Origin: Streptomyces celluloflavus
GTDB taxonomy: Bacteria > Actinomycetota > Actinomycetes > Streptomycetales > Streptomycetaceae
Length of the DNA: 64,000 nt
Reading direction: 5' to 3'
Assembly (NCBI GenBank): GCA_000720995.1
Contig: JOEL01000024.1
Span: forward strand, 1 to 64,000
The translations under genes and the position numbers were made by a program. Below are positions 1 to 64,000 of this stretch, piece by piece. Position 1 is the first letter of the stretch. Every line of letters begins with the position of its first letter. The notes beneath the pieces were generated by a model. That model was given only the letters and a program-made list of their open reading frames with translations. It searched no databases and had not been told where the DNA came from.

Positions 1-367
1 ACCACGATCCGCCCCGACCGAGCACTCCCCGCGTGACACTGGTCGGACCGACCAAGACCAGACCCACCAGCCGGAAAGCCACCTAAATCACCGGTATTGG
101 GCCTAGAGCAGCGTTTTGATATCCGTTCGGTCCGGGAGCCGCCGCGACTGCCGACCCGCATCGAATATTCACGACGACGGGCCACGGCGCGGGTGCCCGG
201 TCGGAGCACCTTCACCGGCCGATTCGGTGAACACACTCAAATCGGCGGTCGGCTTCCCGTTCCTGGGCGACGAGACGCGCGCCCCGGTCGCGCCGCATTC
301 GGCATCAGGATGACCTTGACGGGTCGGCTACCTGCCTGTGGCCGGCCGGCCCGCTAGCCTCCCTGCC
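1..367. other. Gene-free left end of window
   Basis: I see no convincing coding sequence, RNA gene or repeat here. Short open frames exist on both strands but lack ribosome sites and recognisable protein content. The stretch probably holds the promoter of the small gene that starts at 368. Confidence 0.4.
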
Positions 368-676
368 ATGACAGAGACCGCGCCCCTCACAGACCCCGCG
401 ACCATCGACCACTCCCCCACGGTATGGACCGCGGGCCAGCTCCGGGAAGCCCTCACAGGTCTGCCCGACGACGCCCTCGTCCACGTCGGCGTCGCGGACG
501 GGCCCGGCGATTTCGACGGATACAGCGAGTACGCCCTGGTCGACCTCGCTCCTGTCGAGAAGGACTACGCCCCGGGTAGTAGGGACCATGCCCAGGAGAG
601 TTCGGCCGGGACCGAGGTTGAGTACACGCTGTTCGCCGACTTCAAGGCCGGCCAGTACTACCGAGATCTGGCCTGA
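368..676 (+). CDS. DUF6225-type small protein
   Basis: A 102-residue acidic cytoplasmic protein. The pattern TVWTAGQLREAL, LPDDALVHVGVADGPGDFDGY, ALVDLAPVEKDY and VEYTLFADF matches, from memory, a short Streptomyces family annotated DUF6225. No function is established for it and I see no catalytic motif, signal peptide or membrane segment. I chose the ATG at 368 because the family begins close to the conserved WTAGQL block; a longer frame from 338 would add residues without family resemblance. It stands alone, with the MBL-fold gene further right on the opposite strand. Confidence 0.7.
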   Translation: MTETAPLTDPATIDHSPTVWTAGQLREALTGLPDDALVHVGVADGPGDFDGYSEYALVDLAPVEKDYAPGSRDHAQESSAGTEVEYTLFADFKAGQYYRDLA

Positions 677-810
677 CCGCCCGCCACGGACGGCTGCCCG
701 CAGATCACACCGATATGCCTCTCAGGTCTTTCAGCGGCTGCTCCTGAGGCGTGTACTGGTGTCATCACCCATCGCCGCCCGCAAGCGGCAGCAGCAACCG
801 AGGGGGGAAC

Positions 811-987
811 GTGGCCGACAACACCGGACCGTCCGTCTCCACCGACGGCAACGGCGCCGGCCCTGACCTGGCACCTGACACACAAGAAGTCTCACCCGAC
901 GGCAACACCGCCGGACCATTTATCGCGGCCGAAGGTGCCGGCGCCGAGGGCGGCGAACCTGGATCGGCGGTGTCCCCAGAGGAGTGA
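811..987 (+). CDS. Small acidic hypothetical protein
   Basis: A possible 58-residue product from a GTG start preceded closely by a run of A and G (GAGGGGGGAAC), which is a good Shine-Dalgarno. The product is rich in Gly, Pro, Ala, Asp and Glu, has no Cys, Trp or Tyr, and looks disordered. I do not recognise a family. Two loosely repeated blocks (STDGNGAGPD and SPDGNTAGPF) suggest internal duplication. The strong ribosome site is the main argument for its reality. It could equally be a chance frame. Confidence 0.35.
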   Translation: MADNTGPSVSTDGNGAGPDLAPDTQEVSPDGNTAGPFIAAEGAGAEGGEPGSAVSPEE

Positions 988-1224
988 GCGGCTGGATTGC
1001 CGCCTGCTATCTGGATGAGTAGGTGATCGACGAGTTGCCGCGGACGGATCTCGACGCGTCGCGCGCGATGCGGCGCCCCATTTCACCAAAAGCCGCATCG
1101 CCCGTCCCAACGAGGAAAAACCCTCCGGCCAAGCCGTGAAACAACCACTCCAGCCCCGGCTATTCAACGGCGCACGCAACGCCACGAACCGCGAACTCGC
1201 ATACGTCCACATCCGGTTGGTCGT

Positions 1225-2154
1225 TCACCAGCGCAGCGCGGTGAAGTCCACCGGCCGAGGTTTCATTTCGCGGGTCCGGTCGGTCAACTGCCTCAATTGA
1301 TCGGCCATTTGTTGGGCAGGAAGGTGTTTGCGATCTCCGTGTCCCGGAAGCAGCCATTCGAAGCGGAGCTGGTCGGCCGTGCGTGCCAGAGACGCTGCCA
1401 GTTCTTGGATGGAGTACCAGGTGACGCTCTCCGCCACCTCGACGGCTCCGGTCGAACGTGACCAATAGAAGCTGTCACCGCTGAAGCAGTACCGCTCGTC
1501 CGCGATGTAGAGCACGCTGCCCCTGGTATGGCCCGGGAGCGGGTAGGCGAGCATTCCCTCGCCGATCTCGACGGCGCCGGTGCCGCGCATGACGCGGTCA
1601 GCGTCCGGGGCGGCGTCAAGGTCACCCTCGTGGATCCACAGCCGAGCACCGAAGTGGTCCGCGTACCGCCGGCCGTGCGCCGCATGGTCCCGGTGGGTCA
1701 GCAGAACATCGGTCACGCTGCCGAGAGCCCCGTACCGTGCGGCCAGCGACGGGCTCCAGCGCGGCGTATCCACCAGCATCAGGTTCCCCGAAGGGCGCCG
1801 GACGAGGTAGGAGTTGGCCCCTGCCGTGTGGGTCGAGTTCTGCCCACAGAGGGAGACGGTGTCGTCGAGAGGCAGCGGGAAGGGATCCAGGGCCGGGTCC
1901 AGTCGCCGGGCGGTGTGGCGGATGGAGCGGGTGTGGCAGGCGAACGCGGCGGCGTACAACTGACGGGCCTCCACTTCGCCGCGCGGCTGGCGGAGAACCT
2001 CGGATCGTCCATCGACCTCACCGATCAGGTCCGGCGCGAGCTGCCTGGCGACGTCGCAGTTCGTGCAGCGATCGTCCACGTACCAGCCGGACTCCCCGGC
2101 CTCCGCTACCGGTCCCGGTGCCGGTACCTGGTCGGCGCGTTGCGCATCATCCAC
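1225..2154 (-). CDS. MBL-fold metallo-hydrolase with N-terminal Cys motif
   Basis: A 309-residue soluble protein. Residues 25-80 hold a CTNC motif (Cys30, Cys33) and a further Cys73, which fits the small ferredoxin-like module often fused in front of metallo-beta-lactamase folds. The MBL domain follows, with THRDH (His154, Asp156, His157), PGHT (His209) and SGDS (Asp227) as likely metal ligands and a late LPGHGD motif. It probably hydrolyses a small thioester, ester or lactone; the substrate is unknown. I chose the GTG at 2154 because AAGGAG lies 11 nt upstream. Another GTG four codons earlier sits on top of that ribosome site, and longer starts add an unrelated Arg/Ser-rich stretch. Confidence 0.75.
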   Translation of the reverse strand: MDDAQRADQVPAPGPVAEAGESGWYVDDRCTNCDVARQLAPDLIGEVDGRSEVLRQPRGEVEARQLYAAAFACHTRSIRHTARRLDPALDPFPLPLDDTVSLCGQNSTHTAGANSYLVRRPSGNLMLVDTPRWSPSLAARYGALGSVTDVLLTHRDHAAHGRRYADHFGARLWIHEGDLDAAPDADRVMRGTGAVEIGEGMLAYPLPGHTRGSVLYIADERYCFSGDSFYWSRSTGAVEVAESVTWYSIQELAASLARTADQLRFEWLLPGHGDRKHLPAQQMADQLRQLTDRTREMKPRPVDFTALRW

Positions 2155-2647
2155 GGTGATACTCACTCCTTGCGGCGTGTACGGATCTCGCGACAAAGAG
2201 GTACCTCGGCGGCTCTCGGAAGAGGAAGGGGGCCAGCTCTTGCTTCTGATGGCTGCTGCCGCTCTCACCGATGCGATGCGACGCACTGAAAAGTTAACGC
2301 ATACATGACAAAACGGCACTTGAGCGGAACCATGCCCTCAGCCACGAGGCCCACACAAGGCAGTCATGAGGGGGCCGCGAGGGGGCCACGGGGCAGTCGC
2401 CAGATCGCCCGAACGCACCCCGGTCGGCCGACCGCCCGGCTTCCTGGACGAGCCACACCGGCGCCCCAGGTCCCGACCACACCCCACGCCTCGGCCCCAG
2501 GTCCACGCATCGGAACCCTGAAGAGACCGCCCCTCACCGCACGCCGCAAGGCACTTCCTCACCCCGAAGCGCGTTCCACAGGTATCAGAACGGCGGATCC
2601 GGCCTAAGGTGCTCAGGACCAATTCCCTGCCACGGAAGGGGCGTTAC
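2155..2647. other. Intergenic region between divergent genes
   Basis: This is the shared upstream region of the minus-strand MBL-fold gene and the plus-strand phosphatase gene. The local sequence around 2285-2310 is A/T-richer (aaaagttaacgcatacatg) and is the likeliest place for a promoter. No dyad strong enough to call an operator was found. Confidence 0.3.
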
Positions 2648-4273
2648 ATGCCGATCGCGCGAAGATCAGTACTGGCCGGTTCGACCGCGGCCGCAGCCGC
2701 CACCGCGCTCGGCGCCGCGGGGAGCGCCGAAGCCGCCGGCCGGCCGCCGTCCGCGGCGTCCCCCTTGCTCCAGCGCACACCGAGCCGCCTCGACGTGCCC
2801 GGCGTGGCCGGGCTGCACCTCCAGTTCGGTGCCGACCCCGGCACCGAGATGACCGTCTCCTGGATCAGCCCCCAGTCCGTGCGCCGTCCGCAGATACGCC
2901 TCGGCTCCCCGGACGGAGGCGCCGGCCGGGTGGTCGACGCCGAGACCCGCACATACCGCGACGGACTCTCCCGCGAGGAGGTGTACGTCCACCATGCCCA
3001 CCTCACCGGACTGCGGCCGAACACCACCTACCTCTACTCGGCCGGGCATGACGGCGCCGCGCCGGAGACCGGTTCGTTCACCACGGCGCCGCGCGGGCGC
3101 ACCGCGTTCACCTTCACCAGCTTCGGTGACCAGGGGGCGCCCAATCTGCGCCGGGCCGTCAAGTGGCCCTCCGGGGACACCCCTTCGCCCTCCGGGCCCT
3201 TCCCGCTCTACACCAGCAGCCAGGCCGGCAGCCCGGCCGCTGCCGACATCGTGGCCGCGGTGGAACGGGTCGGACCGCTGTTCAACTTGCTCAACGGTGA
3301 CCTGTGCTACGCCTCCGCGGCCGGCGTCTTCGGCGAGGACCGCGTCGCGACCTGGGCGGACTGGTTCATCAGCAACAGCCGCTCGACGCGGCTGCGCCCA
3401 TGGATGCCCTGCGTCGGCAACGGCGAGAACGAGAAGGGCAACGGCCCCCTGGGTCTGGCCGGCTACCAGACCTACTTCACACTGCCCGGGTCGACGACCG
3501 CCACCGACCCGGAGACCCGTGGCCTGTGGTACGCCTTCACGGTCGGCTCGGTCCGCTTCATCAGCCTGGCCAACGACGACGTGGCGATCCAGGACACCGG
3601 CGACACCTACGTGCACGGCTACTCCGGCGGGGCGCAACGCCGCTGGCTGGAGCGGGAGTTGAAGGCCGCACGCGCGAACGCGGGCATCGACTGGATCGTC
3701 GCCTTCATGCACCACCCGATGATCTCCAGCAGCCGTGGCGGCAGCGGCAGCGACCTCGGGATTCGCAAGGCGTGGGGCCCGCTCTTCGACGCGTACGGGG
3801 TCGATCTGGTGCTCAGCGGCCACGAGCACTACTACGAGCGCTCCCTGCCGGTCCGCGGCACCCTGCCGAACGAGGCCCGCACCCCGGTCCCGGTCTCCAC
3901 CAGGACCGATGTCGCCGACACCGGCAAAGGCACCGTCCACATGATCATCGGAGGCGGCGGCAATTTCGCGACCACCCAGGACAACCTGTTCGAGGAGCCC
4001 AAGGGACGCGTCGTGGTCGATCTGAGCAAGGAGACCGAGGGCCGCCACCGCAAGGCCGTCTTCGTCACCGAGGACGCCCCCTGGCGCGCCGTCCAGGACC
4101 GGGTCCACACCCACGGTTTCGCCGCCTTCGACGTCGATCCGGGCGACCGCCGTACCGGCCGTACGCGGATGCACGTCACGTACTACACCTTCGACGGCCC
4201 CTACGGAGAACTGACCCCCGTGGACACCTTCACCCTGGAACGGCCCCGTAGAGACGCACATGCACGGCACTGA
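2648..4273 (+). CDS. Tat-exported purple acid phosphatase-like metallophosphoesterase
   Basis: A 541-residue exported enzyme. Residues 1-30 form a twin-arginine signal (ARRSVLAG, then an Ala-rich h-region ending AEAAG). Residues about 47-147 look like the N-terminal fibronectin-III/purple acid phosphatase module. The metallophosphoesterase core follows with FGDQG (159-163), NGDLCY (216-221), GNGEN (257-261, in place of the usual GNHE), HHPM (355-358) and GHEHYYE (391-397), which supply the two-metal ligands. It should hydrolyse phosphomonoesters outside the cell. The ATG at 2648 has GGAAGGGG 8 nt upstream and begins the signal peptide. It is monocistronic. Phosphate-starvation control is plausible, but I do not see a clear PHO box. 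Confidence 0.88.
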   Translation: MPIARRSVLAGSTAAAAATALGAAGSAEAAGRPPSAASPLLQRTPSRLDVPGVAGLHLQFGADPGTEMTVSWISPQSVRRPQIRLGSPDGGAGRVVDAETRTYRDGLSREEVYVHHAHLTGLRPNTTYLYSAGHDGAAPETGSFTTAPRGRTAFTFTSFGDQGAPNLRRAVKWPSGDTPSPSGPFPLYTSSQAGSPAAADIVAAVERVGPLFNLLNGDLCYASAAGVFGEDRVATWADWFISNSRSTRLRPWMPCVGNGENEKGNGPLGLAGYQTYFTLPGSTTATDPETRGLWYAFTVGSVRFISLANDDVAIQDTGDTYVHGYSGGAQRRWLERELKAARANAGIDWIVAFMHHPMISSSRGGSGSDLGIRKAWGPLFDAYGVDLVLSGHEHYYERSLPVRGTLPNEARTPVPVSTRTDVADTGKGTVHMIIGGGGNFATTQDNLFEEPKGRVVVDLSKETEGRHRKAVFVTEDAPWRAVQDRVHTHGFAAFDVDPGDRRTGRTRMHVTYYTFDGPYGELTPVDTFTLERPRRDAHARH

Positions 4274-4370
4274 GGCGACGGTGAGGGGGTCCGACCGCGG
4301 CCGCGGAAAGTGAGCGGTACGAGCCCGGGGCGGGTGGCGGCCGGGGGACGGGGTCTCCGCCCGCCGGTCC

Positions 4371-4405
4371 TCACGCACACGCACGCACACGCACACGCAC
4401 GCACC
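4371..4405 (+). repeat. Short ACGCAC-type microsatellite
   Basis: An imperfect tandem of CGCACA/CGCACG hexamers lies in the gap between the phosphatase and methyltransferase genes. It sits in a gene-free stretch of about 300 bases. I saw no evidence of function. Confidence 0.6.
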
Positions 4406-4569
4406 GCTCCGGCGGAGGTCGCAGCGTTTCGCCGACGCGAGATGCGCCCTGTACGGGACCGGCTGCCCCCGGCCCGCACCGATTTCGCCGTGGGCCGGCC
4501 CGTCGCGGTCCCGGTACTCGCTGACGCCCCGCACTCGTCCACGAGGAGGCAGGACGCAAGGATGGGCGG

Positions 4570-5331
4570 ATGACTGCCCTCTCGCGCGCCCATTCGTTCA
4601 ACGCGGCCGCCGCCCAGTACGCCGCGAACCGCCCCTCCTACCCGCCTGCCCTCCTGGACGCCGTCGAGGAGCTCACGGGGCGACCCCTCGCGGGTGCCCG
4701 CGTCGCCGACGTCGGCGCGGGCACCGGAATCGCCACCGCCTTGTTGCGCGAACGCGGCGCGGACGTCATCGCCGTCGAGCCGGGCGACGGTATGGCGGCC
4801 GAGTTCCGCCGGGCGCTTCCCGATGTGCCGATCGTCCGGGGCGACGGCAATGCCCTGCCGCTCGCCGATGCCTCCCACGACCTGATCACGTACGCGCAGT
4901 CCTGGCACTGGACGGACACCAACCGCTCCGTCCCCGAGGCACTGCGCGTCCTGCGACCGGGCGGCTCGCTCGCGGTCTGGTGGAACACCACGGCCTTCGA
5001 CGTGCCCTGGATCGCCGCCCAACACGAGCGCATCGCGAACCACTGCGGAGTACGGCAGCCCTCCCTCGCGCGCCCCGACGACAGCCGTGCCGCCCAGCTC
5101 GCCGGCTTCTCCGGCCTCCGCTTCGTACGCCGCCAACTGCGCTGGAGCCGTGTCGTCCCCCTCGACACGCATCTCGCCAACATCAGCAGCCACTCGGCCT
5201 TTCTCGTTCTCGGCGAGACCGGCACCCAGGAGTTCCTCACCGACGAGCGCGCCCGCCTGCGCGAGATCTTCCCGGACGAGACGGTGGAGGAGACCTATCT
5301 GGTCGACCTGCTGGTGGCCGCCCGTCCCTGA
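4570..5331 (+). CDS. Class I SAM-dependent methyltransferase
   Basis: A 253-residue soluble methyltransferase. Motif I is VADVGAGTGIAT (about residues 45-56), followed by an acidic residue in VIAVEPGDGM, DGNALPLADASHDLITYAQSWHW (motifs II/III) and LRVLRPGGSLAVWW. This is the layout of Methyltransf_11-type enzymes, and the substrate cannot be read from the sequence. The ATG at 4570 has AAGGA about 8 nt upstream. It has no close partner: the phosphatase gene ends about 300 bases upstream and a pseudogene on the other strand lies downstream. Confidence 0.85.
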   Translation: MTALSRAHSFNAAAAQYAANRPSYPPALLDAVEELTGRPLAGARVADVGAGTGIATALLRERGADVIAVEPGDGMAAEFRRALPDVPIVRGDGNALPLADASHDLITYAQSWHWTDTNRSVPEALRVLRPGGSLAVWWNTTAFDVPWIAAQHERIANHCGVRQPSLARPDDSRAAQLAGFSGLRFVRRQLRWSRVVPLDTHLANISSHSAFLVLGETGTQEFLTDERARLREIFPDETVEETYLVDLLVAARP

Positions 5332-5431
5332 TAGGCACCGATCCGACAGCCTCTCTCGTTACCGCACCCTCTATGCCTTGTCTGCATTCGCTATGCCAGC
5401 GCCGGAAGGCAGCTCCGCGCTTGCCCAGGCG

Positions 5432-6600
5432 TCAGGCTCGGGACGGTGGGCCGACTGCTCGAACCTTGTGTCCCTCGGTCTGCGTTGGAGCGGGGGCCGA
5501 GGTGGGGTAGGGCGGTGTTTTCGCGCCGTAGATCCAGCTCTTGATGTAGGCGCTGAAGTCTCGTCCGGAGACTTCGTTGGCGACGTTGATGTAGTCCTGG
5601 GTCGAGGCGGTCTTGTGGCGGAAACGCTCGAAGAAGGTCTTCTCGATCTTCTGGAACGTCGCGTCGCCGACTTGGCGGTTGAGACCGTGGAGCATGACGA
5701 CGCCAGGCGCGTTGGTGGAGCCGAGGACGTCACCGGGGTCCTTGAGCCGGCCGGGCGGCCCGGTCTCCGAGCGGTTCTCCTGGTCGTACTCGTAGGTGCG
5801 TTCAACGCTTTCCTTCAGCGGGTGATCTTCTTTTCTTCCTGGTAGCGCAACGTGTAGTAGGAGGCGTGGCCTTCGCTGATCCACATGTCGTCCCAGCTCT
5901 TGAGCGAGACGGCGTTGCCGAAGTACTGGTGGACCAGCTCGTGGACCATGGTCGGCACATCGTCCGGTGTGCTCAGCCCCAAGGTCGACAGTGTCGCTGT
6001 TTCCAGGGCTGCCCCGTAGTCCCCCTGGGGAACCAGGACACCGTAGGTCTCGTAGGGGTAGGCGCTGCCGATCATTTTCTGTACCCAGGCGATCTGCTTG
6101 CCGATCTGGTCCGCGTACGGCCTGGTCTTGTCGGCCTGCTCCGCGGGCACGTAGCTGCGCAGCGAGAGACCGCCGGGGCCGGTTGCGGTGATCTTCTTGT
6201 AACGGCCGACCGCCACTTGGACGACCTCGGTGGGGATCGGGCCACGCGTGCCGTACACGTACGTGGTGCGGTCCCCCTTCGTGGTGGTCCGGCGCAGCGT
6301 GCCGGTCGCCACCGCCGTCAGGTTCTTGGGGACGGTGATACGGAAGGTGACACGTGCCTTGTCGCTGGGATGGTCGTTCATCGGGAAGAACAGGTGGGCC
6401 CAGTTCCCGCCGTTGCCCGCGTGCCGGGCGGCCTGCTCGGCACCGAGCAGGCCGCCATGGGTGAACACGGTGACCGGATATCGGGCGAGCGGGTTCTGCA
6501 CCTTCGGATCGTTGCCGGACTGCGGGTGTGGAGGGGTGCCGCGGCCGTCGGACGTACGGCGCCGACGGCCGCGTGCTCGGTCTCGTTCCCGTGGACGGGG
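5432..6600 (-). pseudogene. Truncated, frameshifted M1-family aminopeptidase
   Basis: Two minus-strand frames together encode the middle and C-terminal part of an M1 zinc metallopeptidase. The first frame (to 5815) has FPMNDHPSDKA, the zinc motif HELVHQYFG, WISEGHA with the third zinc ligand, and ends at EEKKITR. The second frame (5884 to 5432) continues with KEDHPLKESVERTYEY and the typical C-terminal region. They join at an A-rich run (gaagaaaagaag) near 5820-5840, so a one-base slip is likely. The N-terminal part of the family, including the GAMEN-type exopeptidase motif region, is missing; homology stops near 6540, just before the protease gene at 6602. This is a decaying gene, unless the frameshift is a sequencing error. 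Confidence 0.85.
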
Positions 6601-6601
6601 A

Positions 6602-7360
6602 TCAGGAGTTGATGACGGACTTGATCCAGTCAGCCCTGATGGTCACGTTGGTGTAGATGGTGGGGTCGATGTCGGGGTCGCCTCCGTTGCCGGAGGTGGC
6701 GCCGACCAGGGCCCAGGCGCCCTTGGTCTTGATGAGGGCGGGGCCACCGGAGTCCATGTTGGCCGCGCCGCGGCCGTTGACGGCGGCGATGCACATCTCC
6801 TTGCCGTGAACGATCCCCGATCGGTCGCAGTTCCCGTCGGGCAGCCGCTCGGTGTCGAGTTCGCGCAGATCCTTGGGCCAGTTGGCGGGAATCATCTCCT
6901 TTCCGGTCAGCCCCCAGCCGAGGATGCGCACCGGGGCATGGTGTTCGGGAACATCGGTGGCGATCCGCGCCGGCGTGGCCGCGGCGGGCCTCTTGAGCTT
7001 GATCAGAGCGATGTCGTCGCCAACGATGCTGCCGGAAGGCCAGACGGCCTTCTCGACACCGATCACTTCACCACCCCGGTCCACACGCGGAGAACCGATC
7101 CGCACCTTCATGGTGTCGAACCCGCCGCGCCCGTCCACACAGTGGCGGGCGGTGACCATCCATTCCTTGTCCACGAGGGTCGCGCCGCAGGCATGTCCGT
7201 CGGGGCGGGGTGATTGGGGGTTCTGCAGCGACCCCATGAACGGGTAGCTCTCCGTGGCCTTTTCACCCTTGATGATGGCCTGGGCCTGCGGGGCCGCCGC
7301 GAGTATCGCCGTCGCAGAGGCCGGAAAGGCGCACAGGGCGCCGCGCTTGAGTCGTGTCAT
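6602..7360 (-). CDS. Secreted S1-family trypsin-like serine protease
   Basis: A 252-residue exported protease. Residues 1-28 are a Sec signal ending PQAQA, and the mature enzyme would start at IIKGEKA, similar to an activated trypsin N-terminus. The triad is His73 in TARHC, Asp116 in GDDIAL and Ser204 in NMDSGGP, with Met where most trypsins have Gly before DSGGP. Cysteine pairs at 58/74 and near 178/190 fit the chymotrypsin fold. The ATG at 7360 starts the signal peptide; an upstream extension has no signal-like character and no clear ribosome site is visible. An M1 aminopeptidase remnant lies immediately downstream. Confidence 0.85.
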   Translation of the reverse strand: MTRLKRGALCAFPASATAILAAAPQAQAIIKGEKATESYPFMGSLQNPQSPRPDGHACGATLVDKEWMVTARHCVDGRGGFDTMKVRIGSPRVDRGGEVIGVEKAVWPSGSIVGDDIALIKLKRPAAATPARIATDVPEHHAPVRILGWGLTGKEMIPANWPKDLRELDTERLPDGNCDRSGIVHGKEMCIAAVNGRGAANMDSGGPALIKTKGAWALVGATSGNGGDPDIDPTIYTNVTIRADWIKSVINS

Positions 7361-7443
7361 GCACACAAGCCTGGGCAGGAGATGTGATGGCCGGATTCCC
7401 GAGATGTGAGCGGTTCGCAACGGAAGAACTCCAGCTTCGCTAG

Positions 7444-7656
7444 CGCCGGATCCTGCCGGTCATCGCCCGCAAGGGCGCCCCGAACATCAAGGGACTGGGC
7501 ACGCTCCGGTACGTCGTCGAGCAGGCCTTCGCCCTGCTCCACCAGTTCAATCGACTGGCCGTCCGCTGGGAACGCCGCACCGAACTCCACGGCGCCTTCG
7601 TCTCCCTGGCCCGCAGCCTGATCTGCTGGAGACACCTCAAGAAGACACGACCGTGA
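7444..7656 (+). pseudogene. IS5-type transposase C-terminal remnant
   Basis: An open frame of 70 codons with no start, preceded in frame by a TAG, encodes RRILPVIARKGAPNIKGLG, RYVVEQAFALLHQFNRLAVRWERR and HGAFVSLARSLICWRHLKK. This is the familiar C-terminal end of IS5-group DDE transposases, with the catalytic-region Glu in VVEQ. The N-terminal two thirds are absent, so it cannot be active. A hyphenated GAGCTCTTAAGCTC sequence just downstream (about 7665-7680) may be left from the element's end. Confidence 0.8.
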
Positions 7657-8654
7657 TCGTGTTACGAGCTCTTAAGCTCTTAGCCTTCGGACCGTGTGAA
7701 TTGAGAGGCTGAAGTGGCAGGGTGGAAGGGCAGATGCATCAGTTGCCGCCCGACCTGCCTCTGCTGTGGGCGCGAGGCGAGAGGGACCAGTGGGGCAAGT
7801 TTTGAGTGAACGAGCGGAAATCCGCCACGTGTTGGGAATCGGCAGACTCCATATCCCCCTTCTCCGCCGCGGCCTCGGCGTGGCTTGCGGCCAGGTTCCG
7901 GCCGGTCAGTTTTCGAGTGGTGAGCGGGAACTTGCCGATGCGGCCTGGGCGTTGATCAATCAGCCGGCCGTTCCGCCGACGGACGGGCCGACCGGCGCAC
8001 TGGATCGCACCACCCCGGACGCCGCCGCGGAGCCGCTGTTCGACGTCCCGCGACGTGTGCCGCCGCATCTGCACCCCTCGTGCCGTTCTTGGCGTCGATC
8101 GCTATCGGCGTGATAGCTGCAAGCCGGACGGCGGATCCCCAGGAGACACCGATCGACGACGTTGAACTGGCGATCAGCATCCTCACCACCACGTCCGACA
8201 CGCCCGCCGCCCTGGCCCTCCGTACCTGGCGGTGGGGCTCGCGAGCAGTTGTCCGGCGGGCGAGCATATGGCGCCGTTTTGGGGAATGACTTACCGCTGT
8301 CGCCGGGACCGACGGACGGCAATCGGATGCGGATCGCGGAAGTACGGCTGCCGCCGGGTCCCGCGCCATTGCGCTGCGCCGAATTTCCCGACGCCTCGGG
8401 AATCACGCCGCGGCGGCGTGTGGCATTGCGCGTACCGCTGATGCCAACCCGCACTGCACGTGTTCCAGCGGGCCCTTCCCCAGCGAGCCTTCTCACATCG
8501 GGCCCTTTTCCTATGTGGCCGCACGGCGTCATTTCCATGGTCCGGTGCGGCCGCGCGGAGCTGGATGCCACTGCTGCCGAGACGTCCGGTCAAGCGGACC
8601 GGACCGCATCTGGTCCAACCCAGCCCCCGGAACCGTCAGCCAATTGGAGGCTCA
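7657..8654. other. Gene-poor stretch, possibly decayed insertion DNA
   Basis: There is no intact gene here. A frame around 7905-8080 reads ERELADAAWALINQ followed by PPHLHPS, which faintly resembles the N-terminus of IS5-group transposases, but the match is too weak to call. The remaining frames look like chance. The last 20 bases carry the ribosome site of the glycosyltransferase gene. Confidence 0.35.
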
Positions 8655-10166
8655 GTGCGGCAAGCTCGCATATCCCTATCCATATCCATATCCAAGTGCA
8701 TATCCATCTGTACCGGCCCGGTTGTCCTCGCGCTCGCTCTCGGGCTGTGGGGTATCACGCGCGACCACAGCATGTGGCGGGATGAGGCGGCGACGTGGCA
8801 GGTAGCTCATCGGTCGGTGGCCGAGATAGGACACCTGGTCGGTCAGGTCGACATCGTCCACGGCCTGTACTACGCGGTGATGCACGGAGTGTTCGCCCTT
8901 TTCGGCGACAGTCTGGCCACCCTGCGGCTGCCCTCGGTGCTCGCCACCGCCGCCGCGTGCGGACTGACCGCGCTGCTCGGCGCCCGGCTGTCACATCGCC
9001 GGGCCGGGATGGGTGCGGGGTTCGCCCTGGCGCTCACTCCGGCAGTCCAGGAGTACGCCCAGGAGGGGCGGTCGTACGCCTTCGTCCTCGCTTTCGTGGT
9101 GCTCGCGACCTGGCTTCTCGTCGGCGCCCTTGAGCGGCCGGGAGCTTGGCGGTGGGCCTGGTATGCGGGGGCCGTGCTGATCGCCGCGCTGCTCAACTGG
9201 TTCTCGCTGCTCGCGCTCGTCGCGCATGGTGTCACCGTGGTGTGCCTGCGCCTCGACCGAACGCGCCGTGCCGGTTGGGCTCTTGCCGCCTGTGGGGCTG
9301 TCGCCGGAGCTCTGCCGATGATCCTGGCCAGTCGGGCCCAAGCCTCGCAGGTCGCCTGGATACGGCCGCTCGGCTGGTCGACGGTGCTCGGTGTGCTGAT
9401 CACCGTAACGATCGCCGCGCTCTGCGCGCGCCTGCCGCACGCACGTGTGCCGAGCAGCGTGCGCAAGGCTGTGCCGCATGCGCGCGTGAGCCTCGCGGCG
9501 GTCGCGCTTCCGCTCTGTGCGGTGCCGCAGTGCGGCCTGGTTCTGATCTCCCTCGTCCAACCCCTCTACATCACCCGTTACGTGCTATTCGCCTACATAG
9601 GTCTCGCGCTCCTCATCGGCGCCCTGCTGGCCACGATCGCCGTGCGCCTCGGCACACACGCCCGAGTGCTGCTCCCGGTCGCCGTCCCCCTGGCGCTCCT
9701 GGCGCTTCTCCCGATCGAGCTCGGCCTGCGCTCCGTGGACAGCCGCGTCGACGATGTGCTCACCGCGGCGACCGTGGTCGACCACGTCCGCGGCTCCGCC
9801 GACGGCGTGCTCTACATTCCCGCCGCGCGCCGCGATACCGCCCTCGTCTCACCCCATGCGTTCACCGGCCTACGGGATCTGGCTCTGGTCCAGGGCCCGG
9901 TGGAGTCAGGCACTTTGGCGGGCACAGAGGCCGGACCGCGCGCCGTGGAGCGGGCCATGCTAAGCGCGCGGCGCATAGTGCTCGTCACCGATCCCGGGCC
10001 CCGCTCAGCCGACTCGGCACGCGACCGTGCCAAACAGCGCGTCCTGGACGAACACTTCGTGCGCCGCTCGGACAGTGTCGAGCGGGGGCGCCGGGTGAGC
10101 GTCTACGAACGACGCGAGCCGGGACGACCACGGCCAGCGGCCCAAGGCCATCCCTCTCGGCGGTGA
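8655..10166 (+). CDS. GT39-like polytopic membrane glycosyltransferase
   Basis: A 503-residue membrane protein of GT-C type. After an N-terminal hydrophobic segment comes WRDEAATW (Asp43-Glu44), the acidic pair in the first extracytoplasmic loop typical of ArnT/PMT-like and GT39 enzymes that use polyprenyl-phosphate sugars. About ten membrane helices follow to residue about 360, then a soluble tail of about 140 residues. It probably transfers a sugar onto a cell-surface acceptor. The GTG at 8655 has a strong GGAGG 4 nt upstream. Its first codons are unusual: a CATATC-like hexamer repeat encodes SISIS-KCISI with ATA codons, which are rare at this G+C. It is monocistronic. Confidence 0.75.
   Translation: MRQARISLSISISKCISICTGPVVLALALGLWGITRDHSMWRDEAATWQVAHRSVAEIGHLVGQVDIVHGLYYAVMHGVFALFGDSLATLRLPSVLATAAACGLTALLGARLSHRRAGMGAGFALALTPAVQEYAQEGRSYAFVLAFVVLATWLLVGALERPGAWRWAWYAGAVLIAALLNWFSLLALVAHGVTVVCLRLDRTRRAGWALAACGAVAGALPMILASRAQASQVAWIRPLGWSTVLGVLITVTIAALCARLPHARVPSSVRKAVPHARVSLAAVALPLCAVPQCGLVLISLVQPLYITRYVLFAYIGLALLIGALLATIAVRLGTHARVLLPVAVPLALLALLPIELGLRSVDSRVDDVLTAATVVDHVRGSADGVLYIPAARRDTALVSPHAFTGLRDLALVQGPVESGTLAGTEAGPRAVERAMLSARRIVLVTDPGPRSADSARDRAKQRVLDEHFVRRSDSVERGRRVSVYERREPGRPRPAAQGHPSRR
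8668..8709 (+). repeat. Hexanucleotide repeat inside 5' end of glycosyltransferase gene
   Basis: TATCCCTATCCATATCCATATCC, then an interruption and TATCCATC: four to six imperfect copies of a 6-bp unit (ATATCC) in the first 20 codons. Because the unit is 6 bp, copy-number changes add or remove an Ile-Ser pair without shifting the frame. It lies at the N-terminal edge of the first membrane segment. Confidence 0.7.
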
Positions 10167-11079
10167 CGGGGCCGCCTTCGTTCAAGGACTGACCGGCCCC
10201 CTCCCCACCAGGCCGTAGTCATCCGTGCCGCAGAGCCCGCTCGGCGGCGTCTCCTTGACTGTCCGACGGCAACGCGGGAGAGGGGCGAGGAACTGCGACG
10301 GGGCAGCCGGTACGCGGACCAAGTCCCGTCACGACAACCGCGGATGCGCCCGCAAGCGCCCTCTACGCAGGCAGGTGGTCGGCCGGGAGTTTCGCCTTCA
10401 GGGTGTCGAGGGCAGGACGCGAGGTGGCCGGCCCGACGTACCTCGTGGGCCTGACGACGGTCCAGACGCCAGCCGCACATGGCGGCGACCGGCGTCATGG
10501 CCGTCCTGTCGCTCGTCGGCCTCGCGAGGGGCCCGCACAGCAGACAGCAGGTCAGCGGGCGAGCGGGCGAGCGGGGCCAACTTCGGCCGCCGCCTTCCGG
10601 TGGATCACGGCGGCGACGAGACGATACCGGCGCCGTTCGTGCCGGGTACGGTCTTCTTCGGAGCCTACTGGTCCATACACCTGCGCCATCTGGTCGGCAG
10701 CAGGCAGGAGATGACCGCCCCGTTCCACATCGACAACGCCGCGCTCGGCTACGGCCTGCTTCCGGCCGGCCTCCCGATCCCCTGCTCCCCTGCTCCCCCG
10801 CACCACCATGCTCGGCCGCAACGGCGAAATCCCCGAAGGCACAAGCCGGCTCCGAACATGCCGGTGCGCGCGGACGACCGCCTCGGAACTTCCCGTACGA
10901 GACCGCCGCATCAGCCCGTTGAACTGCCGCCGCAGACAGAGGAGGCCGCTCCCGTCGGTGGGTGAGCTGCCACCCCTCCTACTACGTGAGTTCACCGTGC
11001 GCCACCTCGCCACCCACCAGGTCCGGCCACCCGATGCCCCCTCCCGAAGCCGGTCCCGGATTGCCGAACAATGACCAAG

Positions 11080-11098
11080 TGAGGTAAACCTTACCCAA
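11080..11098 (+). promoter_or_regulatory. Candidate iron box (DmdR/IdeR-like)
   Basis: TGAGGTAAACCTTACCCAA agrees at 13 of 19 positions with the published IdeR/DmdR1-type consensus TTAGGTTAGGCTAACCTAA. It agrees at 16 if A/T and G/C swaps allowed by the family are counted. The core GGTAA-ACC-TTACC is a perfect dyad. It lies 42 bp before the amidase start, where a repressor would block transcription. Confidence 0.45.
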
Positions 11099-11102
11099 CA
11101 CC

Positions 11103-11115
11103 TCAGGTTGTCTGA
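11103..11115 (+). promoter_or_regulatory. Candidate FCD/GntR operator before amidase gene
   Basis: TCAGGTTGTCTGA (TCAG-N5-CTGA) is identical, in reverse complement, to the sequence at 15514-15526 in front of the GntR gene. A two-mismatch copy precedes the MFS gene at 15295-15307. Short hyphenated dyads of this size are typical for FadR-type GntR proteins. Confidence 0.65.
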
Positions 11116-11140
11116 CGTGTTGCCTAGGAAGGTGATCCGT

Positions 11141-12568
11141 ATGGCAGAACTGCACGATCTGACCCTGCTGGAGCAGGCGGCGGCCATCCGTGAGCGGTCC
11201 GTCTCCCCCGTGGCGCTCACCACCCACTATCTGGAGCGCATTCAGCGGCTGAACGCGGGCCTCGGGGCCTACGCACAGGTCGACGCCGAGGGTGCGACGG
11301 CCGCGGCGGAGGCGGCCGAGCGGCGAATCGCGGCCGGTGGTGAGGGAGCCGGCGAGCTGCCGCCCCTCTTGGGCGTCCCGGTGTCGGTGAAGGACACCTG
11401 GCCCGTCGCCGGGCTGCGCTGCACCGCCGGTTCGGCCGCCTTCGCCGACCGCGTCGCCCCGCAGGACGCCGCGGCGGTCGCCGCGCTGAGGGCGAGCGGC
11501 GCCGTGATCCTGGGCATGACCACGGCGGCGGAACTGGGCTGCTCGTCCTATACGGAGACGCATGCGGGCAACGCCGTCACCCCGTACGACCCGACGCGCG
11601 GCGCGGGCGGCTCCAGCGGGGGTGCGGCGTCAGGGCTGGCCGCGGGCCTGTCCGCGGGGGCGTTCGGCAGCGACGGCGGCGGCTCGGTACGTATACCCGC
11701 GGCGTTCTGCGGGGTCGTCGGCCTCAAGGTGACCCGGGGGCGGATCAGCCCCGAACCGGGCGGGGACCCGGCCGGGCTGACCGGCCCGGGACCGCTCGGC
11801 CGCACCGTCCACGACACCGCGGCACTGCTCGACGCGATGGCCTGTACGGTCCCCGGCGATCCATACCCGGCGCCCACTGCGCCGGGCACCACGTTCGCCC
11901 GGTACGCGGAGCGCGCCCCGGGGCGGCTCCGGGTGGGCGTACTGCCGGACGGGGCCGGTGACGACCTGCAGTGCCGCGCCGGCAGCGCCGCCGCGGCGAA
12001 GCTGCTGTCCGAGCTCGGGCACGAGGTGGTCCAGGCCCCGGCGACCGGAACCGACGAGTACGCCGACGCGTTCAAGGTGGTGTGGGCCATGCTCGCGACG
12101 GGCGTGGCCGTGCCCGCCGAGCGTGAGGGCCGACTGCTGCCGCTGACCCGCTGGCTGCGCGAGACCGGTCGCGGCTATCGCGCCACGGAGTTCCTGGCCG
12201 CGCTCGCGGAGCTCCGGCAACTGGCCCGCCGGATCGAACAGCGGTACTCGGCCTACGATGTCGTGCTCAGCCCGACGTCCGCCGTGCCCGCACCGCCGCT
12301 CGGCGCGACCCGGGATGACGACGACCCCGCGGCCGGCTTCGCGCGGATGCTCGACGTGCACCCGGCGACACCGTTGTGGAACATCACCGGCCGCCCGGCG
12401 ATCAGCCTTCCGCTGCACTGGACGCCGCCCACGCCCGAGGCGCCCGCGGGTCTGCCGGTCGGCATCATGCTGGCCGGGCGCTACGGCGCGGACGGGCCGC
12501 TGCTGTCGCTGGCGGCGCAATTGGAGAGCGCCTCCCCCTGGATCCGGCGCCATCCTCCGGTGTGGTGA
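11141..12568 (+). CDS. Amidase signature-family hydrolase
   Basis: A 475-residue cytoplasmic amidase. The Ser-cisSer-Lys triad is clear: Lys84 in SVKDTW, the cis-Ser in GAGGSSGGAASG (Ser158/159) and the nucleophile Ser182 in SDGGGSVRIPAAFCG. The length is usual for the family, whose members hydrolyse carboxamides or acyl-amino compounds; the substrate cannot be predicted. The ATG at 11141 has AGGAAGGTG 7-8 nt upstream, and the amidase N-terminal helix begins directly. It is monocistronic. Two regulatory motifs precede it, a GntR-type site shared with the regulator and MFS genes at 13.9-16.2 kb and an iron-box-like dyad. This suggests it acts with that exporter on one imported or exported amide. 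Confidence 0.88.
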   Translation: MAELHDLTLLEQAAAIRERSVSPVALTTHYLERIQRLNAGLGAYAQVDAEGATAAAEAAERRIAAGGEGAGELPPLLGVPVSVKDTWPVAGLRCTAGSAAFADRVAPQDAAAVAALRASGAVILGMTTAAELGCSSYTETHAGNAVTPYDPTRGAGGSSGGAASGLAAGLSAGAFGSDGGGSVRIPAAFCGVVGLKVTRGRISPEPGGDPAGLTGPGPLGRTVHDTAALLDAMACTVPGDPYPAPTAPGTTFARYAERAPGRLRVGVLPDGAGDDLQCRAGSAAAAKLLSELGHEVVQAPATGTDEYADAFKVVWAMLATGVAVPAEREGRLLPLTRWLRETGRGYRATEFLAALAELRQLARRIEQRYSAYDVVLSPTSAVPAPPLGATRDDDDPAAGFARMLDVHPATPLWNITGRPAISLPLHWTPPTPEAPAGLPVGIMLAGRYGADGPLLSLAAQLESASPWIRRHPPVW

Positions 12569-13877
12569 GGAGCGCGACCGCTCCCGGCTCCGGCGGGTCC
12601 ACCCACCGGGGCCTGAACTGACGCACGATCAGACTGTCTTGCCGGGCCCCGCGGTCCGTCCGTACGAGACCGGGTGACCTGCTCCTGATGCAGCCGGATG
12701 GGCTGGTGGGCAGGCGGCGTGGCGGACGAACAATGCGGCGGGCGCCCGCGGGGAGGGCTGGCCCGCCCCCTCGATTGCCTGGCGTGACCTTTGCTGCCGG
12801 GCCCTCGCCGAAGTGGCAGCACCCGGGACGACGCCCGCACGGCAGTTGTGCGAGGTGCGCAGCGTGGATTCCCGATCGCGAGCCCGTCCGGGCCGTCCTG
12901 AATAGGACGGCTCCGGGCGGGCGCCGCGGTTTTTCGGAGGGGGAAGGCGGGGCCTCGATGGCGGTCTTGGGGCATCTGCTCCGCCGGTCCGTCCCGTCCA
13001 CCGGTCCTTCCCGTCCGCCGGTACCTCCCGTCCACCAGTCCTTCCGGCCCGTCAGCCCTTCCGGTCCTCCGTCCGGGGCTCGGGCCGGTTCAAGAAGGCG
13101 TCGGCACTGAGGGGGCCGCGGTGACCACAGTGGCCGTAGTGATCACAGTGGGAGAGTCCGGGTGGGCTGCGAGCCCCCGGCGGACCTCAGCCCCGTACCG
13201 ACCCCGACAGCCGACGTGGTGCTCCACCCCGGGATGCTCTCCTCACCGACCGCCCGTTCCTCGCGGTACTCGCCCGGCCCGACGGTCGGACCCGATCCCC
13301 GCACCGGCACGCCACAGTGCGGCCGGTGATCGTCTCGACCCAACCGGGCGAGTGGCCCCTGCCCCCTGGCCCCTGGCCGGGAGTTTCGCGGCCTTCTCTA
13401 TCCCTGAACGGCACCGTTCGGTCACGTCAGCCACGTCGACTACGGGGCATCTCCTCGCGACGGCAACGGCGTTCAGTGCCACGCGCTCAGCGAGAATCCG
13501 GAACAGTGCATCAGCGCCGCGCAGTTGAACTCCCCCGACCACTCGGGGCCCGAGAAGCCCGTCTCCCGGCCCGGCGGCCTCTGTGGACCCGCCGACCCCC
13601 GCCTCACTCATCACGGCCCCCGCCCCCGACCTCCAGCAGCTCGGCCAGCGAGCCAGACGGCCTGGTGGGACGTGGGACGAACCGACCGCAGAGCCCCACC
13701 ACGGCATCAACAACGAGACCGGGCACAGCCGGGCGAGGCACGGGCACAGCACCGCCGCGCCTGCGACCGGTTCAGGTGAACCGGGCCACAGGCGCGGCGC
13801 GTCGGCGGTGCGAAATCCGCTTACCCCACGGCGAGTTGACCCTCAGGCCGGTACCAGCCAGGTCCGGACGGAGGCGT
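12569..13877. other. 1.3-kb stretch without a supported gene
   Basis: Long open frames occur on several strands, as expected at this G+C. None has a recognisable domain, consistent third-position G/C bias or a ribosome site that convinced me. A pyrimidine-rich run with repeated CGTCC(A/C)CCGGT-like units lies at about 12980-13060. The stretch separates the amidase gene from the convergent MFS gene. Confidence 0.4.
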
Positions 13878-15167
13878 TCATCCCCCGCTCACGAGGGTGT
13901 GGACCTGCGGGGCATCCGGGTCGTCGTGGCCGTGGCGGCCGCCGCCGGCGCCGTCGCCACCGCCCCCAGGGCCGGGCGATTGCCCGCCGGTGGGCGGTTC
14001 GGTGGACAGATCGCGGTCCCGCATCCGCAGCGCCAAGGCACAGGCCGCGACCAGCACGACGAACATGCCGGTCAGCGTCGTGGTCAGCCCCCGCGCGTCG
14101 GCCAGCATGCCGAACAGCGGCGAGAGGAGTCCCCCGACAGACATGGCCAGGCCCAGGGTGACACCGCTGGCCGTACCGGGCCGGTTCGGCAGGTAGTCCT
14201 GAGCCAGCGTCACCTGCGGGGCGAAGGGCAGGAACATGCTCAGGCCGAACGCCATCGTGCACACCTCCGCGACCACCGGGTTCGGGGCCAGGATGAGCCC
14301 CCCGAGCGCGGGCAGGGCCAGCACATAGCCGATACGCACCGGCACCATGCGTCCCCACCGGTCCGCGATCCAGCCGCCCGCGACGGTGCCGACAGCGCCG
14401 GCGGCGGTGAACGTGGTCAGCGCAACCGCCGCGAAGACCTTCGATCCGTCCAGGTCACGGGTGATGTACAGGGAGAGGAACGACGTGGTGGTGACATACG
14501 GGACCGACCAGCAGACAGTGGCCGCGGCGAGCCGCCCGAAGGCGCGCCAGTCGTCGCGGTGGGCCGACCGGACGGCCGTCTCCCCGGCGGGCCGCACCAC
14601 GGGACGGGCCGGGGTATGTCCGCGCGCCCGCATCCATGGGCCGCTGAGAGCCCAGAGCACGGCCATCACCAGGGCGGGGGTGGCCAGCAGCCAGGTACCG
14701 GACAGGCCGGTGGCACCGACGACCAGCGTGACCAGCGGCGGGGCGAGCGACCCGCCGACCGTGCCCCCGACCGAGAACCAGCTCATCGCCTGCTGCGAGG
14801 AACCGCCCGCCGCCCGCGCCGCGTTGGTGGCCGGCGGATGGTAGGCGGCCACACCTATGCCCGACAGCGCGATGGCGAGCCAGGTCAGCACGTAATTGTC
14901 CGCCGGACCCGACAGCGCGATCCCGACAGCGGCGACGACGAAACCGGCGGGGATGAGCCAGCCCCGGTACCGGCGGTCGGCGATGGCGCCGAACACCGGC
15001 TGGATGACGCTGGACAGGCCGGTCGCGGCCAGCGTGATACCGGTGGTGGCGGCGTAACTGTAGTGACGCTCGGAGGCCAGATACGGCAGCAGAGCCGGGA
15101 CGAAACCCTGGTACAGGTCATTGACGACATGGGTCGAGGTAAGAAAACCCAGTTGGCCCTTTTTCAC
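13878..15167 (-). CDS. MFS transporter, fosmidomycin-resistance (Fsr)-like
   Basis: A 429-residue protein with about twelve membrane helices. It starts GQLGFLTSTHVVNDLYQGFVPALLPYL, the typical opening of Fsr-type drug/proton antiporters, and carries loop motifs FGAIADRRYRGW and GGWIADRWGRM. A Gly/Asp/His-rich cytoplasmic tail of about 50 residues follows the last helix. It likely exports a small toxic compound. The GTG at 15167 has AAAGGA 6 nt upstream; longer starts add a charged leader before helix 1. It is divergent from the FCD/GntR regulator gene, with a regulator-like site at 15295-15307 in the shared region, so I expect the GntR protein to control it. Confidence 0.85.
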   Translation of the reverse strand: MKKGQLGFLTSTHVVNDLYQGFVPALLPYLASERHYSYAATTGITLAATGLSSVIQPVFGAIADRRYRGWLIPAGFVVAAVGIALSGPADNYVLTWLAIALSGIGVAAYHPPATNAARAAGGSSQQAMSWFSVGGTVGGSLAPPLVTLVVGATGLSGTWLLATPALVMAVLWALSGPWMRARGHTPARPVVRPAGETAVRSAHRDDWRAFGRLAAATVCWSVPYVTTTSFLSLYITRDLDGSKVFAAVALTTFTAAGAVGTVAGGWIADRWGRMVPVRIGYVLALPALGGLILAPNPVVAEVCTMAFGLSMFLPFAPQVTLAQDYLPNRPGTASGVTLGLAMSVGGLLSPLFGMLADARGLTTTLTGMFVVLVAACALALRMRDRDLSTEPPTGGQSPGPGGGGDGAGGGRHGHDDPDAPQVHTLVSGG

Positions 15168-15294
15168 GGGCGGTCCTTTTCTCGGGAAGGTTAAAACTCT
15201 GCGGACGGAATGCACGGAATACGCGGAATGGGCGGAATGGAGAATCTACGGAATGGAAACGGGGGCCCGACGGCCCCCGAACAGCCTTCACACG

Positions 15295-15307
15295 TCTGCT
15301 TGTCTGA
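15295..15307 (-). promoter_or_regulatory. Candidate GntR operator before MFS gene
   Basis: TCTGCTTGTCTGA matches the amidase and GntR sites (TCAGGTTGTCTGA) at 11 of 13 positions. The match extends on the right as CATG against CGTG at the amidase gene. It lies 128 bp upstream of the MFS start in the divergent intergenic region. Confidence 0.5.
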
Positions 15308-15490
15308 CATGTGAGAGCCGAATCCCCCGACCGTTCGACAACCGGTCGCACGGACCCCGCATCAGATCATGAGCGGGACTCCACCAACGACCGGCCCGGT
15401 CGGCACACCAGCACCCCGCAGTACGGCGCCGGTCGACTCGGACCCCGCCGTGACGATTGGCGGGAGCGCCTGCCCCAGCGCCACGCCCGC

Positions 15491-15526
15491 TACAATATCC
15501 ACGACTCAAGTCCTCAGACAACCTGA
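15491..15526 (+). promoter_or_regulatory. GntR promoter -10 and autoregulatory operator
   Basis: TACAAT at 15491-15496 is a good -10 hexamer; a -35 is not obvious. TCAGACAACCTGA at 15514-15526 is the exact reverse complement of the amidase site and would cover the transcript start. This implies negative autoregulation of the gene starting at 15541. Confidence 0.6.
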
Positions 15527-15540
15527 GAGGTGAATGACGG

Positions 15541-16227
15541 ATGTCACTAGGCACCCTCCGCCCCAGCCCCCTGGTTGAGCAGGCCACTCAGCGACTGCGC
15601 GAGCAGATCGCCGAGGGGCACTGGCCGATCGGCAGCAAGCTCCCCGGCGAGACGACGCTCGCCAAGACGCTCGGCGTGGGCCGTTCCACCGTGCGCGAGG
15701 CCCTGCGAGCGCTGGCCGGCGCCGGACTCGTCCAGGCGCGGCAGGGCGCCGGGGTCTTCGTCCTGGCCGTCGAGCCGGTCGAGGACTGGCCGACGCGGCT
15801 GCGCCGGGCCGAGATCACCGACCTCTACGAGGTGCGCATGCTGGTGGAGGTCCAGGCGGCCCGGCTCGCCGCGCAGCGCCGTACGGACGCCGATATCGCC
15901 GCGCTGGCGGCCGCGCTGGCCGGCCGACGGACCGCGGCCGCCGGCGACGACGCCACCTTCGTGACGGCCGACATAGCGCTGCACACCGCCGTGGTCGCCG
16001 CCGCGCACAACCCGGTGCTCACCGACCTGTTCGGCGAGTTCGCCCCCGCCCTGCACCAGGGCCTGGTCAACCTGCTCGACCTGCTCGGCTACCGCGCCGA
16101 CGAACCGAACCATGGGGACGCCGCACACGCGGCCCTGGTCCGCGCGATCGAGGACGGCGACCCGGAGGCGGCGGGGACCCTGCTCCACGACCACCTGGCG
16201 GAGACCCTGGTACTGCTCCGGGGCTGA
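15541..16227 (+). CDS. FadR/FCD-subfamily GntR transcriptional regulator
   Basis: A 228-residue repressor-type protein. Residues about 10-75 are the winged helix, with LPGETTLAKTLGVGRSTVREALRALAGAGLV and the wing ARQGAGVFV. Residues 90-225 are the all-helical FCD ligand domain, with Asp/His positions in EVRMLVEVQAARLAA, DIALHTAVVAAAHNP and DHLAETL that can bind a metal and a carboxylate ligand. The ATG at 15541 follows GAGAGGTGA. Identical 13-bp dyads before its own start and before the amidase gene, plus a near copy before the divergent MFS gene, define a likely three-promoter local regulon. The inducer may be the amidase substrate or product. Confidence 0.9.
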   Translation: MSLGTLRPSPLVEQATQRLREQIAEGHWPIGSKLPGETTLAKTLGVGRSTVREALRALAGAGLVQARQGAGVFVLAVEPVEDWPTRLRRAEITDLYEVRMLVEVQAARLAAQRRTDADIAALAAALAGRRTAAAGDDATFVTADIALHTAVVAAAHNPVLTDLFGEFAPALHQGLVNLLDLLGYRADEPNHGDAAHAALVRAIEDGDPEAAGTLLHDHLAETLVLLRG

Positions 16228-16739
16228 TCCGGACCCGGCGCTCAGCCGCCCACGGAGGTCGCGGCAGTCATGGCGGCCAGGCATCTCCGACGGACACCGC
16301 CGACGTCGCCGTACGCGTGAGACGTCACCGTACTCGTGATCAGAACACGCGCGATCAGAACACTCGTGATCAGAGCTACGCGCGATCAGACCGACGCCCG
16401 GTCCGACCGGAACGTGATCGGAGCACCGCGCCCGAGACCGGCCTTCGATACCGGCGGCCTCGCGTGTTCGTCGATGCCGAGGGGGACGGTTCGCCCCCTC
16501 ACCGCGGGGAGACGAACCGCCCCCTGAACCCCTTCGCACACATCGGACTCGCCGCGCAGAGCCGTCCTGATGATCAAGGAAAGCGAGCCACACCACCCGC
16601 GGATATGACTTCAGCGGTGCCAGCTGCGGATTCCTTCGAATCCATCATTTTGGTCCACGAGGAAAAACTCTGACTTGTCGGCCCACCGCACTCGACCTCG
16701 GAGACATGCTGCCCTCTTCCGTATTCACATCAAGGGCCA
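16228..16739. other. Intergenic stretch with GATCAGA repeats
   Basis: There is no supported gene. The stretch holds the repeat described next and otherwise shows no RNA gene or terminator I can defend. Confidence 0.4.
16335..16390 (+). repeat. Four direct GATCAGA repeats at 15-16 bp spacing
   Basis: GATCAGA occurs at 16338, 16353, 16368 and 16384, separated by similar C/G-rich fillers (ACACGCGC, ACACTCGT, GCTACGCGC). The whole is a decayed 15-bp tandem repeat. The period of about 1.5 helical turns would put successive copies on opposite faces of DNA, which argues against simple cooperative binding. Confidence 0.6.
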
Positions 16740-18188
16740 TCAGGGCCAAGGGTAAGTCGGATTGGGATGAGTACGGGAAGGGGTGGCCTCAAGATTCACT
16801 TGGCCTACCGTCATGCGTGACGGCGGGTTGGCCCGCAGCCTCCCCTCGATGTCGTTCACCTGCTTGGTGTCCGTACTGTCGGGACCTTTTTGTTCACACA
16901 TGATTCGGTAATGGGCCTGGGAGAAATCACTGCACCGCTTCCGCCAGAAGATTTCAATCAGGTCCGCCCTGTTTGCGGCCAGCATCTTGTCATTGAACGT
17001 CGGAAGCACTCTTCCCGGCATTCCTGCGAGACTCCCCTGGAGCGTCCCACTCACCAGTTCCACGAACTTGGTCCTCGCTTCGAACCCCAGGTGGCTAAAG
17101 GTGTTGTGCACTTGGTTTATGGCACTCGTGTAAGCCGTGACCTGCTCTGTGGTTTTGGGTAGCGTTGACGCCTTCCGGCTAATCGCTTCAAGCGTCAGCT
17201 GGCGCCCATACGCCAGTTCGGATTCCAGCTTCTTCCATGCTTCGGTGAGAAGCCGCGATACATCCTTCTTCAGGCTGTCCCTGACGTCGTCCAAGAGCTT
17301 GGACCAAGCGTTGCCACGCGCCGCGTAAAGCTCCTCGTAGACCCTACTTCTGAGCTGGTTGTTGCTGATGATGATTGCGGCTATCGACACCAGGCTCTTG
17401 GCGATCGAGGCGCCGATGTTGACCAGCGGAGCAATCATGACCGGCAGCGAAGAACTGATGAGTCCGATCGTGAACTTCGCTATTCCGACGGCAAGATCGA
17501 CCCCATACAAGATGATGTTGGCGGTATTGCCGGCGTAAATCGCTTCCTTCAGTTTGATCGCGCTGCCCACCTCCGAGGAGATCGCTGACCCCACAGTGCC
17601 GGCGGCGGCCTTCACATCCCCCTTCAGTGCGGCTTCCACGCCCCCCTTTATGGAATCGAGGAAAAGCCCTGAGTGCTGGTTGGCCCGTGCGAACTTGGCG
17701 AGAAATCCCGCTTCGCCGAAGACTTCCTTCAGGAACGGCGTGTATGCCTGGCCGGGATTGCCCAGGGCTTCTTTCAGATCCTCGGTAACTTCTGCACCGT
17801 TGAGGATTTTATCGAACTCCTGGCGCGCGAGATTCGCTATCTCCCGGTCGGACATCCCCTCAAGTCCGTCTGACGGTTTCGACTGCTCCTGAGGTCCTCC
17901 CGCCAACTGATTGACGACCTGACGCGCCACCTGGAGCTGTTCGTTGTTCAGGCCCTTCTGGTCGAGCTTGGACAGCATCTGCTGTCGCTGCGCCTCGGTG
18001 ATGACAGCCTCACCGGCGCTCAACAAACCGCCGCGGGAAACCAACGAAGCGCCGCCTGTCGCCGGATCGGCACCCGCAGATGAGGACCTGTCGAGGGCAT
18101 TGGCTGCCGGCAGTCCGGATGCCCCCAGCATCGCGATACACATCGTCATGGTCACGGCAGGCTTCGCCGCCTTGCAGGAATACTTCAT
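16740..18188 (-). CDS. Secreted helical protein with long hydrophobic hairpin, unknown function
   Basis: I do not recognise a family. The product is 482 residues. Residues 1-32 form a Sec signal (basic start, hydrophobic core, PAANA-LD cleavage). The rest is mostly alpha-helical and polar, apart from a central hydrophobic block at about 223-276 (IILYGVDLAVGIAKFTIG, then SLPVMIAPLVNIGASIAK and SLVSIAAIII). Such a hairpin in a secreted protein is what alpha-helical pore-forming toxins carry. A C-terminal Cys pair (RKRCSDF and RIMCEQK) could form a disulfide. Codon use is less G+C-biased than in the neighbours, which suggests acquisition by transfer. It is a single gene, and the ATG at 18188 has only a weak GAGATGAG ribosome site. 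Confidence 0.7.
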   Translation of the reverse strand: MKYSCKAAKPAVTMTMCIAMLGASGLPAANALDRSSSAGADPATGGASLVSRGGLLSAGEAVITEAQRQQMLSKLDQKGLNNEQLQVARQVVNQLAGGPQEQSKPSDGLEGMSDREIANLARQEFDKILNGAEVTEDLKEALGNPGQAYTPFLKEVFGEAGFLAKFARANQHSGLFLDSIKGGVEAALKGDVKAAAGTVGSAISSEVGSAIKLKEAIYAGNTANIILYGVDLAVGIAKFTIGLISSSLPVMIAPLVNIGASIAKSLVSIAAIIISNNQLRSRVYEELYAARGNAWSKLLDDVRDSLKKDVSRLLTEAWKKLESELAYGRQLTLEAISRKASTLPKTTEQVTAYTSAINQVHNTFSHLGFEARTKFVELVSGTLQGSLAGMPGRVLPTFNDKMLAANRADLIEIFWRKRCSDFSQAHYRIMCEQKGPDSTDTKQVNDIEGRLRANPPSRMTVGQVNLEATPSRTHPNPTYPWP

Positions 18189-18349
18189 GAGAACTCATCT
18201 CGCTGAGTGGGAAGTATGGGTGATTCGGCTTCCTGCTCACGGAATCGGAGCTCCGAGACCATCCCGCTGCCGACGCGGGAAATGGATTACGCAGGGCCGG
18301 AGTGACGAGCCACAGGTGGATCCTGGCGAGTGAGCACGTATTCCGGAAG

Positions 18350-18804
18350 TCCTCCTCCTGAAACGCCGAACGACGTCTCGGGACTGGGGGCAGGGTGTGC
18401 GGGCGCCCGGGAGTGGTTGGCGAGAAGCGCAGGGGGCCTCCGGGGCAACGACGACCTGGACGTTATGCCGTGCTTCCGGTGCTTGTGCGAGGAGCGGGCT
18501 CGGCCGCGGCAATCCTGTCGGTGGGGATCAAGTTGCCGTCGACGATGACGAAGTCCCCTTCGTCCATGCCTGCCGGAGCATCACGCAGACCTGACACCGA
18601 CGAGGCCAGGACCTCGGCAGTCTCGCGTCCACGTAGCCGGCAATGCACTTCGCCGAACAGGCTGCTGGGTTGCGGGAGTTGATGAACAGTCGGAATGTGC
18701 CCTGCCGATGCGACCACCCGGGCCCGGATACGTGGCTGTGCATGCGCGGCAGAGGCGTTGTGGCGTGAAGTGTGCAGACGGCGGAGTTCGGTGTACCGGC
18801 TCAT
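18350..18804 (-). pseudogene. Degenerate IS5-type transposase
   Basis: One frame ends DEGDFVIVDGNLIPTDRIAAAEP, the characteristic DDE-domain stretch of IS5-group transposases (usually F-V-I-L-D-G-T-L-I-P-x-D-R-I-A-A). The neighbouring frame then continues HNVQVVVAPEAPCASRQPLPGAR, equivalent to the usual MNVQV...LPGARHD segment. At least one frameshift separates them, and both termini are eroded. It is an inactive insertion-sequence relic. Confidence 0.75.
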
Positions 18805-19407
18805 TCGCCGCGGTGCTGCTGTGCAGCGGCATCCTTACCGGGTTCTCCGGCGGGAGATGTTCCAAGGATGCGTACAGGCACAGGTCAGAATGCGCTACAC
18901 GTCGAGGCGATGCGGTGCAGGAGGTTCGTGCAACTCGGACCATGGTCCATGGATAACCGCCTCCTCCCGGCCGGGTACATGCTTACAGTCGCGGGAATCC
19001 CGGAATTCGAACCGCCGAGTATGCCGACCGCCTGGCCGCGCGACACGTCAAAGTTAACAAGGTCATCATCGAACGCCAGGGGCACAAAGTCCCTGTCACC
19101 CGGGACCAAAGCCCCCAAGAGGGAAACGCTGTCGAGGCGTTGTCAAGTTGTGAGTGGGGGTGGCGCGTTGGTGTGATCAGGGGTGTGCTGAGGATGAGGT
19201 CGTGGAGGTAGGAGCCACCTGGGCCGGACAGTCACGGCCGTGCCGATGATGGTCTTCCAGAGGGCGAATCGGTTGGATATCTCGGTGCGGTAGTGGCTCG
19301 CGGTGATCAGAAGCCGCCGGGGCCGGAAGTGGCTGGAGATCCGGCTGACGGCGGCCAGGAATCTCCGGCAGCCGGGAATGAAGTCGGGGACACAGAAGGG
19401 GAATCCG
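18805..19407. other. Mobile-element debris without intact gene
   Basis: The minus strand at about 19180-19400 encodes RRFLAAVSRISSHFRPRRLLITASHYRTEISNRFALWK, which resembles a piece of another transposase, though I cannot name its family securely. The plus strand at about 19010-19150 has a start-less frame (EYADRLAARHVKVNKVIIERQGHKVPVTRDQSPQEGNAVEALSS) that looks protein-like but is unrecognised. Together these suggest a site of repeated insertion and decay next to the beta-lactamase gene. Confidence 0.45.
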
Positions 19408-20280
19408 CTACAGAGCGCGGAGCGCTTCGACGGCGATACGGGCGGTGGTGCCGATGACGGCGTCGGCCGGGGGAAACGTTGCGGCGGTGTTGGTGGCGCG
19501 GGTGAAGACGGCGACGGCGTAGCGGCCGCCATCGGGGTATTCGATGACGCCGACCTCGTTGCGCACCGTCGGCAGGCTGCCGGTCTTGCCCGCTACATGA
19601 ACGTCGTCGAAGGGGAAGCCGGAGGCCATGCGATGGGGCCAGACCTGCAGGCCGAGGAGGCGGCGGATCGCGGCGGCGTGTGCCGGCGCGCAGGCTTCGT
19701 CGCGCCAGATGGCGGCGAGCAGCCGGGTCATATCGCGCGGGGTGCTGTGATTGGTGCGGACGGGATCGAGGGCGCGCAGGCGGGCGATGATGTACGGATC
19801 GGTCAGCGCCTGCGGGCCGCCGGGCCCGGCGTCCTGCCTGATGGTGCCGAAGGTCTCGCCGAAGGTGTAGACGGCGTGGGTATGGGCGAGGCCGAGCCGG
19901 GCGGTGGTGTGGTTGACGGCGTCGAGGCCGACGCGCTCCAGGAGGAGGTCGGCGGCGGTGTTGTCGCTGACGGCCATCATCAGATAGGCGGCGTCGCGGA
20001 GCGACATGCGGACGGGGTCGAGCATGGCGGCGAGTCCGGTGGGCCCCGGGGTGCGGCCGGCCGGCGGGCACTCGATTTGTTCGGTGAGGTCGACGCGCCC
20101 CGCCGCGGCCTGCTGGTGGAGTGCGACGAGCAGGCAGAGCTTGTGCACGCTGGCGGTGACGACCGGGTGGTCGGCGCTCGCGCCGACCTCCGCGCCGGAG
20201 TCGATGTCGAGGGCGTGCAGCCGGCCGGTGACACCGGCTCCGTCGAAGGCTTCGCGGATGCGAGTGAGGGTGTTGGTCAC
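19408..20280 (-). CDS. Class A beta-lactamase-like serine hydrolase
   Basis: A 290-residue penicillin-recognising enzyme. It has the SxxK tetrad SVHK (Ser44-Lys47), the SDN loop (Ser105-Asn107, MMAVSDNTAA) and KTG (Lys232-Gly234). The segment NHSTPRDM also fits class A-like proteins. I cannot identify the omega-loop ExxLN carrying the deacylating Glu, so hydrolysis of beta-lactams is not assured. No signal peptide is visible, which is odd for a periplasmic or extracellular lactamase. The GTG start overlaps the stop of the upstream LysR gene by 4 nt (GTGA), so the two are translationally coupled. Two penicillin-binding protein genes run divergently next door. Confidence 0.85.
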   Translation of the reverse strand: MTNTLTRIREAFDGAGVTGRLHALDIDSGAEVGASADHPVVTASVHKLCLLVALHQQAAAGRVDLTEQIECPPAGRTPGPTGLAAMLDPVRMSLRDAAYLMMAVSDNTAADLLLERVGLDAVNHTTARLGLAHTHAVYTFGETFGTIRQDAGPGGPQALTDPYIIARLRALDPVRTNHSTPRDMTRLLAAIWRDEACAPAHAAAIRRLLGLQVWPHRMASGFPFDDVHVAGKTGSLPTVRNEVGVIEYPDGGRYAVAVFTRATNTAATFPPADAVIGTTARIAVEALRAL

Positions 20281-21245
20281 AGCCAGTACTCCGCTGCCGG
20301 GCGCAGATGGAGCGGTCGCGGGGGTGGGTCGGCGCTCATGGCGGTGGTGTTCCGCAGCGTGTGGGTGGCCGCCTCCGCGAAGGCGCTGACGACGGTGTCG
20401 CTGCGCCCTTGCGGCCAGGCGAGGGAATGGCGCCAGGCCAGCGGGGCTTCGGCGAGAGGGCGCCAGATGACGTCCGGGTCCCGGTCGGCGGCACCGGCGG
20501 GGTGGGCGTCCCGCGGGCTGAAGGCGACGGCGTGCGCGGAGAGGATCAGACCGCGGACGAAGCTGGCGCCCTGGCCGTGCCGGACGGCCGCGGGAGAGTA
20601 GCCGTTGCGGGCGCAGGTGGTCAGCACGTCGTCGTGCAGGGCCGGGGCGGCGGCACGGTGGAAGAGGATCAGCTCGTATCCGGTGAGGGCGGCGAGCGGG
20701 ACCTCGGCGAGTGCGGCGGCCGGGGCGTCGCGGGGAAGCAGTACCCCCACCTCGCGGCGGAGAACCGGGCCCAGTTCGAGGCCGGAGACGTCGCAGGGGT
20801 GATGGATGAGCCCGACGTCCAGCTCGTGCGAGGCGAACTGGGCGAGCTGCTCGGTGGTGGACAGCTCGCGCAGTTCCAGCTCCACCCCGGGATAGCGCTG
20901 CCGGAAGTCCGCCAGGATCGCGGCGACCGTTTCGCCGGGGATGTCGGGCGGCAGTGCGGCGCGCAGCAGTCCGCTCTCGCCGTCCCGGATGCGGCGGGCG
21001 GTGGCCATCAGCGCCTCGGAGCGGGCGAGCAGTTCACGGGCCTCGTCCAGCAGCAGTGTCCCGGCCTTGGTGATCGTCACCTGCCGGCTGGACCGCTCGA
21101 ACAGGCGCACCCCCAGCTCGCGCTCCAGGCGCTGGATGCGCTGCGACAGCGGCGGCTGGGCCATGCTCAGCCGCGCCGCGGCACGGCCGAAATGTGACTC
21201 TTCTGCAACAGCCACAAAGCACTCCAAGTGCCGAAACAGGTTCAT
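20277..21245 (-). CDS. LysR-family transcriptional regulator
   Basis: A 322-residue LTTR. Residues 1-60 are the winged helix (MNLFRHLECFVAVAEESHFGRAAARL, then MAQPPLSQRIQRLERELGVRLFER), followed by the linker helix and the two-lobed co-inducer domain from about residue 90. It is cotranscribed with the beta-lactamase-like gene, which overlaps it by 4 nt, and is divergent from the PBP gene at 21542. A dyad with ATCATT arms (21270-21286) lies 25 bp before its ATG. By analogy with known LysR-beta-lactamase pairs in Streptomyces it may induce the hydrolase, but the arrangement here (regulator first, same strand) differs from the textbook divergent one. The ATG at 21245 starts exactly at the conserved HTH helix; the ribosome site is weak. 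Confidence 0.88.
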   Translation of the reverse strand: MNLFRHLECFVAVAEESHFGRAAARLSMAQPPLSQRIQRLERELGVRLFERSSRQVTITKAGTLLLDEARELLARSEALMATARRIRDGESGLLRAALPPDIPGETVAAILADFRQRYPGVELELRELSTTEQLAQFASHELDVGLIHHPCDVSGLELGPVLRREVGVLLPRDAPAAALAEVPLAALTGYELILFHRAAAPALHDDVLTTCARNGYSPAAVRHGQGASFVRGLILSAHAVAFSPRDAHPAGAADRDPDVIWRPLAEAPLAWRHSLAWPQGRSDTVVSAFAEAATHTLRNTTAMSADPPPRPLHLRPAAEYWL

Positions 21246-21269
21246 AAGCAGCAACGATATCGCAAATTA

Positions 21270-21286
21270 ATCATTACGAGAATGAT
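21270..21286. promoter_or_regulatory. Candidate LysR-type operator dyad
   Basis: ATCATT-ACGAG-AATGAT is a perfect 6-bp inverted repeat with a 5-bp spacer. It sits in a notably A/T-rich island (21243-21310) between the divergent LysR and PBP genes. It contains the T-N11-A core of LTTR boxes. Confidence 0.55.
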
Positions 21287-21541
21287 ATGGAACTTGGACA
21301 TATACCCGGGAGTGCTGCTCTTCTGCCGGTATGCCGTTGTCCTCTCCCCCGCTGTGCGAGCGCACGGCGGGTAACCGGCCCGGCGCTCCGGGGCCCTGCC
21401 CCCGTTCGCCTTCGGCTCCAGCCGGCAGGCCACAGGAAGGCAGCCGTGCCGGCATCTCCGTGAACACCACCAGCACGCCTCCCGATCTCTTCACCACCCG
21501 GCGGCGACGCGTGCCGGATGAGCAAGGACCAGGAACCTCCG

Positions 21542-23173
21542 ATGCCTGAAACCCGACACCGCACCACCTCCCGCCGCAAGCCCCGCAAGGTGATCCGGTC
21601 GGCCACCGCGGCGGCCGCGGCGCTCGCCGTCGTCGCGGGCGGGGCATACCTCGCCGAGCTGGGCCCGTTCTCCGCCGGTTCCTCGGCCGCCGACCCCGAC
21701 CCTGCGGCCGTGGCCGAGGCACGGGCGTTCCTGGCCGACTGGGCCGGTGGCCGTATGCCGAGCGCCGCCCGTCGTACCACTCACCCCGACCGGGCCCAGG
21801 ACGTGCTGCGCAGTTTCACCGCCGGACTCGACATCGCCAAACCGGCCCTGACCCCGGCAAAGGCCACCGTCACCGAGGACGGCACCGTGAGCGTCCCCTT
21901 CACCGCCAAGATGCCCATCACAGACCTGGGCACCTGGACTTACCAGTCGAAACTTCCCCTGCGAAAGCAGCAGGACGGCGCCTGGAAGGTGGACTGGTCG
22001 CTGTCCCTGGTCCACCCGAAGCTGAGCAGCACCGAGAAGTTCCGCCTGCAGCGCGAGGACGTCGAGCGTCCCGAGATCACCGACCGCAAGGGTGTCGCCT
22101 TGTCCGGCGGCACACACCCCTTCCTGGTCCCCGTCCTGAACCAGCTCGCCGGCGCCGCGGGAGCCGGTCCGCGCGGTGCGATCCAGCGCGTTGACCGTGC
22201 CACCGGAGAGGTGAGCGGCACGGAGGCCGTCTTCGGGAAGAAACCCACCGGGCTCACCGGCAAGCCCATCCGCACCACTCTCGACTCCACGTGGCAGGCC
22301 GCCGCCGAAAAAGCCCTCGCCGCCAAGGCCGAGGGCAAGAATGCCGCGCTCGTCGCCCTGCGCATCGACAACGGCCAGATCCTTGCCGTGGGGAACGCCC
22401 CCGCCGGCTTCAATCGCGCCGTCTCCGGCACCTACGCACCCGGCTCCACCTGGAAGATCGTCACCACCAGCGCGCTGCTGCTCAAGGATGCCGTCAAGCC
22501 CGGCGACATCGTGGACTGCCCCAAGTACCTCACCGTCGGCAAGCAGTTCCACAACGTCGAAACCTCCGAACACCGCAACGCCACGTTCCTCCAGGACTTC
22601 ACCGAGTCCTGCAACACCGCCTTCATCGGCCTGCGCGACAAGGTCGGCGACCGGGAACTGGGCAACGTCGCCGGCACGTACTTCGGGATCGGCCAGGAAT
22701 GGCATATCGGCATTCCCTCGTTCGACGGGTCGGTCCCCGCACCCCGTGACCAGACCGAGAAGGCCGCCTCGATGATCGGGCAGGGCAGGGTGCTGGCCAA
22801 TCCACTGCTCATGGCGTCCGTTACCGCGACCGCGGTCTCCGGCACCTTCCACCAGCCCACGATCACTCACGGCAACGAGGACACGACCACCACCACCGCG
22901 CTCCCGCAGAACGTCGTCACCCGCCTGCGGGAGATGATGCGCGCCACCGTCACCGAAGGCACGGCCAAGGTCCTGGCCGACCTGCCCGGTGACGTCGGCG
23001 CCAAGACCGGCACCGCCGAGGTCACCGAGGAAGACCCCAACAACGGCTGGATCGTCGCCTACCGCGGCAACATCGCCATCGCCTGCGTCGTCGAAAAGGG
23101 GCGCACCGGCGGCGCCTCCGCAGGGCCCATCGTCCGCAGCCTCCTGGCCGCCGTCCCCACCGACCCCTCATGA
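21542..23173 (+). CDS. Class B penicillin-binding protein with NTF2-like N-domain
   Basis: A 543-residue membrane-anchored transpeptidase. A signal-anchor helix spans about 20-40. Residues about 50-160 form an NTF2-like MecA_N-type domain (FLADWAGGRMPSAARRTT...WKVDWSLSLVHPKL), then a dimerisation segment and the transpeptidase domain, with STWK (Ser302-Lys305), SCN (356-358) and KTGTAE (488-490). It crosslinks peptidoglycan at the outer face of the membrane. This domain order is that of the MecA/PBP2a-like class B group, often poorly sensitive to beta-lactams. I prefer the ATG at 21542 because AGGA lies 8 nt upstream; an ATG at 21518 lacks a ribosome site. The second PBP gene follows after about 90 nt. 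Confidence 0.88.
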   Translation: MPETRHRTTSRRKPRKVIRSATAAAAALAVVAGGAYLAELGPFSAGSSAADPDPAAVAEARAFLADWAGGRMPSAARRTTHPDRAQDVLRSFTAGLDIAKPALTPAKATVTEDGTVSVPFTAKMPITDLGTWTYQSKLPLRKQQDGAWKVDWSLSLVHPKLSSTEKFRLQREDVERPEITDRKGVALSGGTHPFLVPVLNQLAGAAGAGPRGAIQRVDRATGEVSGTEAVFGKKPTGLTGKPIRTTLDSTWQAAAEKALAAKAEGKNAALVALRIDNGQILAVGNAPAGFNRAVSGTYAPGSTWKIVTTSALLLKDAVKPGDIVDCPKYLTVGKQFHNVETSEHRNATFLQDFTESCNTAFIGLRDKVGDRELGNVAGTYFGIGQEWHIGIPSFDGSVPAPRDQTEKAASMIGQGRVLANPLLMASVTATAVSGTFHQPTITHGNEDTTTTTALPQNVVTRLREMMRATVTEGTAKVLADLPGDVGAKTGTAEVTEEDPNNGWIVAYRGNIAIACVVEKGRTGGASAGPIVRSLLAAVPTDPS

Positions 23174-23261
23174 CGCAGCCGACGGTGCCCCGCCCGGTGC
23201 GGGCACATCCCGGCCCTTCCGGCGTCATCAGCAACCACCGCGAGACCTCACCCGGAGAATG

Positions 23262-24734
23262 ATGGACAAGCCACTGCGACACATAGCCGTCTCCTGCGGG
23301 GTGCTGATGATGGCCCTGCTCGTGCGGGTCACCTGGGTGCAGTTCGCCCAGAGCGACAGCCTGGCGAACGACCCGCACAACCGGCGGGTGCAGATCGAGG
23401 CATTCGCCAAGCCCCGTGGCGACATCATCGTCGCCGGGGAATCGATCACCGGCTCCGAGCAGTCCCCCGGTTCGGACTTCAAGTACAAACGCGTCTCCAA
23501 GAACGGCCCGATGTACGCGCCGATCACCGGCTACTTCTCCCAGGCCCAGGGCGCCTCCTTCCTGGAAGGCGTGCACAACGACGTGCTCAGCGGCAAGGAC
23601 AGCAGGCTCTTCACAGGGCCCCTCGACATGCTGACCGGGACGAAGCCGCGGGGCGGCGATGTCCTCACCACCATCGACCCGAAGGCCCAGAAGGCCGCCT
23701 ACAAGGGGCTGACGGACCTCAACGCCAAGGGCGCGGTGGTCGCCCTCGACCCGGGCACCGGAAAGATCCTCGCCATGGCGAGCACGCCGTCCTACGACCC
23801 CTCCGTCTTTGCCGGCATCTCCGGCAAGGAAGGAGCGGAGTTCAAGAGACTGGACCAGGACAAGGAGAAGCCGCTGAGCAACCGGGCGCTCCGGGAGACC
23901 TACCCGCCCGGCTCGACGTTCAAGATCCTCACAGCGGCGGCCGCCCTCGACCACGGCACGGTGACCGACATCAACGCCCCCTCGGGCGCCCCGGCTCCCT
24001 ACCGGCTGCCGCTGAGCACGACGGAGATCGGCAACGTGGTCCCCAACTCCCAGTGCGACAAGGTCTCGATGAAGACCGGTATGCAGTGGTCGTGCAACAA
24101 CGTCTTCCTCGACGCCGCGCTCAGGACCGGCAAGGACAAGATGCGCGAGACGGCGGAGAAGTTCGGCTTCAACAAGGAGCAGTTCACCCCCGTCCGTTCG
24201 GCCGCGAGCGGCTACCCCGCCGAGCTGGACCAGCCGCAGACCGCGCTGACCGGTATGGGCCAGGGCAGCGTGACCAGCACCCCGCTCCAGATGGCCATGG
24301 TCACCGCCGGGCTCGCCAACAACGGCAAGGTGATGAAGCCGTACATGGTGGAGGAGCTGCGCGGACCCAACCTCTCACCGATCGACAAGACCGAACCCGA
24401 GGTGCTCAACCAGGCCGTCTCCGAGGAGACCGCGAAGAAGGTGCAGGAGATGATGGAGTACACCGTGAGCGACGGCACGGGGAGCAAGGTGAAGATCGAC
24501 GGCGTCACCGTCGGCGGCAAGCCGGGCACCGCCCAGCACGGTGCCGACGTCCGTGACGAGCGCCCGTACGCCTGGTTCGTCTCCTACGCCAAACAGAGCG
24601 ACGGCACCTCCCCGGTCGCGGTCGCCGTCCTCGTCGACCCCGAGGACATGGACATCTCCCGCTCCGACATCGCAGGCGGCCGGCTGGGCGCCCCGATCGC
24701 CAAAGCGGTCATGGAGGCCGTCCTGAAGAAGTAA
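23262..24734 (+). CDS. PBP2/PbpA-like transpeptidase with KPG motif
   Basis: A 490-residue class B PBP. One N-terminal membrane anchor (8-27) is followed by an extracytoplasmic dimerisation domain and a transpeptidase domain with STFK (Ser218-Lys221) and SCN (277-279). The third active-site motif reads KPGTAQHG (Lys420-Pro421-Gly422) where PbpA relatives carry KTGTAQHG. The difference is one base (CCG for ACG at 24522-24524). It should crosslink peptidoglycan in growth or division, but Pro in the beta3 strand would disturb substrate and beta-lactam binding. No FtsW/RodA gene adjoins it, unlike the chromosomal pbpA. The ATG at 23262 has GGAG just upstream, and a second ATG one codon earlier is possible. 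It is likely cotranscribed with the preceding PBP gene. Confidence 0.88.
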   Translation: MDKPLRHIAVSCGVLMMALLVRVTWVQFAQSDSLANDPHNRRVQIEAFAKPRGDIIVAGESITGSEQSPGSDFKYKRVSKNGPMYAPITGYFSQAQGASFLEGVHNDVLSGKDSRLFTGPLDMLTGTKPRGGDVLTTIDPKAQKAAYKGLTDLNAKGAVVALDPGTGKILAMASTPSYDPSVFAGISGKEGAEFKRLDQDKEKPLSNRALRETYPPGSTFKILTAAAALDHGTVTDINAPSGAPAPYRLPLSTTEIGNVVPNSQCDKVSMKTGMQWSCNNVFLDAALRTGKDKMRETAEKFGFNKEQFTPVRSAASGYPAELDQPQTALTGMGQGSVTSTPLQMAMVTAGLANNGKVMKPYMVEELRGPNLSPIDKTEPEVLNQAVSEETAKKVQEMMEYTVSDGTGSKVKIDGVTVGGKPGTAQHGADVRDERPYAWFVSYAKQSDGTSPVAVAVLVDPEDMDISRSDIAGGRLGAPIAKAVMEAVLKK

Positions 24735-24761
24735 ACCTCCTGCGGCGGGACGGCCGGAGGT
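24735..24761 (+). terminator. Weak hairpin after second PBP gene
   Basis: ACCTCC and GGAGGT flank a 15-nt loop immediately after the stop codon. There is no T-run. A 6-bp stem is marginal for termination. Confidence 0.25.
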
Positions 24762-25243
24762 GATGCGGGCGCCCCGGCCCGATCCCCGCGACCGTCGCCC
24801 CGGCCACCACCGGCGGTCGGGCGGTCTCCCGCGGCCGGGCGGTCTCCGGCGATACCCTGTACGAGATCGACGCCGGAGCCCTGGTCCACCACGACAGCCA
24901 CAACCGCGAGTCCTCCACCGGCCTGTTCGTCCAGCAGACCGTCGCCCGGCTCGCGTGCAACGTCCGGGGTCCGTCCCGGCCACCGGCGGGGTGACCGCCG
25001 CGCGACGCCACCGCCGGTAGCCGGCCTACGGGATGCGCCGCGAGGCGTACGGCTACCGGCCCGAGGTCCTCACGCACTGTCGGCGGGTGACTCGGACGTC
25101 CGAGCCCGGCGAAGCGTCGCCGGTCGGCCCGGCCGGCGTCGGACCCGGACGGGCACCGGATCGCGTTCGCGGTCCTTCCGGCACCCGCCACCACCGGCCG
25201 GCTCACCGCCCGGCCGTGACCGACTCATCGCAGGAGCAACGAA
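24762..25243. other. Intergenic stretch, possible gene relic
   Basis: One start-less frame near 24840-24990 reads DTLYEIDAGALVHHDSHNRESSTGLFVQQTVARL and looks protein-like, but I cannot assign it. A 30-bp near-duplication (cggtcgggcggtctccc / gcggccgggcggtctcc) lies at 24810-24850. There is no other feature until the ribosome site GGAG at 25231. Confidence 0.3.
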
Positions 25244-26296
25244 GTGCACCAGCTCACCTACGGCGACATCGAGGCCGCCTCCGAGCGGATCGCGGGGCGC
25301 ATCCGCCCGGTCACCCTCGTACCGGTCGACCCGGGCGCGGTCCCCACCTACCGCGACCCCCTGGACGACCGGGAACCCGAGCCCTGTGAGGTGTGGCTGG
25401 CGCTCGAATACATGCAGCACACCGGCTCCTTCAAGGCCCGCGGCGCGCAGAACTTCATCCAGGCCCACCGCGACGCCGGCACCCTCCCCGACGCCGGGGT
25501 GACCATCGCCTCCGGCGGCAACGCCGGACTCGCCTGCGCCTGGGCCGCCCAGCAGCAGGGCATCACCGCCACCGTGTTCCTCCCCACGACCGCCCCGCCG
25601 GTGAAGGTGGCCAAGCTCCGCGGCTACGGTGCCGAGGTGCGCCTGGTCGGCGCGGAGTACGCCGAAGCCCTCGCGGCCTGCGCGGACTTCGCCGCGGAGT
25701 CCGGCGCGCTCGCCTCGCACGCCTACGACCATCCGCTCATCGCGGCCGGGGCCGGCACCCTGCTGGAGGAGATCCACCGGCAGATCCCCGGCCTGGACAC
25801 CGTGGTGGTCGCGGTCGGCGGCGGTGGTCTGTTCACCGGGGTGGCCACCGCCGCCCGCCACCACGGCATCCGCACCGTCGCGGTCGAACCGGAGAACTGC
25901 CGCGCGCTCAACGCCGCCATCGAGGCGGGCCACCTGGTCGACGTCACCGTCGACTCCATCGCGGCGGACTCGCTCGGCGCCCGCCGCACCTCGCAGATGG
26001 CCCTGCACGCCGCCTGGCAGGACGGGGTGCACTCGGTGCTCGTGCCGGACACCGAGATCGTCCGCGCCCGCCAAACGCTGTGGGACGACCGCAAGGTGGT
26101 CGTCGAACACGGCACCGCCGCCGCCCTCGCCGCGCTCACCTCACCGGCCGGCCAGCTCCCCGACCGGGACCTGCCGCCCCGCCCGGCCGCACCGAGCCAC
26201 GGCTACCGGCCGGGCAACGGCGAGAAGGTCGCCGTGGTCCTCTGCGGCGCCAACACCGACCCCGCTGACCTGGTCCACCGGCCGGACAACCACTGA
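25244..26296 (+). CDS. PLP-dependent serine/threonine dehydratase-like enzyme
   Basis: A 350-residue fold-type II PLP enzyme. Lys64 in HTGSFKARGAQN forms the internal aldimine, SGGNAG (about residues 87-92) binds the phosphate side, and the glycine loop VAVGGGGLFTG is the phosphate cup. This is the pattern of serine/threonine dehydratases (IlvA/TdcB/serine racemase group) without a regulatory ACT domain. It probably deaminates Ser or Thr, or eliminates from a related hydroxy-amino acid. The GTG at 25244 has GGAG 9 nt upstream. It is monocistronic, with a hairpin shortly after the stop. Confidence 0.87.
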   Translation: MHQLTYGDIEAASERIAGRIRPVTLVPVDPGAVPTYRDPLDDREPEPCEVWLALEYMQHTGSFKARGAQNFIQAHRDAGTLPDAGVTIASGGNAGLACAWAAQQQGITATVFLPTTAPPVKVAKLRGYGAEVRLVGAEYAEALAACADFAAESGALASHAYDHPLIAAGAGTLLEEIHRQIPGLDTVVVAVGGGGLFTGVATAARHHGIRTVAVEPENCRALNAAIEAGHLVDVTVDSIAADSLGARRTSQMALHAAWQDGVHSVLVPDTEIVRARQTLWDDRKVVVEHGTAAALAALTSPAGQLPDRDLPPRPAAPSHGYRPGNGEKVAVVLCGANTDPADLVHRPDNH

Positions 26297-26317
26297 CGGA
26301 GCAGCCTAATCGCGGCG

Positions 26318-26341
26318 GGCCGGTCCCCGGCAGGACCGGCC
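26318..26341 (+). terminator. GC-rich terminator hairpin after dehydratase gene
   Basis: GGCCGGTCC-CCGGCA-GGACCGGCC is a perfect 9-bp stem with a 6-nt loop, 21 nt after the stop codon. It has no T-tract, as is common in Streptomyces. Confidence 0.65.
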
Positions 26342-26401
26342 ACCGTGCCGCAGCAGCTTCCACACCCCCGGCACCGAGGACGGGACGCGGACGAGACAGG
26401 G

Positions 26402-26464
26402 GCTGACGGCTGACGGCTGACGGCTGACGGCTGACGGCTGACGGCTGACGGCTGACAGCTGACG
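26402..26464 (+). repeat. Nine-copy GCTGACG heptamer tandem repeat
   Basis: Seven perfect copies of GCTGACG, one GCTGACA and one more GCTGACG run head to tail without spacers in the gap between convergent genes. It is non-coding. The homogeneity implies recent slippage expansion. Confidence 0.95.
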
Positions 26465-26564
26465 GCTGCCAACGACCCGACCGGCGTTGAGTACGAGCTG
26501 AGCGGCCGGCCCCGCCGGGAGTGGTCAGGCGTGATCAGGGGTGGTCAGGAATGGCCGGGGTTGG

Positions 26565-27071
26565 CTACTGCGACTCGGCCCCGTTCGTCGGCGCGTGCTC
26601 CGTCCTCATACCCGGCTTCGACCTGACGCGCGAGCTCAGCACAGTGTTGGCCGTGTCGAGGATGTTGCGGAAGGTACGGGTGATGATCGGCCGCGCGACG
26701 TGCCGGGTGAGGAAGGTACCGAGCAGCGGGACGGGGATCTCGGCCCGGGTCGTCCAGCACACCTGGGTGCCGCCGTCGACCTCGGTGAACGTCATACGGC
26801 CGAGTTCATGCCGGGCCGACGGCAGGCTGCGCTCGACGACGTACTCGGTGGCGTACGGCGGGTCGTATCGGGTGATGCGTTCCCGGAACCAGCCGATCAG
26901 CCAGAGGTGGCTACGGATCGCGCCGACACCGTAGGGCGCGGTCTCGCCGTGCCGGGTCAGCCGGCAGCGCAGGATCAGGGGCGAGTTCGTGTAGTTGGTG
27001 GTCGTGGTGAGCCAGGCGAAAACCTCCTCGATCGGTGCGGCGATGACACGTTCAACGGTCATGGTTTCCAT
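26565..27071 (-). CDS. SRPBCC-family protein
   Basis: A 168-residue soluble protein of the START/Bet v 1-like fold (MTVERVIAAPIEEVFAWLTTTTNY at the start, EVDGGTQVCWTTRAEIPVPLLG in the middle, a long C-terminal helix). Such proteins bind or modify hydrophobic small molecules; here the ligand is unknown. The ATG at 27071 is preferred because AGGAGG lies 9 nt upstream. It overlaps the stop of the sigma-factor gene by 13 nt, and a second ATG at 27062 would give a classic ATGA overlap. Either way it is translationally coupled to the sigma factor and likely belongs to its own regulon. Confidence 0.8.
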   Translation of the reverse strand: METMTVERVIAAPIEEVFAWLTTTTNYTNSPLILRCRLTRHGETAPYGVGAIRSHLWLIGWFRERITRYDPPYATEYVVERSLPSARHELGRMTFTEVDGGTQVCWTTRAEIPVPLLGTFLTRHVARPIITRTFRNILDTANTVLSSRVRSKPGMRTEHAPTNGAESQ

Positions 27072-27955
27072 GGCTGATGACCTCCTCTGTCGAGTGGGAG
27101 CACCGTCTCCGCGCGGTGCAGCTTGTCCGGATTGCGAACACCGTAGAGGCCGGTGATCCGTCCGTCGTGGATCTCGAAGGCGACCAGCCAGTCGAGCCGG
27201 CCATCGCTGACGAACCGTGCCGCAGGCATGCCGTTGTACGTGGCGTGCTCGACGCGGGTCGCCGCGGTGGCGGTCCGCACCACGCCGAGGACGAACCGGG
27301 CGACGTCGTCGCGGCCGTTGATCGGGCGGCGGGCGGCGACAACCTTCCCGCCGCCGTCGGAGAACTGGACGACATCGGGCGCCAGCAGCTCCATCAGCTC
27401 CCGGACCTCACCGGTCGTCACCGCGAGCAGGAACCGCTGGACGATCGCCCGGCCGGTATCGGAGTCGGGCTCGAAACGCCGCCGCCGCGCGTGGACGTGC
27501 CGGCGTGCGCGGTGGGCGATCTGCCGGACGGTGACGTCGGTCTTGCCGATCGAGGCGGCGATCTCGCCGTGGGTGTAGCCGAACACGTCGTGCAGCACGA
27601 ACACCGCGCGCTCGGTGGGGTTCAGCGTCTCCAGGACGAGCATCATGGCCATCGACACCGACTCGGCCAGGATCGCGTCCTCGCTCACGTCGGGCGCGGT
27701 ACGGATCGGCTCGGGCAGCCACGTACCGACGTACTCCTCGCGCCGTGCCTTGACCGCACGCAGGTGGTTGAGGGCCTGCCGGGTCACCGTGCGGACCAGG
27801 TAGGCGCGCGGGTGCTCGACCGTGGCCGGATCGACCGCGCGCCACCGCAGATAGCTCTCCTGCAGCACGTCCTCGGCGTCGGCGGCGCTGCCCAGCATCT
27901 CGTAGGCGATGGTGAACAGCAGCGGACGGTGCTCGGTGAAGGCGTCCTCAGCCAC
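27059..27955 (-). CDS. SigJ-like ECF sigma factor with SnoaL-like tail
   Basis: A 298-residue ECF sigma factor. Region 2 covers about residues 5-70 (HRPLLFTIAYEMLGSAADAEDVLQESYLRW), region 4 about 105-160 (LNPTERAVFVLHDVFGYTHGEIAASIGKTDVTVRQIAHRAR), and residues 175-290 form an NTF2/SnoaL-like domain (LLAVTTGEVRELMELLAPDVV, then GKVVAARRPINGRDDVARFV). This is the SigJ-type architecture, in which the tail replaces a separate anti-sigma factor and controls activity. The GTG at 27955 is the first in-frame start; the ribosome site is weak. The SRPBCC gene follows with overlap. The biosynthetic genes further right lie on the same strand, 269 bases upstream of it, but nothing shows that it controls them. 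Confidence 0.85.
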   Translation of the reverse strand: MAEDAFTEHRPLLFTIAYEMLGSAADAEDVLQESYLRWRAVDPATVEHPRAYLVRTVTRQALNHLRAVKARREEYVGTWLPEPIRTAPDVSEDAILAESVSMAMMLVLETLNPTERAVFVLHDVFGYTHGEIAASIGKTDVTVRQIAHRARRHVHARRRRFEPDSDTGRAIVQRFLLAVTTGEVRELMELLAPDVVQFSDGGGKVVAARRPINGRDDVARFVLGVVRTATAATRVEHATYNGMPAARFVSDGRLDWLVAFEIHDGRITGLYGVRNPDKLHRAETVLPLDRGGHQPWKP

Positions 27956-28224
27956 AGCCCGCCCCCACCACGAGCATGTGTGGGTACCTCGGCATCACGA
28001 CCGGCTCCTCTCCTCGGACGCCCATCGAGACACCCTGCACCGGCAATCCGTGACAGCCCATGCCTGTGATTCACTTCACAACGTGGGGTCAGTGGGGGCT
28101 GATTGGCCGGAACTCCGGAGCGTTCCCTTCCCGACGCCGGCGCCCCGCCCCGTCACACCCCCGAAGTCCGCGCAGCCCCCGCAGGACTACCGGGCACCCA
28201 CCCGCTCGGGCGCAGCCGGCTCCT

Positions 28225-30012
28225 TCAACGGTGGGCGACCGGGGGGATGCCTTCGCGTTCCAGCCAGGTGGAGAGGCTGAAGAGGCGCCACAGCAGGCGC
28301 CAGTCGAACTTCTCCAGGTCGGTGAGGGCGTCGTCGCGCAGGATGCCCAGGCCGTTCAAGGGGCCTCGGGTGATGGTGGCGGAGAAGTCGGGCCAGTTGT
28401 CGGTCATCCAGTCCGAGTAGGAGAAATGGTCGTCGAAGCCCACCTTGGGCTCGGTGAACTCCTCGGCGAGCGGAGTGCCGTGGAAGACGTTCCGGAGCAG
28501 GTGTTTGGGGGCGCCGGGCCGGATGCGCCGTTCCACCGGCAGGCTGAAGACGCCCGCTACGAGATCGATGTCGAAGAACGGGGAGCGGACCTCCACGCCG
28601 CGCGCGATGCCGTTCTCGTCCGTCGCGCGGAAGTTGTCGTACGTCATGAGCCGGAAGAGGTCGAGGGCCTGCCCGAAGAGCACCGGGTCGGTGTCTTCGG
28701 CCGTCGAGTAGGGGAAGGGGCGGTCCAAGGCGTCGGCGAGTGCCGCGGCATGGGGGGCGACGGCGTCGCTGCCGAAGGCCGTCACGAACCTGCTCCAGCC
28801 GGCGGTGCGGTTCCAGCGTTCCCACCGTGACGTGGACATCCACTCCTCGGTGGTGGAACCCGCGGCGTCCGCGCGCAGTGCGGCGTAGCGGACGTAGCCG
28901 CCGAACACCTCGTCCGCGCCGTGGCCGCCCAGGAGCACGGCGGAGTGGTCGCGGGCGGCGCGGTGCAGGGCGTCGTTGTGGAGTACCAGCGGCTCCGCGG
29001 CGGGTGCGTCGAGTGTGCTGTTCAGCAGTTCCACCGCGGCGTCGAGGGAGGGGATCCGGAACGGCACCTCGTGCAGGTCCACGCCGAACTTCCCGGCCAG
29101 GGCGCGGGCCCGCTTCAGGTTCTCGTCCTCGTCGGGGTGCCGGGCCGAGAACACGGTGACGGCCGCCGCGGGCTCCGCGTGTTCCAGCGCGGCCTTGAGG
29201 ACCGCGGAGGAGTCGATACCGCCGGAGAAGCCGACCGCGACCGGCCGGTCCGCCACCAGGGCGCGGCGCTGCGCCTGGTCGATGAGGTGCGTGATCTCGG
29301 TCTCGTCGGCGGGTGCGTCGCGCAGGCCGGACACCGGGGTGAGTGCGGTCGTCAGCCGCGGACCGGCGTCGCCGGGGCCGGTCCGGAGCACCCCGCCCGC
29401 CGGGACGGACCGGATGTCCCGGTAGAGGGTCCGGTTTCCCGTCAGACGGCCCAGGCCCAGGAACGCCAGTGCGTTGACCGGGTCGAGGGGGAGGTTCTCG
29501 CCGCGCAGGCACGCGGTGAGGCAGCGCATCTCCGAGGCGAAGGCGAAGAGTTCGGGAGAGTCGTAGTAGTAGAGGGGGCGTTCCCCGAGCCGGTCCCGGA
29601 CCAGGGTCAGTTGGTGTGCCGTGGTGTCCCACAGGGCCAGCGCGAACGGTCCGCGCAGTTCCTCGAAGGCCGCGGTGCCGCGTTCGGCGCAGAGTTCCAG
29701 GGCCACTTGGAGGTCACCGGGCGGCATGCGGCGGCGCCTGTCCGCAGGCAACTGCCGCCTGAGTTGCCGGTAGTTGAGCACTTCGCCGTTGCCCACCATC
29801 ACCAGTGCGTGTTCGCGGTCGAACATCGGCTGGCGGGCGTCGTCGACGGCGATGACGGCGTGCCGGGCCGAGTGGAGGGAGATCCATTCGTCGTCGAACG
29901 ATCCCGTTCCGTCCCGCCCCCGGTGCGCCAGGGAGGCAGCGAGCGGCCCGGCCATGGATCGGTGGTCGACGGAGGGGTGCCGCTTCTTCAGAAGGCCACC
30001 GATACCGCACAT
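28225..30012 (-). CDS. Asparagine-synthetase-like glutamine amidotransferase
   Basis: A 595-residue class II amidotransferase. Processing to expose Cys2 (MCGIGG) gives the N-terminal glutaminase, with residues R-x-D-G-T-G, GNGEVLNYRQLR and RDRLGERPLYYY typical of the domain. The synthetase domain has the PPi-loop SGGIDSS at 263-269 and GGHGADEVFGGYVRY. It should activate a carboxylate with ATP and amidate it with ammonia from glutamine. In secondary metabolism such enzymes make carboxamides or beta-lactams. The ATG at 30012 has AAGGAG 6 nt upstream. It is the last gene of the co-directional cluster, and I infer amidation of a uronic or amino acid in the product. Confidence 0.88.
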   Translation of the reverse strand: MCGIGGLLKKRHPSVDHRSMAGPLAASLAHRGRDGTGSFDDEWISLHSARHAVIAVDDARQPMFDREHALVMVGNGEVLNYRQLRRQLPADRRRRMPPGDLQVALELCAERGTAAFEELRGPFALALWDTTAHQLTLVRDRLGERPLYYYDSPELFAFASEMRCLTACLRGENLPLDPVNALAFLGLGRLTGNRTLYRDIRSVPAGGVLRTGPGDAGPRLTTALTPVSGLRDAPADETEITHLIDQAQRRALVADRPVAVGFSGGIDSSAVLKAALEHAEPAAAVTVFSARHPDEDENLKRARALAGKFGVDLHEVPFRIPSLDAAVELLNSTLDAPAAEPLVLHNDALHRAARDHSAVLLGGHGADEVFGGYVRYAALRADAAGSTTEEWMSTSRWERWNRTAGWSRFVTAFGSDAVAPHAAALADALDRPFPYSTAEDTDPVLFGQALDLFRLMTYDNFRATDENGIARGVEVRSPFFDIDLVAGVFSLPVERRIRPGAPKHLLRNVFHGTPLAEEFTEPKVGFDDHFSYSDWMTDNWPDFSATITRGPLNGLGILRDDALTDLEKFDWRLLWRLFSLSTWLEREGIPPVAHR

Positions 30013-30096
30013 AGTCATCTCCTTGTCAGTCCGTCAGCACGGCTTTCTTCGTGGGCCGCAACGCCTTCTGGGGGCGAAGGGGCGGACCGCTCCTGG

Positions 30097-31446
30097 TCAG
30101 GCGTACTGCCCGAGGTCCCCGTCCGCCCCGAGCCGGCCCGCCGCCGCGACCAGGGCGGGCCACCGGCGGGTCAGTGCGGCGAACTCCCGGATGGCATCGG
30201 CCACGTACTGCTCCACCGTGTCCGCCTCCGCTTCCAGGGCCGCGACGCGGACGTCGAGCCGGCGCCGGACGTCGCCGGACGCGGTGGCCGCGGCCTCGCG
30301 GTAGACCGCGACGAAGGCGGACGGGATGGCTGCCGCACGCTCCGCCCCGCGCTCCAGGGTGTCGAGGAGGAACTCCGCGTAGGCGCGCGTGTCGAAGTGC
30401 TGCCCGTCGGAGAGGAGGAGATCCCGCTGGGTCATCAGGGCCTCGTTGAAGGCGTTCCAGTGCTTGCGCAGCACCGCGTAGCGCAGTTCGGCGCGGGCGT
30501 ACCAGCTGAGGTGTTCGGCGCTGCTCTGCTCGGCCCGCCACGGCTCGTAGTGGTGGCCGGCGGTCATGCCGTGGTGCCAGACGGGGAGTTCGAGCTGGTA
30601 GAGCAGTCCCTTCTGGAAGTAGTCGCTGCCGAGCACCCCGACCGCGGGCATCTCCGGGATCCACTCGTGGACGCGTCGCACGGCGGCGATGCCCATCTCC
30701 ACCGTGCCCGTGTGGTCGCGGCGGGCTGTCACCCCACCGTGGGCGGTGGTCTCCTCCGGCCGGGCCGGCACAGCGGGCCGGGCCACCCGGGTCTCGGCCG
30801 GGGAGAGCCGGCTCAGGGCGTCGATGCGGTGGACGTACTCCTCGGAGCGGTGCAGCAGGTCCCGGCGGTCGCGGGTGGGCCGGCCGGTGAGGGACGAGCC
30901 GACGCAGTACGCGCCCTTGCCGCCGGCCGCGGCGCCCCTGTCCAGCAGTTCTGCTTCGATGCGCAGGGGGGAGGCGCCGGAGGCGGGGTCCACCTGGGTG
31001 ATCTGGTCGCTGTCGCGGCGGTGCAGGGTGTGCGCGCCCACGTATGCGGCCACCAGTGCGGCCTTGTTGGGGCCGGCGCCGTAGGACCCGGTGGGTTTGC
31101 ACAGGGCGTGCCGGACCAGGGTGTGCTCGGCCGGCGGGAGCGCGGCGGTGGCGAGGACGTCGTGCGCGAGCCGTCGCCATCCGTCCACGCCCAGCACATG
31201 GACCCGCACACCGCCGGCCGCGGCGGCTGCCTCGGCGGCCTGCCGGTTGGCCCGGGACACCTGCGGTGGGCAGTCGTCCACCACCAGGAGCGTCACCTGG
31301 TGACGCGCCTCCTCGGGCAGGGCCGCCACCTCGGCGGCGACGGAGCGGAACGCCGCCTCGAAGGGACGGTTGGTGGGCATGTACACGAGCCGCCGGACGG
31401 GGCGCCCGCCCGCTTCTTCGGTCCTCGGTGCCGGTGGTGTGGGCAT
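30097..31446 (-). CDS. GT-A-like glycosyltransferase (DUF6271-type)
   Basis: A 449-residue cytoplasmic protein. The N-terminal half has a nucleotide-diphospho-sugar transferase look: RRLVYMPTNRPFEAAF, VTLLVVDDCPP, GPNKAALVAAYVGAH and the putative DxD metal motif in LHRRDSDQ (142-148). The C-terminal half is helical with several conserved-looking Trp/His residues (VLGSDYFQKGLLYQLELPVWHHGMTAGHHYEPW). From memory it matches the uncharacterised DUF6271 group. It could glycosylate the cluster product with a second sugar, or transfer a nucleotide-linked group. It is followed by the amidotransferase gene and preceded, after 52 nt, by a 79-residue ORF. Donor and acceptor are unknown. Confidence 0.65.
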   Translation of the reverse strand: MPTPPAPRTEEAGGRPVRRLVYMPTNRPFEAAFRSVAAEVAALPEEARHQVTLLVVDDCPPQVSRANRQAAEAAAAAGGVRVHVLGVDGWRRLAHDVLATAALPPAEHTLVRHALCKPTGSYGAGPNKAALVAAYVGAHTLHRRDSDQITQVDPASGASPLRIEAELLDRGAAAGGKGAYCVGSSLTGRPTRDRRDLLHRSEEYVHRIDALSRLSPAETRVARPAVPARPEETTAHGGVTARRDHTGTVEMGIAAVRRVHEWIPEMPAVGVLGSDYFQKGLLYQLELPVWHHGMTAGHHYEPWRAEQSSAEHLSWYARAELRYAVLRKHWNAFNEALMTQRDLLLSDGQHFDTRAYAEFLLDTLERGAERAAAIPSAFVAVYREAAATASGDVRRRLDVRVAALEAEADTVEQYVADAIREFAALTRRWPALVAAAGRLGADGDLGQYA

Positions 31447-31498
31447 GGTGGCTGACGCAACCTCTCAGGACGTGACGGGGAAGGGGGCTGCGGGCGGC

Positions 31499-31738
31499 TC
31501 ACCCGCCGGAGGCCGGCTGGGGGGAACCGTCCGGCGCGCGGGCGGCATGCTCGCACCGCACGGCGGTGTCCACCCGCGCCTCCGCTGCCGGGGCGGCCGG
31601 ATCGATGGCGGGCGCGCACATCTCCTGGAGCCGCACCGCGGGCTCGGGGTGCTTGCGGAGGAGATGCGTGAGATTCTCCCGCCATTCACGTCCCCCGGTT
31701 GGCGCCGCCACCGGCGACGGCGGTACCGGTTCACGCAC
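31499..31738 (-). CDS. Small cluster protein, unknown function
   Basis: A possible 79-residue product from a GTG that overlaps the end of the LOG gene by 8 nt. The sequence has a basic helical part (GGREWRENLTHLLRKHPEPAVRLQEMC) and an Ala/Pro-rich tail with a second Cys (TAVRCEHAARAP). I do not recognise it. It fills what would otherwise be a 285-base gap in a tightly packed operon, and its codon third positions are G/C-rich in this frame, which favours reality. A role as a carrier, chaperone or accessory subunit is conceivable but unsupported. Confidence 0.45.
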   Translation of the reverse strand: MREPVPPSPVAAPTGGREWRENLTHLLRKHPEPAVRLQEMCAPAIDPAAPAAEARVDTAVRCEHAARAPDGSPQPASGG

Positions 31739-32471
31739 TCCGCCATTCAGCGCCGAGATCGGCGGGTCGGTTCGTCGCCGCGACGGCCTCCGCTGCCGGT
31801 GCGGTCGCCGGTGCGCGCACGGCCACGGCTGCCAGTGCCGCCTCCACCGACTCGGCGACGACGAGTTCCTCGACCACGGCGGGGCTGGCGAGCCCCTCCT
31901 CCACCAGGTGCCGCTGGACGAAGTGCACGAGTGCCTCCCACAGGCCGGTGCCCTCGGGCTGGACGAGTACCACCGGGAAGCGGTCGAGTCGCGCCGTGTC
32001 GTGGTGGACCAGGACCTCGAAGAGCTCGTCGAACGTGCCGACACCCCCGGGGAAGACGAACAGCGCGTCGATGTCGTGGGTGAGGAGGAGTTTGCGCAGG
32101 GCGAAGGTGCCGACGGTGAGTGAGCGGTGCTCGTCCAGGACGGTGTCGGGTACTTCGCCGGGGATCTCGATGCGCACCGCCCGGGACAGCGTCGCACCGC
32201 TGCCGTCCCGGACGGCCTGCATGATCCCGGGGCCGCCGCCGGTCACGGTCGTCCACCGGTGGGCGGCGAGAGCCGCGCCCAGTTCCCGGGCCATCTCGTA
32301 GGCCGGCTCGCCCCGTATGGCGCGGGCCGAGCCGAACACGGTGGCGACGCGTGCCGGTGACAGGGCCCGGGAGGTCTGGCTCCAGGTCCGTGCCCCGTCG
32401 ACTTCGCCGGCGATCGAGTGCAGCGTGCTCAGGAGTGCGGATGCGGTGTGTGTCGTGGTCGGTTCGCTCAT
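31731..32471 (-). CDS. LOG-family nucleoside 5'-monophosphate phosphoribohydrolase
   Basis: A 246-residue Rossmann-type enzyme of the LONELY GUY/TIGR00730 group. The signature motifs GGGPGIM (78-84) and PGGVGTFDE (141-149) are intact; they bind the nucleotide phosphate and catalyse N-glycosidic cleavage of a nucleoside monophosphate to base plus ribose-5-phosphate. The long N-terminal segment (1-40) and the Ala-rich tail are extra. Its ATG overlaps the stop of the cytosylglucuronate-synthase-like gene by 4 nt (ATGA). In mildiomycin and blasticidin clusters a different enzyme family (MilB/BlsM) frees cytosine from CMP, and I infer the same supply role here. The base it releases is not shown by the sequence. 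Confidence 0.85.
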   Translation of the reverse strand: MSEPTTTHTASALLSTLHSIAGEVDGARTWSQTSRALSPARVATVFGSARAIRGEPAYEMARELGAALAAHRWTTVTGGGPGIMQAVRDGSGATLSRAVRIEIPGEVPDTVLDEHRSLTVGTFALRKLLLTHDIDALFVFPGGVGTFDELFEVLVHHDTARLDRFPVVLVQPEGTGLWEALVHFVQRHLVEEGLASPAVVEELVVAESVEAALAAVAVRAPATAPAAEAVAATNRPADLGAEWRSA

Positions 32472-33646
32472 GATGCCGTTGCCTCCGTCGTCAGCTCGTC
32501 CGCGCTGCGACGAGCGGCCAGGTCCGCGGCCACCACCGCGGCCACCTCGTGCGCCCCGCCGAACGGGGCGCCCACGTCCGGCGTCCGGGGGTTCCCCACC
32601 GCGTGCCGGGCCAGTTGCGCGTAGCGCGTCAGGTATCCGTCGTCCCGGCCGAGCCGTCGGTTGATCTCCTGTACGGCCACGGCCTTCTCCGCCTCGGGCG
32701 CCGCCTCGGCGATGTGGTCGTACGGCCCCGTGAGGAACGGCCACAGGCTCTGTTCCGAGCGGCCGGCCAGGTGTCGGCAGATGAGGACCTGGCTCCAGTT
32801 CTGCGGGGGCAGCGGCACATAGGGCCGCCCGGCCTGCGACGCCTCGACGAGGGTGGTCATCCCGGGGGAACTGAGCACCACGTCGCAGTGCCCCAGTGCC
32901 GTCCGGAAGTCCGCGGCGGACAGTTGGTGCACCGGCATCCCGGCGTGGAGGGTGAACGCGCCGTTGGCGTGGTTCATGGCCACGTTCATCTCGACCGAGT
33001 CGTTCCGTACCGCCGCCAGCAGGCGTTCCACCAGCGCCAGATAGACCCGCCCCGAGGTGTGCCCGGCCGGATTTCCCAGGCCGCCCAGCTGCACCAGCAC
33101 CCGGGTGCGGTCCGGCGCCCGGACGCCGGCGCCCTCGGGCGGGGCCGCGGGTGTGGGGATCGCCGGGGGCGGGGCGACGATCCCGGAGACCGGGATCACG
33201 CCGCGCAGGCCGAGCCGGGCCAGGTGGGCCGCGCTGCCGAAGAGGTCCTGGGCGAGGTAGGCGCGGACCTGGTGGAGCGGGCTGTCGGGCGGCACGTCCG
33301 CCGCTCCCCACATGAAGCCGAGACTGTCCACGTAGTAGGTGCGGGCGGCCAGCTCGCCGGTTCCGATGAGCTCCGGGGCCAGCACGTTGACCACGGCGTC
33401 CGCGGAGCGCAGCGCCGGCGGCCCCTGCCCCGGATAGGGGTCGTCCAAAGGCCGGACGTGGATACCCGGTTGGGCGGTGAAGAAGTCGAGCGCGGAGTCG
33501 GTGCCGTAGTACGCCACGTCCAGGCCGTGGTGCCGGGCCAGCACCTGGCCGATGCTGTATGCCTTCGAGGCCGGTCCGAAGCCGAAGGGCGTGGCCACCA
33601 CTGCCACCCGGGCCCGCCCGTCGGCGGTGGGTGCGGGCAAGGTCAT
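32468..33646 (-). CDS. Cytosylglucuronate-synthase-related glycosyltransferase
   Basis: A 392-residue GT-B-type protein. Features include an N-terminal Rossmann start (RVAVVATPFGFGPASKAYSIGQVL), LVQLGGLGNP (183-193) at the start of the C-terminal domain and the donor-site stretch VVLSSPGMTTLVEASQAGRPYVPLPPQNWSQ (257-288). This combination resembles the CGA synthases BlsD and MilC, which join a free cytosine to UDP-glucuronate, and the CGA-synthase-related family in other actinomycetes. The assignment is from remembered family features, not a search. The ATG at 33646 has AAGGAG 5 nt upstream and overlaps the kinase-phosphatase stop by 4 nt. Pairing with a LOG enzyme supports nucleobase N-glycosylation. 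Confidence 0.65.
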   Translation of the reverse strand: MTLPAPTADGRARVAVVATPFGFGPASKAYSIGQVLARHHGLDVAYYGTDSALDFFTAQPGIHVRPLDDPYPGQGPPALRSADAVVNVLAPELIGTGELAARTYYVDSLGFMWGAADVPPDSPLHQVRAYLAQDLFGSAAHLARLGLRGVIPVSGIVAPPPAIPTPAAPPEGAGVRAPDRTRVLVQLGGLGNPAGHTSGRVYLALVERLLAAVRNDSVEMNVAMNHANGAFTLHAGMPVHQLSAADFRTALGHCDVVLSSPGMTTLVEASQAGRPYVPLPPQNWSQVLICRHLAGRSEQSLWPFLTGPYDHIAEAAPEAEKAVAVQEINRRLGRDDGYLTRYAQLARHAVGNPRTPDVGAPFGGAHEVAAVVAADLAARRSADELTTEATAS

Positions 33647-34809
33647 GGAGACTCCTTGGCGGGTTGCGGGCTGCGGGCGATGTCCTCGGGGGACCGGTTG
33701 ACGAAGTCCACCGACACCGCGTCCGCGCCGATCCGGAAGCGGGAGAAGTGGCCGGTGTCCCAGCGCAGCGCGCGGACTCCGCGGAGTTCCGTGCCCAGTG
33801 CCCGCTCCAGCAGCCAGTGGTGCGGTCCGCCGTGTCCCACCACCAGCACCCGGCGGCCGGGGTGGCGGGCGGCCAGCGTGGTGAAGAACTCCAGGACCCG
33901 GTCGCGGGCCTGTTCGTAGCTCTCCTCGCCGTCGACCGTGCACAGGTCGCTGTTGCCCGTCAGGACCCGGTCGGCCTCCGGTCCGAGGCGCCGCCGCACC
34001 TCGTCCAGGGCGACCCCGGCGAAGGTGTGGAAGACGCGTTCTTGCAGTGCGGCCTCCTCGCGTACTTCGACGCCGAGCGAGGCGGTCGCGAGTGCGGCCG
34101 TTTCCCGGGCGCGCAGGAAGTCCGAGGTGTATACCGCCTCCGGGGCGAAGCGTGCGACGGCCGCCCGTGCGGCTCGCGCCTCGTCCCGTCCGCGGGGGGA
34201 CAGTCCCATGGCGTACGGGTCGGGGTAGGTGTCGCCCGGATAGTCCGGGGCGCCGTGCCGCAGGAACAGTATTTCCACGGCCTCGGTGGCCGGGGGTTCG
34301 GTCTCCGCCTCCTGCGCGGTGAGTTCGAGGAGGTCCAGGACGTCGTCGGCGACCTCCTCGGGCTGCTTGTCGTGGATGCCGAGCAGCAGGCCGGCGGGGC
34401 GGAACTGCCGGTGCAGTTCGCGGACGCGGTCCTCGTCCATGCGGGCCAGCGGATCGCGGGCGTTGTTGCGGTCCAGCAGATCGGTCAGCGTGCCGTCCAG
34501 CGTGATCGTCACCAGGCGCATTCCCTTGCGCCGGAAGCGCAGCTCCTGGGCGGCCAGGAAGTCGACGTCCTCGAAGACTCCGTCGATCACGGGGGTGAAG
34601 CCGCTGTCCAGGTAGGACAGGGCGAGGTCGAGGCAGCCCAGTTCGGATGCCACGAGGGTGAAGTCGCTGAAGTCCCGGGGCCGGGCCATGTACCGGACGG
34701 AGTCGTTGGAGATCCGGACGGCCGGGACCAGGGAGTCCCGCAGCAGGGCGGCGGTGGTGGTCTTGCCGGAGCCCGGCAGACCGCGCAGCAGCAGCGCGAT
34801 GCGGTTCAT
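33643..34809 (-). CDS. P-loop kinase fused to histidine phosphatase
   Basis: A 388-residue two-domain protein. Residues 1-165 are a zeta/polynucleotide-kinase-like P-loop domain, with Walker A GLPGSGKTT (10-18), NDSVRYM, VIDGVFED (Walker-B region) and a lid-type arginine segment. Residues 175-375 are a phosphoglycerate-mutase-type histidine phosphatase, with catalytic RHG (184-186), SDFLRARETA and the second histidine in VGHGG (324-328). The layout parallels PFK-2/FBPase-2, in which one chain makes and removes a phosphoester. I infer transient phosphorylation of a pathway intermediate, or self-protective phosphorylation that is later removed, but no substrate is indicated. The start at 34809 has AAAGG about 10 nt upstream. 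It overlaps the next gene by 4 nt. Confidence 0.82.
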   Translation of the reverse strand: MNRIALLLRGLPGSGKTTTAALLRDSLVPAVRISNDSVRYMARPRDFSDFTLVASELGCLDLALSYLDSGFTPVIDGVFEDVDFLAAQELRFRRKGMRLVTITLDGTLTDLLDRNNARDPLARMDEDRVRELHRQFRPAGLLLGIHDKQPEEVADDVLDLLELTAQEAETEPPATEAVEILFLRHGAPDYPGDTYPDPYAMGLSPRGRDEARAARAAVARFAPEAVYTSDFLRARETAALATASLGVEVREEAALQERVFHTFAGVALDEVRRRLGPEADRVLTGNSDLCTVDGEESYEQARDRVLEFFTTLAARHPGRRVLVVGHGGPHHWLLERALGTELRGVRALRWDTGHFSRFRIGADAVSVDFVNRSPEDIARSPQPAKESP

Positions 34810-34816
34810 GGGGTGG

Positions 34817-35977
34817 TTACCTTTCCTGTACCAAATGGTGTCGGAGCGCCACGACGGTCTCGGCCACCCGGGAGACGGCTGCGTCCGTCAGGTATTTCGA
34901 GGTCGGCACGCTGAGGATCCTGGGCGCCAGCGCCGCTGCCTTCTCGGGCCGTGGATGTGCCTCACTCGACAGCACGCGCCGGAACAGTCCGTGTTCAGGG
35001 TAGGTCTTCTTCCAGACCACACGGGCGAGGACACCGCGGGCCGCGAGCCCGGTGCAGAACTCCGCGGCGTCGCCGGCGCTACGAGCCACGAACAGGGTGT
35101 GGGATGCCGCGTCCCCTTCCGGGTGTGAGCTGTCCAAGGCCGGGGTGTCGGCGCCGAGTTGTTCGCGCAGCCGGGTGCGCCGGTCCCGCTGCCGGGCCAG
35201 CGTCTGTTCCAGTGTCAGGGCCTGGTCCATCACCAGGGAAGCCTGGAGTTCGGTCATCCGGAGGTTGTCGCCGACGAGCGCCCGTTCGTCGTCCCAGTCG
35301 GGCAGTCCGCCGTCGTGGCGGACGGCGCCCAAATCCGCCATCCGGTAGACCCGCTCGACGAGTTCGGCACCGCCGGCGACCAGCCCGCCCTCACCGGAGG
35401 AGATCTGCTTGGACTGCTGGAAGCTGGTGACGGCGACATCGGCGAGCTCACCGGCCCGGCCGTCCGCCGACGCGGCGCCGAGCGCCTGGCAGACGTCCTC
35501 GATCAGCGGGACACCCAGCCGGTCGCAGAGCTCCCGCAGCCGCCCCGCGGGGACCGCGTGTCCCTGCACATGAACGATCAGCACCGCGGCGACGGGCCCA
35601 TCGGGCGATTCCAGCGCCGCCGTGTCGGGGGTGAGGGCGGTGTCCATGTCCAAGGGGACGGGTACGGCGCCCACCGCGGAGACGGCCATCGCGCAGGCGA
35701 TGAAGGAATAGGCGCTGACCAGGACGCGGTCACCGGGGCCGATCCCCAGGGCGCTCAGCGCCAGGCGCAGTCCGACGGTGCCGTTGGCCACCGCCGTGGC
35801 GGCCTCCTTGCGGAAATACCCGGCGAAGTGGCGTTCGATGAGCGTGTTGGCGGACTCCCGGTCCCCCTCGACGTAGCGGAAGAGCTGGCCGTCGGCGAGG
35901 GTCGTGCGGAAGTGGGTGAGGGACTGCGGATCCTCCCGCGACAGGTCGAAGAACTGATGGGGGTTGAGCACCGTCAT
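34817..35977 (-). CDS. DegT/DnrJ/EryC1-family sugar aminotransferase
   Basis: A 386-residue fold-type I PLP enzyme. ANGTVGLRLALSALGIGPGDRVLVSAYSFIA is the N-terminal cofactor-phosphate region, Asp161 in IEDVCQALG contacts the pyridine nitrogen, and Lys190 in SFQQSKQISSGEGG forms the aldimine. All parts of the family are present, including the C-terminal domain. It should transaminate a ketosugar, or oxidise an amine, in the cluster pathway. It lies 7 nt upstream of the kinase-phosphatase gene and 6 nt after the second DegT gene, and the ATG at 35977 starts the family's usual N-terminus. The keto substrate may come from the dehydrogenase encoded at 39.0-39.8 kb. Confidence 0.88.
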   Translation of the reverse strand: MTVLNPHQFFDLSREDPQSLTHFRTTLADGQLFRYVEGDRESANTLIERHFAGYFRKEAATAVANGTVGLRLALSALGIGPGDRVLVSAYSFIACAMAVSAVGAVPVPLDMDTALTPDTAALESPDGPVAAVLIVHVQGHAVPAGRLRELCDRLGVPLIEDVCQALGAASADGRAGELADVAVTSFQQSKQISSGEGGLVAGGAELVERVYRMADLGAVRHDGGLPDWDDERALVGDNLRMTELQASLVMDQALTLEQTLARQRDRRTRLREQLGADTPALDSSHPEGDAASHTLFVARSAGDAAEFCTGLAARGVLARVVWKKTYPEHGLFRRVLSSEAHPRPEKAAALAPRILSVPTSKYLTDAAVSRVAETVVALRHHLVQER

Positions 35978-35983
35978 GTGCAG

Positions 35984-36910
35984 TCATCCAATCGTGACGA
36001 GAAGGGGTTCCACGGGCCGCCTGCCGCCGGTCATGACGCGCTTCGCACAGCGGTGGAACATCGGCAGCGCGGACGGCGGCTGCGGATGCATCCGCTGTAC
36101 GGGTCCGAGGTCGTCCGCCAGCTGTTCGATGTGGCGGGGGGTGGCGGACGGCGCCGGGTAGAGCGGCAGCCGGGTCCAGCCCGCGCGGGACCCTGGCAGC
36201 AGGCGGGGAAGACGGAAGTGGTGCGCCAGGTCACTGTCGAGGAAGCGGTCAACTGCCGCTCTACGACGGGTGAGTTGACGGTCGGCGCGGGCGATGGCGT
36301 CCGCGAGCAGGGGCAGCAGCGGGGCGGGGAAGCGCGCGGGTGACGGGGGCCGCGGCCGGTGCCGGTCCGTGGTGTCGCCCCGGGCGACGGCACCGGAGAT
36401 CATGTCGGCCGCGCCGAGGAGCGCGCCCCCGGCGCCGAGCGACACCGGTTTGGACGGTCCGAACGAGGTGACGGTGAGGGTCCCGGTGGAGCCGGCCGGC
36501 ACGCCCCGTGTCGTCGACCCCCAGGTCTGGGCCACGTCCTCGATCACCGCCACCCCTGGAGGCAGCGCCTCGGCGATGTCGGCCACATCGCACGGCAACC
36601 CGTACTGGTGCACGGCGATGACCGCGCGGGTCCGTTCGGAGCACGCCAGGGCCACGTCCGCCGGGCGCAGGGTCAGCTCCTCGCCGACGCCGACGAACAC
36701 CGGCACCGCATCGGCGCGGACGACGGCGGCGGCGACGGAGTGGCAGCCGGCGTCGGGCACCACCACCTCGGCGCCCGCGCCCACCTCCAGTACCTCCAGG
36801 GCGACTTCCAGCGCCGCGGCGCCCGAGGCGCAGAACTCCGCGGCGGGCCGGCCGAGACGGTGCAGCAGGTCCTGGACGGCGGCGTCCACACGAGGGTCAG
36901 CCGAAGGCAT
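35984..36910 (-). CDS. Short DegT-family PLP protein
   Basis: A 308-residue member of the same fold as its neighbour but some 60-80 residues shorter than usual. ASGAAALEVALEVLEVGAGAEVVVPDAGCHSVA, Asp125 in VIEDVAQTWGS and Lys154 in SFGPSKPVSLGAGG are all present, so cofactor binding looks intact. The reduction lies in the C-terminal domain, which carries substrate-specificity residues and the dimer partner loop. It may act alone on another keto group or pair with the adjacent full-length DegT protein as a heterodimer. Its start overlaps the end of the preceding GNAT gene by 14 nt. Confidence 0.75.
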   Translation of the reverse strand: MPSADPRVDAAVQDLLHRLGRPAAEFCASGAAALEVALEVLEVGAGAEVVVPDAGCHSVAAAVVRADAVPVFVGVGEELTLRPADVALACSERTRAVIAVHQYGLPCDVADIAEALPPGVAVIEDVAQTWGSTTRGVPAGSTGTLTVTSFGPSKPVSLGAGGALLGAADMISGAVARGDTTDRHRPRPPSPARFPAPLLPLLADAIARADRQLTRRRAAVDRFLDSDLAHHFRLPRLLPGSRAGWTRLPLYPAPSATPRHIEQLADDLGPVQRMHPQPPSALPMFHRCAKRVMTGGRRPVEPLLVTIG

Positions 36911-38015
36911 GCCGCAGCCCCTTCCCCGCCTGGTGGGCGCGGGTCACCCGGGCGTCCAGCGCCGCGCGCTCCCGTGCTCGGAGCGCTCCCGGTTCCGCCG
37001 CGCCGCACCACACGTCCGCCCGCGGCACGCGCTCGCTGTAGAGCAGGTTCTTCAGCGTGTCGGGGCTGCCGTGCAGGTCCACCGTGCGCACACCGCGGCC
37101 CGCCCACTCCTGCCGCAGTCCCTCCGTCAGCAGGTGGAGACCGGGCGAGTAGCGTCGGTAGGTCTCGTCATAGGACCATTTCAGGCTCGTCAGCCGGTCG
37201 TTCACCCGGGCGTCCAGCCGGAAGGCCACGGGCCGCTCGCCGTCGAAGAGGATCGCGGCCGTGACCTCGCCCGTGCCGACCAGCCGGCCGTAGAGCGCGT
37301 CCTGTCCGCCGCGCAGCCGCATGCTCTGTCCGTGCTCGGCCTTCCACGAATGGTCGTCGACCGCGAGGACGTGCGCGAAGGCGTGCGCACCGGACTGCCC
37401 CGGCCGGACCGTCAGGCCGTCGCGCTCTACCAGGAGTCGTTTGCGGCGGAGTTGGGAGGTGCCGCGTTCCAGGGCACGCCCCCACAGGTCGGCGCCGTCG
37501 CGGGACCAGTCGATCAGGGAGTTGGGCGGTCGTCGCCAGGTCGTGCACCCGGCTCGGGCGCACGCCCCGGCGTGGGCGGCGTCCACGAGGGGGAGGTAGA
37601 CCGACGCTCCGGTGGCCCGGCGGACGGACGTCACGAGGTGTGCCAGTCGCTCGGCGTGGCCGTGCTCGGTCAGTACGGGCTCGTCGCCACCGACCGCCGT
37701 GAGGACTTCCCCCTCCCGAGTGAAGGCGACGATGCCGAGGGGAGCGAGGGCGACCACCACGCGTTGCCCGGCGGCGCGTACCGCGCGGGCGTACCCCGGG
37801 GACTGCTGCAGCCGCGTGCCGTACCGCCGGTACGCGGTCGCCCACGCGTCCTCCTGGGCTCGGGTGAGGGTGTCGAGGTCGACGAGCCTCAGGTCGTGGA
37901 CCGGTCCGGGTTCCGGTGCGCTGCGGCCGGCCGGGCGCCGGTGCGGCGCCGCGAGGTCCGCGGTCGGCGGGCCGGCGTCGAGGCCGGGTTCGGCGGGAGG
38001 GCCGGTGGCGGTCAT
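36897..38015 (-). CDS. GNAT-fold acyltransferase, CelD/BcsL (BioF2)-like
   Basis: A 372-residue protein. After a Pro/Ala-rich leader of about 45 residues come two GNAT-like halves. The second has the CelD/BcsL-type core (AILFDGERPVAFRLDARVNDRLTSLKWSYDETYRRYSPGLHLLTEGL, about 260-310, and VRTVDLHGSPDTLKNLLYSE). Such enzymes transfer acyl or aminoacyl groups to amino sugars or polysaccharides. In this cluster it could acylate the amino group introduced by a DegT enzyme. The ATG at 38015 overlaps the stop of the preceding FemAB-like gene by 4 nt (ATGA). I cannot tell an acyl-CoA donor from an aminoacyl-tRNA donor. Confidence 0.72.
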   Translation of the reverse strand: MTATGPPAEPGLDAGPPTADLAAPHRRPAGRSAPEPGPVHDLRLVDLDTLTRAQEDAWATAYRRYGTRLQQSPGYARAVRAAGQRVVVALAPLGIVAFTREGEVLTAVGGDEPVLTEHGHAERLAHLVTSVRRATGASVYLPLVDAAHAGACARAGCTTWRRPPNSLIDWSRDGADLWGRALERGTSQLRRKRLLVERDGLTVRPGQSGAHAFAHVLAVDDHSWKAEHGQSMRLRGGQDALYGRLVGTGEVTAAILFDGERPVAFRLDARVNDRLTSLKWSYDETYRRYSPGLHLLTEGLRQEWAGRGVRTVDLHGSPDTLKNLLYSERVPRADVWCGAAEPGALRARERAALDARVTRAHQAGKGLRHAFG

Positions 38016-38923
38016 CCGAACTCCCCCGCCCCCGGGCCCGGTTCGTCCGACCGGAGCCACCGTAGTTGCGGATAGGCACGGGCACGGGCGCCGAACCCGG
38101 TCATGAACCGGTCGACGCCGGGCAGCACACTGCCTTCGAAGTCGAAGACGTCGGTCCCGGGCTGCCGCCGTGCCCAGGCGATCGCCTCGTCCACCAGCAG
38201 GCTCGGTACCCCGCGCGCGCCCGTGCGGTCGAACCAGGAGTGCATCAGGACCGCGGCGCCGTCGCAAAGCAGCACGAACACCTGGCCCCGGCAGACCCCG
38301 TCGGGGTCCGTCGCGGCGAGGCACAACGCCGGTTCCGCACGCCCGATGCGCAGTCCGGATGCGCGCCGCGCGGCCACGGCGGCGGCCGGCTGGCCGACCA
38401 CCGCGCGGGAGAAGTCGAACGTGTCGAGCGGGGCGCTGCGCACGGTGTGCTGCCGGGCCGCGACCCGGATGTGGTTCCGGGCGGTGGCCACGTACCCGTT
38501 ACGGGGATCGAGGCCGTCGCGCAACGTCAGTGTGCGGGTGTGCCGGCAGAGCAGCTCGGCGCCCGCTTCGGACAGGGCGGCCACCTCGCCGAAGCGCGGA
38601 TCCATCGGGATCTCCGCCGACGCCACGCGGGCCATGAGCGCTTCGGTCATCGAGAGGACGGCGCGGTGGCGGTCCACGGGGTGCAGCCCCGGGTCGACCC
38701 ACGGTGAGGCGTAGGGCAGGAGGCGGAAGGGACGGCGGGCGGCCGTTCCGCCGCCGTCCAGGGGGACCGCCCAGACGCCGGCGGTGCGGCCGCCGCGGGT
38801 CCGGCACACGAGGTTGAGGGTCTTGCCGTAGAGCTCGGCCGCCGTCGGTGAGTTCCACACCTGCACGGGCAGGCCGGCGGCGGCCTTGGCGAGCTCGTCG
38901 GGGGAAACGGTGTCACTGTGCAT
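38012..38923 (-). CDS. FemAB-like GNAT transferase
   Basis: A 303-residue protein. The C-terminal GNAT half carries GQVFVLLCDGAAVLMHSW, GVPSLLVDEAIAWARRQ and TDVFDFEGSVLPGVDRFMTGFGA, the DFEGS-x3-G-x4-F pattern seen in FemAB-like transferases. The N-terminal half begins with SPTAAELYGKTLNLVCRTRGGR. Family members add amino acids or acyl groups to cell-wall precursors, and homologues in natural-product clusters form peptide bonds. Its 4-nt overlap with the second GNAT-type gene suggests two successive acyl or aminoacyl additions. The ATG at 38923 is the only sensible start; upstream codons belong to the intergenic region. Confidence 0.72.
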   Translation of the reverse strand: MHSDTVSPDELAKAAAGLPVQVWNSPTAAELYGKTLNLVCRTRGGRTAGVWAVPLDGGGTAARRPFRLLPYASPWVDPGLHPVDRHRAVLSMTEALMARVASAEIPMDPRFGEVAALSEAGAELLCRHTRTLTLRDGLDPRNGYVATARNHIRVAARQHTVRSAPLDTFDFSRAVVGQPAAAVAARRASGLRIGRAEPALCLAATDPDGVCRGQVFVLLCDGAAVLMHSWFDRTGARGVPSLLVDEAIAWARRQPGTDVFDFEGSVLPGVDRFMTGFGARARAYPQLRWLRSDEPGPGAGEFG

Positions 38924-38978
38924 GGGGCCCCTTCCGGACGGGCGGGGCCGGCCGGCCCGGCGCCCTGCGAGACGTGGC

Positions 38979-39788
38979 CTACATCGCGTCGAGCAGTGCG
39001 AAGGTCTCCTGGAGGCTGGTGGGGACCTGGCCGCCGGTGGCCGCCATTTCCCGGGCCATCCGCAGTTCGGACGTCGTCCGGTCGCGTACGACGGGCGGTG
39101 CGCCCTGCCCGGTGATGATGGCCTCGTCGAGGTCCGAGTAGTGCGCGAGTGCCCAACTGGAGCCGGTCGAGGCGGCCAGTGCACCGCGCAGGACATCGGG
39201 GTCGACGCCGAGTGCCCGTCCGGTGCCGAGCGCTTGGAGCGCGGCGTGCCGGTTGCTGTAGAGGAGCCAGTTGTTGCAGAGCTTCACGGTCATCCCGGCG
39301 CCGGTCGGTCCGGCGTGTACCACGTTGTCGGCGTAGCGTTCCAGGACCGGCCGCACGGCGGTGAGTTCCTCCGTGGTACCGCCGACGAACAGGGACAGCG
39401 AGCCGTCGCGGACCAGGCCGTCCCGGCGGCTGAGGGCGGCGTCCAGCAGGGTGTGCCCCTGCTGCCGTACTCCGTCGGCCAGTTCCCGGACGGTCTGCGG
39501 GGTGAGGGTGGTGTGCAGCACCACGTGGGAGCCGGGGGGCGCGGCGGCGCAGAGCCCGTCGGCGCCGAAGAGCAGGGCGCGTACGTCGTCCGGGCGCTTC
39601 ACTACGACGAGGTGGATAGCGGCGGCGCGGGCGGCTTCCGCGGCCGTCGCGCAGCGGTGGAAGTTGTCCGCTGCCGTCGGCACGTCGGCCACGGGGTCGT
39701 ACGCGTGCACTTCGGCTCCGCGCGTCACCAGGCAGGACGCGATGTCCGCCCCCATTTCCCCGAGCCCGTACAAGGCGAGGTTGGCCAC
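38979..39788 (-). CDS. NAD(P)-dependent beta-hydroxyacid dehydrogenase-like oxidoreductase
   Basis: A 269-residue protein of the 6-phosphogluconate/3-hydroxyisobutyrate dehydrogenase group. GLGEMG (9-13) is the Rossmann dinucleotide loop, and DAALSRRDGLVRDGSLSLFVGG corresponds to the substrate loop, though the usual S-G-G is altered. GAGMTVKLCNN (163-173) contains the catalytic Lys169. The family oxidises a hydroxyl next to or beta to a carboxylate, so a uronic-acid substrate would fit the cluster. The GTG at 39788 has AAAGGA 8 nt upstream. It lies between the exporter and FemAB-like genes with gaps of 74 and 55 nt. Confidence 0.85.
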   Translation of the reverse strand: MANLALYGLGEMGADIASCLVTRGAEVHAYDPVADVPTAADNFHRCATAAEAARAAAIHLVVVKRPDDVRALLFGADGLCAAAPPGSHVVLHTTLTPQTVRELADGVRQQGHTLLDAALSRRDGLVRDGSLSLFVGGTTEELTAVRPVLERYADNVVHAGPTGAGMTVKLCNNWLLYSNRHAALQALGTGRALGVDPDVLRGALAASTGSSWALAHYSDLDEAIITGQGAPPVVRDRTTSELRMAREMAATGGQVPTSLQETFALLDAM

Positions 39789-39862
39789 GTCGTGGTTCCT
39801 TTCATGAGTTCCATCGGGTATCGGCGGCCGGTCCGGGGAGCGGAACCGGAGGCAGCGAGATC

Positions 39863-41170
39863 TCAAACGGGGGCTTCGACGTGCGGCGAGCGGACCCCGG
39901 CCCGGGTTCTGGCCAGCACCAGCACCAGTCCCGATCCCAGTCCGAGCGTCATGATGATGCCGAGGTAGACCGTCCCTACGGACAAACAGGTCAGCAGTCC
40001 GGCGACCAGGAGCGATCCGACCAGTTGCGACGGGCCCTGCACCGCGCCGAAGACGGCGAACGCCTGCGCCGAGCCGGCCGGGCGCCAGCGGTCCTGGACT
40101 TCGCTCTGCAGCGCCGCGTCGCCCCCGCTGAGCAGGCCCACCACGGTGTAGAGGCAGATCGCCCGGACCGGATGTGCGGCATTCAGACCGAACACGGTCT
40201 GGACGCAGAATCCGGCGAGGACGATGTGCGGTACCCAGGACCTGGTCCACCGCCCCAACGTGCCGCCGGAGACGAGCACTCCGCTGATCATCGCCGCGAG
40301 GGCGAAGCAGGCATTCGCCGTACCGGCGATCCAGGACCTGTCGGCGGCACCGCCGGTCAGCAGCGGAACGAACATGCTGAAGCCGAGGGTGTGACTGAGT
40401 TCCATGAGGAGCAGCGAGGCGGTGAACAGCCCCAAGCGCCGCGGCGAGAACACCTCCCGCCACACGCCGGCGGTTCCGTCCGGTTCCACCGGCCCGGCGG
40501 CAACGGTCCGCCACGCGACCGCGGACTTGCGAAAGGACGCCCGGTTGATCACCACGAACACCACGAGCTGAAGCACGAGGCCGACCAGGTACGACAGCGC
40601 GCACAGCCCCAGAGATGCCTGGAAACCGATCGACGAAGCCAGCACTCCGCCGAGCGCCCAGCCGATCACCACGGATGCCTGGGCGGCGACGGCCAGCATC
40701 GCGTTCAGCCACGTCAGCTGTTCCAGGCCGGTGGTCTGGCCGGCGACCCAGCCGCGCATGGCGGGGAGGTAGAAGGCGCCGAAGCCGGCGAAGAGGAACA
40801 TGCCGACGTAGATCTGCCACGCCTGTAGCCCCCCGGCGCGCACCAGCAGCCAGAGCGTCACGGTCACGGCGAACGCTCCGGCGTCCGACGACAGCATCAC
40901 CCAGCGGTGGTCGACGAGTTGGTTGACGATCCGGACCGCCCGGACCAGCAGCAGTGCGGGCAGCGCACCGGCCGCCACGACCAGGGGCGCGCTCGCGGCC
41001 GAACCCGTCACCCGCAGCGCGAGAAGGGAAAGCAACAGCAGCAGCAGTGCGGAGGTGCTCTGGCTCTGGAAGGTCGACACGATTACCGTGCCGACTTCCC
41101 GCCTTTCGACCGCGCCGAACCCTTGCCAAATCTCTGATCGGGTACGGGTTTGCACCGACGCCTGCCCCAT
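39863..41170 (-). CDS. MFS exporter of the biosynthetic cluster
   Basis: A 435-residue protein with about twelve membrane helices and a short cytoplasmic N-terminus (RTRSEIWQGF). The pattern, with RAVRIVNQLVDHRW between helices 2 and 3 and WTRSWVPH between 8 and 9, is that of the MFS_3/enterobactin-exporter-like group. It is the first gene of the minus-strand cluster and the obvious export and self-protection candidate; no other resistance gene is apparent. The ATG at 41170 has GGGAGG 8 nt upstream. Two upstream in-frame starts lack ribosome sites. Confidence 0.85.
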   Translation of the reverse strand: MGQASVQTRTRSEIWQGFGAVERREVGTVIVSTFQSQSTSALLLLLLSLLALRVTGSAASAPLVVAAGALPALLLVRAVRIVNQLVDHRWVMLSSDAGAFAVTVTLWLLVRAGGLQAWQIYVGMFLFAGFGAFYLPAMRGWVAGQTTGLEQLTWLNAMLAVAAQASVVIGWALGGVLASSIGFQASLGLCALSYLVGLVLQLVVFVVINRASFRKSAVAWRTVAAGPVEPDGTAGVWREVFSPRRLGLFTASLLLMELSHTLGFSMFVPLLTGGAADRSWIAGTANACFALAAMISGVLVSGGTLGRWTRSWVPHIVLAGFCVQTVFGLNAAHPVRAICLYTVVGLLSGGDAALQSEVQDRWRPAGSAQAFAVFGAVQGPSQLVGSLLVAGLLTCLSVGTVYLGIIMTLGLGSGLVLVLARTRAGVRSPHVEAPV

Positions 41171-42012
41171 TCGCCTCACCTCCCGAATTTCGCATTTCTT
41201 TTCGAATCGCACCGCGGCCTCTAACGGGTCAAGCAGCCCGCGACGACATCACTTCTTCGACCCCTGCCGGGAGAGTTTCTCCGGGCGGCGATTCCCGGAA
41301 ACCCAAGCACGATTACTCGGACATGGTCAACCAAATCCGTTCCGTACCTTGGGCTTTGGCCAGAAGGCCGCCGCCTGCTCCTCGCCGGGAATATCACCGG
41401 GAACAATGCCCCGAACCCATACCCGGATAACCCTCCGAGCTCCTCCCCACTCGACAAAACAGCGATCGGAGTACCGCGAGCAACGCCTGTATGACACCGT
41501 CATGACGCCGCATCGGGAACACGATCCCCGGGACTTCCTTTTCCTGAACGCCACCTCTCGTTCACATCCGGACGACCAGAACAGGTCAGCGCGACAACCC
41601 ACACACCCATCCATGGCGGTTATTCATACATTCACAAGAAGAGCGAAAGTATCGCGCCTTCCCGAAAGGCAAGAAAATATCGGCATCGTCGCCTCGCTCC
41701 CTTGGCGCGGCCCGGCACGGGGGCTCGGAGCTGCCCTCCGCCGCCGGGAAAGAGGCCCCATCGCTGGCCGATTTCCCGCGGCGCACCCCGTAGCCGCAAC
41801 AGGCCAACGGGTAGCGCGGTGACCCGTGGGCAGCCTGTGTGGACCTCTCCCACCGCTATCCGATTCCGTCCGGCGTCGCATCCAGGCGGCACGGGGCTCG
41901 GACAACGCCCTGGGAACCAGCGGGGCCGGACCGTCCCGGCGCCGGCAGTCATACGCCCCACCGAGCCGCCGCTCCCCCGTCGGTCGCCCTACACCACAAG
42001 GAGCCCTGCCGA
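41171..42012. other. Divergent control region of the biosynthetic cluster
   Basis: About 840 bases without a supported gene separate the exporter gene (minus) from the methyltransferase gene (plus). On the minus strand TTGACC at about 41227-41232 could be a -35, but the -10 at 17 bp is poor. Base composition is slightly A/T-richer than the flanks around 41270-41350 and 41600-41690. A plus-strand frame from 41502 (106 codons) has no ribosome site and no family resemblance. Confidence 0.4.
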
Positions 42013-42732
42013 GTGAATCCCGCGCAGTGGGAGGCTTTGCTCTACGACTGGCACAACACCCACCGGCTACGCCGTCAACGCAACGACACGGCCTACTGGA
42101 CCCGCGTCACCGAGCAACACGAAACCGTGCTGGTCCTCGGGGCCGGCACCGGACGGGTGGCAAGCGCACTGGCACAGCGCGCAAGACGCCGAGTGACCGC
42201 CATCGACCTCAGCCGGGAACGGCTCGCCAGGATGCCCCGCACGCCCGGTCTGCACCCCGTCTGCGGGGACATGCGCAGCCTCCCGCTACGGGGACTTCAC
42301 TCAATCGCCGTCATCCCCTATTCGACGCTGCAATTGCTGTTGACACCATCCGACCGGGAACGGGCCCTGACAGAGGCCGCCCGCGTTCTCGCACCGGGTG
42401 GTTCGATCCACATCGACGTCAGCGAGAGTTTCGACTCACGCACGGAGAGCGACTGGCAACTCAGCCTCGCCGAAACCTGCCTAGAGGCCGGTGGCCACGT
42501 GGAGGAGTGGGAGCGGCGCCGCCTGCGAACCGACCACGTGCTGATCGAAAAGCAATTCCGTCGAGCCGGCCGCATACTTACCCAGGTAACGGAACGCTGG
42601 GTCTTCCACCGCGCACTCCATCTCGCGGCAGCACTCGCCCACGCAGGCTTCGAACTCGTCGGAATCGACCGCGGATACGGTCAGGGACTGTCGCCCCATC
42701 GGCTCATCTACCACGGTCGCCGCACAGACTGA
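42013..42732 (+). CDS. Class I SAM-dependent methyltransferase
   Basis: A 239-residue methyltransferase. VLVLGAGTGRVA is motif I (about residues 35-46), AIDLSRERLARM supplies the acidic ribose ligand, and ARVLAPGGSIHIDVSESF is the motif III/IV region. The tail has Trp/Arg-rich strands typical of small-molecule N- or O-methyltransferases. The GTG at 42013 has AAGGAG 9 nt upstream, which settles the start; a longer frame upstream is non-coding in character. It is divergent from the biosynthetic operon and could methylate its product or an amino-acid building block. Membership in the cluster is inferred from position only. Confidence 0.8.
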   Translation: MNPAQWEALLYDWHNTHRLRRQRNDTAYWTRVTEQHETVLVLGAGTGRVASALAQRARRRVTAIDLSRERLARMPRTPGLHPVCGDMRSLPLRGLHSIAVIPYSTLQLLLTPSDRERALTEAARVLAPGGSIHIDVSESFDSRTESDWQLSLAETCLEAGGHVEEWERRRLRTDHVLIEKQFRRAGRILTQVTERWVFHRALHLAAALAHAGFELVGIDRGYGQGLSPHRLIYHGRRTD

Positions 42733-43025
42733 TCCGGTTCCCCACCGCCCCGCCACCCTTTCGCTCTCCGCCATCACCGCCAAACGGAGAAACGGACGGG
42801 ATTCGGGCGTGACTGCGAGCTTGTTGCCACCCTCGAACCGGCGCACCTCTCCGCCCAGGGCGATCACATTCGAACTCAACTTGTCTTTTACGTACGGCAG
42901 TTCGACATCAAAGCGGCTTCATCGCACCCCTTGGCGTTCTCTTGTTCCGAGTTCCCCGGTGACGGTGGCGGCTTCCGCCAGGATGGCGCGCGACAGTGCG
43001 TATCGCGAGGCAAGGAAGCTCCAGA
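42733..43025. other. Intergenic region before DUF2637 gene
   Basis: Nothing is recognised apart from the ribosome site AAGGAA at 43012-43017. The sequence near 42870-42900 is A/T-richer (ttgtcttttacgtacgg) and may hold the promoter. Confidence 0.3.
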
Positions 43026-44099
43026 ATGAGAATGACGGATATATCGCTGGATTGGCTGGTTCCGGCAGCGCTGCTGCTCGCCGGCGTCCTGGCGGCCGCG
43101 GCGCTGGTCCTGCGCGGCAGGCGCGCGGCCGCCCGGTCCACCGGCGATGACTCCTGGGAGCGCAGCGAGGAACGGCGCCGCCGCAAGGAGGCCCTGTTCG
43201 CCTCGGCCTCGTATCTGCTGCTGTTCTGCTGTGCGGCGGTCGCCGCCGCGCTGTCCTTCCACGGCCTGGTCGGCTTCGGCGTGCAGAACCTCAACCTCAC
43301 CGGAGGCTGGGAGTACTTGGTGCCCTTCGGGCTCGACGGTGCGGCGATGTTCTGCTCCGTGCTCGCCGTGCGCGAGGCCAGCCACGGGGACGCGGCGCTC
43401 GGTTCGCGCATGCTGGTGTGGACGTTCGCGGGCGCGGCGGCCTGGTTCAACTGGGTGCACGCGCCGCGCGGCTTGGACCACGCGGGCGCGCCGCAGTTCT
43501 TCGCCGGGATGTCGCTGTCGGCCGCGGTGCTCTTCGACCGGGCGCTGAAGCAGACCCGCCGGGCGGCGCTGCGCGAGCAGGGCCTGGTGCCCCGCCCGCT
43601 GCCGCAGATCCGGATCGTGCGCTGGCTGCGCGCCCCCCGGGAGACCTTCGCGGCCTGGTCGCTGATGCTGCTGGAGGGTGTGCGGACGCTGGACGAGGCC
43701 GTCGAGGAGGTCCGGGAGGACCGCCGCGAGAAGGAGCGGAACCGGCAACGCAGGCGCGAGCAGGGCAAGTTCGACCGGGCCCGGATCAAGGCCATCAACC
43801 GGCAGCACCGCTCGTGGGGCCTCGGCCGGAGCGGGCGGCGGCTGGCCGTACCGCAGGGCGCCGCGGCCACCGCGGAGATGGCCGGCCCGGACCCCGTCAT
43901 AACCGGCGACCCGGAACCACTGCCCTCGGGAGAGCCACCGGTGCGCTCCCGCCCGGCCCTGAAAGCGGTGTCGGACGCTGAGAGCACCGCCCCGCGGCGG
44001 CCGGCCGTGGATCTCACCGCCGAGGACGACACCCAGACCATCCCCCGACTGGACTCACTGGAGGAAAAACTGGCCGAGATCGAACGGCATTTCGGCTGA
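43026..44099 (+). CDS. DUF2637 (SpdB-like) membrane protein
   Basis: A 357-residue protein. One N-terminal helix (10-30) is followed by a charged segment and three or four helices (about 60-180: YLLLFCCAAVAAALSFHGLVGFG, YLVPFGLDGAAMFCSVLAVREAS, MLVWTFAGAAAWFNWVHAPRG, FFAGMSLSAAVLF), the pattern of DUF2637. These proteins occur on actinobacterial chromosomes and conjugative elements, where SpdB proteins aid spread of plasmids within mycelium. The cytoplasmic C-terminal half is basic, then acidic and disordered, ending in a short helix (DSLEEKLAEIERHFG). The ATG at 43026 has AAGGAA 8 nt upstream. No replication or transfer genes adjoin, so a chromosomal role is likelier. Confidence 0.78.
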   Translation: MRMTDISLDWLVPAALLLAGVLAAAALVLRGRRAAARSTGDDSWERSEERRRRKEALFASASYLLLFCCAAVAAALSFHGLVGFGVQNLNLTGGWEYLVPFGLDGAAMFCSVLAVREASHGDAALGSRMLVWTFAGAAAWFNWVHAPRGLDHAGAPQFFAGMSLSAAVLFDRALKQTRRAALREQGLVPRPLPQIRIVRWLRAPRETFAAWSLMLLEGVRTLDEAVEEVREDRREKERNRQRRREQGKFDRARIKAINRQHRSWGLGRSGRRLAVPQGAAATAEMAGPDPVITGDPEPLPSGEPPVRSRPALKAVSDAESTAPRRPAVDLTAEDDTQTIPRLDSLEEKLAEIERHFG

Positions 44100-44161
44100 C
44101 CGGCGGCGGATCGCACTGGCGCCTCCGACGCTCCGCCAGACCCGGTCCGCCGCCCAGCCCG

Positions 44162-44635
44162 TCAGCCCGCGCCGCCACCCAGCTCGAACCAGACGCATTT
44201 GCCTGCCGCGTGGGTCCGCACCCCCCAGGCGTCCGCGAGCGAGCGCACCAGCATCAGACCTCTGCCGGAGGTACCGTCGACGCCCGGCGCGCGCGGTTCG
44301 GGGCGCCGGGGTGCGAAGTCCCGCACCTCCACCCGCAGCCGGTCGGTGACCGCGGCGGTGACGACCGCGCCGCCCTTCGTATGAACGAGGGCATTGGTGA
44401 CCAACTCGCTGGTGAGCAGCGCCGCCACCTCTATCAGGCCGTCGTCCGGCGACGGTGGCCAGCGGCTCAGCAGCTGGCGTAACTCGGCACGCACCTCGGC
44501 CACCGCGGCGAGGTCCGCGGGCCGGACCTTCCGCTCCAGCATCCGCGGCGCCCGCGCGACGACCGCCCCGCCTCCGTCCCCCTCGGCCGCATCCCCCCGG
44601 CCGTCCCGTTTCTGCTGCCGCACAGGCTGACGCAT
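44162..44635 (-). CDS. Anti-sigma-type histidine-kinase-like ATPase
   Basis: A 157-residue single-domain GHKL ATPase. LIEVAALLTSELVTNALVHTKG is the N-box, and the second ATP-site motif is GTSGRGLMLVRSLADAWGVR, followed by GKCVWFEL. Streptomyces has many such RsbW/SpoIIAB-like proteins, which bind partner proteins or act as serine kinases in sigma-factor or secondary regulation. I chose the ATG at 44635 (MRQPV); one six codons upstream is possible. It is convergent with the DUF2637 gene, which ends 62 nt away, and no anti-anti-sigma gene lies nearby. Confidence 0.82.
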   Translation of the reverse strand: MRQPVRQQKRDGRGDAAEGDGGGAVVARAPRMLERKVRPADLAAVAEVRAELRQLLSRWPPSPDDGLIEVAALLTSELVTNALVHTKGGAVVTAAVTDRLRVEVRDFAPRRPEPRAPGVDGTSGRGLMLVRSLADAWGVRTHAAGKCVWFELGGGAG

Positions 44636-44910
44636 GTCTCCCCCGCCCCCCAACGAACCGTAGGCCCGCTCCCTCGAACAGCCTCACGGTCAGCATGCCC
44701 ATCCGATCAGGCGCCATGCTTGGGCCCGCGGCGGGCGCGCGGCGACCGGCGCACCGGCGGGGCGTACGCGTCACGGACGCACGGCGCCCGGAAGCGCCGC
44801 GCTCGGGCGCGTACGGTCCGGGCGTGTGACGCGGGAGGCGCTCCCTCTCACGTGTCACATCCGTCGCAGGCCCGTCCGCCACGTCCGCACGATGTTGCGC
44901 AGGCCCCGCG

Positions 44911-46653
44911 TCACATCCGCGGGATGTTCCGCAGGTTGGAGCGGGCCATCTGGAGCATCCGGCCGACGCCGCCGTCCAGCACGATCTTGCCGGCCGACAG
45001 CGCGAAGCCGGACACCATCTCCGCGCTGATCTTCGGGGGGATGGACAGGGCGTTGGGGTCGGTGACGATGTCGACGAGTGCGGGGCCCTTGTGCTTGAAG
45101 GCGTCGTGCAGCGCGCCGCGCAGCTGGCGGGGCTTCTCCACCCGTACGCCGTGCGCACCGGCCGCGCGGGCGATGGCCGCGAAGTCCGGGTTGCGGTTGG
45201 TGGTGCCGTACGACGGCAGTCCGGCGACCAGCATCTCCAACTCCACCATGCCCAGCGAGGAGTTGTTGAAGAGCACCACCTTCACCGGCAGGTCGTACTG
45301 GACCAGGGTGAGGAAGTCGCCCATCAGCATGGTGAATCCGCCGTCGCCCGACATGGAGACGACCTGCCGGTCACGGTCGATGAACTGGGCGCCGATCGCC
45401 TGCGGCAGCGCGTTCGCCATCGAACCGTGGGTGAACGAACCGATCACCCGGCGGCGGCCGTTGGGGGTGAGGTAGCGGGCGGCCCAGACGTTGCACATGC
45501 CCGTGTCGACCGTGAAGACCGCGTCGTCGGCGGCCTCCTCGTCGAGGACGGAAGCGACGTACTCGGGGTGGATCGGGACGTGCTTCTCGACCTTGCGGGT
45601 GTAGGCGCTGACGACGCCTTCCAGCGCGTCGGCGTGCTTCTTCAGCATCCGGTCCAGGAACCTGCGGTCGTTCTTGACCTGCACCCTGGGCGTCAGGCAG
45701 CGCAGTGTCTCCCGGACGTCGCCCCATACGGCGAGGTCGAGTTTGGAGCGGCGGCCCAGGTGCTCGGGCCGGACATCGACCTGGACGATCTTGACGTCGT
45801 CGGGCAGGAACGCGTTGTACGGGAAGTCCGTGCCGAGCATGATCAGCAGATCGCATCCGTGGGTGGCCTCGTACGCCGCGCCGTATCCGAGCAGCCCGCT
45901 CATGCCGACGTCGTAAGGGTTGTCGTACTGGATCCATTCCTTGCCGCGCAGCGCGTGCCCGACCGGGGACTTCACGCGCTCGGCGAACTCCATCACCTCG
46001 GCGTGCGCGCCGGCCGTCCCGCTGCCGCAGAACAGCGTGATCTTGTCGGCCTCGTCGATCATCCGGGCCAGCCGGTCGATCTCGGCGTCACCGGGGCGCA
46101 CCGACGGACGCGCGGTGACCAGGGCGTGCTCGATGGCACGGTCGGGTGCCTGCTCGGCGGCGATATCGCCGGGCAGCGAGACGACCGAGACGCCGCTCTG
46201 CCCGATGGCGTGCTGGATCGCCGTCTGGAGTACGCGCGGCATCTGCCGGGGACTGGAGATCAGCTCGCTGTAATGGCTGCATTCGGCGAACAGCCGGTCG
46301 GGGTGGGTCTCCTGGAAGTAGCTGGTGCCGATTTCGCTGGAGGGGATGTGTGAGGCGAGGGCGAGTACCGGGGCCATGGAACGGTGGGCGTCGTACAGGC
46401 CGTTGATGAGGTGCAGGTTGCCGGGGCCGCAGGAGCCGGCGCAGGCGGCGAGCTTGCCGGTGAGCTGGGCTTCCGCGCCGGCGGCGAAGGCCGCGACCTC
46501 TTCGTGCCGGACCTGGATCCAGTCGATCGCGGAGTTCCGGCGGATGGCGTCCACCACCGGGTTGAGGCTGTCGCCGACGACGCCGTAGAGCCGTTGCACC
46601 CCGGCGCGCACCAGGATGTTCACGAACTGCTCGGCCACGGTCTGCTTCGCCAT
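44911..46653 (-). CDS. poxB: Thiamine-diphosphate pyruvate oxidase/dehydrogenase (quinone)
   Basis: A 580-residue ThDP enzyme. The glutamate that activates the cofactor is in VRHEEVAAFAAGA (about residue 51). The middle FAD-binding domain includes LLGYGAAYEATHGCDLLIMLGTDFPY, and the PP domain has the ThDP motif SGDGGFTMLMGDF...NN followed by LGMVELEM. This is the PoxB-type arrangement, which decarboxylates pyruvate to acetate and CO2 and passes electrons to quinone. The C-terminal segment is the membrane-association region in E. coli PoxB and is only partly similar here, so acetolactate-synthase-like alternatives cannot be fully excluded. The ATG at 46653 has GAGGAG 10 nt upstream. It is monocistronic. 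Confidence 0.85.
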   Translation of the reverse strand: MAKQTVAEQFVNILVRAGVQRLYGVVGDSLNPVVDAIRRNSAIDWIQVRHEEVAAFAAGAEAQLTGKLAACAGSCGPGNLHLINGLYDAHRSMAPVLALASHIPSSEIGTSYFQETHPDRLFAECSHYSELISSPRQMPRVLQTAIQHAIGQSGVSVVSLPGDIAAEQAPDRAIEHALVTARPSVRPGDAEIDRLARMIDEADKITLFCGSGTAGAHAEVMEFAERVKSPVGHALRGKEWIQYDNPYDVGMSGLLGYGAAYEATHGCDLLIMLGTDFPYNAFLPDDVKIVQVDVRPEHLGRRSKLDLAVWGDVRETLRCLTPRVQVKNDRRFLDRMLKKHADALEGVVSAYTRKVEKHVPIHPEYVASVLDEEAADDAVFTVDTGMCNVWAARYLTPNGRRRVIGSFTHGSMANALPQAIGAQFIDRDRQVVSMSGDGGFTMLMGDFLTLVQYDLPVKVVLFNNSSLGMVELEMLVAGLPSYGTTNRNPDFAAIARAAGAHGVRVEKPRQLRGALHDAFKHKGPALVDIVTDPNALSIPPKISAEMVSGFALSAGKIVLDGGVGRMLQMARSNLRNIPRM

Positions 46654-47000
46654 GTCGCTTTCGCTCCTCTGACGGGGATCGATGGGGCGCGTGGGCCGGT
46701 GGCCCCTGGGCGGGCGGACTCACCGGCCGGTGGCTCGTGGACCGGTGGGCCATGGACCGGTGAGCCATGGGCCGCGGTCCGACGGACGTTGCTCCCTCCC
46801 ATGAACCCACGTGCGGCGCCGATCCGCCTCCGCTGCCCTGGGCGGCGCGGCCCGCCCCGTCCGCCCCGCCCCTTCCGGCTCCGGTCGGGCTCCGTCCGTC
46901 TCCGTCCATCTCCGTCCGGTCGGCTTTCGCTCCGGTGGCCTTCGCTCCGTTTCCGGGCCGGGTCCGGTTCGGCGGCCGTCCCCCGGTCCGGTGTCCGGTG
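46654..47000. other. Intergenic region upstream of poxB-like gene
   Basis: The stretch contains a short imperfect 15-bp tandem repeat around 46731-46775 (three copies of a GGCCATGGACCGGTG-like unit) and pyrimidine-rich CCGTCC/TCCGTC runs at 46850-46925. No gene or clear promoter was seen. Confidence 0.4.
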
Positions 47001-48791
47001 CTACGTCTCCCAGACCGCCACGGCCGTGCGGTCCCGCGCATGCCCCTTGACGCGCAGTTGCGCGGCGGCAAGGAAGGAGACCAGGCCGGGCGGCTCGGCG
47101 CGGGACCACTGGGCGGCCAGCCGGTCCGCGAACTCGGGCTCTTCGGTCAGCGGCTCGGCCAGCCCGGCGCTGCACAGCAGCAGGGCGTCACCCGGACGGG
47201 TGGCCAAGACCTGGAAGAGGAACGGTGCCGGCTCCGCTCCGTTCTCGGACGGTTCCGGGGCCTGCGGCCGGTCGGGGGCGGAGTGGCCCGGGAGCGGGGC
47301 GGGAGCGGGTATGGCAGGGCCCGGGGTGGGAGAAGCGGCCGGGCCGGGGGTGGTGAGCGCCGAGACGTCGGCGGTCCGGGGGGCGGTGGGGGCGGCAGCG
47401 GGCCGGAGGTCGATGGGCGGGCCGTCGGGCCCGTTCCCGGACGGTCCCGCGCCATGGCCGGGGTCCGGTGCGGGGCGCGGGCCGTCGTCCGGCGGGGTGT
47501 GCCCGGAGCCGGACTGCGGCGCACCGCCCGGTCCGGCGACCGGCTCGTGGCCCGGCCCGGTCACCGCGTCGCGGCCCGGCGGGGTGGGTTCGAGGTCCTG
47601 CCAGGCGTCGTCGCGGAGCCGGAAGAGGCCGCCCTCGCCGACGCCGAAGAACACCCGGGTGCGGCATTCCGGGTCGGCGGGCAGCAGCAGACAGCGCAGC
47701 GCGGCCGTGTACTCCTCCGGTTCGGCACCCAGTTCCGCCGCCCGGCCGCGGAGTCTGCCGTAGGTGCGGGCGGTGAGCCGTTGCAGTCCGGCCTTGAGGG
47801 CGCCGCGATTGTCCGTACGGATGTCCTCCGCCAGTCGGGTGTGGCCGCGACCGACCGCACCGCCGATCCAGGCGCAGGCGTCGCGGGCGGCGAGGTGGGC
47901 GCGCTCACCGACGGGCGCGCCGGTCGCGAGGGCGACCAGGATGAGGGTGTGCCGGCCGGTGCCGAAGCGGGCGGTGAGGAGTGCGTCCCGGCGCGGTTCG
48001 CCCCGATAGCGCGCGGAGTCGCCGCGCAACGAGGCCGCCCGGAGCGTCAGCGACCCGTACCGGGCGCCCTCCAGCGCGGTATCGGGCACCAACTCGTCGA
48101 GGGCGGCGGGGTCGGCGGCGGGCAGTGCGACCGGCTCGGGGTCGTACGTGGGCGGCCGGTCCCCCACGTAGTCGACGGCGAGGGGTGCGCAGGGCGGGGA
48201 GGCCGATGTGGCGGGTGGGGAGAGCTGGGACGGAGGCAAGGAGGGCGGAGAGGGTGGGGCGGACGGGAGCGGCGACGGGTGCGGGTGCGGTCCCGGACCC
48301 GGACCCGGCTCCATGACCTGGAGCGGGATCCCGGCCGAGGGCGCGGACGGTACGGGCTCGGGCGGTACGGACGAGGGCGGGGACGGTACGGGCTCAGGCA
48401 GTACGGCCGAGGCAGCCGGCGGAGCAGACAGCCCGGCAGACGCCCCAGCAGACGGCGGTAACAGCTCCACCAGAGACGCCTCCGGCGCCTCCGCCACCGA
48501 CCCCGCCACGTCCTCCCCCGGCTCCCCCGGCTCCGCCGCCTCCTCCCGCCGCACCACGGTCGCCGGACCCACCGCCCGCAGCACCGATTCGACCCGGTCG
48601 TCGAGCGTGTCCGACACATCGGACGGTCCCGCGTCCCGCGCCCCGCCGTGCCGCGTGCCGCCTTCCCTCGCGCCGCCGCCGGCACGTCCCCCGTCGGCGC
48701 CGCCGTCGCGACCGCCGTCGCCGTCGCCGTCGCCGTACAACTGCCGCCACCAGTCGTCCTCGTGGCCGCGTCGTGCCCCCTGCTGGTTCAT
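47001..48791 (-). CDS. Protein phosphatase 2C-like protein with low-complexity regions
   Basis: A 596-residue protein. It opens MNQQGARRGHEDDWWRQLYGD, then about 190 residues of Ser/Pro/Ala/Glu-rich sequence. A PP2C-like domain starts near 200 (SLRGDSARYRGEPRRDALLTARFG, VALATGAPVGERAHLAARDACAWIGGAVGRG) and continues to the C-terminus (ATRPGDALLLCSAGLAEPL, DRLAAQW), interrupted by another Pro/Gly-rich insert. Metal-binding Asp residues of active PP2C are only partly present (GDSARYRGEPR lacks the canonical RxxNED), so catalysis is doubtful. I chose the ATG at 48791 because the DDWWRQLYGD opening is a common Streptomyces N-terminus. Low-complexity repeats hinder prediction. Confidence 0.7.
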   Translation of the reverse strand: MNQQGARRGHEDDWWRQLYGDGDGDGGRDGGADGGRAGGGAREGGTRHGGARDAGPSDVSDTLDDRVESVLRAVGPATVVRREEAAEPGEPGEDVAGSVAEAPEASLVELLPPSAGASAGLSAPPAASAVLPEPVPSPPSSVPPEPVPSAPSAGIPLQVMEPGPGPGPHPHPSPLPSAPPSPPSLPPSQLSPPATSASPPCAPLAVDYVGDRPPTYDPEPVALPAADPAALDELVPDTALEGARYGSLTLRAASLRGDSARYRGEPRRDALLTARFGTGRHTLILVALATGAPVGERAHLAARDACAWIGGAVGRGHTRLAEDIRTDNRGALKAGLQRLTARTYGRLRGRAAELGAEPEEYTAALRCLLLPADPECRTRVFFGVGEGGLFRLRDDAWQDLEPTPPGRDAVTGPGHEPVAGPGGAPQSGSGHTPPDDGPRPAPDPGHGAGPSGNGPDGPPIDLRPAAAPTAPRTADVSALTTPGPAASPTPGPAIPAPAPLPGHSAPDRPQAPEPSENGAEPAPFLFQVLATRPGDALLLCSAGLAEPLTEEPEFADRLAAQWSRAEPPGLVSFLAAAQLRVKGHARDRTAVAVWET

Positions 48792-48894
48792 GGGCGGTAT
48801 CTTCCATGGCCGGGCGCGCCGGAAACAGGGCGCGGACCCGGGACGCCGCCGGGCGGCCACCCACGAAGGGTGACCGCCCGGCGGAGTTCAGAGG

Positions 48895-51800
48895 TCAGCG
48901 CACGTCATAGGCGCGGGCCACGGTCTGGCTGACCGAATTCCCCTTCGTGTCGGTCAGTTCGGACTTCAGTGTGACCTGTTCACCGGCGGCTCCGGCGTGG
49001 TCGACGGTCGCCGTCCACGTCCCGCCCGTGTGCGCGGTCCTGGCGGACCGCCAGGTCTTCCCGCCGTCGTACGAATAGGACAGCGCCGCCTTGGCGATGG
49101 CTCCCGGGGTGTACCCGGCGTGGCCGGATACGGCCAGGGTGATGCGCTGGCCGTCCTTGGCGGGGAGGGTGTTCATGCCGTCCACCGGCACCCCGTAGTC
49201 GGGGAAGAGGATCGGCAGGCCGCGGGAGTACACCTCCGGCTCCAGATGGGAGCGGAAGGTCCAGGTCGTCGAAGTCGACGCGGAACGCAGCCAGTTGCGG
49301 TCGGAGGAGGGGATCTTCTCCGTATCGCGCTGGAGTTGGTACGTCGCCTCGTCCGCCGGGACGTCGAACACCCCGGACGGGTAGGCGCTGTCGCCGATCT
49401 GCTCCCCGTTGCGGCGCAGCCGGAGGTTGCCGATATCGCCGAACGAGCCGCCCTGGGACCAGTGTTCGCCGGAGCTGTCGTTCCAGAAGCCGGCGCTGAA
49501 GCCGATCTGGTTGCCCTGCCGCTCGGCGACCAGCTGCGGGGTGCCGTCCTCGTTCTGCGGGGCGGTGGGCCGCAGTACGCCGCGGTACCACTCCTCGGTG
49601 CGCCGCTCGCCCGCCCGGTAGCTGCGGTTGCGGTCGGTCAGCAGCGCCGCGAACGGCATGGTGGTGAGGGCCGAATGCTGCCAGACGACGCCGCCGGGCG
49701 TGTAGTACTCGGTGCGGACGCCGGGCGCGTGGACCGCGTCGAAGGAGCCGACGTCCACGTAGCTCTGCGGATTCCAGGACGGCCGGATGGCGAGCAGGTC
49801 CAGGTAGTCGGCCTCCTTGCCGACGGCGTGCCAGTCGGCGCGTACGGCGGCCAGGTCCTTGTCGCGCACCCGGTAGGAGCGGTCGGCGCCGACCGGGCCG
49901 TCCTCGGGGAAGGCCAGGTTGTAGACGTACGGGCCGGACCCGGGATCCGTGCCGTACGCGCGCCAGTCGCTGCTGAATTCGTAGCCGCCGTCGTGCGCCC
50001 GGCCCTCGACCGAGGCGTAGATCTGCGTCCCCGGGGTCGCGGTCGTCGCCGTACCCGCCATCAGCCAGGTGTCGTCCCACCAGCGGCCGTAGGTGAGTAC
50101 GGTGCGCCGTACCTCGGCGTTGCGGTCGGTGCGGACGGTCAGGCGGTGTGCCCGGCGGGCGTCCAGGAGGAGGGTGGTGTCCTTGGTCAGGCGGAATTCG
50201 GGGTGCCCGAGATAGCTCAGCGAGTCGTCGCCGGTCGTGACGAACCCGCTGATGAGGTAGGCGCCGGGGCGGACGTGGAAGAGCTGTTCCTTGGCGCCGT
50301 CGTTGACCCGGCGCTCCCCGGTGGCGGTGTCGGTGGACACCACGTCGAGGGCGGAACTCCCGGTGGCCGGGGCGCCGGTCCGGTCGGTCATCTTGATCTT
50401 CAGGGTGACGGTCTGCGGTTCGACGTGGAGGGAGAACGGTACGGACACCCGTACGCCGCCCACGCCGGTACCCAGCACCCGCCCGGTGATGTCGCCGTAC
50501 TGCCCCTTCGCGAGGTGCGCGTCGGGGGTGAGGGCCAGCGGTACCCGGACGGTGCCCCCGGCCGGTACGGTCACCGTGCGCTTGCCGATCCGGGCGATCG
50601 GCGAGGTCACGGCGGTGCCGTCGTTGCCGCGCACCCCGCTGACGGTGAGGGTCAGCCGCACCTCGTGGGCGGTGGTGTTGGTGTAGGGGACGTCGACGCT
50701 CGTGCGGTCCGCGGGGCTCTGCGGCCAGCTGAAGTCGCCGCCCTGGACGGCGGGGACGGCCAGCACCTGCTGGTGGACGGCGGCCGCCACGTCGAGCCGG
50801 CCGGCCCCGATCTCGTCGGCGCCGCCGAAGGCGCCCGCGGCCGCGGTGCCCGTCCCGGTCTGCGCGGAGGCCACCAGGGCGGACTTGACCTGCTGGGCCG
50901 TCCAGTCGGGGTGTGCCTGGCGGACGACGGCCGCGGCACCGGCGACATGCGGTGCGGCCATCGACGTACCGGACATCGAGCGGTAGGCGTAGACGCCGCG
51001 GCCCCCGGCGGACGCGGCGGAGATCCCGACGCCCGGGGCGGCGATCTCCGGCTTGAGGGTGTGGGTGGTGAGCACCGGGCCGCGGCTGGAGAACTGGGCG
51101 GTGCTCTCGTCGCGGTCCACCGCTCCGACAGTCAGCACACCGGGCGCGCAACCGGGCGACGAGACGGTCGACTTGGCCGGTCCGGTGTTGCCCGCGGCGA
51201 CGACGAACAGGGTCCTGGTGTTCTTGGACAGTTCCTCGGCCGCCAGCCCCAGCGGGTCCGTGCAGTCCGTGGGCTCGGGCGTGCCGAGGCTCATCGACAC
51301 CACGTCGGCCCGCTGCTCGACGGCCCACTGCATACCGGCGATGATCCACGACGTGGCCCCGGAGCCGCTGTCGTTGAGGACCTTCCCGATCAGCAGCCCG
51401 GTGCCCGGCGCGACGCCCTTCTTCTTACCGCCGCTGGCGGCGCCGCTGCCGCCGACGGTCGAGGCGGTGTGCGTACCGTGCCCCTGGACGTCCTCGACGC
51501 CCGCCGCGTCGGTGAAGTTCTTCGTACCGGCGATCCGGCCCTGGAGGTCCGGGTGTCCGGTGTCGGCGCCGGTGTCCAGGACGGCGACCTGGGTGCCCTT
51601 GCCGTCGAAGCCCGCGGCCCACGCCTGCACCGCGTTCACCTGCTTCGTCGACCGGTCCAGCGTGGCCTTCACCTTCCGGTCCAGCCACAGCTTCTTCGGT
51701 GCGGCGGCGGCGCGGGACCGGCCGTCGCCGATGTCCTGCCAGAAGTCCCGCGCCTGCTTCTTGTCCGCGGCCAGCGCGACCCCGTCGATGGCGCCGAGCA

Positions 51801-52476
51801 CCGTGCCGCGCCGGGCCCCGCGCGGGGTGACCGGTACGGAACGGGCGACGTCGACCGAGGAGTCGTACGTGGCGATCAGCGGCAGCGTGGCGCTGTGCGC
51901 GTCGTCGTAGCCCTGCCGGATCAGCCCGGTGACGTTGAACAGCTCCTCGTCCACCCGTCCGCGGGCCAGCGCACCGGCCGCCGTGGCCGGGTACACGTAC
52001 AGATCCTTGCCCAACTGCCGTGTCTGGACGTCCGGTTGGCTGCCGTCCGCCCGCGGCAGCACGGCCGCCGTACTGTGCCCCGTGGCGTCGGTGAGCACCT
52101 GCACCCGGTCGCCGGTGACGAGGGTGACCGTCGCGCTCGTCCCGCCCTGGCCGGCCGCCGCCGCGGCACTGCCCACGATCGGCCGCGCCCCCGGTTTACC
52201 CGCGGAAACCCCGGGCCCCGCGGCGCCCGCAGCCGGCTGCGCCTGGGACGGTACGGCGAGGGCGACACCCAGCACGGCGGCGAGGGCGGCGCCGAGCCCG
52301 GTACGCGCCGTACGTATCTGCCGGGCCGTGCGTATCCGGCGGGCCGTATATATCTGGCGGGCCGGCGGGCGGGGCGGCTCCGCGCCCGGCACGGCCGACG
52401 TATCCGCCGTCCCCCTCCTGCCGATACGAGGTCTTCGTGCCCTTCGTGCACTGCTGCTGTCCGAGCCGGAACGCAT
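48895..52476 (-). CDS. Large secreted S8 (subtilisin-like) serine protease
   Basis: An exported protease of about 1190 residues. A long basic n-region with a three-copy hexapeptide repeat precedes the signal helix (LGAALAAVLGVALAVPSQAQ-PA). A propeptide follows, then the catalytic domain with Asp298 (AVLDTGADTGHPDL), His334 (GHGTHTAST) and Ser505 (SGTSMAAPHVAG); numbers are approximate. The C-terminal 600 residues are beta-rich, with a fibronectin-like module after the protease domain and a final Ig-like segment. The start is uncertain: ATGs at 52476 and 52488 compete, and I prefer 52476 because GGAG is then 12 nt away instead of abutting. It diverges from a TrmB/LuxR-type regulator gene 151 bp away, its likely controller. 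Confidence 0.87.
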   Translation of the reverse strand: MRSGSDSSSARRARRPRIGRRGTADTSAVPGAEPPRPPARQIYTARRIRTARQIRTARTGLGAALAAVLGVALAVPSQAQPAAGAAGPGVSAGKPGARPIVGSAAAAAGQGGTSATVTLVTGDRVQVLTDATGHSTAAVLPRADGSQPDVQTRQLGKDLYVYPATAAGALARGRVDEELFNVTGLIRQGYDDAHSATLPLIATYDSSVDVARSVPVTPRGARRGTVLGAIDGVALAADKKQARDFWQDIGDGRSRAAAAPKKLWLDRKVKATLDRSTKQVNAVQAWAAGFDGKGTQVAVLDTGADTGHPDLQGRIAGTKNFTDAAGVEDVQGHGTHTASTVGGSGAASGGKKKGVAPGTGLLIGKVLNDSGSGATSWIIAGMQWAVEQRADVVSMSLGTPEPTDCTDPLGLAAEELSKNTRTLFVVAAGNTGPAKSTVSSPGCAPGVLTVGAVDRDESTAQFSSRGPVLTTHTLKPEIAAPGVGISAASAGGRGVYAYRSMSGTSMAAPHVAGAAAVVRQAHPDWTAQQVKSALVASAQTGTGTAAAGAFGGADEIGAGRLDVAAAVHQQVLAVPAVQGGDFSWPQSPADRTSVDVPYTNTTAHEVRLTLTVSGVRGNDGTAVTSPIARIGKRTVTVPAGGTVRVPLALTPDAHLAKGQYGDITGRVLGTGVGGVRVSVPFSLHVEPQTVTLKIKMTDRTGAPATGSSALDVVSTDTATGERRVNDGAKEQLFHVRPGAYLISGFVTTGDDSLSYLGHPEFRLTKDTTLLLDARRAHRLTVRTDRNAEVRRTVLTYGRWWDDTWLMAGTATTATPGTQIYASVEGRAHDGGYEFSSDWRAYGTDPGSGPYVYNLAFPEDGPVGADRSYRVRDKDLAAVRADWHAVGKEADYLDLLAIRPSWNPQSYVDVGSFDAVHAPGVRTEYYTPGGVVWQHSALTTMPFAALLTDRNRSYRAGERRTEEWYRGVLRPTAPQNEDGTPQLVAERQGNQIGFSAGFWNDSSGEHWSQGGSFGDIGNLRLRRNGEQIGDSAYPSGVFDVPADEATYQLQRDTEKIPSSDRNWLRSASTSTTWTFRSHLEPEVYSRGLPILFPDYGVPVDGMNTLPAKDGQRITLAVSGHAGYTPGAIAKAALSYSYDGGKTWRSARTAHTGGTWTATVDHAGAAGEQVTLKSELTDTKGNSVSQTVARAYDVR
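52306..52364 (-). repeat. 18-bp tandem repeat in protease signal region
   Basis: Three imperfect copies of CGGCCCGCCAGATATATA encode the hexapeptides ARQIYT, ARRIRT and ARQIRT just before the signal-peptide helix. The unit is in frame, so copy changes only lengthen the basic n-region. Confidence 0.75.
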
Positions 52477-52627
52477 CACACACCCCATCTCCACCTGTGC
52501 CAACTGGTGCCGCGGTGCCGACACCTTGGCAGAGCACGGGGTGGTGCGGGGATGATGCCGATGGCGGGTTCACGCCGTGGCCCCTTCCCGCCACGGCTCG
52601 CGGTCCGGCGGCCGGAGGAGAGACGAA

Positions 52628-53647
52628 ATGCTCGGTGCCATAGGTCTGGACGAGGCGCAGGAAGCGGCCTATCGGACGCTGGTCGGCCTGGGCGCCGCCG
52701 AAGTCCCTTATCTGGCCAATCAGTTGACGCTGCCCGAGGACGACACCGTACGTGCCCTGCGTCACCTGGAGCGGCAGGGGCTGGCCGCCCGGTCCTCCAC
52801 CCGGCCCGGCCGCTGGGTCGCCGCGCCGCCCGCGGTCGCGCTCGGCGCGCTGCTTACCCAGCAGCGGCACGAACTCGACCGGGCGGAGATGGCGGCGGCG
52901 GTGCTGGCCGAGGAGTTCCGGGGCCGGGCCGCCGAGCCCGCCGTCCACGATCTGGTCGAGGTGGTGACCGGCACCGGCGCCGTCGCGCACCGGTTCCGCC
53001 AGCTCCAGCTCGGCGCCGCGGAGGAGGTGTGCGCCCTGGTGACGACCACGCCCGCCGCGGTGACCAACGCCGAGAACGAGGCCGAGGACCGGGCCGCCGA
53101 GCGCGGTGTCGACTACCGCGTGGTGATCGAGCGGGGAGTGCTGGCCACGCCCGGCGCACTGCTCGGGCTGTCCGAGGCGCTGGGCCGCCGGGAGCGGGTC
53201 CGGGTGGTCGACAAGGTGCCCACGAAGCTGGTGATCGCGGACCGTACGCTCGCACTGGTGCCGCTGAGCGCGCGCGGCGCGGCGGCCGCTGAGCCCGCGG
53301 CGCTGGTGGTGCACGACAGCGGACTGCTGGAATCGCTCCGGGCCCTGTTCGAGGCCGTCTGGCGGCAGGCCGTACCGCTCCGGCTGGCGGCCGACGGCAC
53401 CGCGCACGAAACGCGCACGGGCGACCCGGACGACGCCGACCTCGAAGTGCTCTCGCTGCTGCTGGCGGGCCTGACGGATGCGAGCGTCGCCAAGCAGCTC
53501 GGTCTGGGCCTGCGCACCGTCCAGCGCCGGGTCAGCCATCTGATGGCGCTGGCCGGTGTGACCACCCGCCTCCAGCTGGGCTGGCGCGCCTACGAACGGG
53601 GGTGGGTGGCGCGCGAGGGGCGGGAGAGACACGACGGACAGGACTGA
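52628..53647 (+). CDS. TrmB/LuxR-type transcriptional regulator
   Basis: A 339-residue regulator. Residues 5-70 form a TrmB-like winged helix (LDEAQEAAYRTLVGLGAAEVPYLANQLTLPEDDTVRALRHLERQGLA). The middle is a PLD-like or effector region (RGVDYRVVIERGVLATPGAL, RVRVVDKVPTKLVIADRTLALVPL). Residues 265-325 form a C-terminal LuxR-type HTH (DADLEVLSLLLAGLTDASVAKQLGLGLRTVQRRVSHLMALAGVTTRLQLG). This two-HTH layout is common in Streptomyces regulators placed divergently from secreted S8 peptidases. The ATG at 52628 has GGAGGAG 7 nt upstream. It probably activates the protease gene on the other strand. Confidence 0.88.
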   Translation: MLGAIGLDEAQEAAYRTLVGLGAAEVPYLANQLTLPEDDTVRALRHLERQGLAARSSTRPGRWVAAPPAVALGALLTQQRHELDRAEMAAAVLAEEFRGRAAEPAVHDLVEVVTGTGAVAHRFRQLQLGAAEEVCALVTTTPAAVTNAENEAEDRAAERGVDYRVVIERGVLATPGALLGLSEALGRRERVRVVDKVPTKLVIADRTLALVPLSARGAAAAEPAALVVHDSGLLESLRALFEAVWRQAVPLRLAADGTAHETRTGDPDDADLEVLSLLLAGLTDASVAKQLGLGLRTVQRRVSHLMALAGVTTRLQLGWRAYERGWVAREGRERHDGQD

Positions 53648-53918
53648 CAGGACGGATGGCGGCCGCGGTCCGGCGGCTCCCGGGCCTGCGGGGCGATGGA
53701 GCGCCGCGCCGGGAAGCGCGTCCGCCCCGTGTCCGGCAGGCTTGGGCCATGAGAGAGCACGGCGTACGAGTCACCCGCCGGACCGGACCGCGCCGGACGC
53801 CTCCCCCGTCCGGGCCCGCGGCCGGACCGTCGGACGGACCCGCCGTGGGGCTCGTGGCCGAGAGCGGCGGGCGCGCACCCACCGGGCGAAGAGGCGCCGG
53901 GCGGAGTGAGGCCGGCGC

Positions 53919-54401
53919 ATGAACGGGTGGCAGCTGGTCGCGGTCGGCCTCGTCATGCTGCTCGGTCTGCTCGGGGTGCTGATTCCCGGCATCCCCGGTC
54001 CGCTGATCGTCTGGGCGGGCGTGCTGTGGTGGGCCACGGCCGGCCGGTCCTCGCTCGCCTGGCAGATCCTGATCGGCGCCACGCTCGTCCTGCTGCTCGG
54101 CCAGGCCCTGAAATGGCTGCTGCCGGCCCGCGACCTCCGCGCGGCCGGCACCCCGTACCGCACCCTGTTCACGGCCGGGGCCGCCGGCATCGTGGGCTTC
54201 TTCGTGATCCCGGTCATCGGCTGCCCCCTGGGCGGCGTCGGCGGGCTCTACCTCCTGGAACGGGACCGGCTGGGCAGCCACGGCGACGCCTGGGCCGCGA
54301 CCCGCAGGGTGATGCGCGCCATCGGCCTGAGCGTGCTGGTCGAACAGTTCGCCTGCCTGCTGGTCGTGGGCGCCTGGGCCTGGGTTGTCCTCACCGGCTG
54401 A
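53919..54401 (+). CDS. DUF456 small membrane protein
   Basis: A 160-residue protein with four or five hydrophobic segments. LGLLGVLIPGIPGPLIVWAGVLWW at the start and GAAGIVGFFVIPVIGCPLGGVGGLYLLE in the middle carry the G-x-P-G/G-P patterns of the DUF456 family. Its function is unknown. The ATG at 53919 has GGAG 12 nt upstream, slightly distant. It follows the TrmB-type gene after 271 nt with no evident gene between, and converges on rsgA. Confidence 0.82.
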   Translation: MNGWQLVAVGLVMLLGLLGVLIPGIPGPLIVWAGVLWWATAGRSSLAWQILIGATLVLLLGQALKWLLPARDLRAAGTPYRTLFTAGAAGIVGFFVIPVIGCPLGGVGGLYLLERDRLGSHGDAWAATRRVMRAIGLSVLVEQFACLLVVGAWAWVVLTG

Positions 54402-54414
54402 GCCGATGCGTCGA

Positions 54415-54482
54415 GGGGGCACGGGGCGCCGCCGGGGTCGGGGGCGGGGTCGGGGGCACCGTCGGGGTCGGGGTCGGGGAAG
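54415..54482 (+). repeat. G-run cluster with quadruplex potential
   Basis: At least eight GGGG/GGGGG runs separated by TC, GC or short loops (GGGGTCGGGGGCGGGGTCGGGGG and so on) lie between the convergent DUF456 and rsgA genes. It meets the G3+N1-7 pattern for G-quadruplexes on the plus strand. It may act in 3'-end formation of either gene. Confidence 0.65.
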
Positions 54483-54567
54483 CCCACCCGAGGTGGCACC
54501 GGCCCCGCGCCGGGCTTCGCGGCCGGCTGCCGCCGCACCCGGCGCACGGCCGGATGCGGCGGCGTGC

Positions 54568-55812
54568 TCACCCCCGCGGTCCCCGCTTCCGCTCCATCAT
54601 GTGCCGCCCCAGCGCCTGCTGCTGCTTCCAGCCCCGCCGGATCTCCGCGCGCATCCGCGCATCCGTCTTCGCGGCGATGCGCTGGTTCTCCCGCAGCAGC
54701 TTCCGGTAACTGGCGAGCCGGCGCTCGGGCAACTCCCCGCTGTCGATGGCCTCCTGGACGGCACAGCCGGGCTCCGCCTCGTGGGCGCAGTCGTGAAAGC
54801 GGCACTCCCCGGCCAGCGTCTCGACGTCCGAGAACGCGCGGGTCAGCCCGGACTCCGCATCCCACATCCCGACGCCCCGCAGACCGGGTGTGTCGATCAG
54901 CCCGCCGCCCCAGGGCAGCGGCAGCAGATTCCGCGTCGTCGTCGTGTGCCGCCCCTTGCCGTCCCGGTCCCGGGCGGCCTGCACCCCCTGCACCTGCTCC
55001 CCCAGCAGGGCGTTGGCCAGCGTCGACTTCCCCGCGCCGGACTGCCCCAGCAGTACGGACGTCCCCCCGGCGAGCACCGCGGCCAGCACTTCCAGCCCGT
55101 CCCCCGTCTCCGCGCTGACCGCCAGTACCTGCACACCGGGGGCCGCGCTCTCCACATCCGCAACGAGATACGCCAGCGTCGCCGGATCGCCGACCAGATC
55201 CGCCTTGGTCAGCACCACCAACGGCTGCGCACCGCCCGCCGCGGCGGGTGCCGCCTCGTGCAGCAGCGCATCGCCACCGGAACTGGACATGGCGAGCGCG
55301 AGGAACCGCTCGATGCGCCCGGGGTCGAGTTCGACCGCGAGCGACACACAGATGACGATCTGGTCGATATTCGTGGCCAGTACCTGGCCCTCGGAACGCT
55401 GCGACGACGTCGACCGCACGAACGCGGTACGGCGCGGCAACAGCGTCCGCACGTACCGCGGATCACCGGCCGCGTCGACGGCGACCCAGTCCCCGGTGCA
55501 CACGATCCGCATCGGGTCGCGCGGTACGACGAACTCGGTGTCGGCCCGCACGGTGCCGTCCGCGGTGACGACATCGCACTGGCCGCGATCGACCCGCACC
55601 ACCCGGCCGGGCAGCAGCCCCTGCGCGGCGTACGGAGCGAACTCGGCGGCCCAGCCGTCGTCCCAGCCGTACGCGACGAGAGCGTGCGGGGCTTCGGTGG
55701 CGAGCTGGGCCTGAGTGGCGGTCCGAGCTTCGGAAGCGAAAGACGCGGTCGGCGCGAAATCCTCGGAAGACTTCGAAAACGCCGAAGACGTGTGGCGCGA
55801 AGCGTGAATCAA
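54568..55812 (-). CDS. rsgA: Ribosome small subunit-dependent GTPase A
   Basis: A 414-residue circularly permuted GTPase that checks late 30S maturation. The OB-like N-domain (about 65-125) is followed by the permuted G domain, with G4 TKAD (202-205), G1 GQSGAGKST (256-264) and G3 DTPG (307-310). The C-terminal zinc knuckle is Cys337, Cys342, His344 and Cys350 (CRFHDCAHEAEPGC). The start is a TTG at 55812, with AAGGG 5-9 nt upstream; no ATG or GTG fits the N-domain. The ribosome site is embedded in a perfect palindrome (55818-55831), and a 23-codon ORF lies 60 nt upstream. Both could affect expression. Confidence 0.92.
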   Translation of the reverse strand: MIHASRHTSSAFSKSSEDFAPTASFASEARTATQAQLATEAPHALVAYGWDDGWAAEFAPYAAQGLLPGRVVRVDRGQCDVVTADGTVRADTEFVVPRDPMRIVCTGDWVAVDAAGDPRYVRTLLPRRTAFVRSTSSQRSEGQVLATNIDQIVICVSLAVELDPGRIERFLALAMSSSGGDALLHEAAPAAAGGAQPLVVLTKADLVGDPATLAYLVADVESAAPGVQVLAVSAETGDGLEVLAAVLAGGTSVLLGQSGAGKSTLANALLGEQVQGVQAARDRDGKGRHTTTTRNLLPLPWGGGLIDTPGLRGVGMWDAESGLTRAFSDVETLAGECRFHDCAHEAEPGCAVQEAIDSGELPERRLASYRKLLRENQRIAAKTDARMRAEIRRGWKQQQALGRHMMERKRGPRG

Positions 55813-55817
55813 GGGGA

Positions 55818-55831
55818 ACCCTTCGAAGGGT
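55818..55831 (-). promoter_or_regulatory. Perfect palindrome over rsgA ribosome site
   Basis: ACCCTTCGAAGGGT is a 14-nt perfect inverted repeat. On the mRNA it covers the AAGGG Shine-Dalgarno of rsgA and could form an 8-9-nt stem-loop only by tight folding. As DNA it could be a protein site. Confidence 0.5.
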
Positions 55832-55872
55832 GGCCCCGGCGGCGCGCTGGGCGCGCGGAAGTGGTGTGGGTG

Positions 55873-55944
55873 TCAGCCGGAGGCCACGGAGGTGAAAGCG
55901 ATGAACTTCTGAATGCGGGCCGCGCCCGTCACCATGACCGTCAT
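55873..55944 (-). CDS. Possible 23-residue leader peptide upstream of rsgA
   Basis: An ATG-initiated frame with GGAGG 11 nt upstream encodes a 23-residue peptide (MTVMVTGAARIQKFIAFTSV, then ASG, TGA). It ends 60 nt before the rsgA start. The peptide has one short hydrophobic stretch and no repeated codons of an attenuator type. The strong ribosome site and position suggest a leader or independent small protein. No resemblance to a known family was seen. Confidence 0.4.
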   Translation of the reverse strand: MTVMVTGAARIQKFIAFTSVASG

Positions 55945-56120
55945 CAATGCCCCCACCTCCCACTCTTCTCCGCGGCGAACCACGTACCCCGACGCGCTCC
56001 CTTGCACCGCTGCCTGCCTGCGTACCTGTGCACCCGAGAGCGACACATCGACACATCGATATACGTCGCGGCTCGGAACGGGGGAACCATAGCCCCCGCT
56101 CCGAACCGGACGCCAGCGAT

Positions 56121-56873
56121 TTACGACTGCTTCCGCCCCTGCGCGTGGGCGCCGAAGGCGACGGACAGGACGCTGGTGATGTGGGCTTCGACGGCCGCCT
56201 TCTCAAGACCGAGGTCGGCGAGCACGCCCGTGCCGTTCTCCAGTTCCAGCAGCGCGAGCAGGATGTGCTCGGTGCCGATGTAGTTGTGGCCCATCCGCAG
56301 GGCCTCCCGGAAGGTGAGTTCCAGTGCCTTGCGCGCCTGCGCGTCGTACGGGATGAGTTCGGGCACCTCACCGGCCGCCGGCGGCAGCGCCGCGGTGGCG
56401 GCCTGCCGGACGGCGTCCAGCGACACATCCCGCGCGATCATGGCGATCGCGGCGAGGCCCTCCGGCTCGTGCAGGAGCCCGAGCACCAGGTGGACGGTGC
56501 CGATCTCGCCGTTGTTCGCCGCCCGCGCCTCGCTCTGGGCCGCCACGACGACATTTCGGGCCCGCGGGGTGAACCGGCTGAACCCCTGGTTGGGATCGAG
56601 GTCCGACGGCTCGCCCGGATTCTTCGGGACGAAGCGCTTCTGCGCCGCCTGCTTGCTCACCCCCATACTCCGGCCGATGTCCGTCCAGGACGCGCCCGAA
56701 CGTCGTGCCTGATCGACGAAGTGGCCGATCAGGTGGTCGGCGATGTCGCCTAGGTGATCCGCGGCCAGGACCGCGTCGGAAAGCTGCTCAAGAGCGTCGG
56801 AATGAACCTTCTTGATGGCCTCGATCAGGTCGTCGAGACGGATCGAGTTCGTCACGTGCACCGGTTTCTCCAT
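56121..56873 (-). CDS. Clp-N repeat protein with HTH
   Basis: A 250-residue soluble protein. Residues about 30-85 include a helix-turn-helix (GASWTDIGRSMGVSKQAAQKRF), and residues 100-235 hold two Clp N-terminal repeats (FTPRARNVVVAAQSEARAANNGEIGTVHLVLGLLHEP, and DAQARKALELTFREALRMGHNYIGTEHILLALLELENG). There is no AAA+ ATPase or ClpP-binding part. It likely binds DNA and uses the Clp-N module for protein or degron sensing. The ATG at 56873 sits 6 nt after a TATGGT -10, so the mRNA should be leaderless; a GTG six codons later with GGAG upstream is the alternative. Twin dyads over the promoter suggest autorepression. Confidence 0.85.
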   Translation of the reverse strand: MEKPVHVTNSIRLDDLIEAIKKVHSDALEQLSDAVLAADHLGDIADHLIGHFVDQARRSGASWTDIGRSMGVSKQAAQKRFVPKNPGEPSDLDPNQGFSRFTPRARNVVVAAQSEARAANNGEIGTVHLVLGLLHEPEGLAAIAMIARDVSLDAVRQAATAALPPAAGEVPELIPYDAQARKALELTFREALRMGHNYIGTEHILLALLELENGTGVLADLGLEKAAVEAHITSVLSVAFGAHAQGRKQS

Positions 56874-56874
56874 G

Positions 56875-56923
56875 CGTCAACCATAGGTTGACGATCGCGG
56901 ATCGTCAACCCTGGGTTGACGAT
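56875..56923 (-). promoter_or_regulatory. Leaderless promoter with two GTCAACC-N3-GGTTGAC operators
   Basis: On the minus strand TTGACG (56903-56908) and TATGGT (56880-56885) are separated by exactly 17 bp, and the gene's ATG starts 6 nt after the -10. The dyad CGTCAACC-ATA-GGTTGACG (56875-56893) covers the -10. ATCGTCAACCC-T-GGGTTGACGAT (56901-56923, perfect) covers the -35. Their centres are 28 bp apart, so bound protein would block polymerase. Confidence 0.75.
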
Positions 56924-57258
56924 CTACCGGCCGCGCCGCCACCCACCCCGACCGTCGGACCCGGACCGCCCGCCACCTCCCCGCCGCATTTCACTCGCCC
57001 CAAAAACCACGCCTTTCGATCACATCACCCCCATATCGGCTCACAAATATTCTCACCAACCGCAATGGCGAAAGTTACGCACCTAACTCAGGGGCCGCAC
57101 GAAGCCCGCCGGCCCCCACCCTCTTTCCCTCCCCGCCCCACACCCTTCTCGCCATCCCACCGTCCCCCTATCCCACGGCCTGCTATCTCACGGTCCGCTA
57201 TCCCGCCGCCCGTCGCCCCATCGCGCAGCTCACCTCGCCCCGCATTCCCGCCCCCGCA
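56924..57258. other. Intergenic region between Clp-N gene and lsr2
   Basis: There is no supported gene. The part at 56995-57090 is unusually A/T-rich for this DNA (tcacaaatattctcacc) and may attract Lsr2 itself. The rest is pyrimidine-rich CCC-tract sequence. Confidence 0.4.
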
Positions 57259-57291
57259 AACAAAAAGAAGCCCCTCGGAAGCCGAGGGGCT
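57259..57291 (-). terminator. Rho-independent terminator of lsr2
   Basis: On the minus strand AGCCCCTCGG-CTT-CCGAGGGGCT forms a perfect 10-bp stem (57269-57291) with a 3-nt loop, followed by TTCTTTTTG. It begins 16 nt after the lsr2 stop. This is the clearest intrinsic terminator in the window. Confidence 0.93.
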
Positions 57292-57306
57292 CTCACCGTT
57301 CGATTC

Positions 57307-57633
57307 TTACTTGTTGGCCTTCTCGTAGGCTTCCCGCACAGGGGCCGGGACGCGGCCGCGGTCGTTGACCTCGTATCCGTTCTCCTTGGCCCAGGCCCTG
57401 ATGGCAGCGGTGTCGCCGCCGCCGGAAGCGGCCTTGGACACCTTCCGGGCCTTCCCGGTCTTACGCCCCACCTGGATGAAGGGCCCAACGGCCTCCAGCA
57501 GCTGGTCGTAGCTGTCCGGACCCAAGTCGATCTCATATGTCACACCGTCGAGGGAGAGGGTGTGAGTTGCGGCCTCCGAGGACTCTTCGCCCGTGAGGTC
57601 GTCTGTGTAGATGGTGATTACCTTCTGTGCCAT
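57307..57633 (-). CDS. lsr2: Lsr2-family nucleoid-associated xenogeneic silencer
   Basis: A 108-residue protein. Residues 1-60 are the dimerisation domain (MAQKVITIYTDDLTGEE, THTLSLDGVTYEIDL, FIQVGRKTGK). Residues 75-108 are the DNA-binding domain (IRAWAKENGYEVNDRGRVPAPVREAY) with the AT-minor-groove RGR hook. It bridges A/T-rich, often horizontally acquired, DNA and silences it, including specialised-metabolite clusters. The ATG at 57633 matches the invariant MAQKV start; the frame stays open far upstream only by chance. It is monocistronic, with a strong terminator. The 18-kb-region genes with lower G+C are plausible targets. Confidence 0.96.
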   Translation of the reverse strand: MAQKVITIYTDDLTGEESSEAATHTLSLDGVTYEIDLGPDSYDQLLEAVGPFIQVGRKTGKARKVSKAASGGGDTAAIRAWAKENGYEVNDRGRVPAPVREAYEKANK

Positions 57634-58022
57634 ACGGTGATTGTACGGCCATTTGGAGGCTTCACAACACCGAAGAACCCTCCCGCGGAAACCGGGGCAC
57701 GGCATGCGAAAGTATGCCGACGGCAGCCTCCGAGCTCCACCCCATTCGAGGGGGAGCGCTTCTCCACCCGGATATTGATACAACGCGACCGCGGAAATCC
57801 TTCGCCGTACCGGAGGAATCCCGGGACATCCTCGCCCGGCACCCGCCCTCGAAGAAAACAACTCGGCGCTTCGGCTCCTCGACTCCTCGGCCCGGGTACG
57901 GCACCCCCGGGCCGCCGGCTCCCCGCCCGCCTCTGCCGCGCGGCGCACCAAGGCGTACCAAGCATCACCGCCGGCCGGTGTGGCCGGCATAAAGCCGGTG
58001 CGGCCGGCGTGAGCAGGGGCGT
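57634..58022. other. Intergenic region upstream of lsr2
   Basis: There is no supported gene. The lsr2 promoter should lie at about 57640-57700, where the sequence is less G+C-rich (tgattgtacggccatttggaggcttcac). Confidence 0.35.
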
Positions 58023-59351
58023 TCACCGCCCCGCGCCCCGTACGCCGCCAGCCGGCCGGGCCCCACCGGGTCGCCGTACGCCCCGGGCCGGCAGGCCGCC
58101 GAGGAGTCCGGCGGCCAGCCCGCAGACGGCGCCCGCACCGGCCAGCCGGAGGAGTTCCGGACGCAGGACGAACTCTCCGCCCAGCCCGCTGAGGTTCCCG
58201 ACGCCGATCAGGGCGAGCCCGTAGTGCGCGGAGATCCGGGTGAGCAGCCCGACGACGAGCAGGGTGAGCGCCAGGGACCCGGCCATGGCGAGGGCGTGCC
58301 GCCAGAGCGGTGCGGGGGCCGGGCGGCGGACCGCCGCGGCGTACGAGGCGGCGAGCAGGACCACGACCGCCACGGCCACCAGCAGCCAGGCCCGGCCGTC
58401 GTACGCGGTGAGCGCGCCGAGATCGAGGGTCCGGTCCCCGTCGCGGGTCCGCAGCACCTGGTCGAGTACCTGGGGAAGGGGCAGTCCGGGGACTCCGGTG
58501 AGATGGCCGTGCCAGGCGCCGCCGATGCCGGTGCCCAGCGCGAGCCAGGCCAGGTTCGGCAGCCCGAGGAGCATCGTCCCGGCGGTCTCGGCCGGCTGCC
58601 CCCGGGTGGCGAGCACGACCACGCCGACCACCGCGCCGATCGCCACATAGGCGAGCAGCACCAGCACCATCGCATAGGCATACGGCCGGACGGAGCGGTG
58701 GACCCGCCGCGGCCCGGGGGCGAGCGGCAACCGGCGCGAGACGAGACAGGCGAGCGCCAGCACGGCCAGTACCCAGAGCAGGCCGGTGCCGAGTGTGGCG
58801 GGCAGTTCGGCGCGGAAGGCGACGACGGGTGTCGCACCGAGCGCCGCACCGAGTTCGTCGGCGAGGCCGCTGCCGACGGAGACGCGGAAGCTGTGGCGGG
58901 CCGCGAGGCCGAGGAGCAGCAGAAGCACCAGCCAGCACACGGCCGTTCCGGCGGCGCGGACGAGCAGTCCGCGGCCGGTGGCGGCCGCCCGGCGGCGCAG
59001 CGGCAGCAGGAAGACGGCGGCGGTCACCAGGGCTCCGGCCAGCGTCACCGACAGGGGTACGGCGTCGACGGTGGCCGCTGCCCGCGCGAGGGCCCCGGTG
59101 CTGCCCGAGACCGCGACCGAGCCGCCGGCCGCCATGACGACGACGGCCGCGACCACCCGGAGGAACGCCCCGCCGGGCAGGTCCCCGGCGCCCGCCGCCC
59201 ACAGTCCGAGCGCGGCGACCACGGCCATGGCGATAATGCCCGCCGCGGCCGCGCCGAGGGCTTCGGCGGCATTCCGGACGATCGCCGCGACACCGCCCGG
59301 ACGCGCCGGGTTCCGGGGGCCGTTGGATGTGGGGTCTCGCATCTGGCTCAC
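58023..59351 (-). CDS. Streptophobe-family multi-pass membrane protein
   Basis: A 442-residue protein with about ten to twelve hydrophobic segments and a short cytoplasmic N-terminus. The order of segments (AAEALGAAAAGIIAMAVVAALGLWAAGAGDLPGG at the start, MLLGLPNLAWLALGTGIGGAWHG in the middle, a final LRLAGAGAVCGLAAGLLGGLP) fits the group named streptophobe in actinomycete annotation. No catalytic motif is visible and the function is unknown. The GTG at 59351 has AGGAG 5 nt upstream. It is divergent from the L,D-transpeptidase gene. Confidence 0.72.
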   Translation of the reverse strand: MSQMRDPTSNGPRNPARPGGVAAIVRNAAEALGAAAAGIIAMAVVAALGLWAAGAGDLPGGAFLRVVAAVVVMAAGGSVAVSGSTGALARAAATVDAVPLSVTLAGALVTAAVFLLPLRRRAAATGRGLLVRAAGTAVCWLVLLLLLGLAARHSFRVSVGSGLADELGAALGATPVVAFRAELPATLGTGLLWVLAVLALACLVSRRLPLAPGPRRVHRSVRPYAYAMVLVLLAYVAIGAVVGVVVLATRGQPAETAGTMLLGLPNLAWLALGTGIGGAWHGHLTGVPGLPLPQVLDQVLRTRDGDRTLDLGALTAYDGRAWLLVAVAVVVLLAASYAAAVRRPAPAPLWRHALAMAGSLALTLLVVGLLTRISAHYGLALIGVGNLSGLGGEFVLRPELLRLAGAGAVCGLAAGLLGGLPARGVRRPGGARPAGGVRGAGR

Positions 59352-59659
59352 GCTGACTCCTGTGGACAGGGGACCGAACTGGTGGGAATTGGCGCAATTC
59401 GCCAGCTATGCCCGTTCCGTCGCATTCGACACCGCGGCCGCGGAGACTTCAGCCCGCTCAGCGCATTACCGGCCACCGGCGCCGGAGACGAGACAGAGTC
59501 CGAGACCGAATCGTGTCATAAGTGTCCAGTTTGCCGGACAACCAAATAAGCGGATGAAGCCTCTGTATATCTGGGGGGGTGCGATACGGCCTTGGCGGTT
59601 CACGCAGCCGCGGGCCGGGACCCCGCCACTGACAGTTGTTCTGCTTTGGAGGGATCCTC
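59352..59659. other. Divergent intergenic region
   Basis: This is the shared upstream region of the streptophobe and L,D-transpeptidase genes. The A/T-richer part at 59510-59575 (tcgtgtcataagtgtccagttt, then aaataagcgg) is the likely promoter zone. No operator was identified. Confidence 0.35.
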
Positions 59660-60838
59660 GTGCACGCCGGACCACGCCGTCACCCCGCCCGGTTGATACC
59701 TGCCCTGATAGCGACGGCCACCGTGCTGACCGCCTGCGGTGGCGGAGGCGGCTCGACGCAGGCGGCCGACAAGCCGGAGACCAAGGTGACCGTCGCCCCG
59801 GCCGGAGGCGGCGCGGCGGCGAAGCTCGGCTCCGACATATCCGTACGCGCCGACGGCGGGAAGCTCACCTCGGTCGAGGTCAAGGACGACAAGGGCGCCA
59901 AGGTCGACGGCCAGCTGGCCGGTGACGGCGCGTCATGGAAGTCGGACGGCAAGGTCAAGCCGAAGACCACGTACACCGTGCAGGCGAAGGCCAAGTCGAC
60001 GGGCGGCAAGGAATCCTCCGCCACCTCGACCTTCACCACGGAAGCGGCCGACAAGGTCAACAAGCTCACCAACCAGCCGGGGAACGGCGACAAGGTCGGC
60101 ACGGGCATGCCGATCTCGATCCTCTTCGACAACTCCGTCGCCAAGGATCAGCGCGCCGAGATCGAGAAGGCCCTCAAGGTCACCACCCAGCCGAAGGTCG
60201 AGGGCGCCTGGGGCTGGGTCAAGGACTGGTCGGGCAAGGACCGGATCGACTGGCGCCCCAAGACCTACTGGCCGTCGGGCACGAAGGTCTCCGTCAAGGG
60301 CGGACTCTCCGGCATCAACTCGGGCAAGGGCGGCTGGTTCGCCCGCGACTACGACTTCGACTTCAGCATCGGCGTGGACCACAAGGCCGTCATCGACGTA
60401 CCGGCGCACACCCTGACCATGTACGAGAACGGCAAGCCCGTCGGCACCATCACGGGCTCCGCGGGCTCGCCCGCCGACCCCACCCGCGGCGGCATCCACA
60501 CCGTACGCAGCAAGAACGCCGCGGAGACCATGAAGTCCGAGACCATCGGGTTCGGCAACCAGTGGTCGCTGGACTCGAAGTGGGTCACCCACCTCACCGC
60601 CTCGGGCACCTTCCTGCACTCCGCCCCGTGGAACCAGTCCCTCGGCGTGGTGAACAACAGCCACGGCTGCTTCGGCATGAGCACCAGCGACGCCAAGAGG
60701 ATCTACGACTTCCTGCCGATCGGCTCCACCGTCGAGGTCAAGGGCACCACCAGCACGAAGAAGACCGACGTCGGCAACGGCCTGGAGGTCTGGCAGGAGA
60801 ACTGGCAGCAGTGGCAGCAGCGCAGCGCGCTGAAGTAG
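59660..60838 (+). CDS. Lipoprotein L,D-transpeptidase with Ig-like domain
   Basis: A 392-residue exported lipoprotein. The signal peptide ends LLTAC-like (VLTAC) with lipidated Cys26. Residues about 45-240 hold two Ig-like modules (KVTVAPAGG...LTSVEVKDDKGAKVDG; KLTNQPGNGDKVGTGMPI...WRPKTYWPSGTKVSV). The YkuD domain (about 245-365) has FLHSAPW and SHGCFGMS with nucleophile Cys337, and a C-terminal extension ends in a WQQWQQ motif. It forms 3-3 or lipoprotein crosslinks in peptidoglycan, a beta-lactam-tolerant reaction except to carbapenems. The GTG at 59660 has GGAGGG 6 nt upstream. A 12-bp hairpin follows the gene. Confidence 0.92.
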   Translation: MHAGPRRHPARLIPALIATATVLTACGGGGGSTQAADKPETKVTVAPAGGGAAAKLGSDISVRADGGKLTSVEVKDDKGAKVDGQLAGDGASWKSDGKVKPKTTYTVQAKAKSTGGKESSATSTFTTEAADKVNKLTNQPGNGDKVGTGMPISILFDNSVAKDQRAEIEKALKVTTQPKVEGAWGWVKDWSGKDRIDWRPKTYWPSGTKVSVKGGLSGINSGKGGWFARDYDFDFSIGVDHKAVIDVPAHTLTMYENGKPVGTITGSAGSPADPTRGGIHTVRSKNAAETMKSETIGFGNQWSLDSKWVTHLTASGTFLHSAPWNQSLGVVNNSHGCFGMSTSDAKRIYDFLPIGSTVEVKGTTSTKKTDVGNGLEVWQENWQQWQQRSALK

Positions 60839-60902
60839 CACGGCGGTACGGCGCGGAACAGCCCGGCTGACGTAGCGCGGCACGGCACCCCACGGGGGGA
60901 CG

Positions 60903-60932
60903 GTGCGCCACAGGACGATTCCTGTGGCGCAC
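60903..60932 (+). terminator. Hairpin terminator after L,D-transpeptidase gene
   Basis: GTGCGCCACAGG-ACGATT-CCTGTGGCGCAC is a perfect 12-bp stem with a 6-nt loop, 65 nt after the stop. A short T-run is lacking. Confidence 0.75.
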
Positions 60933-61271
60933 TTGGCGTATCCGGGGCGGGTGGGGCGGGTGACTCACGTGGAGCGGCTGGCGTATCCGGTGCTCTTGGG
61001 GCGGGACGCCGCTACCGCGCACGCCCCCTGCACGTAGGCGCCCGCTCCCCCGGCCCGCTCGAACTGGCCCAGGAGGAATGAGGTCCGGCGTCATTCCGGC
61101 GGGCAGCCCCGCACAGCTGTGCCGCCTTCGCGCGGGACGGATCGAGGTGGCCGGGTCTTCTCCTGCGGCTTCACGGTCACCCGCGCCTCCGGTTCGCCGG
61201 CGCCGCGACCACGTACGCCCGGGACCGGACCGGACCCGCCGCCGGTGCGCGGCAGGTGGCGGAGCCGGACG
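60933..61271. other. Intergenic region between convergent genes
   Basis: There is no gene. GGCGTATCCGG occurs twice (about 60936 and 60980). The remainder is featureless. Confidence 0.4.
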
Positions 61272-62144
61272 TCAGGGGGCCGGGTCCGGTGCTCCCGCCG
61301 CGCGGTGTCCGGGGGCCAGTACCGGCGGGGACGTGGTGTCGGGCGGTGGCGGGAAGTCCGCGAGCACGAGTCGGACCTGTTCCGCGCAGTCGGCCCGTCC
61401 GCATTCGCAGGAGAACTCCAGGACGGCCGACCGGGCATCCCCGGGGGACCACGGGCGGGCGAAGAACCCCAGATACTGCGTCACGGTGGCCCGGTTGGCG
61501 TACCGGAGCAGCCGGGCCCGCTCCGGCGCGGTCGCGGCCACCGGGCCCGCCGCGAGGGGCGCCGCGAAGTACGCCTCGACCTCGGCGACCGTGTCGGCCA
61601 CGGTCATACCGCCGTCGATGGTCAGCGAACCGGCGCCGCACGCAGCCACCTGCGCCTCGATCTCCCGGGTCAGCAGCCGGAAGAGCTCCAACGGGCCCGG
61701 GGCCAGCTTCCGTTCCGCAAGCCGTGCCCGCTGCACCTCGGGCGTCGGCAGCAGCCACAGGGCGTGGCTGCCGGGGCCGGCGACCTCCGGTGTGACGGGG
61801 GTGCCCTCGGCGATCGTCAGTGGCGCCGCCGGCAATACCCGCAGATCGTCGACGATCATCGGCCCGCGCTCGTGGTGCAGGGACATCGCCAGCATCTCGT
61901 CCGGCGGCGCCGACCAGCGCGCCGTACCGGGCAGCGCCTCCCAGGTGATCGCGGCCCGGTTCCCGGCGGCGATGGCCCGGTCACGGTGCTCCCAGGTGTG
62001 GGCGTCCGCGTGGTACTGACGCAGTCCGTGCCGACGGGCGAGCAGCCGGGCGACGGTCGTCTTGCCCGCGCCGGGCGGCCCCCCGATCCACAGCACCGCG
62101 GGCAGCCCGCGGTCCGCCGCGCGGGCGGTTGTATCCGGGTTCAT
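61272..62144 (-). CDS. P-loop kinase-like ATPase with C-terminal CxC module
   Basis: A 290-residue protein. Walker A is GGPPGAGKTT (21-30) and a Walker B-like GPMIVDDL lies near 95. The N-terminal 190 residues resemble small-molecule kinases and zeta-toxin-type ATPases. The C-terminal segment carries SCECGRADC, a CxC-x4-C cluster able to bind zinc, then a Pro-rich tail. I cannot name the substrate. The ATG at 62144 is the first in frame with the P-loop start (LPAVLWIGGPP). It is monocistronic and convergent with the transpeptidase gene. Confidence 0.7.
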   Translation of the reverse strand: MNPDTTARAADRGLPAVLWIGGPPGAGKTTVARLLARRHGLRQYHADAHTWEHRDRAIAAGNRAAITWEALPGTARWSAPPDEMLAMSLHHERGPMIVDDLRVLPAAPLTIAEGTPVTPEVAGPGSHALWLLPTPEVQRARLAERKLAPGPLELFRLLTREIEAQVAACGAGSLTIDGGMTVADTVAEVEAYFAAPLAAGPVAATAPERARLLRYANRATVTQYLGFFARPWSPGDARSAVLEFSCECGRADCAEQVRLVLADFPPPPDTTSPPVLAPGHRAAGAPDPAP

Positions 62145-62607
62145 GTGCGGGAGTCGCGGAAGCCGCGGGGTGGACGGGACTTGTGGGGGTTCCGGGCCAT
62201 GCGAGGGTTACGGGCCGTGCGGGGGATACGGGGGTTGCAGGGGCGGCGGGGATCCGGTGGGCGAAGGGGCACCCTCGCACGATATACAGCCGGGGAAGTC
62301 ATGCGGCTGGGCGAAGACTTGCGGCCGGGGAGGCCGGGAGATACGGCTGGGGAAGCCGGCCGACCGGGAGTCGACGGACCGGAAGTCGGCGGACCGGGAG
62401 TCGCCAGCCGCCGCCCCGCTGTCCCCCGCACCGCTGTCCCCGCCCTGCTGTTCCCCGCCCCCGTCGAGCGGGCTGTGGCGTCCACAGCCGCGCTGCCAGC
62501 TGATCGACACGCCCACCGCCCACCGAGGTGATCACCGCCCATCGAAACGGTCACCACCTATCGGAGTGGGTACCACCCGTCGAAACAGTCATCGCCGCGA
62601 ACGCGGT
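62145..62607. other. Intergenic region with degenerate tandem repeats
   Basis: There is no supported gene. At 62355-62405 three copies of a GGACCGGGAGTCGGC-like 15-16-mer occur. At 62520-62590 a family of ATCACC/ATCGAAAC-type units follows. Both look like slippage products. Confidence 0.5.
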
Positions 62608-63282
62608 TCAGCGCGGGACGGAACGCGCGATGCGGAACCCTACGTCGTCGATCCGGAAGTCCGGGTGGCCGCGGCGCCGCACCGAGGCCCGGCAGCTCCA
62701 GTGCTCGTCGAACCAGCCGCCGCCCCGCAGCACCCGATAGGCGCCGTAGACCTCGGCGTCGTAGACATCCCAGCTCCACTCCCACACATTGCCCAACATG
62801 TCGTACAGGCCCCATGCGTTGGGCTGCTTGCCGCCCACGTCGTGTATCCGCTCGCGCGAGTTGTCGCGATACCAGGCGATCTCGTCGAGCCGCCCGTACC
62901 GCGCCTCGGCCGTACCGGCGCGGCAGGCGTGCTCCCACTCGGCCTCGGTCGGGAGCCGGTACCCGTCGGCGGAGGGGTCCCACTCGGCGTCCCCGGTGTC
63001 GTCCCGGCGGCGATAGGCGGGCGCCAGCCCCGCGCGCCGGGACAGGGCGTTGCAGAATCGGACCGCGTCCCACCAGGACACGCCCTCGACGGGCAGTTGG
63101 TCGCCCCGCGCGCTGCTCGGCCGCTCACCGGTGACCTCGGCGAACTGCGCCTGGGTGACCGGGAACGCCGCCAGCCGGTACGGCGCGAGATCGACCGGCC
63201 AGCTCTGCCGCGTCCGCCGGTCCGACAGCGTCACGCGTCCCGCCGGGATGGCGATCGTCCCGTCTCCTGTGTGCACGTCCAT
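62608..63282 (-). CDS. Formylglycine-generating-enzyme (SUMF1)-like protein
   Basis: A 224-residue single-domain protein. LPVEGVSWWDAVRFCNALS, YRLPTEAEWEHACRAGT, WGLYDMLGNVWEWSWD and RVLRGGGWFDEHWSCRASVRRRGHPDFRIDDVGFRIAR are the hallmarks of the FGE/SUMF1 fold. In true FGE two cysteines six apart bind copper and activate oxygen. Here the first is replaced by Asp in GGWFDEHWSC and only Cys197 remains. It is therefore likelier a lectin-like or other C-type FGE-sulfatase-domain protein than an active sulfatase activator, and no sulfatase gene lies nearby. The ATG at 63282 starts the domain. Confidence 0.85.
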   Translation of the reverse strand: MDVHTGDGTIAIPAGRVTLSDRRTRQSWPVDLAPYRLAAFPVTQAQFAEVTGERPSSARGDQLPVEGVSWWDAVRFCNALSRRAGLAPAYRRRDDTGDAEWDPSADGYRLPTEAEWEHACRAGTAEARYGRLDEIAWYRDNSRERIHDVGGKQPNAWGLYDMLGNVWEWSWDVYDAEVYGAYRVLRGGGWFDEHWSCRASVRRRGHPDFRIDDVGFRIARSVPR

Positions 63283-63705
63283 GGGAAACAGAGCGTAATG
63301 GCGGCGCGGCCCGGATATACCGGGAGAAAACCGCCATTGGGTGATCTTGCGGCTGATCGCCCTGCCCGGACTTCATCCGTTCTTCACACTCGGACGGGAC
63401 GACGTCCCGTCCCCCTGCTCACCGCGGCACATCCCGCCGGACGTCATCGCCGAACGTCACCACTGAACGTCACCACCGGGCGCGGCCTCGATGCGCGGAC
63501 CGCCCGTCGGTCCGCCTTCACCTGGCCGAAGATCGCCGAGACCGTCACGACCGGCCACCCACGCGAGGTGCGTCCCAGCGCCCCCAGTACTCGCTTCCCC
63601 ACGCGTCCCGAGCACCGCCCCTGCCGCACTCCCGCACCCGAGCCCTGCGCCATCGCCATCGACGCCACCGCCATCGACGCCATCAGCGTCCGGCATCATG
63701 CTCCG
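63283..63705. other. Intergenic region before right-edge gene
   Basis: No gene was supported. A short repeat (ATCGACGCCACCGCC) lies at 63655-63685. Confidence 0.35.
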
Positions 63706-64000
63706 ATGACCTCCCCGATACCTCCCGTGGTACCCGCCGGCCGGATGAGCCGCGACGCACAACCCGTGTTCCCGGCGGCCGGCGGCCGGCAACTGCGCCC
63801 GTGGCGGGCGGCGGACGCCGAGGCGCTCGCCGAAGCCACGCGCGATCCGGAGATCCAGCAGTGGAACCGTCCCGGGCAGCTGACGCCGGACGCCGCGCGA
63901 GCACGGATCGCAAGCTGGCGGGAACGCTGGGCGAGCGAGCAGTCGGCACTCTGGGCGCTCGCCGGACCCGGCGAGGGCCCGGCCCTGGGCCTGATCGGGG
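63706..64000 (+). CDS. GNAT-family acetyltransferase, N-terminal part (cut by window edge)
   Basis: The first 98 residues of a RimJ/RimL-like N-acetyltransferase. After a Pro-rich start, GGRQLRPWRAADAEALAEATRDPEIQQWN is the usual opening, then TPDAARARIASWRERWASEQSALWALAG, and the beta-strand GLIG begins at the edge. The acetyl-CoA loop lies beyond the window. An ATG at 63706 is taken; one 13 codons later (MSRDAQPVF) is nearly as good, and neither has a clear ribosome site. Confidence 0.75.
   Translation, partial: MTSPIPPVVPAGRMSRDAQPVFPAAGGRQLRPWRAADAEALAEATRDPEIQQWNRPGQLTPDAARARIASWRERWASEQSALWALAGPGEGPALGLIG

Follow-up and report, generated by a model that had tools for sequence, protein, structure and literature searches.

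A probable gougerotin-type gene cluster with a broken glycosyltransferase gene in Streptomyces celluloflavus

What does a compact block of biosynthetic genes in Streptomyces celluloflavus make, and is its product new? The window analyzed here is the whole 64,000-nucleotide stretch from contig JOEL01000024.1, and a first-pass annotation of it had described a pathway to a cytosine nucleoside whose additional enzymes would make the product a new one. ORF and GC3 calling together with Pfam and NCBIfam searches bore out the gene content of that description, giving 11 intact minus-strand genes at 28225-41170 and a divergent methyltransferase gene. They are listed here with the letter of the gougerotin (gou) gene whose position each probably occupies.

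42013-42732 (approximate), plus strand: SAM methyltransferase, divergent from the operon (Methyltransf_25, 2.2e-14); position of gouN
39863-41170, minus strand: MFS exporter, putative GouM ortholog (MFS_1, 1.1e-12)
38979-39788, minus strand: 3-hydroxyisobutyrate/6PGDH-type dehydrogenase (NAD_binding_2, 7.4e-28; HIBADH, 4.4e-36); position of gouL
38012-38923, minus strand: FemAB/GNAT-like transferase A (FemA), in 6/6 relatives; position of gouK
36897-38024, minus strand: FemAB/GNAT-like transferase B (FemB; Acetyltransf_6, 9.5e-12); position of gouJ
35984-36910, minus strand: short DegT aminotransferase (DegT_DnrJ_EryC1, 4.6e-32, residues 22-165 only); position of gouI
34817-35977, minus strand: DegT sugar aminotransferase (DegT_DnrJ_EryC1, 2.1e-61); position of gouH
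33643-34809, minus strand: P-loop kinase fused to a histidine phosphatase (AAA_33, 2.3e-8; His_Phos_1, 8.3e-36); position of gouG
32468-33646, minus strand: cytosylglucuronate-synthase-like (CGS-like) glycosyltransferase (TIGR04467, 73.6 bits); position of gouF
31731-32471, minus strand: LOG-family phosphoribohydrolase (TIGR00730, above cut-off); position of gouE
31499-31690, minus strand: C-terminal fragment of a GT2 glycosyltransferase, the rest deleted; position of gouD
30097-31446, minus strand: DUF6271 protein, GT-A-like (PF19787, 1.6e-28); position of gouC
28225-30012, minus strand: AsnB-like amidotransferase (Asn_synthase, 2.7e-46; GATase_7, 2.9e-30); position of gouB

The operon proposed as 'about twelve co-directional genes' thus stands with a count of 11 intact ones, the 'many' 4-nt overlaps shrink to three of ten junctions (LOG/CGS, CGS/kinase and, if FemB starts at 38015, FemA/FemB), and the nearby methyltransferase gene is present on the strand opposite to the operon. 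Some starts are approximate: that of the methyltransferase was estimated from relatives, FemB could start anywhere from 38060 to 38015 and the short DegT at 36910 or 36889. The AsnB-like protein begins MCGIGG and so has an N-terminal Cys. FemA gave no match in the Pfam search; by eye, we noted a C-terminal stretch, FDFEGS..FGA, and its predicted structure (pLDDT 49.6) was too poor to use. FemB found a chance-level match only in a sequence search of the PDB. The GT2 fragment had been missed in the earlier description.

To ask how far this block extends beyond one strain, we turned to other genomes. A scan of 84,980 species genomes for the CGS-like glycosyltransferase returned five loci. They belong to S. 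noursei A-2-1, S. pyxinae LP05-1, S. californicus NRRL B-2098 and S. diastatochromogenes NRRL B-1698; in this fourth species, a contig break inside the CGS-like gene divides the block in two. With the window proteins as tblastn queries, the set from methyltransferase to AsnB was recovered with its order kept in the first three and as two matching halves in S. diastatochromogenes. Further copies lie in another Streptomyces genome (G158) and on a 608-kb linear plasmid of S. microflavus NA06532 (NZ_CP054927.1), bringing the relatives to six other Streptomyces with protein identities to the window of 53-92% (best segments). These copies, together with dN/dS values of 0.12-0.38 for the 11 intact genes against S. 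noursei and S. diastatochromogenes, argue that the block is more than a chance assembly. The methyltransferase gene sits at the matching place in 6/6 other genomes, and among the called flank genes it is the sole gene outside the operon that the otherwise differing flanks share, which sets the cluster borders at methyltransferase and AsnB. Seven comparable copies with clear borders make the constant genes of the gougerotin type visible.

The block is also rare. It occurred in 3/392 Streptomyces genomes, S. celluloflavus included, and in 1/396 Actinomycetota genomes, again its own, in searches that scored few first-look candidates per genome and could occasionally have missed a copy. Sugar-type genes such as DegT and the glycosyltransferases would suit a surface-glycan or other housekeeping locus, but we rejected that reading as extremely improbable on this distribution; the flanks differ among copies as well, and the S. 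microflavus copy is plasmid-borne. Neither of the patterns that the first-pass annotation had set against its own nucleoside reading turned up: in place of the conserved synteny of a housekeeping glycan locus we found a rare block, and in place of glycosyltransferase kin in glycan loci we found a grouping beside the cytosylglucuronate synthases.

We give a probability of about 0.9 to the reading of the block as a gougerotin-type (gou) biosynthetic cluster. The link begins with the exporter. In the comparison reported by PMC12835213 (2026), GouM of S. albulus CK-15 shares 98.19% identity with its S. graminearus counterpart (JQ307220.1) and 80.32% with QRX95245, an MFS protein encoded by S. noursei A-2-1 (CP070326.1). 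We took the S. noursei locus from NZ_CP070326.1, the record behind QRX95245. Against that whole genome, the window MFS protein has one strong match, at 87% and inside the block (the next is at 28%, E 8e-4), and the CGS family model likewise has one match, inside the block. Because the genome holds a single close MFS relative, QRX95245 is probably the MFS protein of the S. noursei block; we saw no other candidate. By this indirect route through S. noursei A-2-1, the window block probably contains a GouM ortholog.

Gene number and order carry the link further. The discussion of PMC12835213 describes the gou set as gouR, gouM, gouA-L and gouN. In a complete block, the eleven genes after the exporter equal the eleven letters from gouL to gouB and fit the roles listed there in order, which suggests the letters given above. 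In that account, gouA, gouF and gouH make the amino-cytosylglucuronic acid skeleton, gouB is responsible for amidation, gouG, gouI and gouL supply D-serine, gouK and gouJ activate and attach amino acids, gouN encodes the methyltransferase, and gouC and gouD are tied to sarcosine; these passages give the roles largely without stating how they were tested (PMC12835213). What supports our gene-by-gene match is thus a single published identity value together with gene order and the listed roles. The proposed product class, cytosine N-linked to an aminoacylated 4-amino-4-deoxyglucuronamide, draws support from the exporter, the gene order and the listed roles. The step assignments of the first-pass annotation agree with the published ones in part; the gouG, gouI and gouL positions correspond to D-serine supply in that list, not to C4 oxidation. 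No counterparts of gouA and gouR were recognized among the called flank genes beyond the methyltransferase and AsnB. We also note that a GT2 protein and a DUF6271/GT-A protein do not themselves suggest a sarcosine role for the gouC and gouD positions.

Could the additional enzymes still turn a gougerotin core into an undescribed cytosine nucleoside? GT2 and DUF6271 lack an obvious role in the gougerotin structure as we know it, and the roughly 80% identity between GouM and the S. noursei protein leaves room for a congener, going by the value in PMC12835213. Yet the kinase-phosphatase, DUF6271 and the short DegT, previously taken as having no place in the scheme, are present in 7/7 copies and fit gou letters in order, so they are standard parts. 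We consider an undescribed product unlikely and rejected the idea of a new product class built on these genes. As the discovery of a new antibiotic, the locus does not hold up; it is a known kind of cluster, of the gougerotin type, with one gene lost in S. celluloflavus. Compared with the gou cluster of S. graminearus and S. albulus CK-15, it appears to share the exporter relation, gene number and order from B to N, and the roles, and differs in that the GT2 gene at the gouD position is only a fragment.

How does a gougerotin-type pathway obtain and attach its base? The CGS-like protein scores 73.6 bits (E 1.6e-20) against TIGR04467, far short of the cut-off of 300, and so falls outside that equivalog; a sequence search of the PDB gave no match. 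In a tree, the gou-type glycosyltransferases (six rows) form one group beside the classical CGS proteins with support of 100/99, in an analysis for which the tree tool warns of long branches. The LOG protein is a clear family member, with 100.8 bits against the TIGR00730 cut-off of 96.35, and matches a solved cytokinin-riboside-monophosphate phosphoribohydrolase (E 3.1e-27). LOG-family enzymes convert a nucleoside monophosphate into a base and ribose phosphate, and their motif, PGGxGTxxE, is present here as PGGVGTFDE. A LOG match occurs in 7/7 gou-type clusters and in 0/15 other CGS loci (L030-L044), so that the gou branch combines a diverged glycosyltransferase group with a LOG gene absent from the 15 other CGS loci examined. 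We infer that LOG would release cytosine from CMP. In mildiomycin biosynthesis, base release is ascribed to MilB in the relevant passage of PMC11784345. A LOG-family enzyme, AgmA, has been shown to be an AMP phosphoribohydrolase that supplies adenine for angustmycin, as described in the angustmycin passages of PMC8599513, and by analogy LOG could feed a purine nucleoside here. The glycosyltransferase groups beside cytosylglucuronate synthases, however, and the link through the exporter is to gougerotin; on these grounds, we rejected a purine product as very improbable.

Absences are informative to different degrees. No BlsM/MilB-type hydrolase was found in the gou-type clusters, but among the 15 CGS loci (L030-L044) the three queries match only four, including the three that they came from, so the missing hydrolase is not telling by itself. 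We dropped the idea that its lack is special to the gou type, most classical loci having no recognizable one nearby. A BlsE query, in turn, had no match at E 1e-3 anywhere in the window or in seven records of the six relatives; of the 14 loci that score above the TIGR04467 cut-off it matched 12, its own source among them, at 70% or more. The absence of a BlsE-type decarboxylase is consistent with a product that keeps its carboxyl as an amide, and the amidation is likely the task of the AsnB-like enzyme.

Twelve classical CGS clusters (L031-L040, L042 and L043; judged by gene content to be of the blasticidin S/arginomycin type) share with the window a CGS-family glycosyltransferase and, in 11/12, a DegT about 31-36% identical to the window DegT. 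Unlike the window and the six relatives, they carry a BlsE-type radical-SAM gene, and no LOG gene was found in their 20-kb stretches (3.8 kb for L036). In a mildiomycin-like Streptomyces locus (L041, so named by eye), adjacent genes encode a CGS-family protein, a FemAB protein 33% identical to FemB and, as two separate proteins, a P-loop kinase and a histidine phosphatase, the latter 38% identical to the fused one. It differs from the window in having a CGS above cut-off (379 bits), a BlsM/MilB-like hydrolase instead of LOG, and no AsnB match in 20 kb. The likeness of phosphatase and FemAB is clear at the level of sequence and would fit a module for loading serine, made up of kinase, phosphatase and FemAB, common to the gou type and L041. 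Between the two kinases, however, the alignment reaches only E 0.008, and no gou-type cluster has a match to the L041 kinase at E 1e-3, so we treat the module as a lead.

Taken as a gougerotin-type pathway, the block could work as follows. LOG would convert CMP into free cytosine, which the CGS-like glycosyltransferase would join with UDP-glucuronic acid. C4 oxidation, by an enzyme not settled, would precede transamination by the DegT protein at 34817-35977, and the AsnB-like enzyme would convert the carboxyl group to a carboxamide. The serine unit may be supplied or handled by the dehydrogenase, short DegT and kinase-phosphatase, and the two FemAB-like proteins may add the serine and glycine/sarcosine units, with the methyltransferase forming sarcosine and the MFS protein exporting the product. 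The constant genes of the gou type, the GT2 loss, the glycosyltransferase group and LOG offer testable points on this pathway.

What, then, of the lost gene? In 6/6 relatives, LOG and DUF6271 are separated by a gene for a GT2 glycosyltransferase (PF00535; about 320 residues), open over the aligned length without stop codons in all six. Where the S. noursei sequence has 766 bp, the window has 48 bp instead, and the remnant codes for the last 60-70 residues (76-80% identical) in a frame that, by eye, is not joined to the old start. Of the seven copies, only that in the window shows the loss, making S. celluloflavus a natural strain without one otherwise constant gene. Since the sequence is a draft assembly in 193 contigs, an assembly error at this point is possible. 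Over 64 codons, the fragment has dN/dS of 0.40 against S. noursei and 0.56 against S. diastatochromogenes; between those two species, the corresponding part gives 0.25 and the entire gene 0.37. These values only hint at relaxed selection, and we set aside, as a weak reading, that the fragment is visibly decaying.

Because the gene is broken, the strain may make nothing or a variant. A pathway dead or stalled through GT2 loss is a sizeable minority possibility: the deletion and the out-of-frame fragment favor it, as do the other matches to the S. noursei GT2 in the genome, which are partial and at 25-38% identity. Against it, the other 11 genes are open and their dN/dS is 0.12-0.38, although a recent loss would look alike.

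Returning to the gougerotin-type reading, two GT-A-type proteins, GT2 and DUF6271, have no clear task in it, gougerotin not being known to carry a second sugar. DUF6271 has an invariant DSD motif; sequence searches of the PDB gave nothing meaningful, and its name was not found in the literature searched. Its predicted structure (mean pLDDT 63.7, with a candidate metal-binding His in a stretch under 50) may resemble a GT75 mutase, a lead from a weak model, and MtdL, the GT75 NDP-pyranose mutase of the A201A pathway, has no sequence match to it. One speculative possibility, which we think improbable, is that in intact copies DUF6271 and GT2 work as a pair to add an unreported sugar to a gougerotin intermediate, the former as a GT75-like mutase of sugar nucleotides and the latter as the transferase. 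If so, S. celluloflavus, which has naturally lost GT2 while retaining the remaining genes, would produce or build up gougerotin in a form without that step. Such a sugar would perhaps be furanosyl, perhaps temporary. Apparent TGA codons in DUF6271 genes elsewhere (12 rows) lie outside the aligned coding part in 11/11 loci checked.

The gou-type (gougerotin-type) cluster may be mobile, a reading suggested by its copy in Streptomyces microflavus NA06532 (NZ_CP054927.1; positions are those of locus L050), which is carried by a linear 608-kb plasmid and is bordered on both sides by mobile-element genes or pieces resembling them:

4280-5572, IS256 transposase, upstream of the cluster copy
22105-25869, transposase- or integrase-like pieces, downstream of the cluster copy

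For the FemAB/GNAT-like transferase A of this copy (9588-10514), the S. microflavus gene table annotates the final 98 residues only; the frame itself aligns over its full length and is stop-free.

Directly downstream of the block in the window lie genes that are absent from the flank genes common to the relatives, the six other Streptomyces with the block:

26565-27955, ECF sigma factor with a SnoaL-like domain, and a polyketide-cyclase-like protein

DUF6271, which occupies the position of gouC in the block, also occurs outside it and is present in 123 of 392 Streptomyces genomes. The common subgroup, represented in S. celluloflavus by the gene below, was flanked by phytanoyl-CoA-dioxygenase-like and ornithine/diaminopimelate-decarboxylase-like genes at 5/5 loci examined (L059, L054, L061, L068 and L075; gene names read by eye). 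An operon of this composition is not known to have been described, and the term DUF6271 was not found in the literature searched.

C3:335072-336364, DUF6271 gene of the common subgroup

The S. pyxinae genome, in addition to its gou-type cluster, encodes a classical cytosylglucuronate synthase (528 bits) on a different contig, so two cytosine-nucleoside pathways may coexist in this one genome. A distant cytosylglucuronate synthase (212 bits) at a locus in another genome (L044, genome G156) lies alongside a BlsM-like hydrolase, sugar-nucleotide genes and a PabA/PabB-like fusion, an arrangement that, judged by eye, resembles an amicetin-type cluster.
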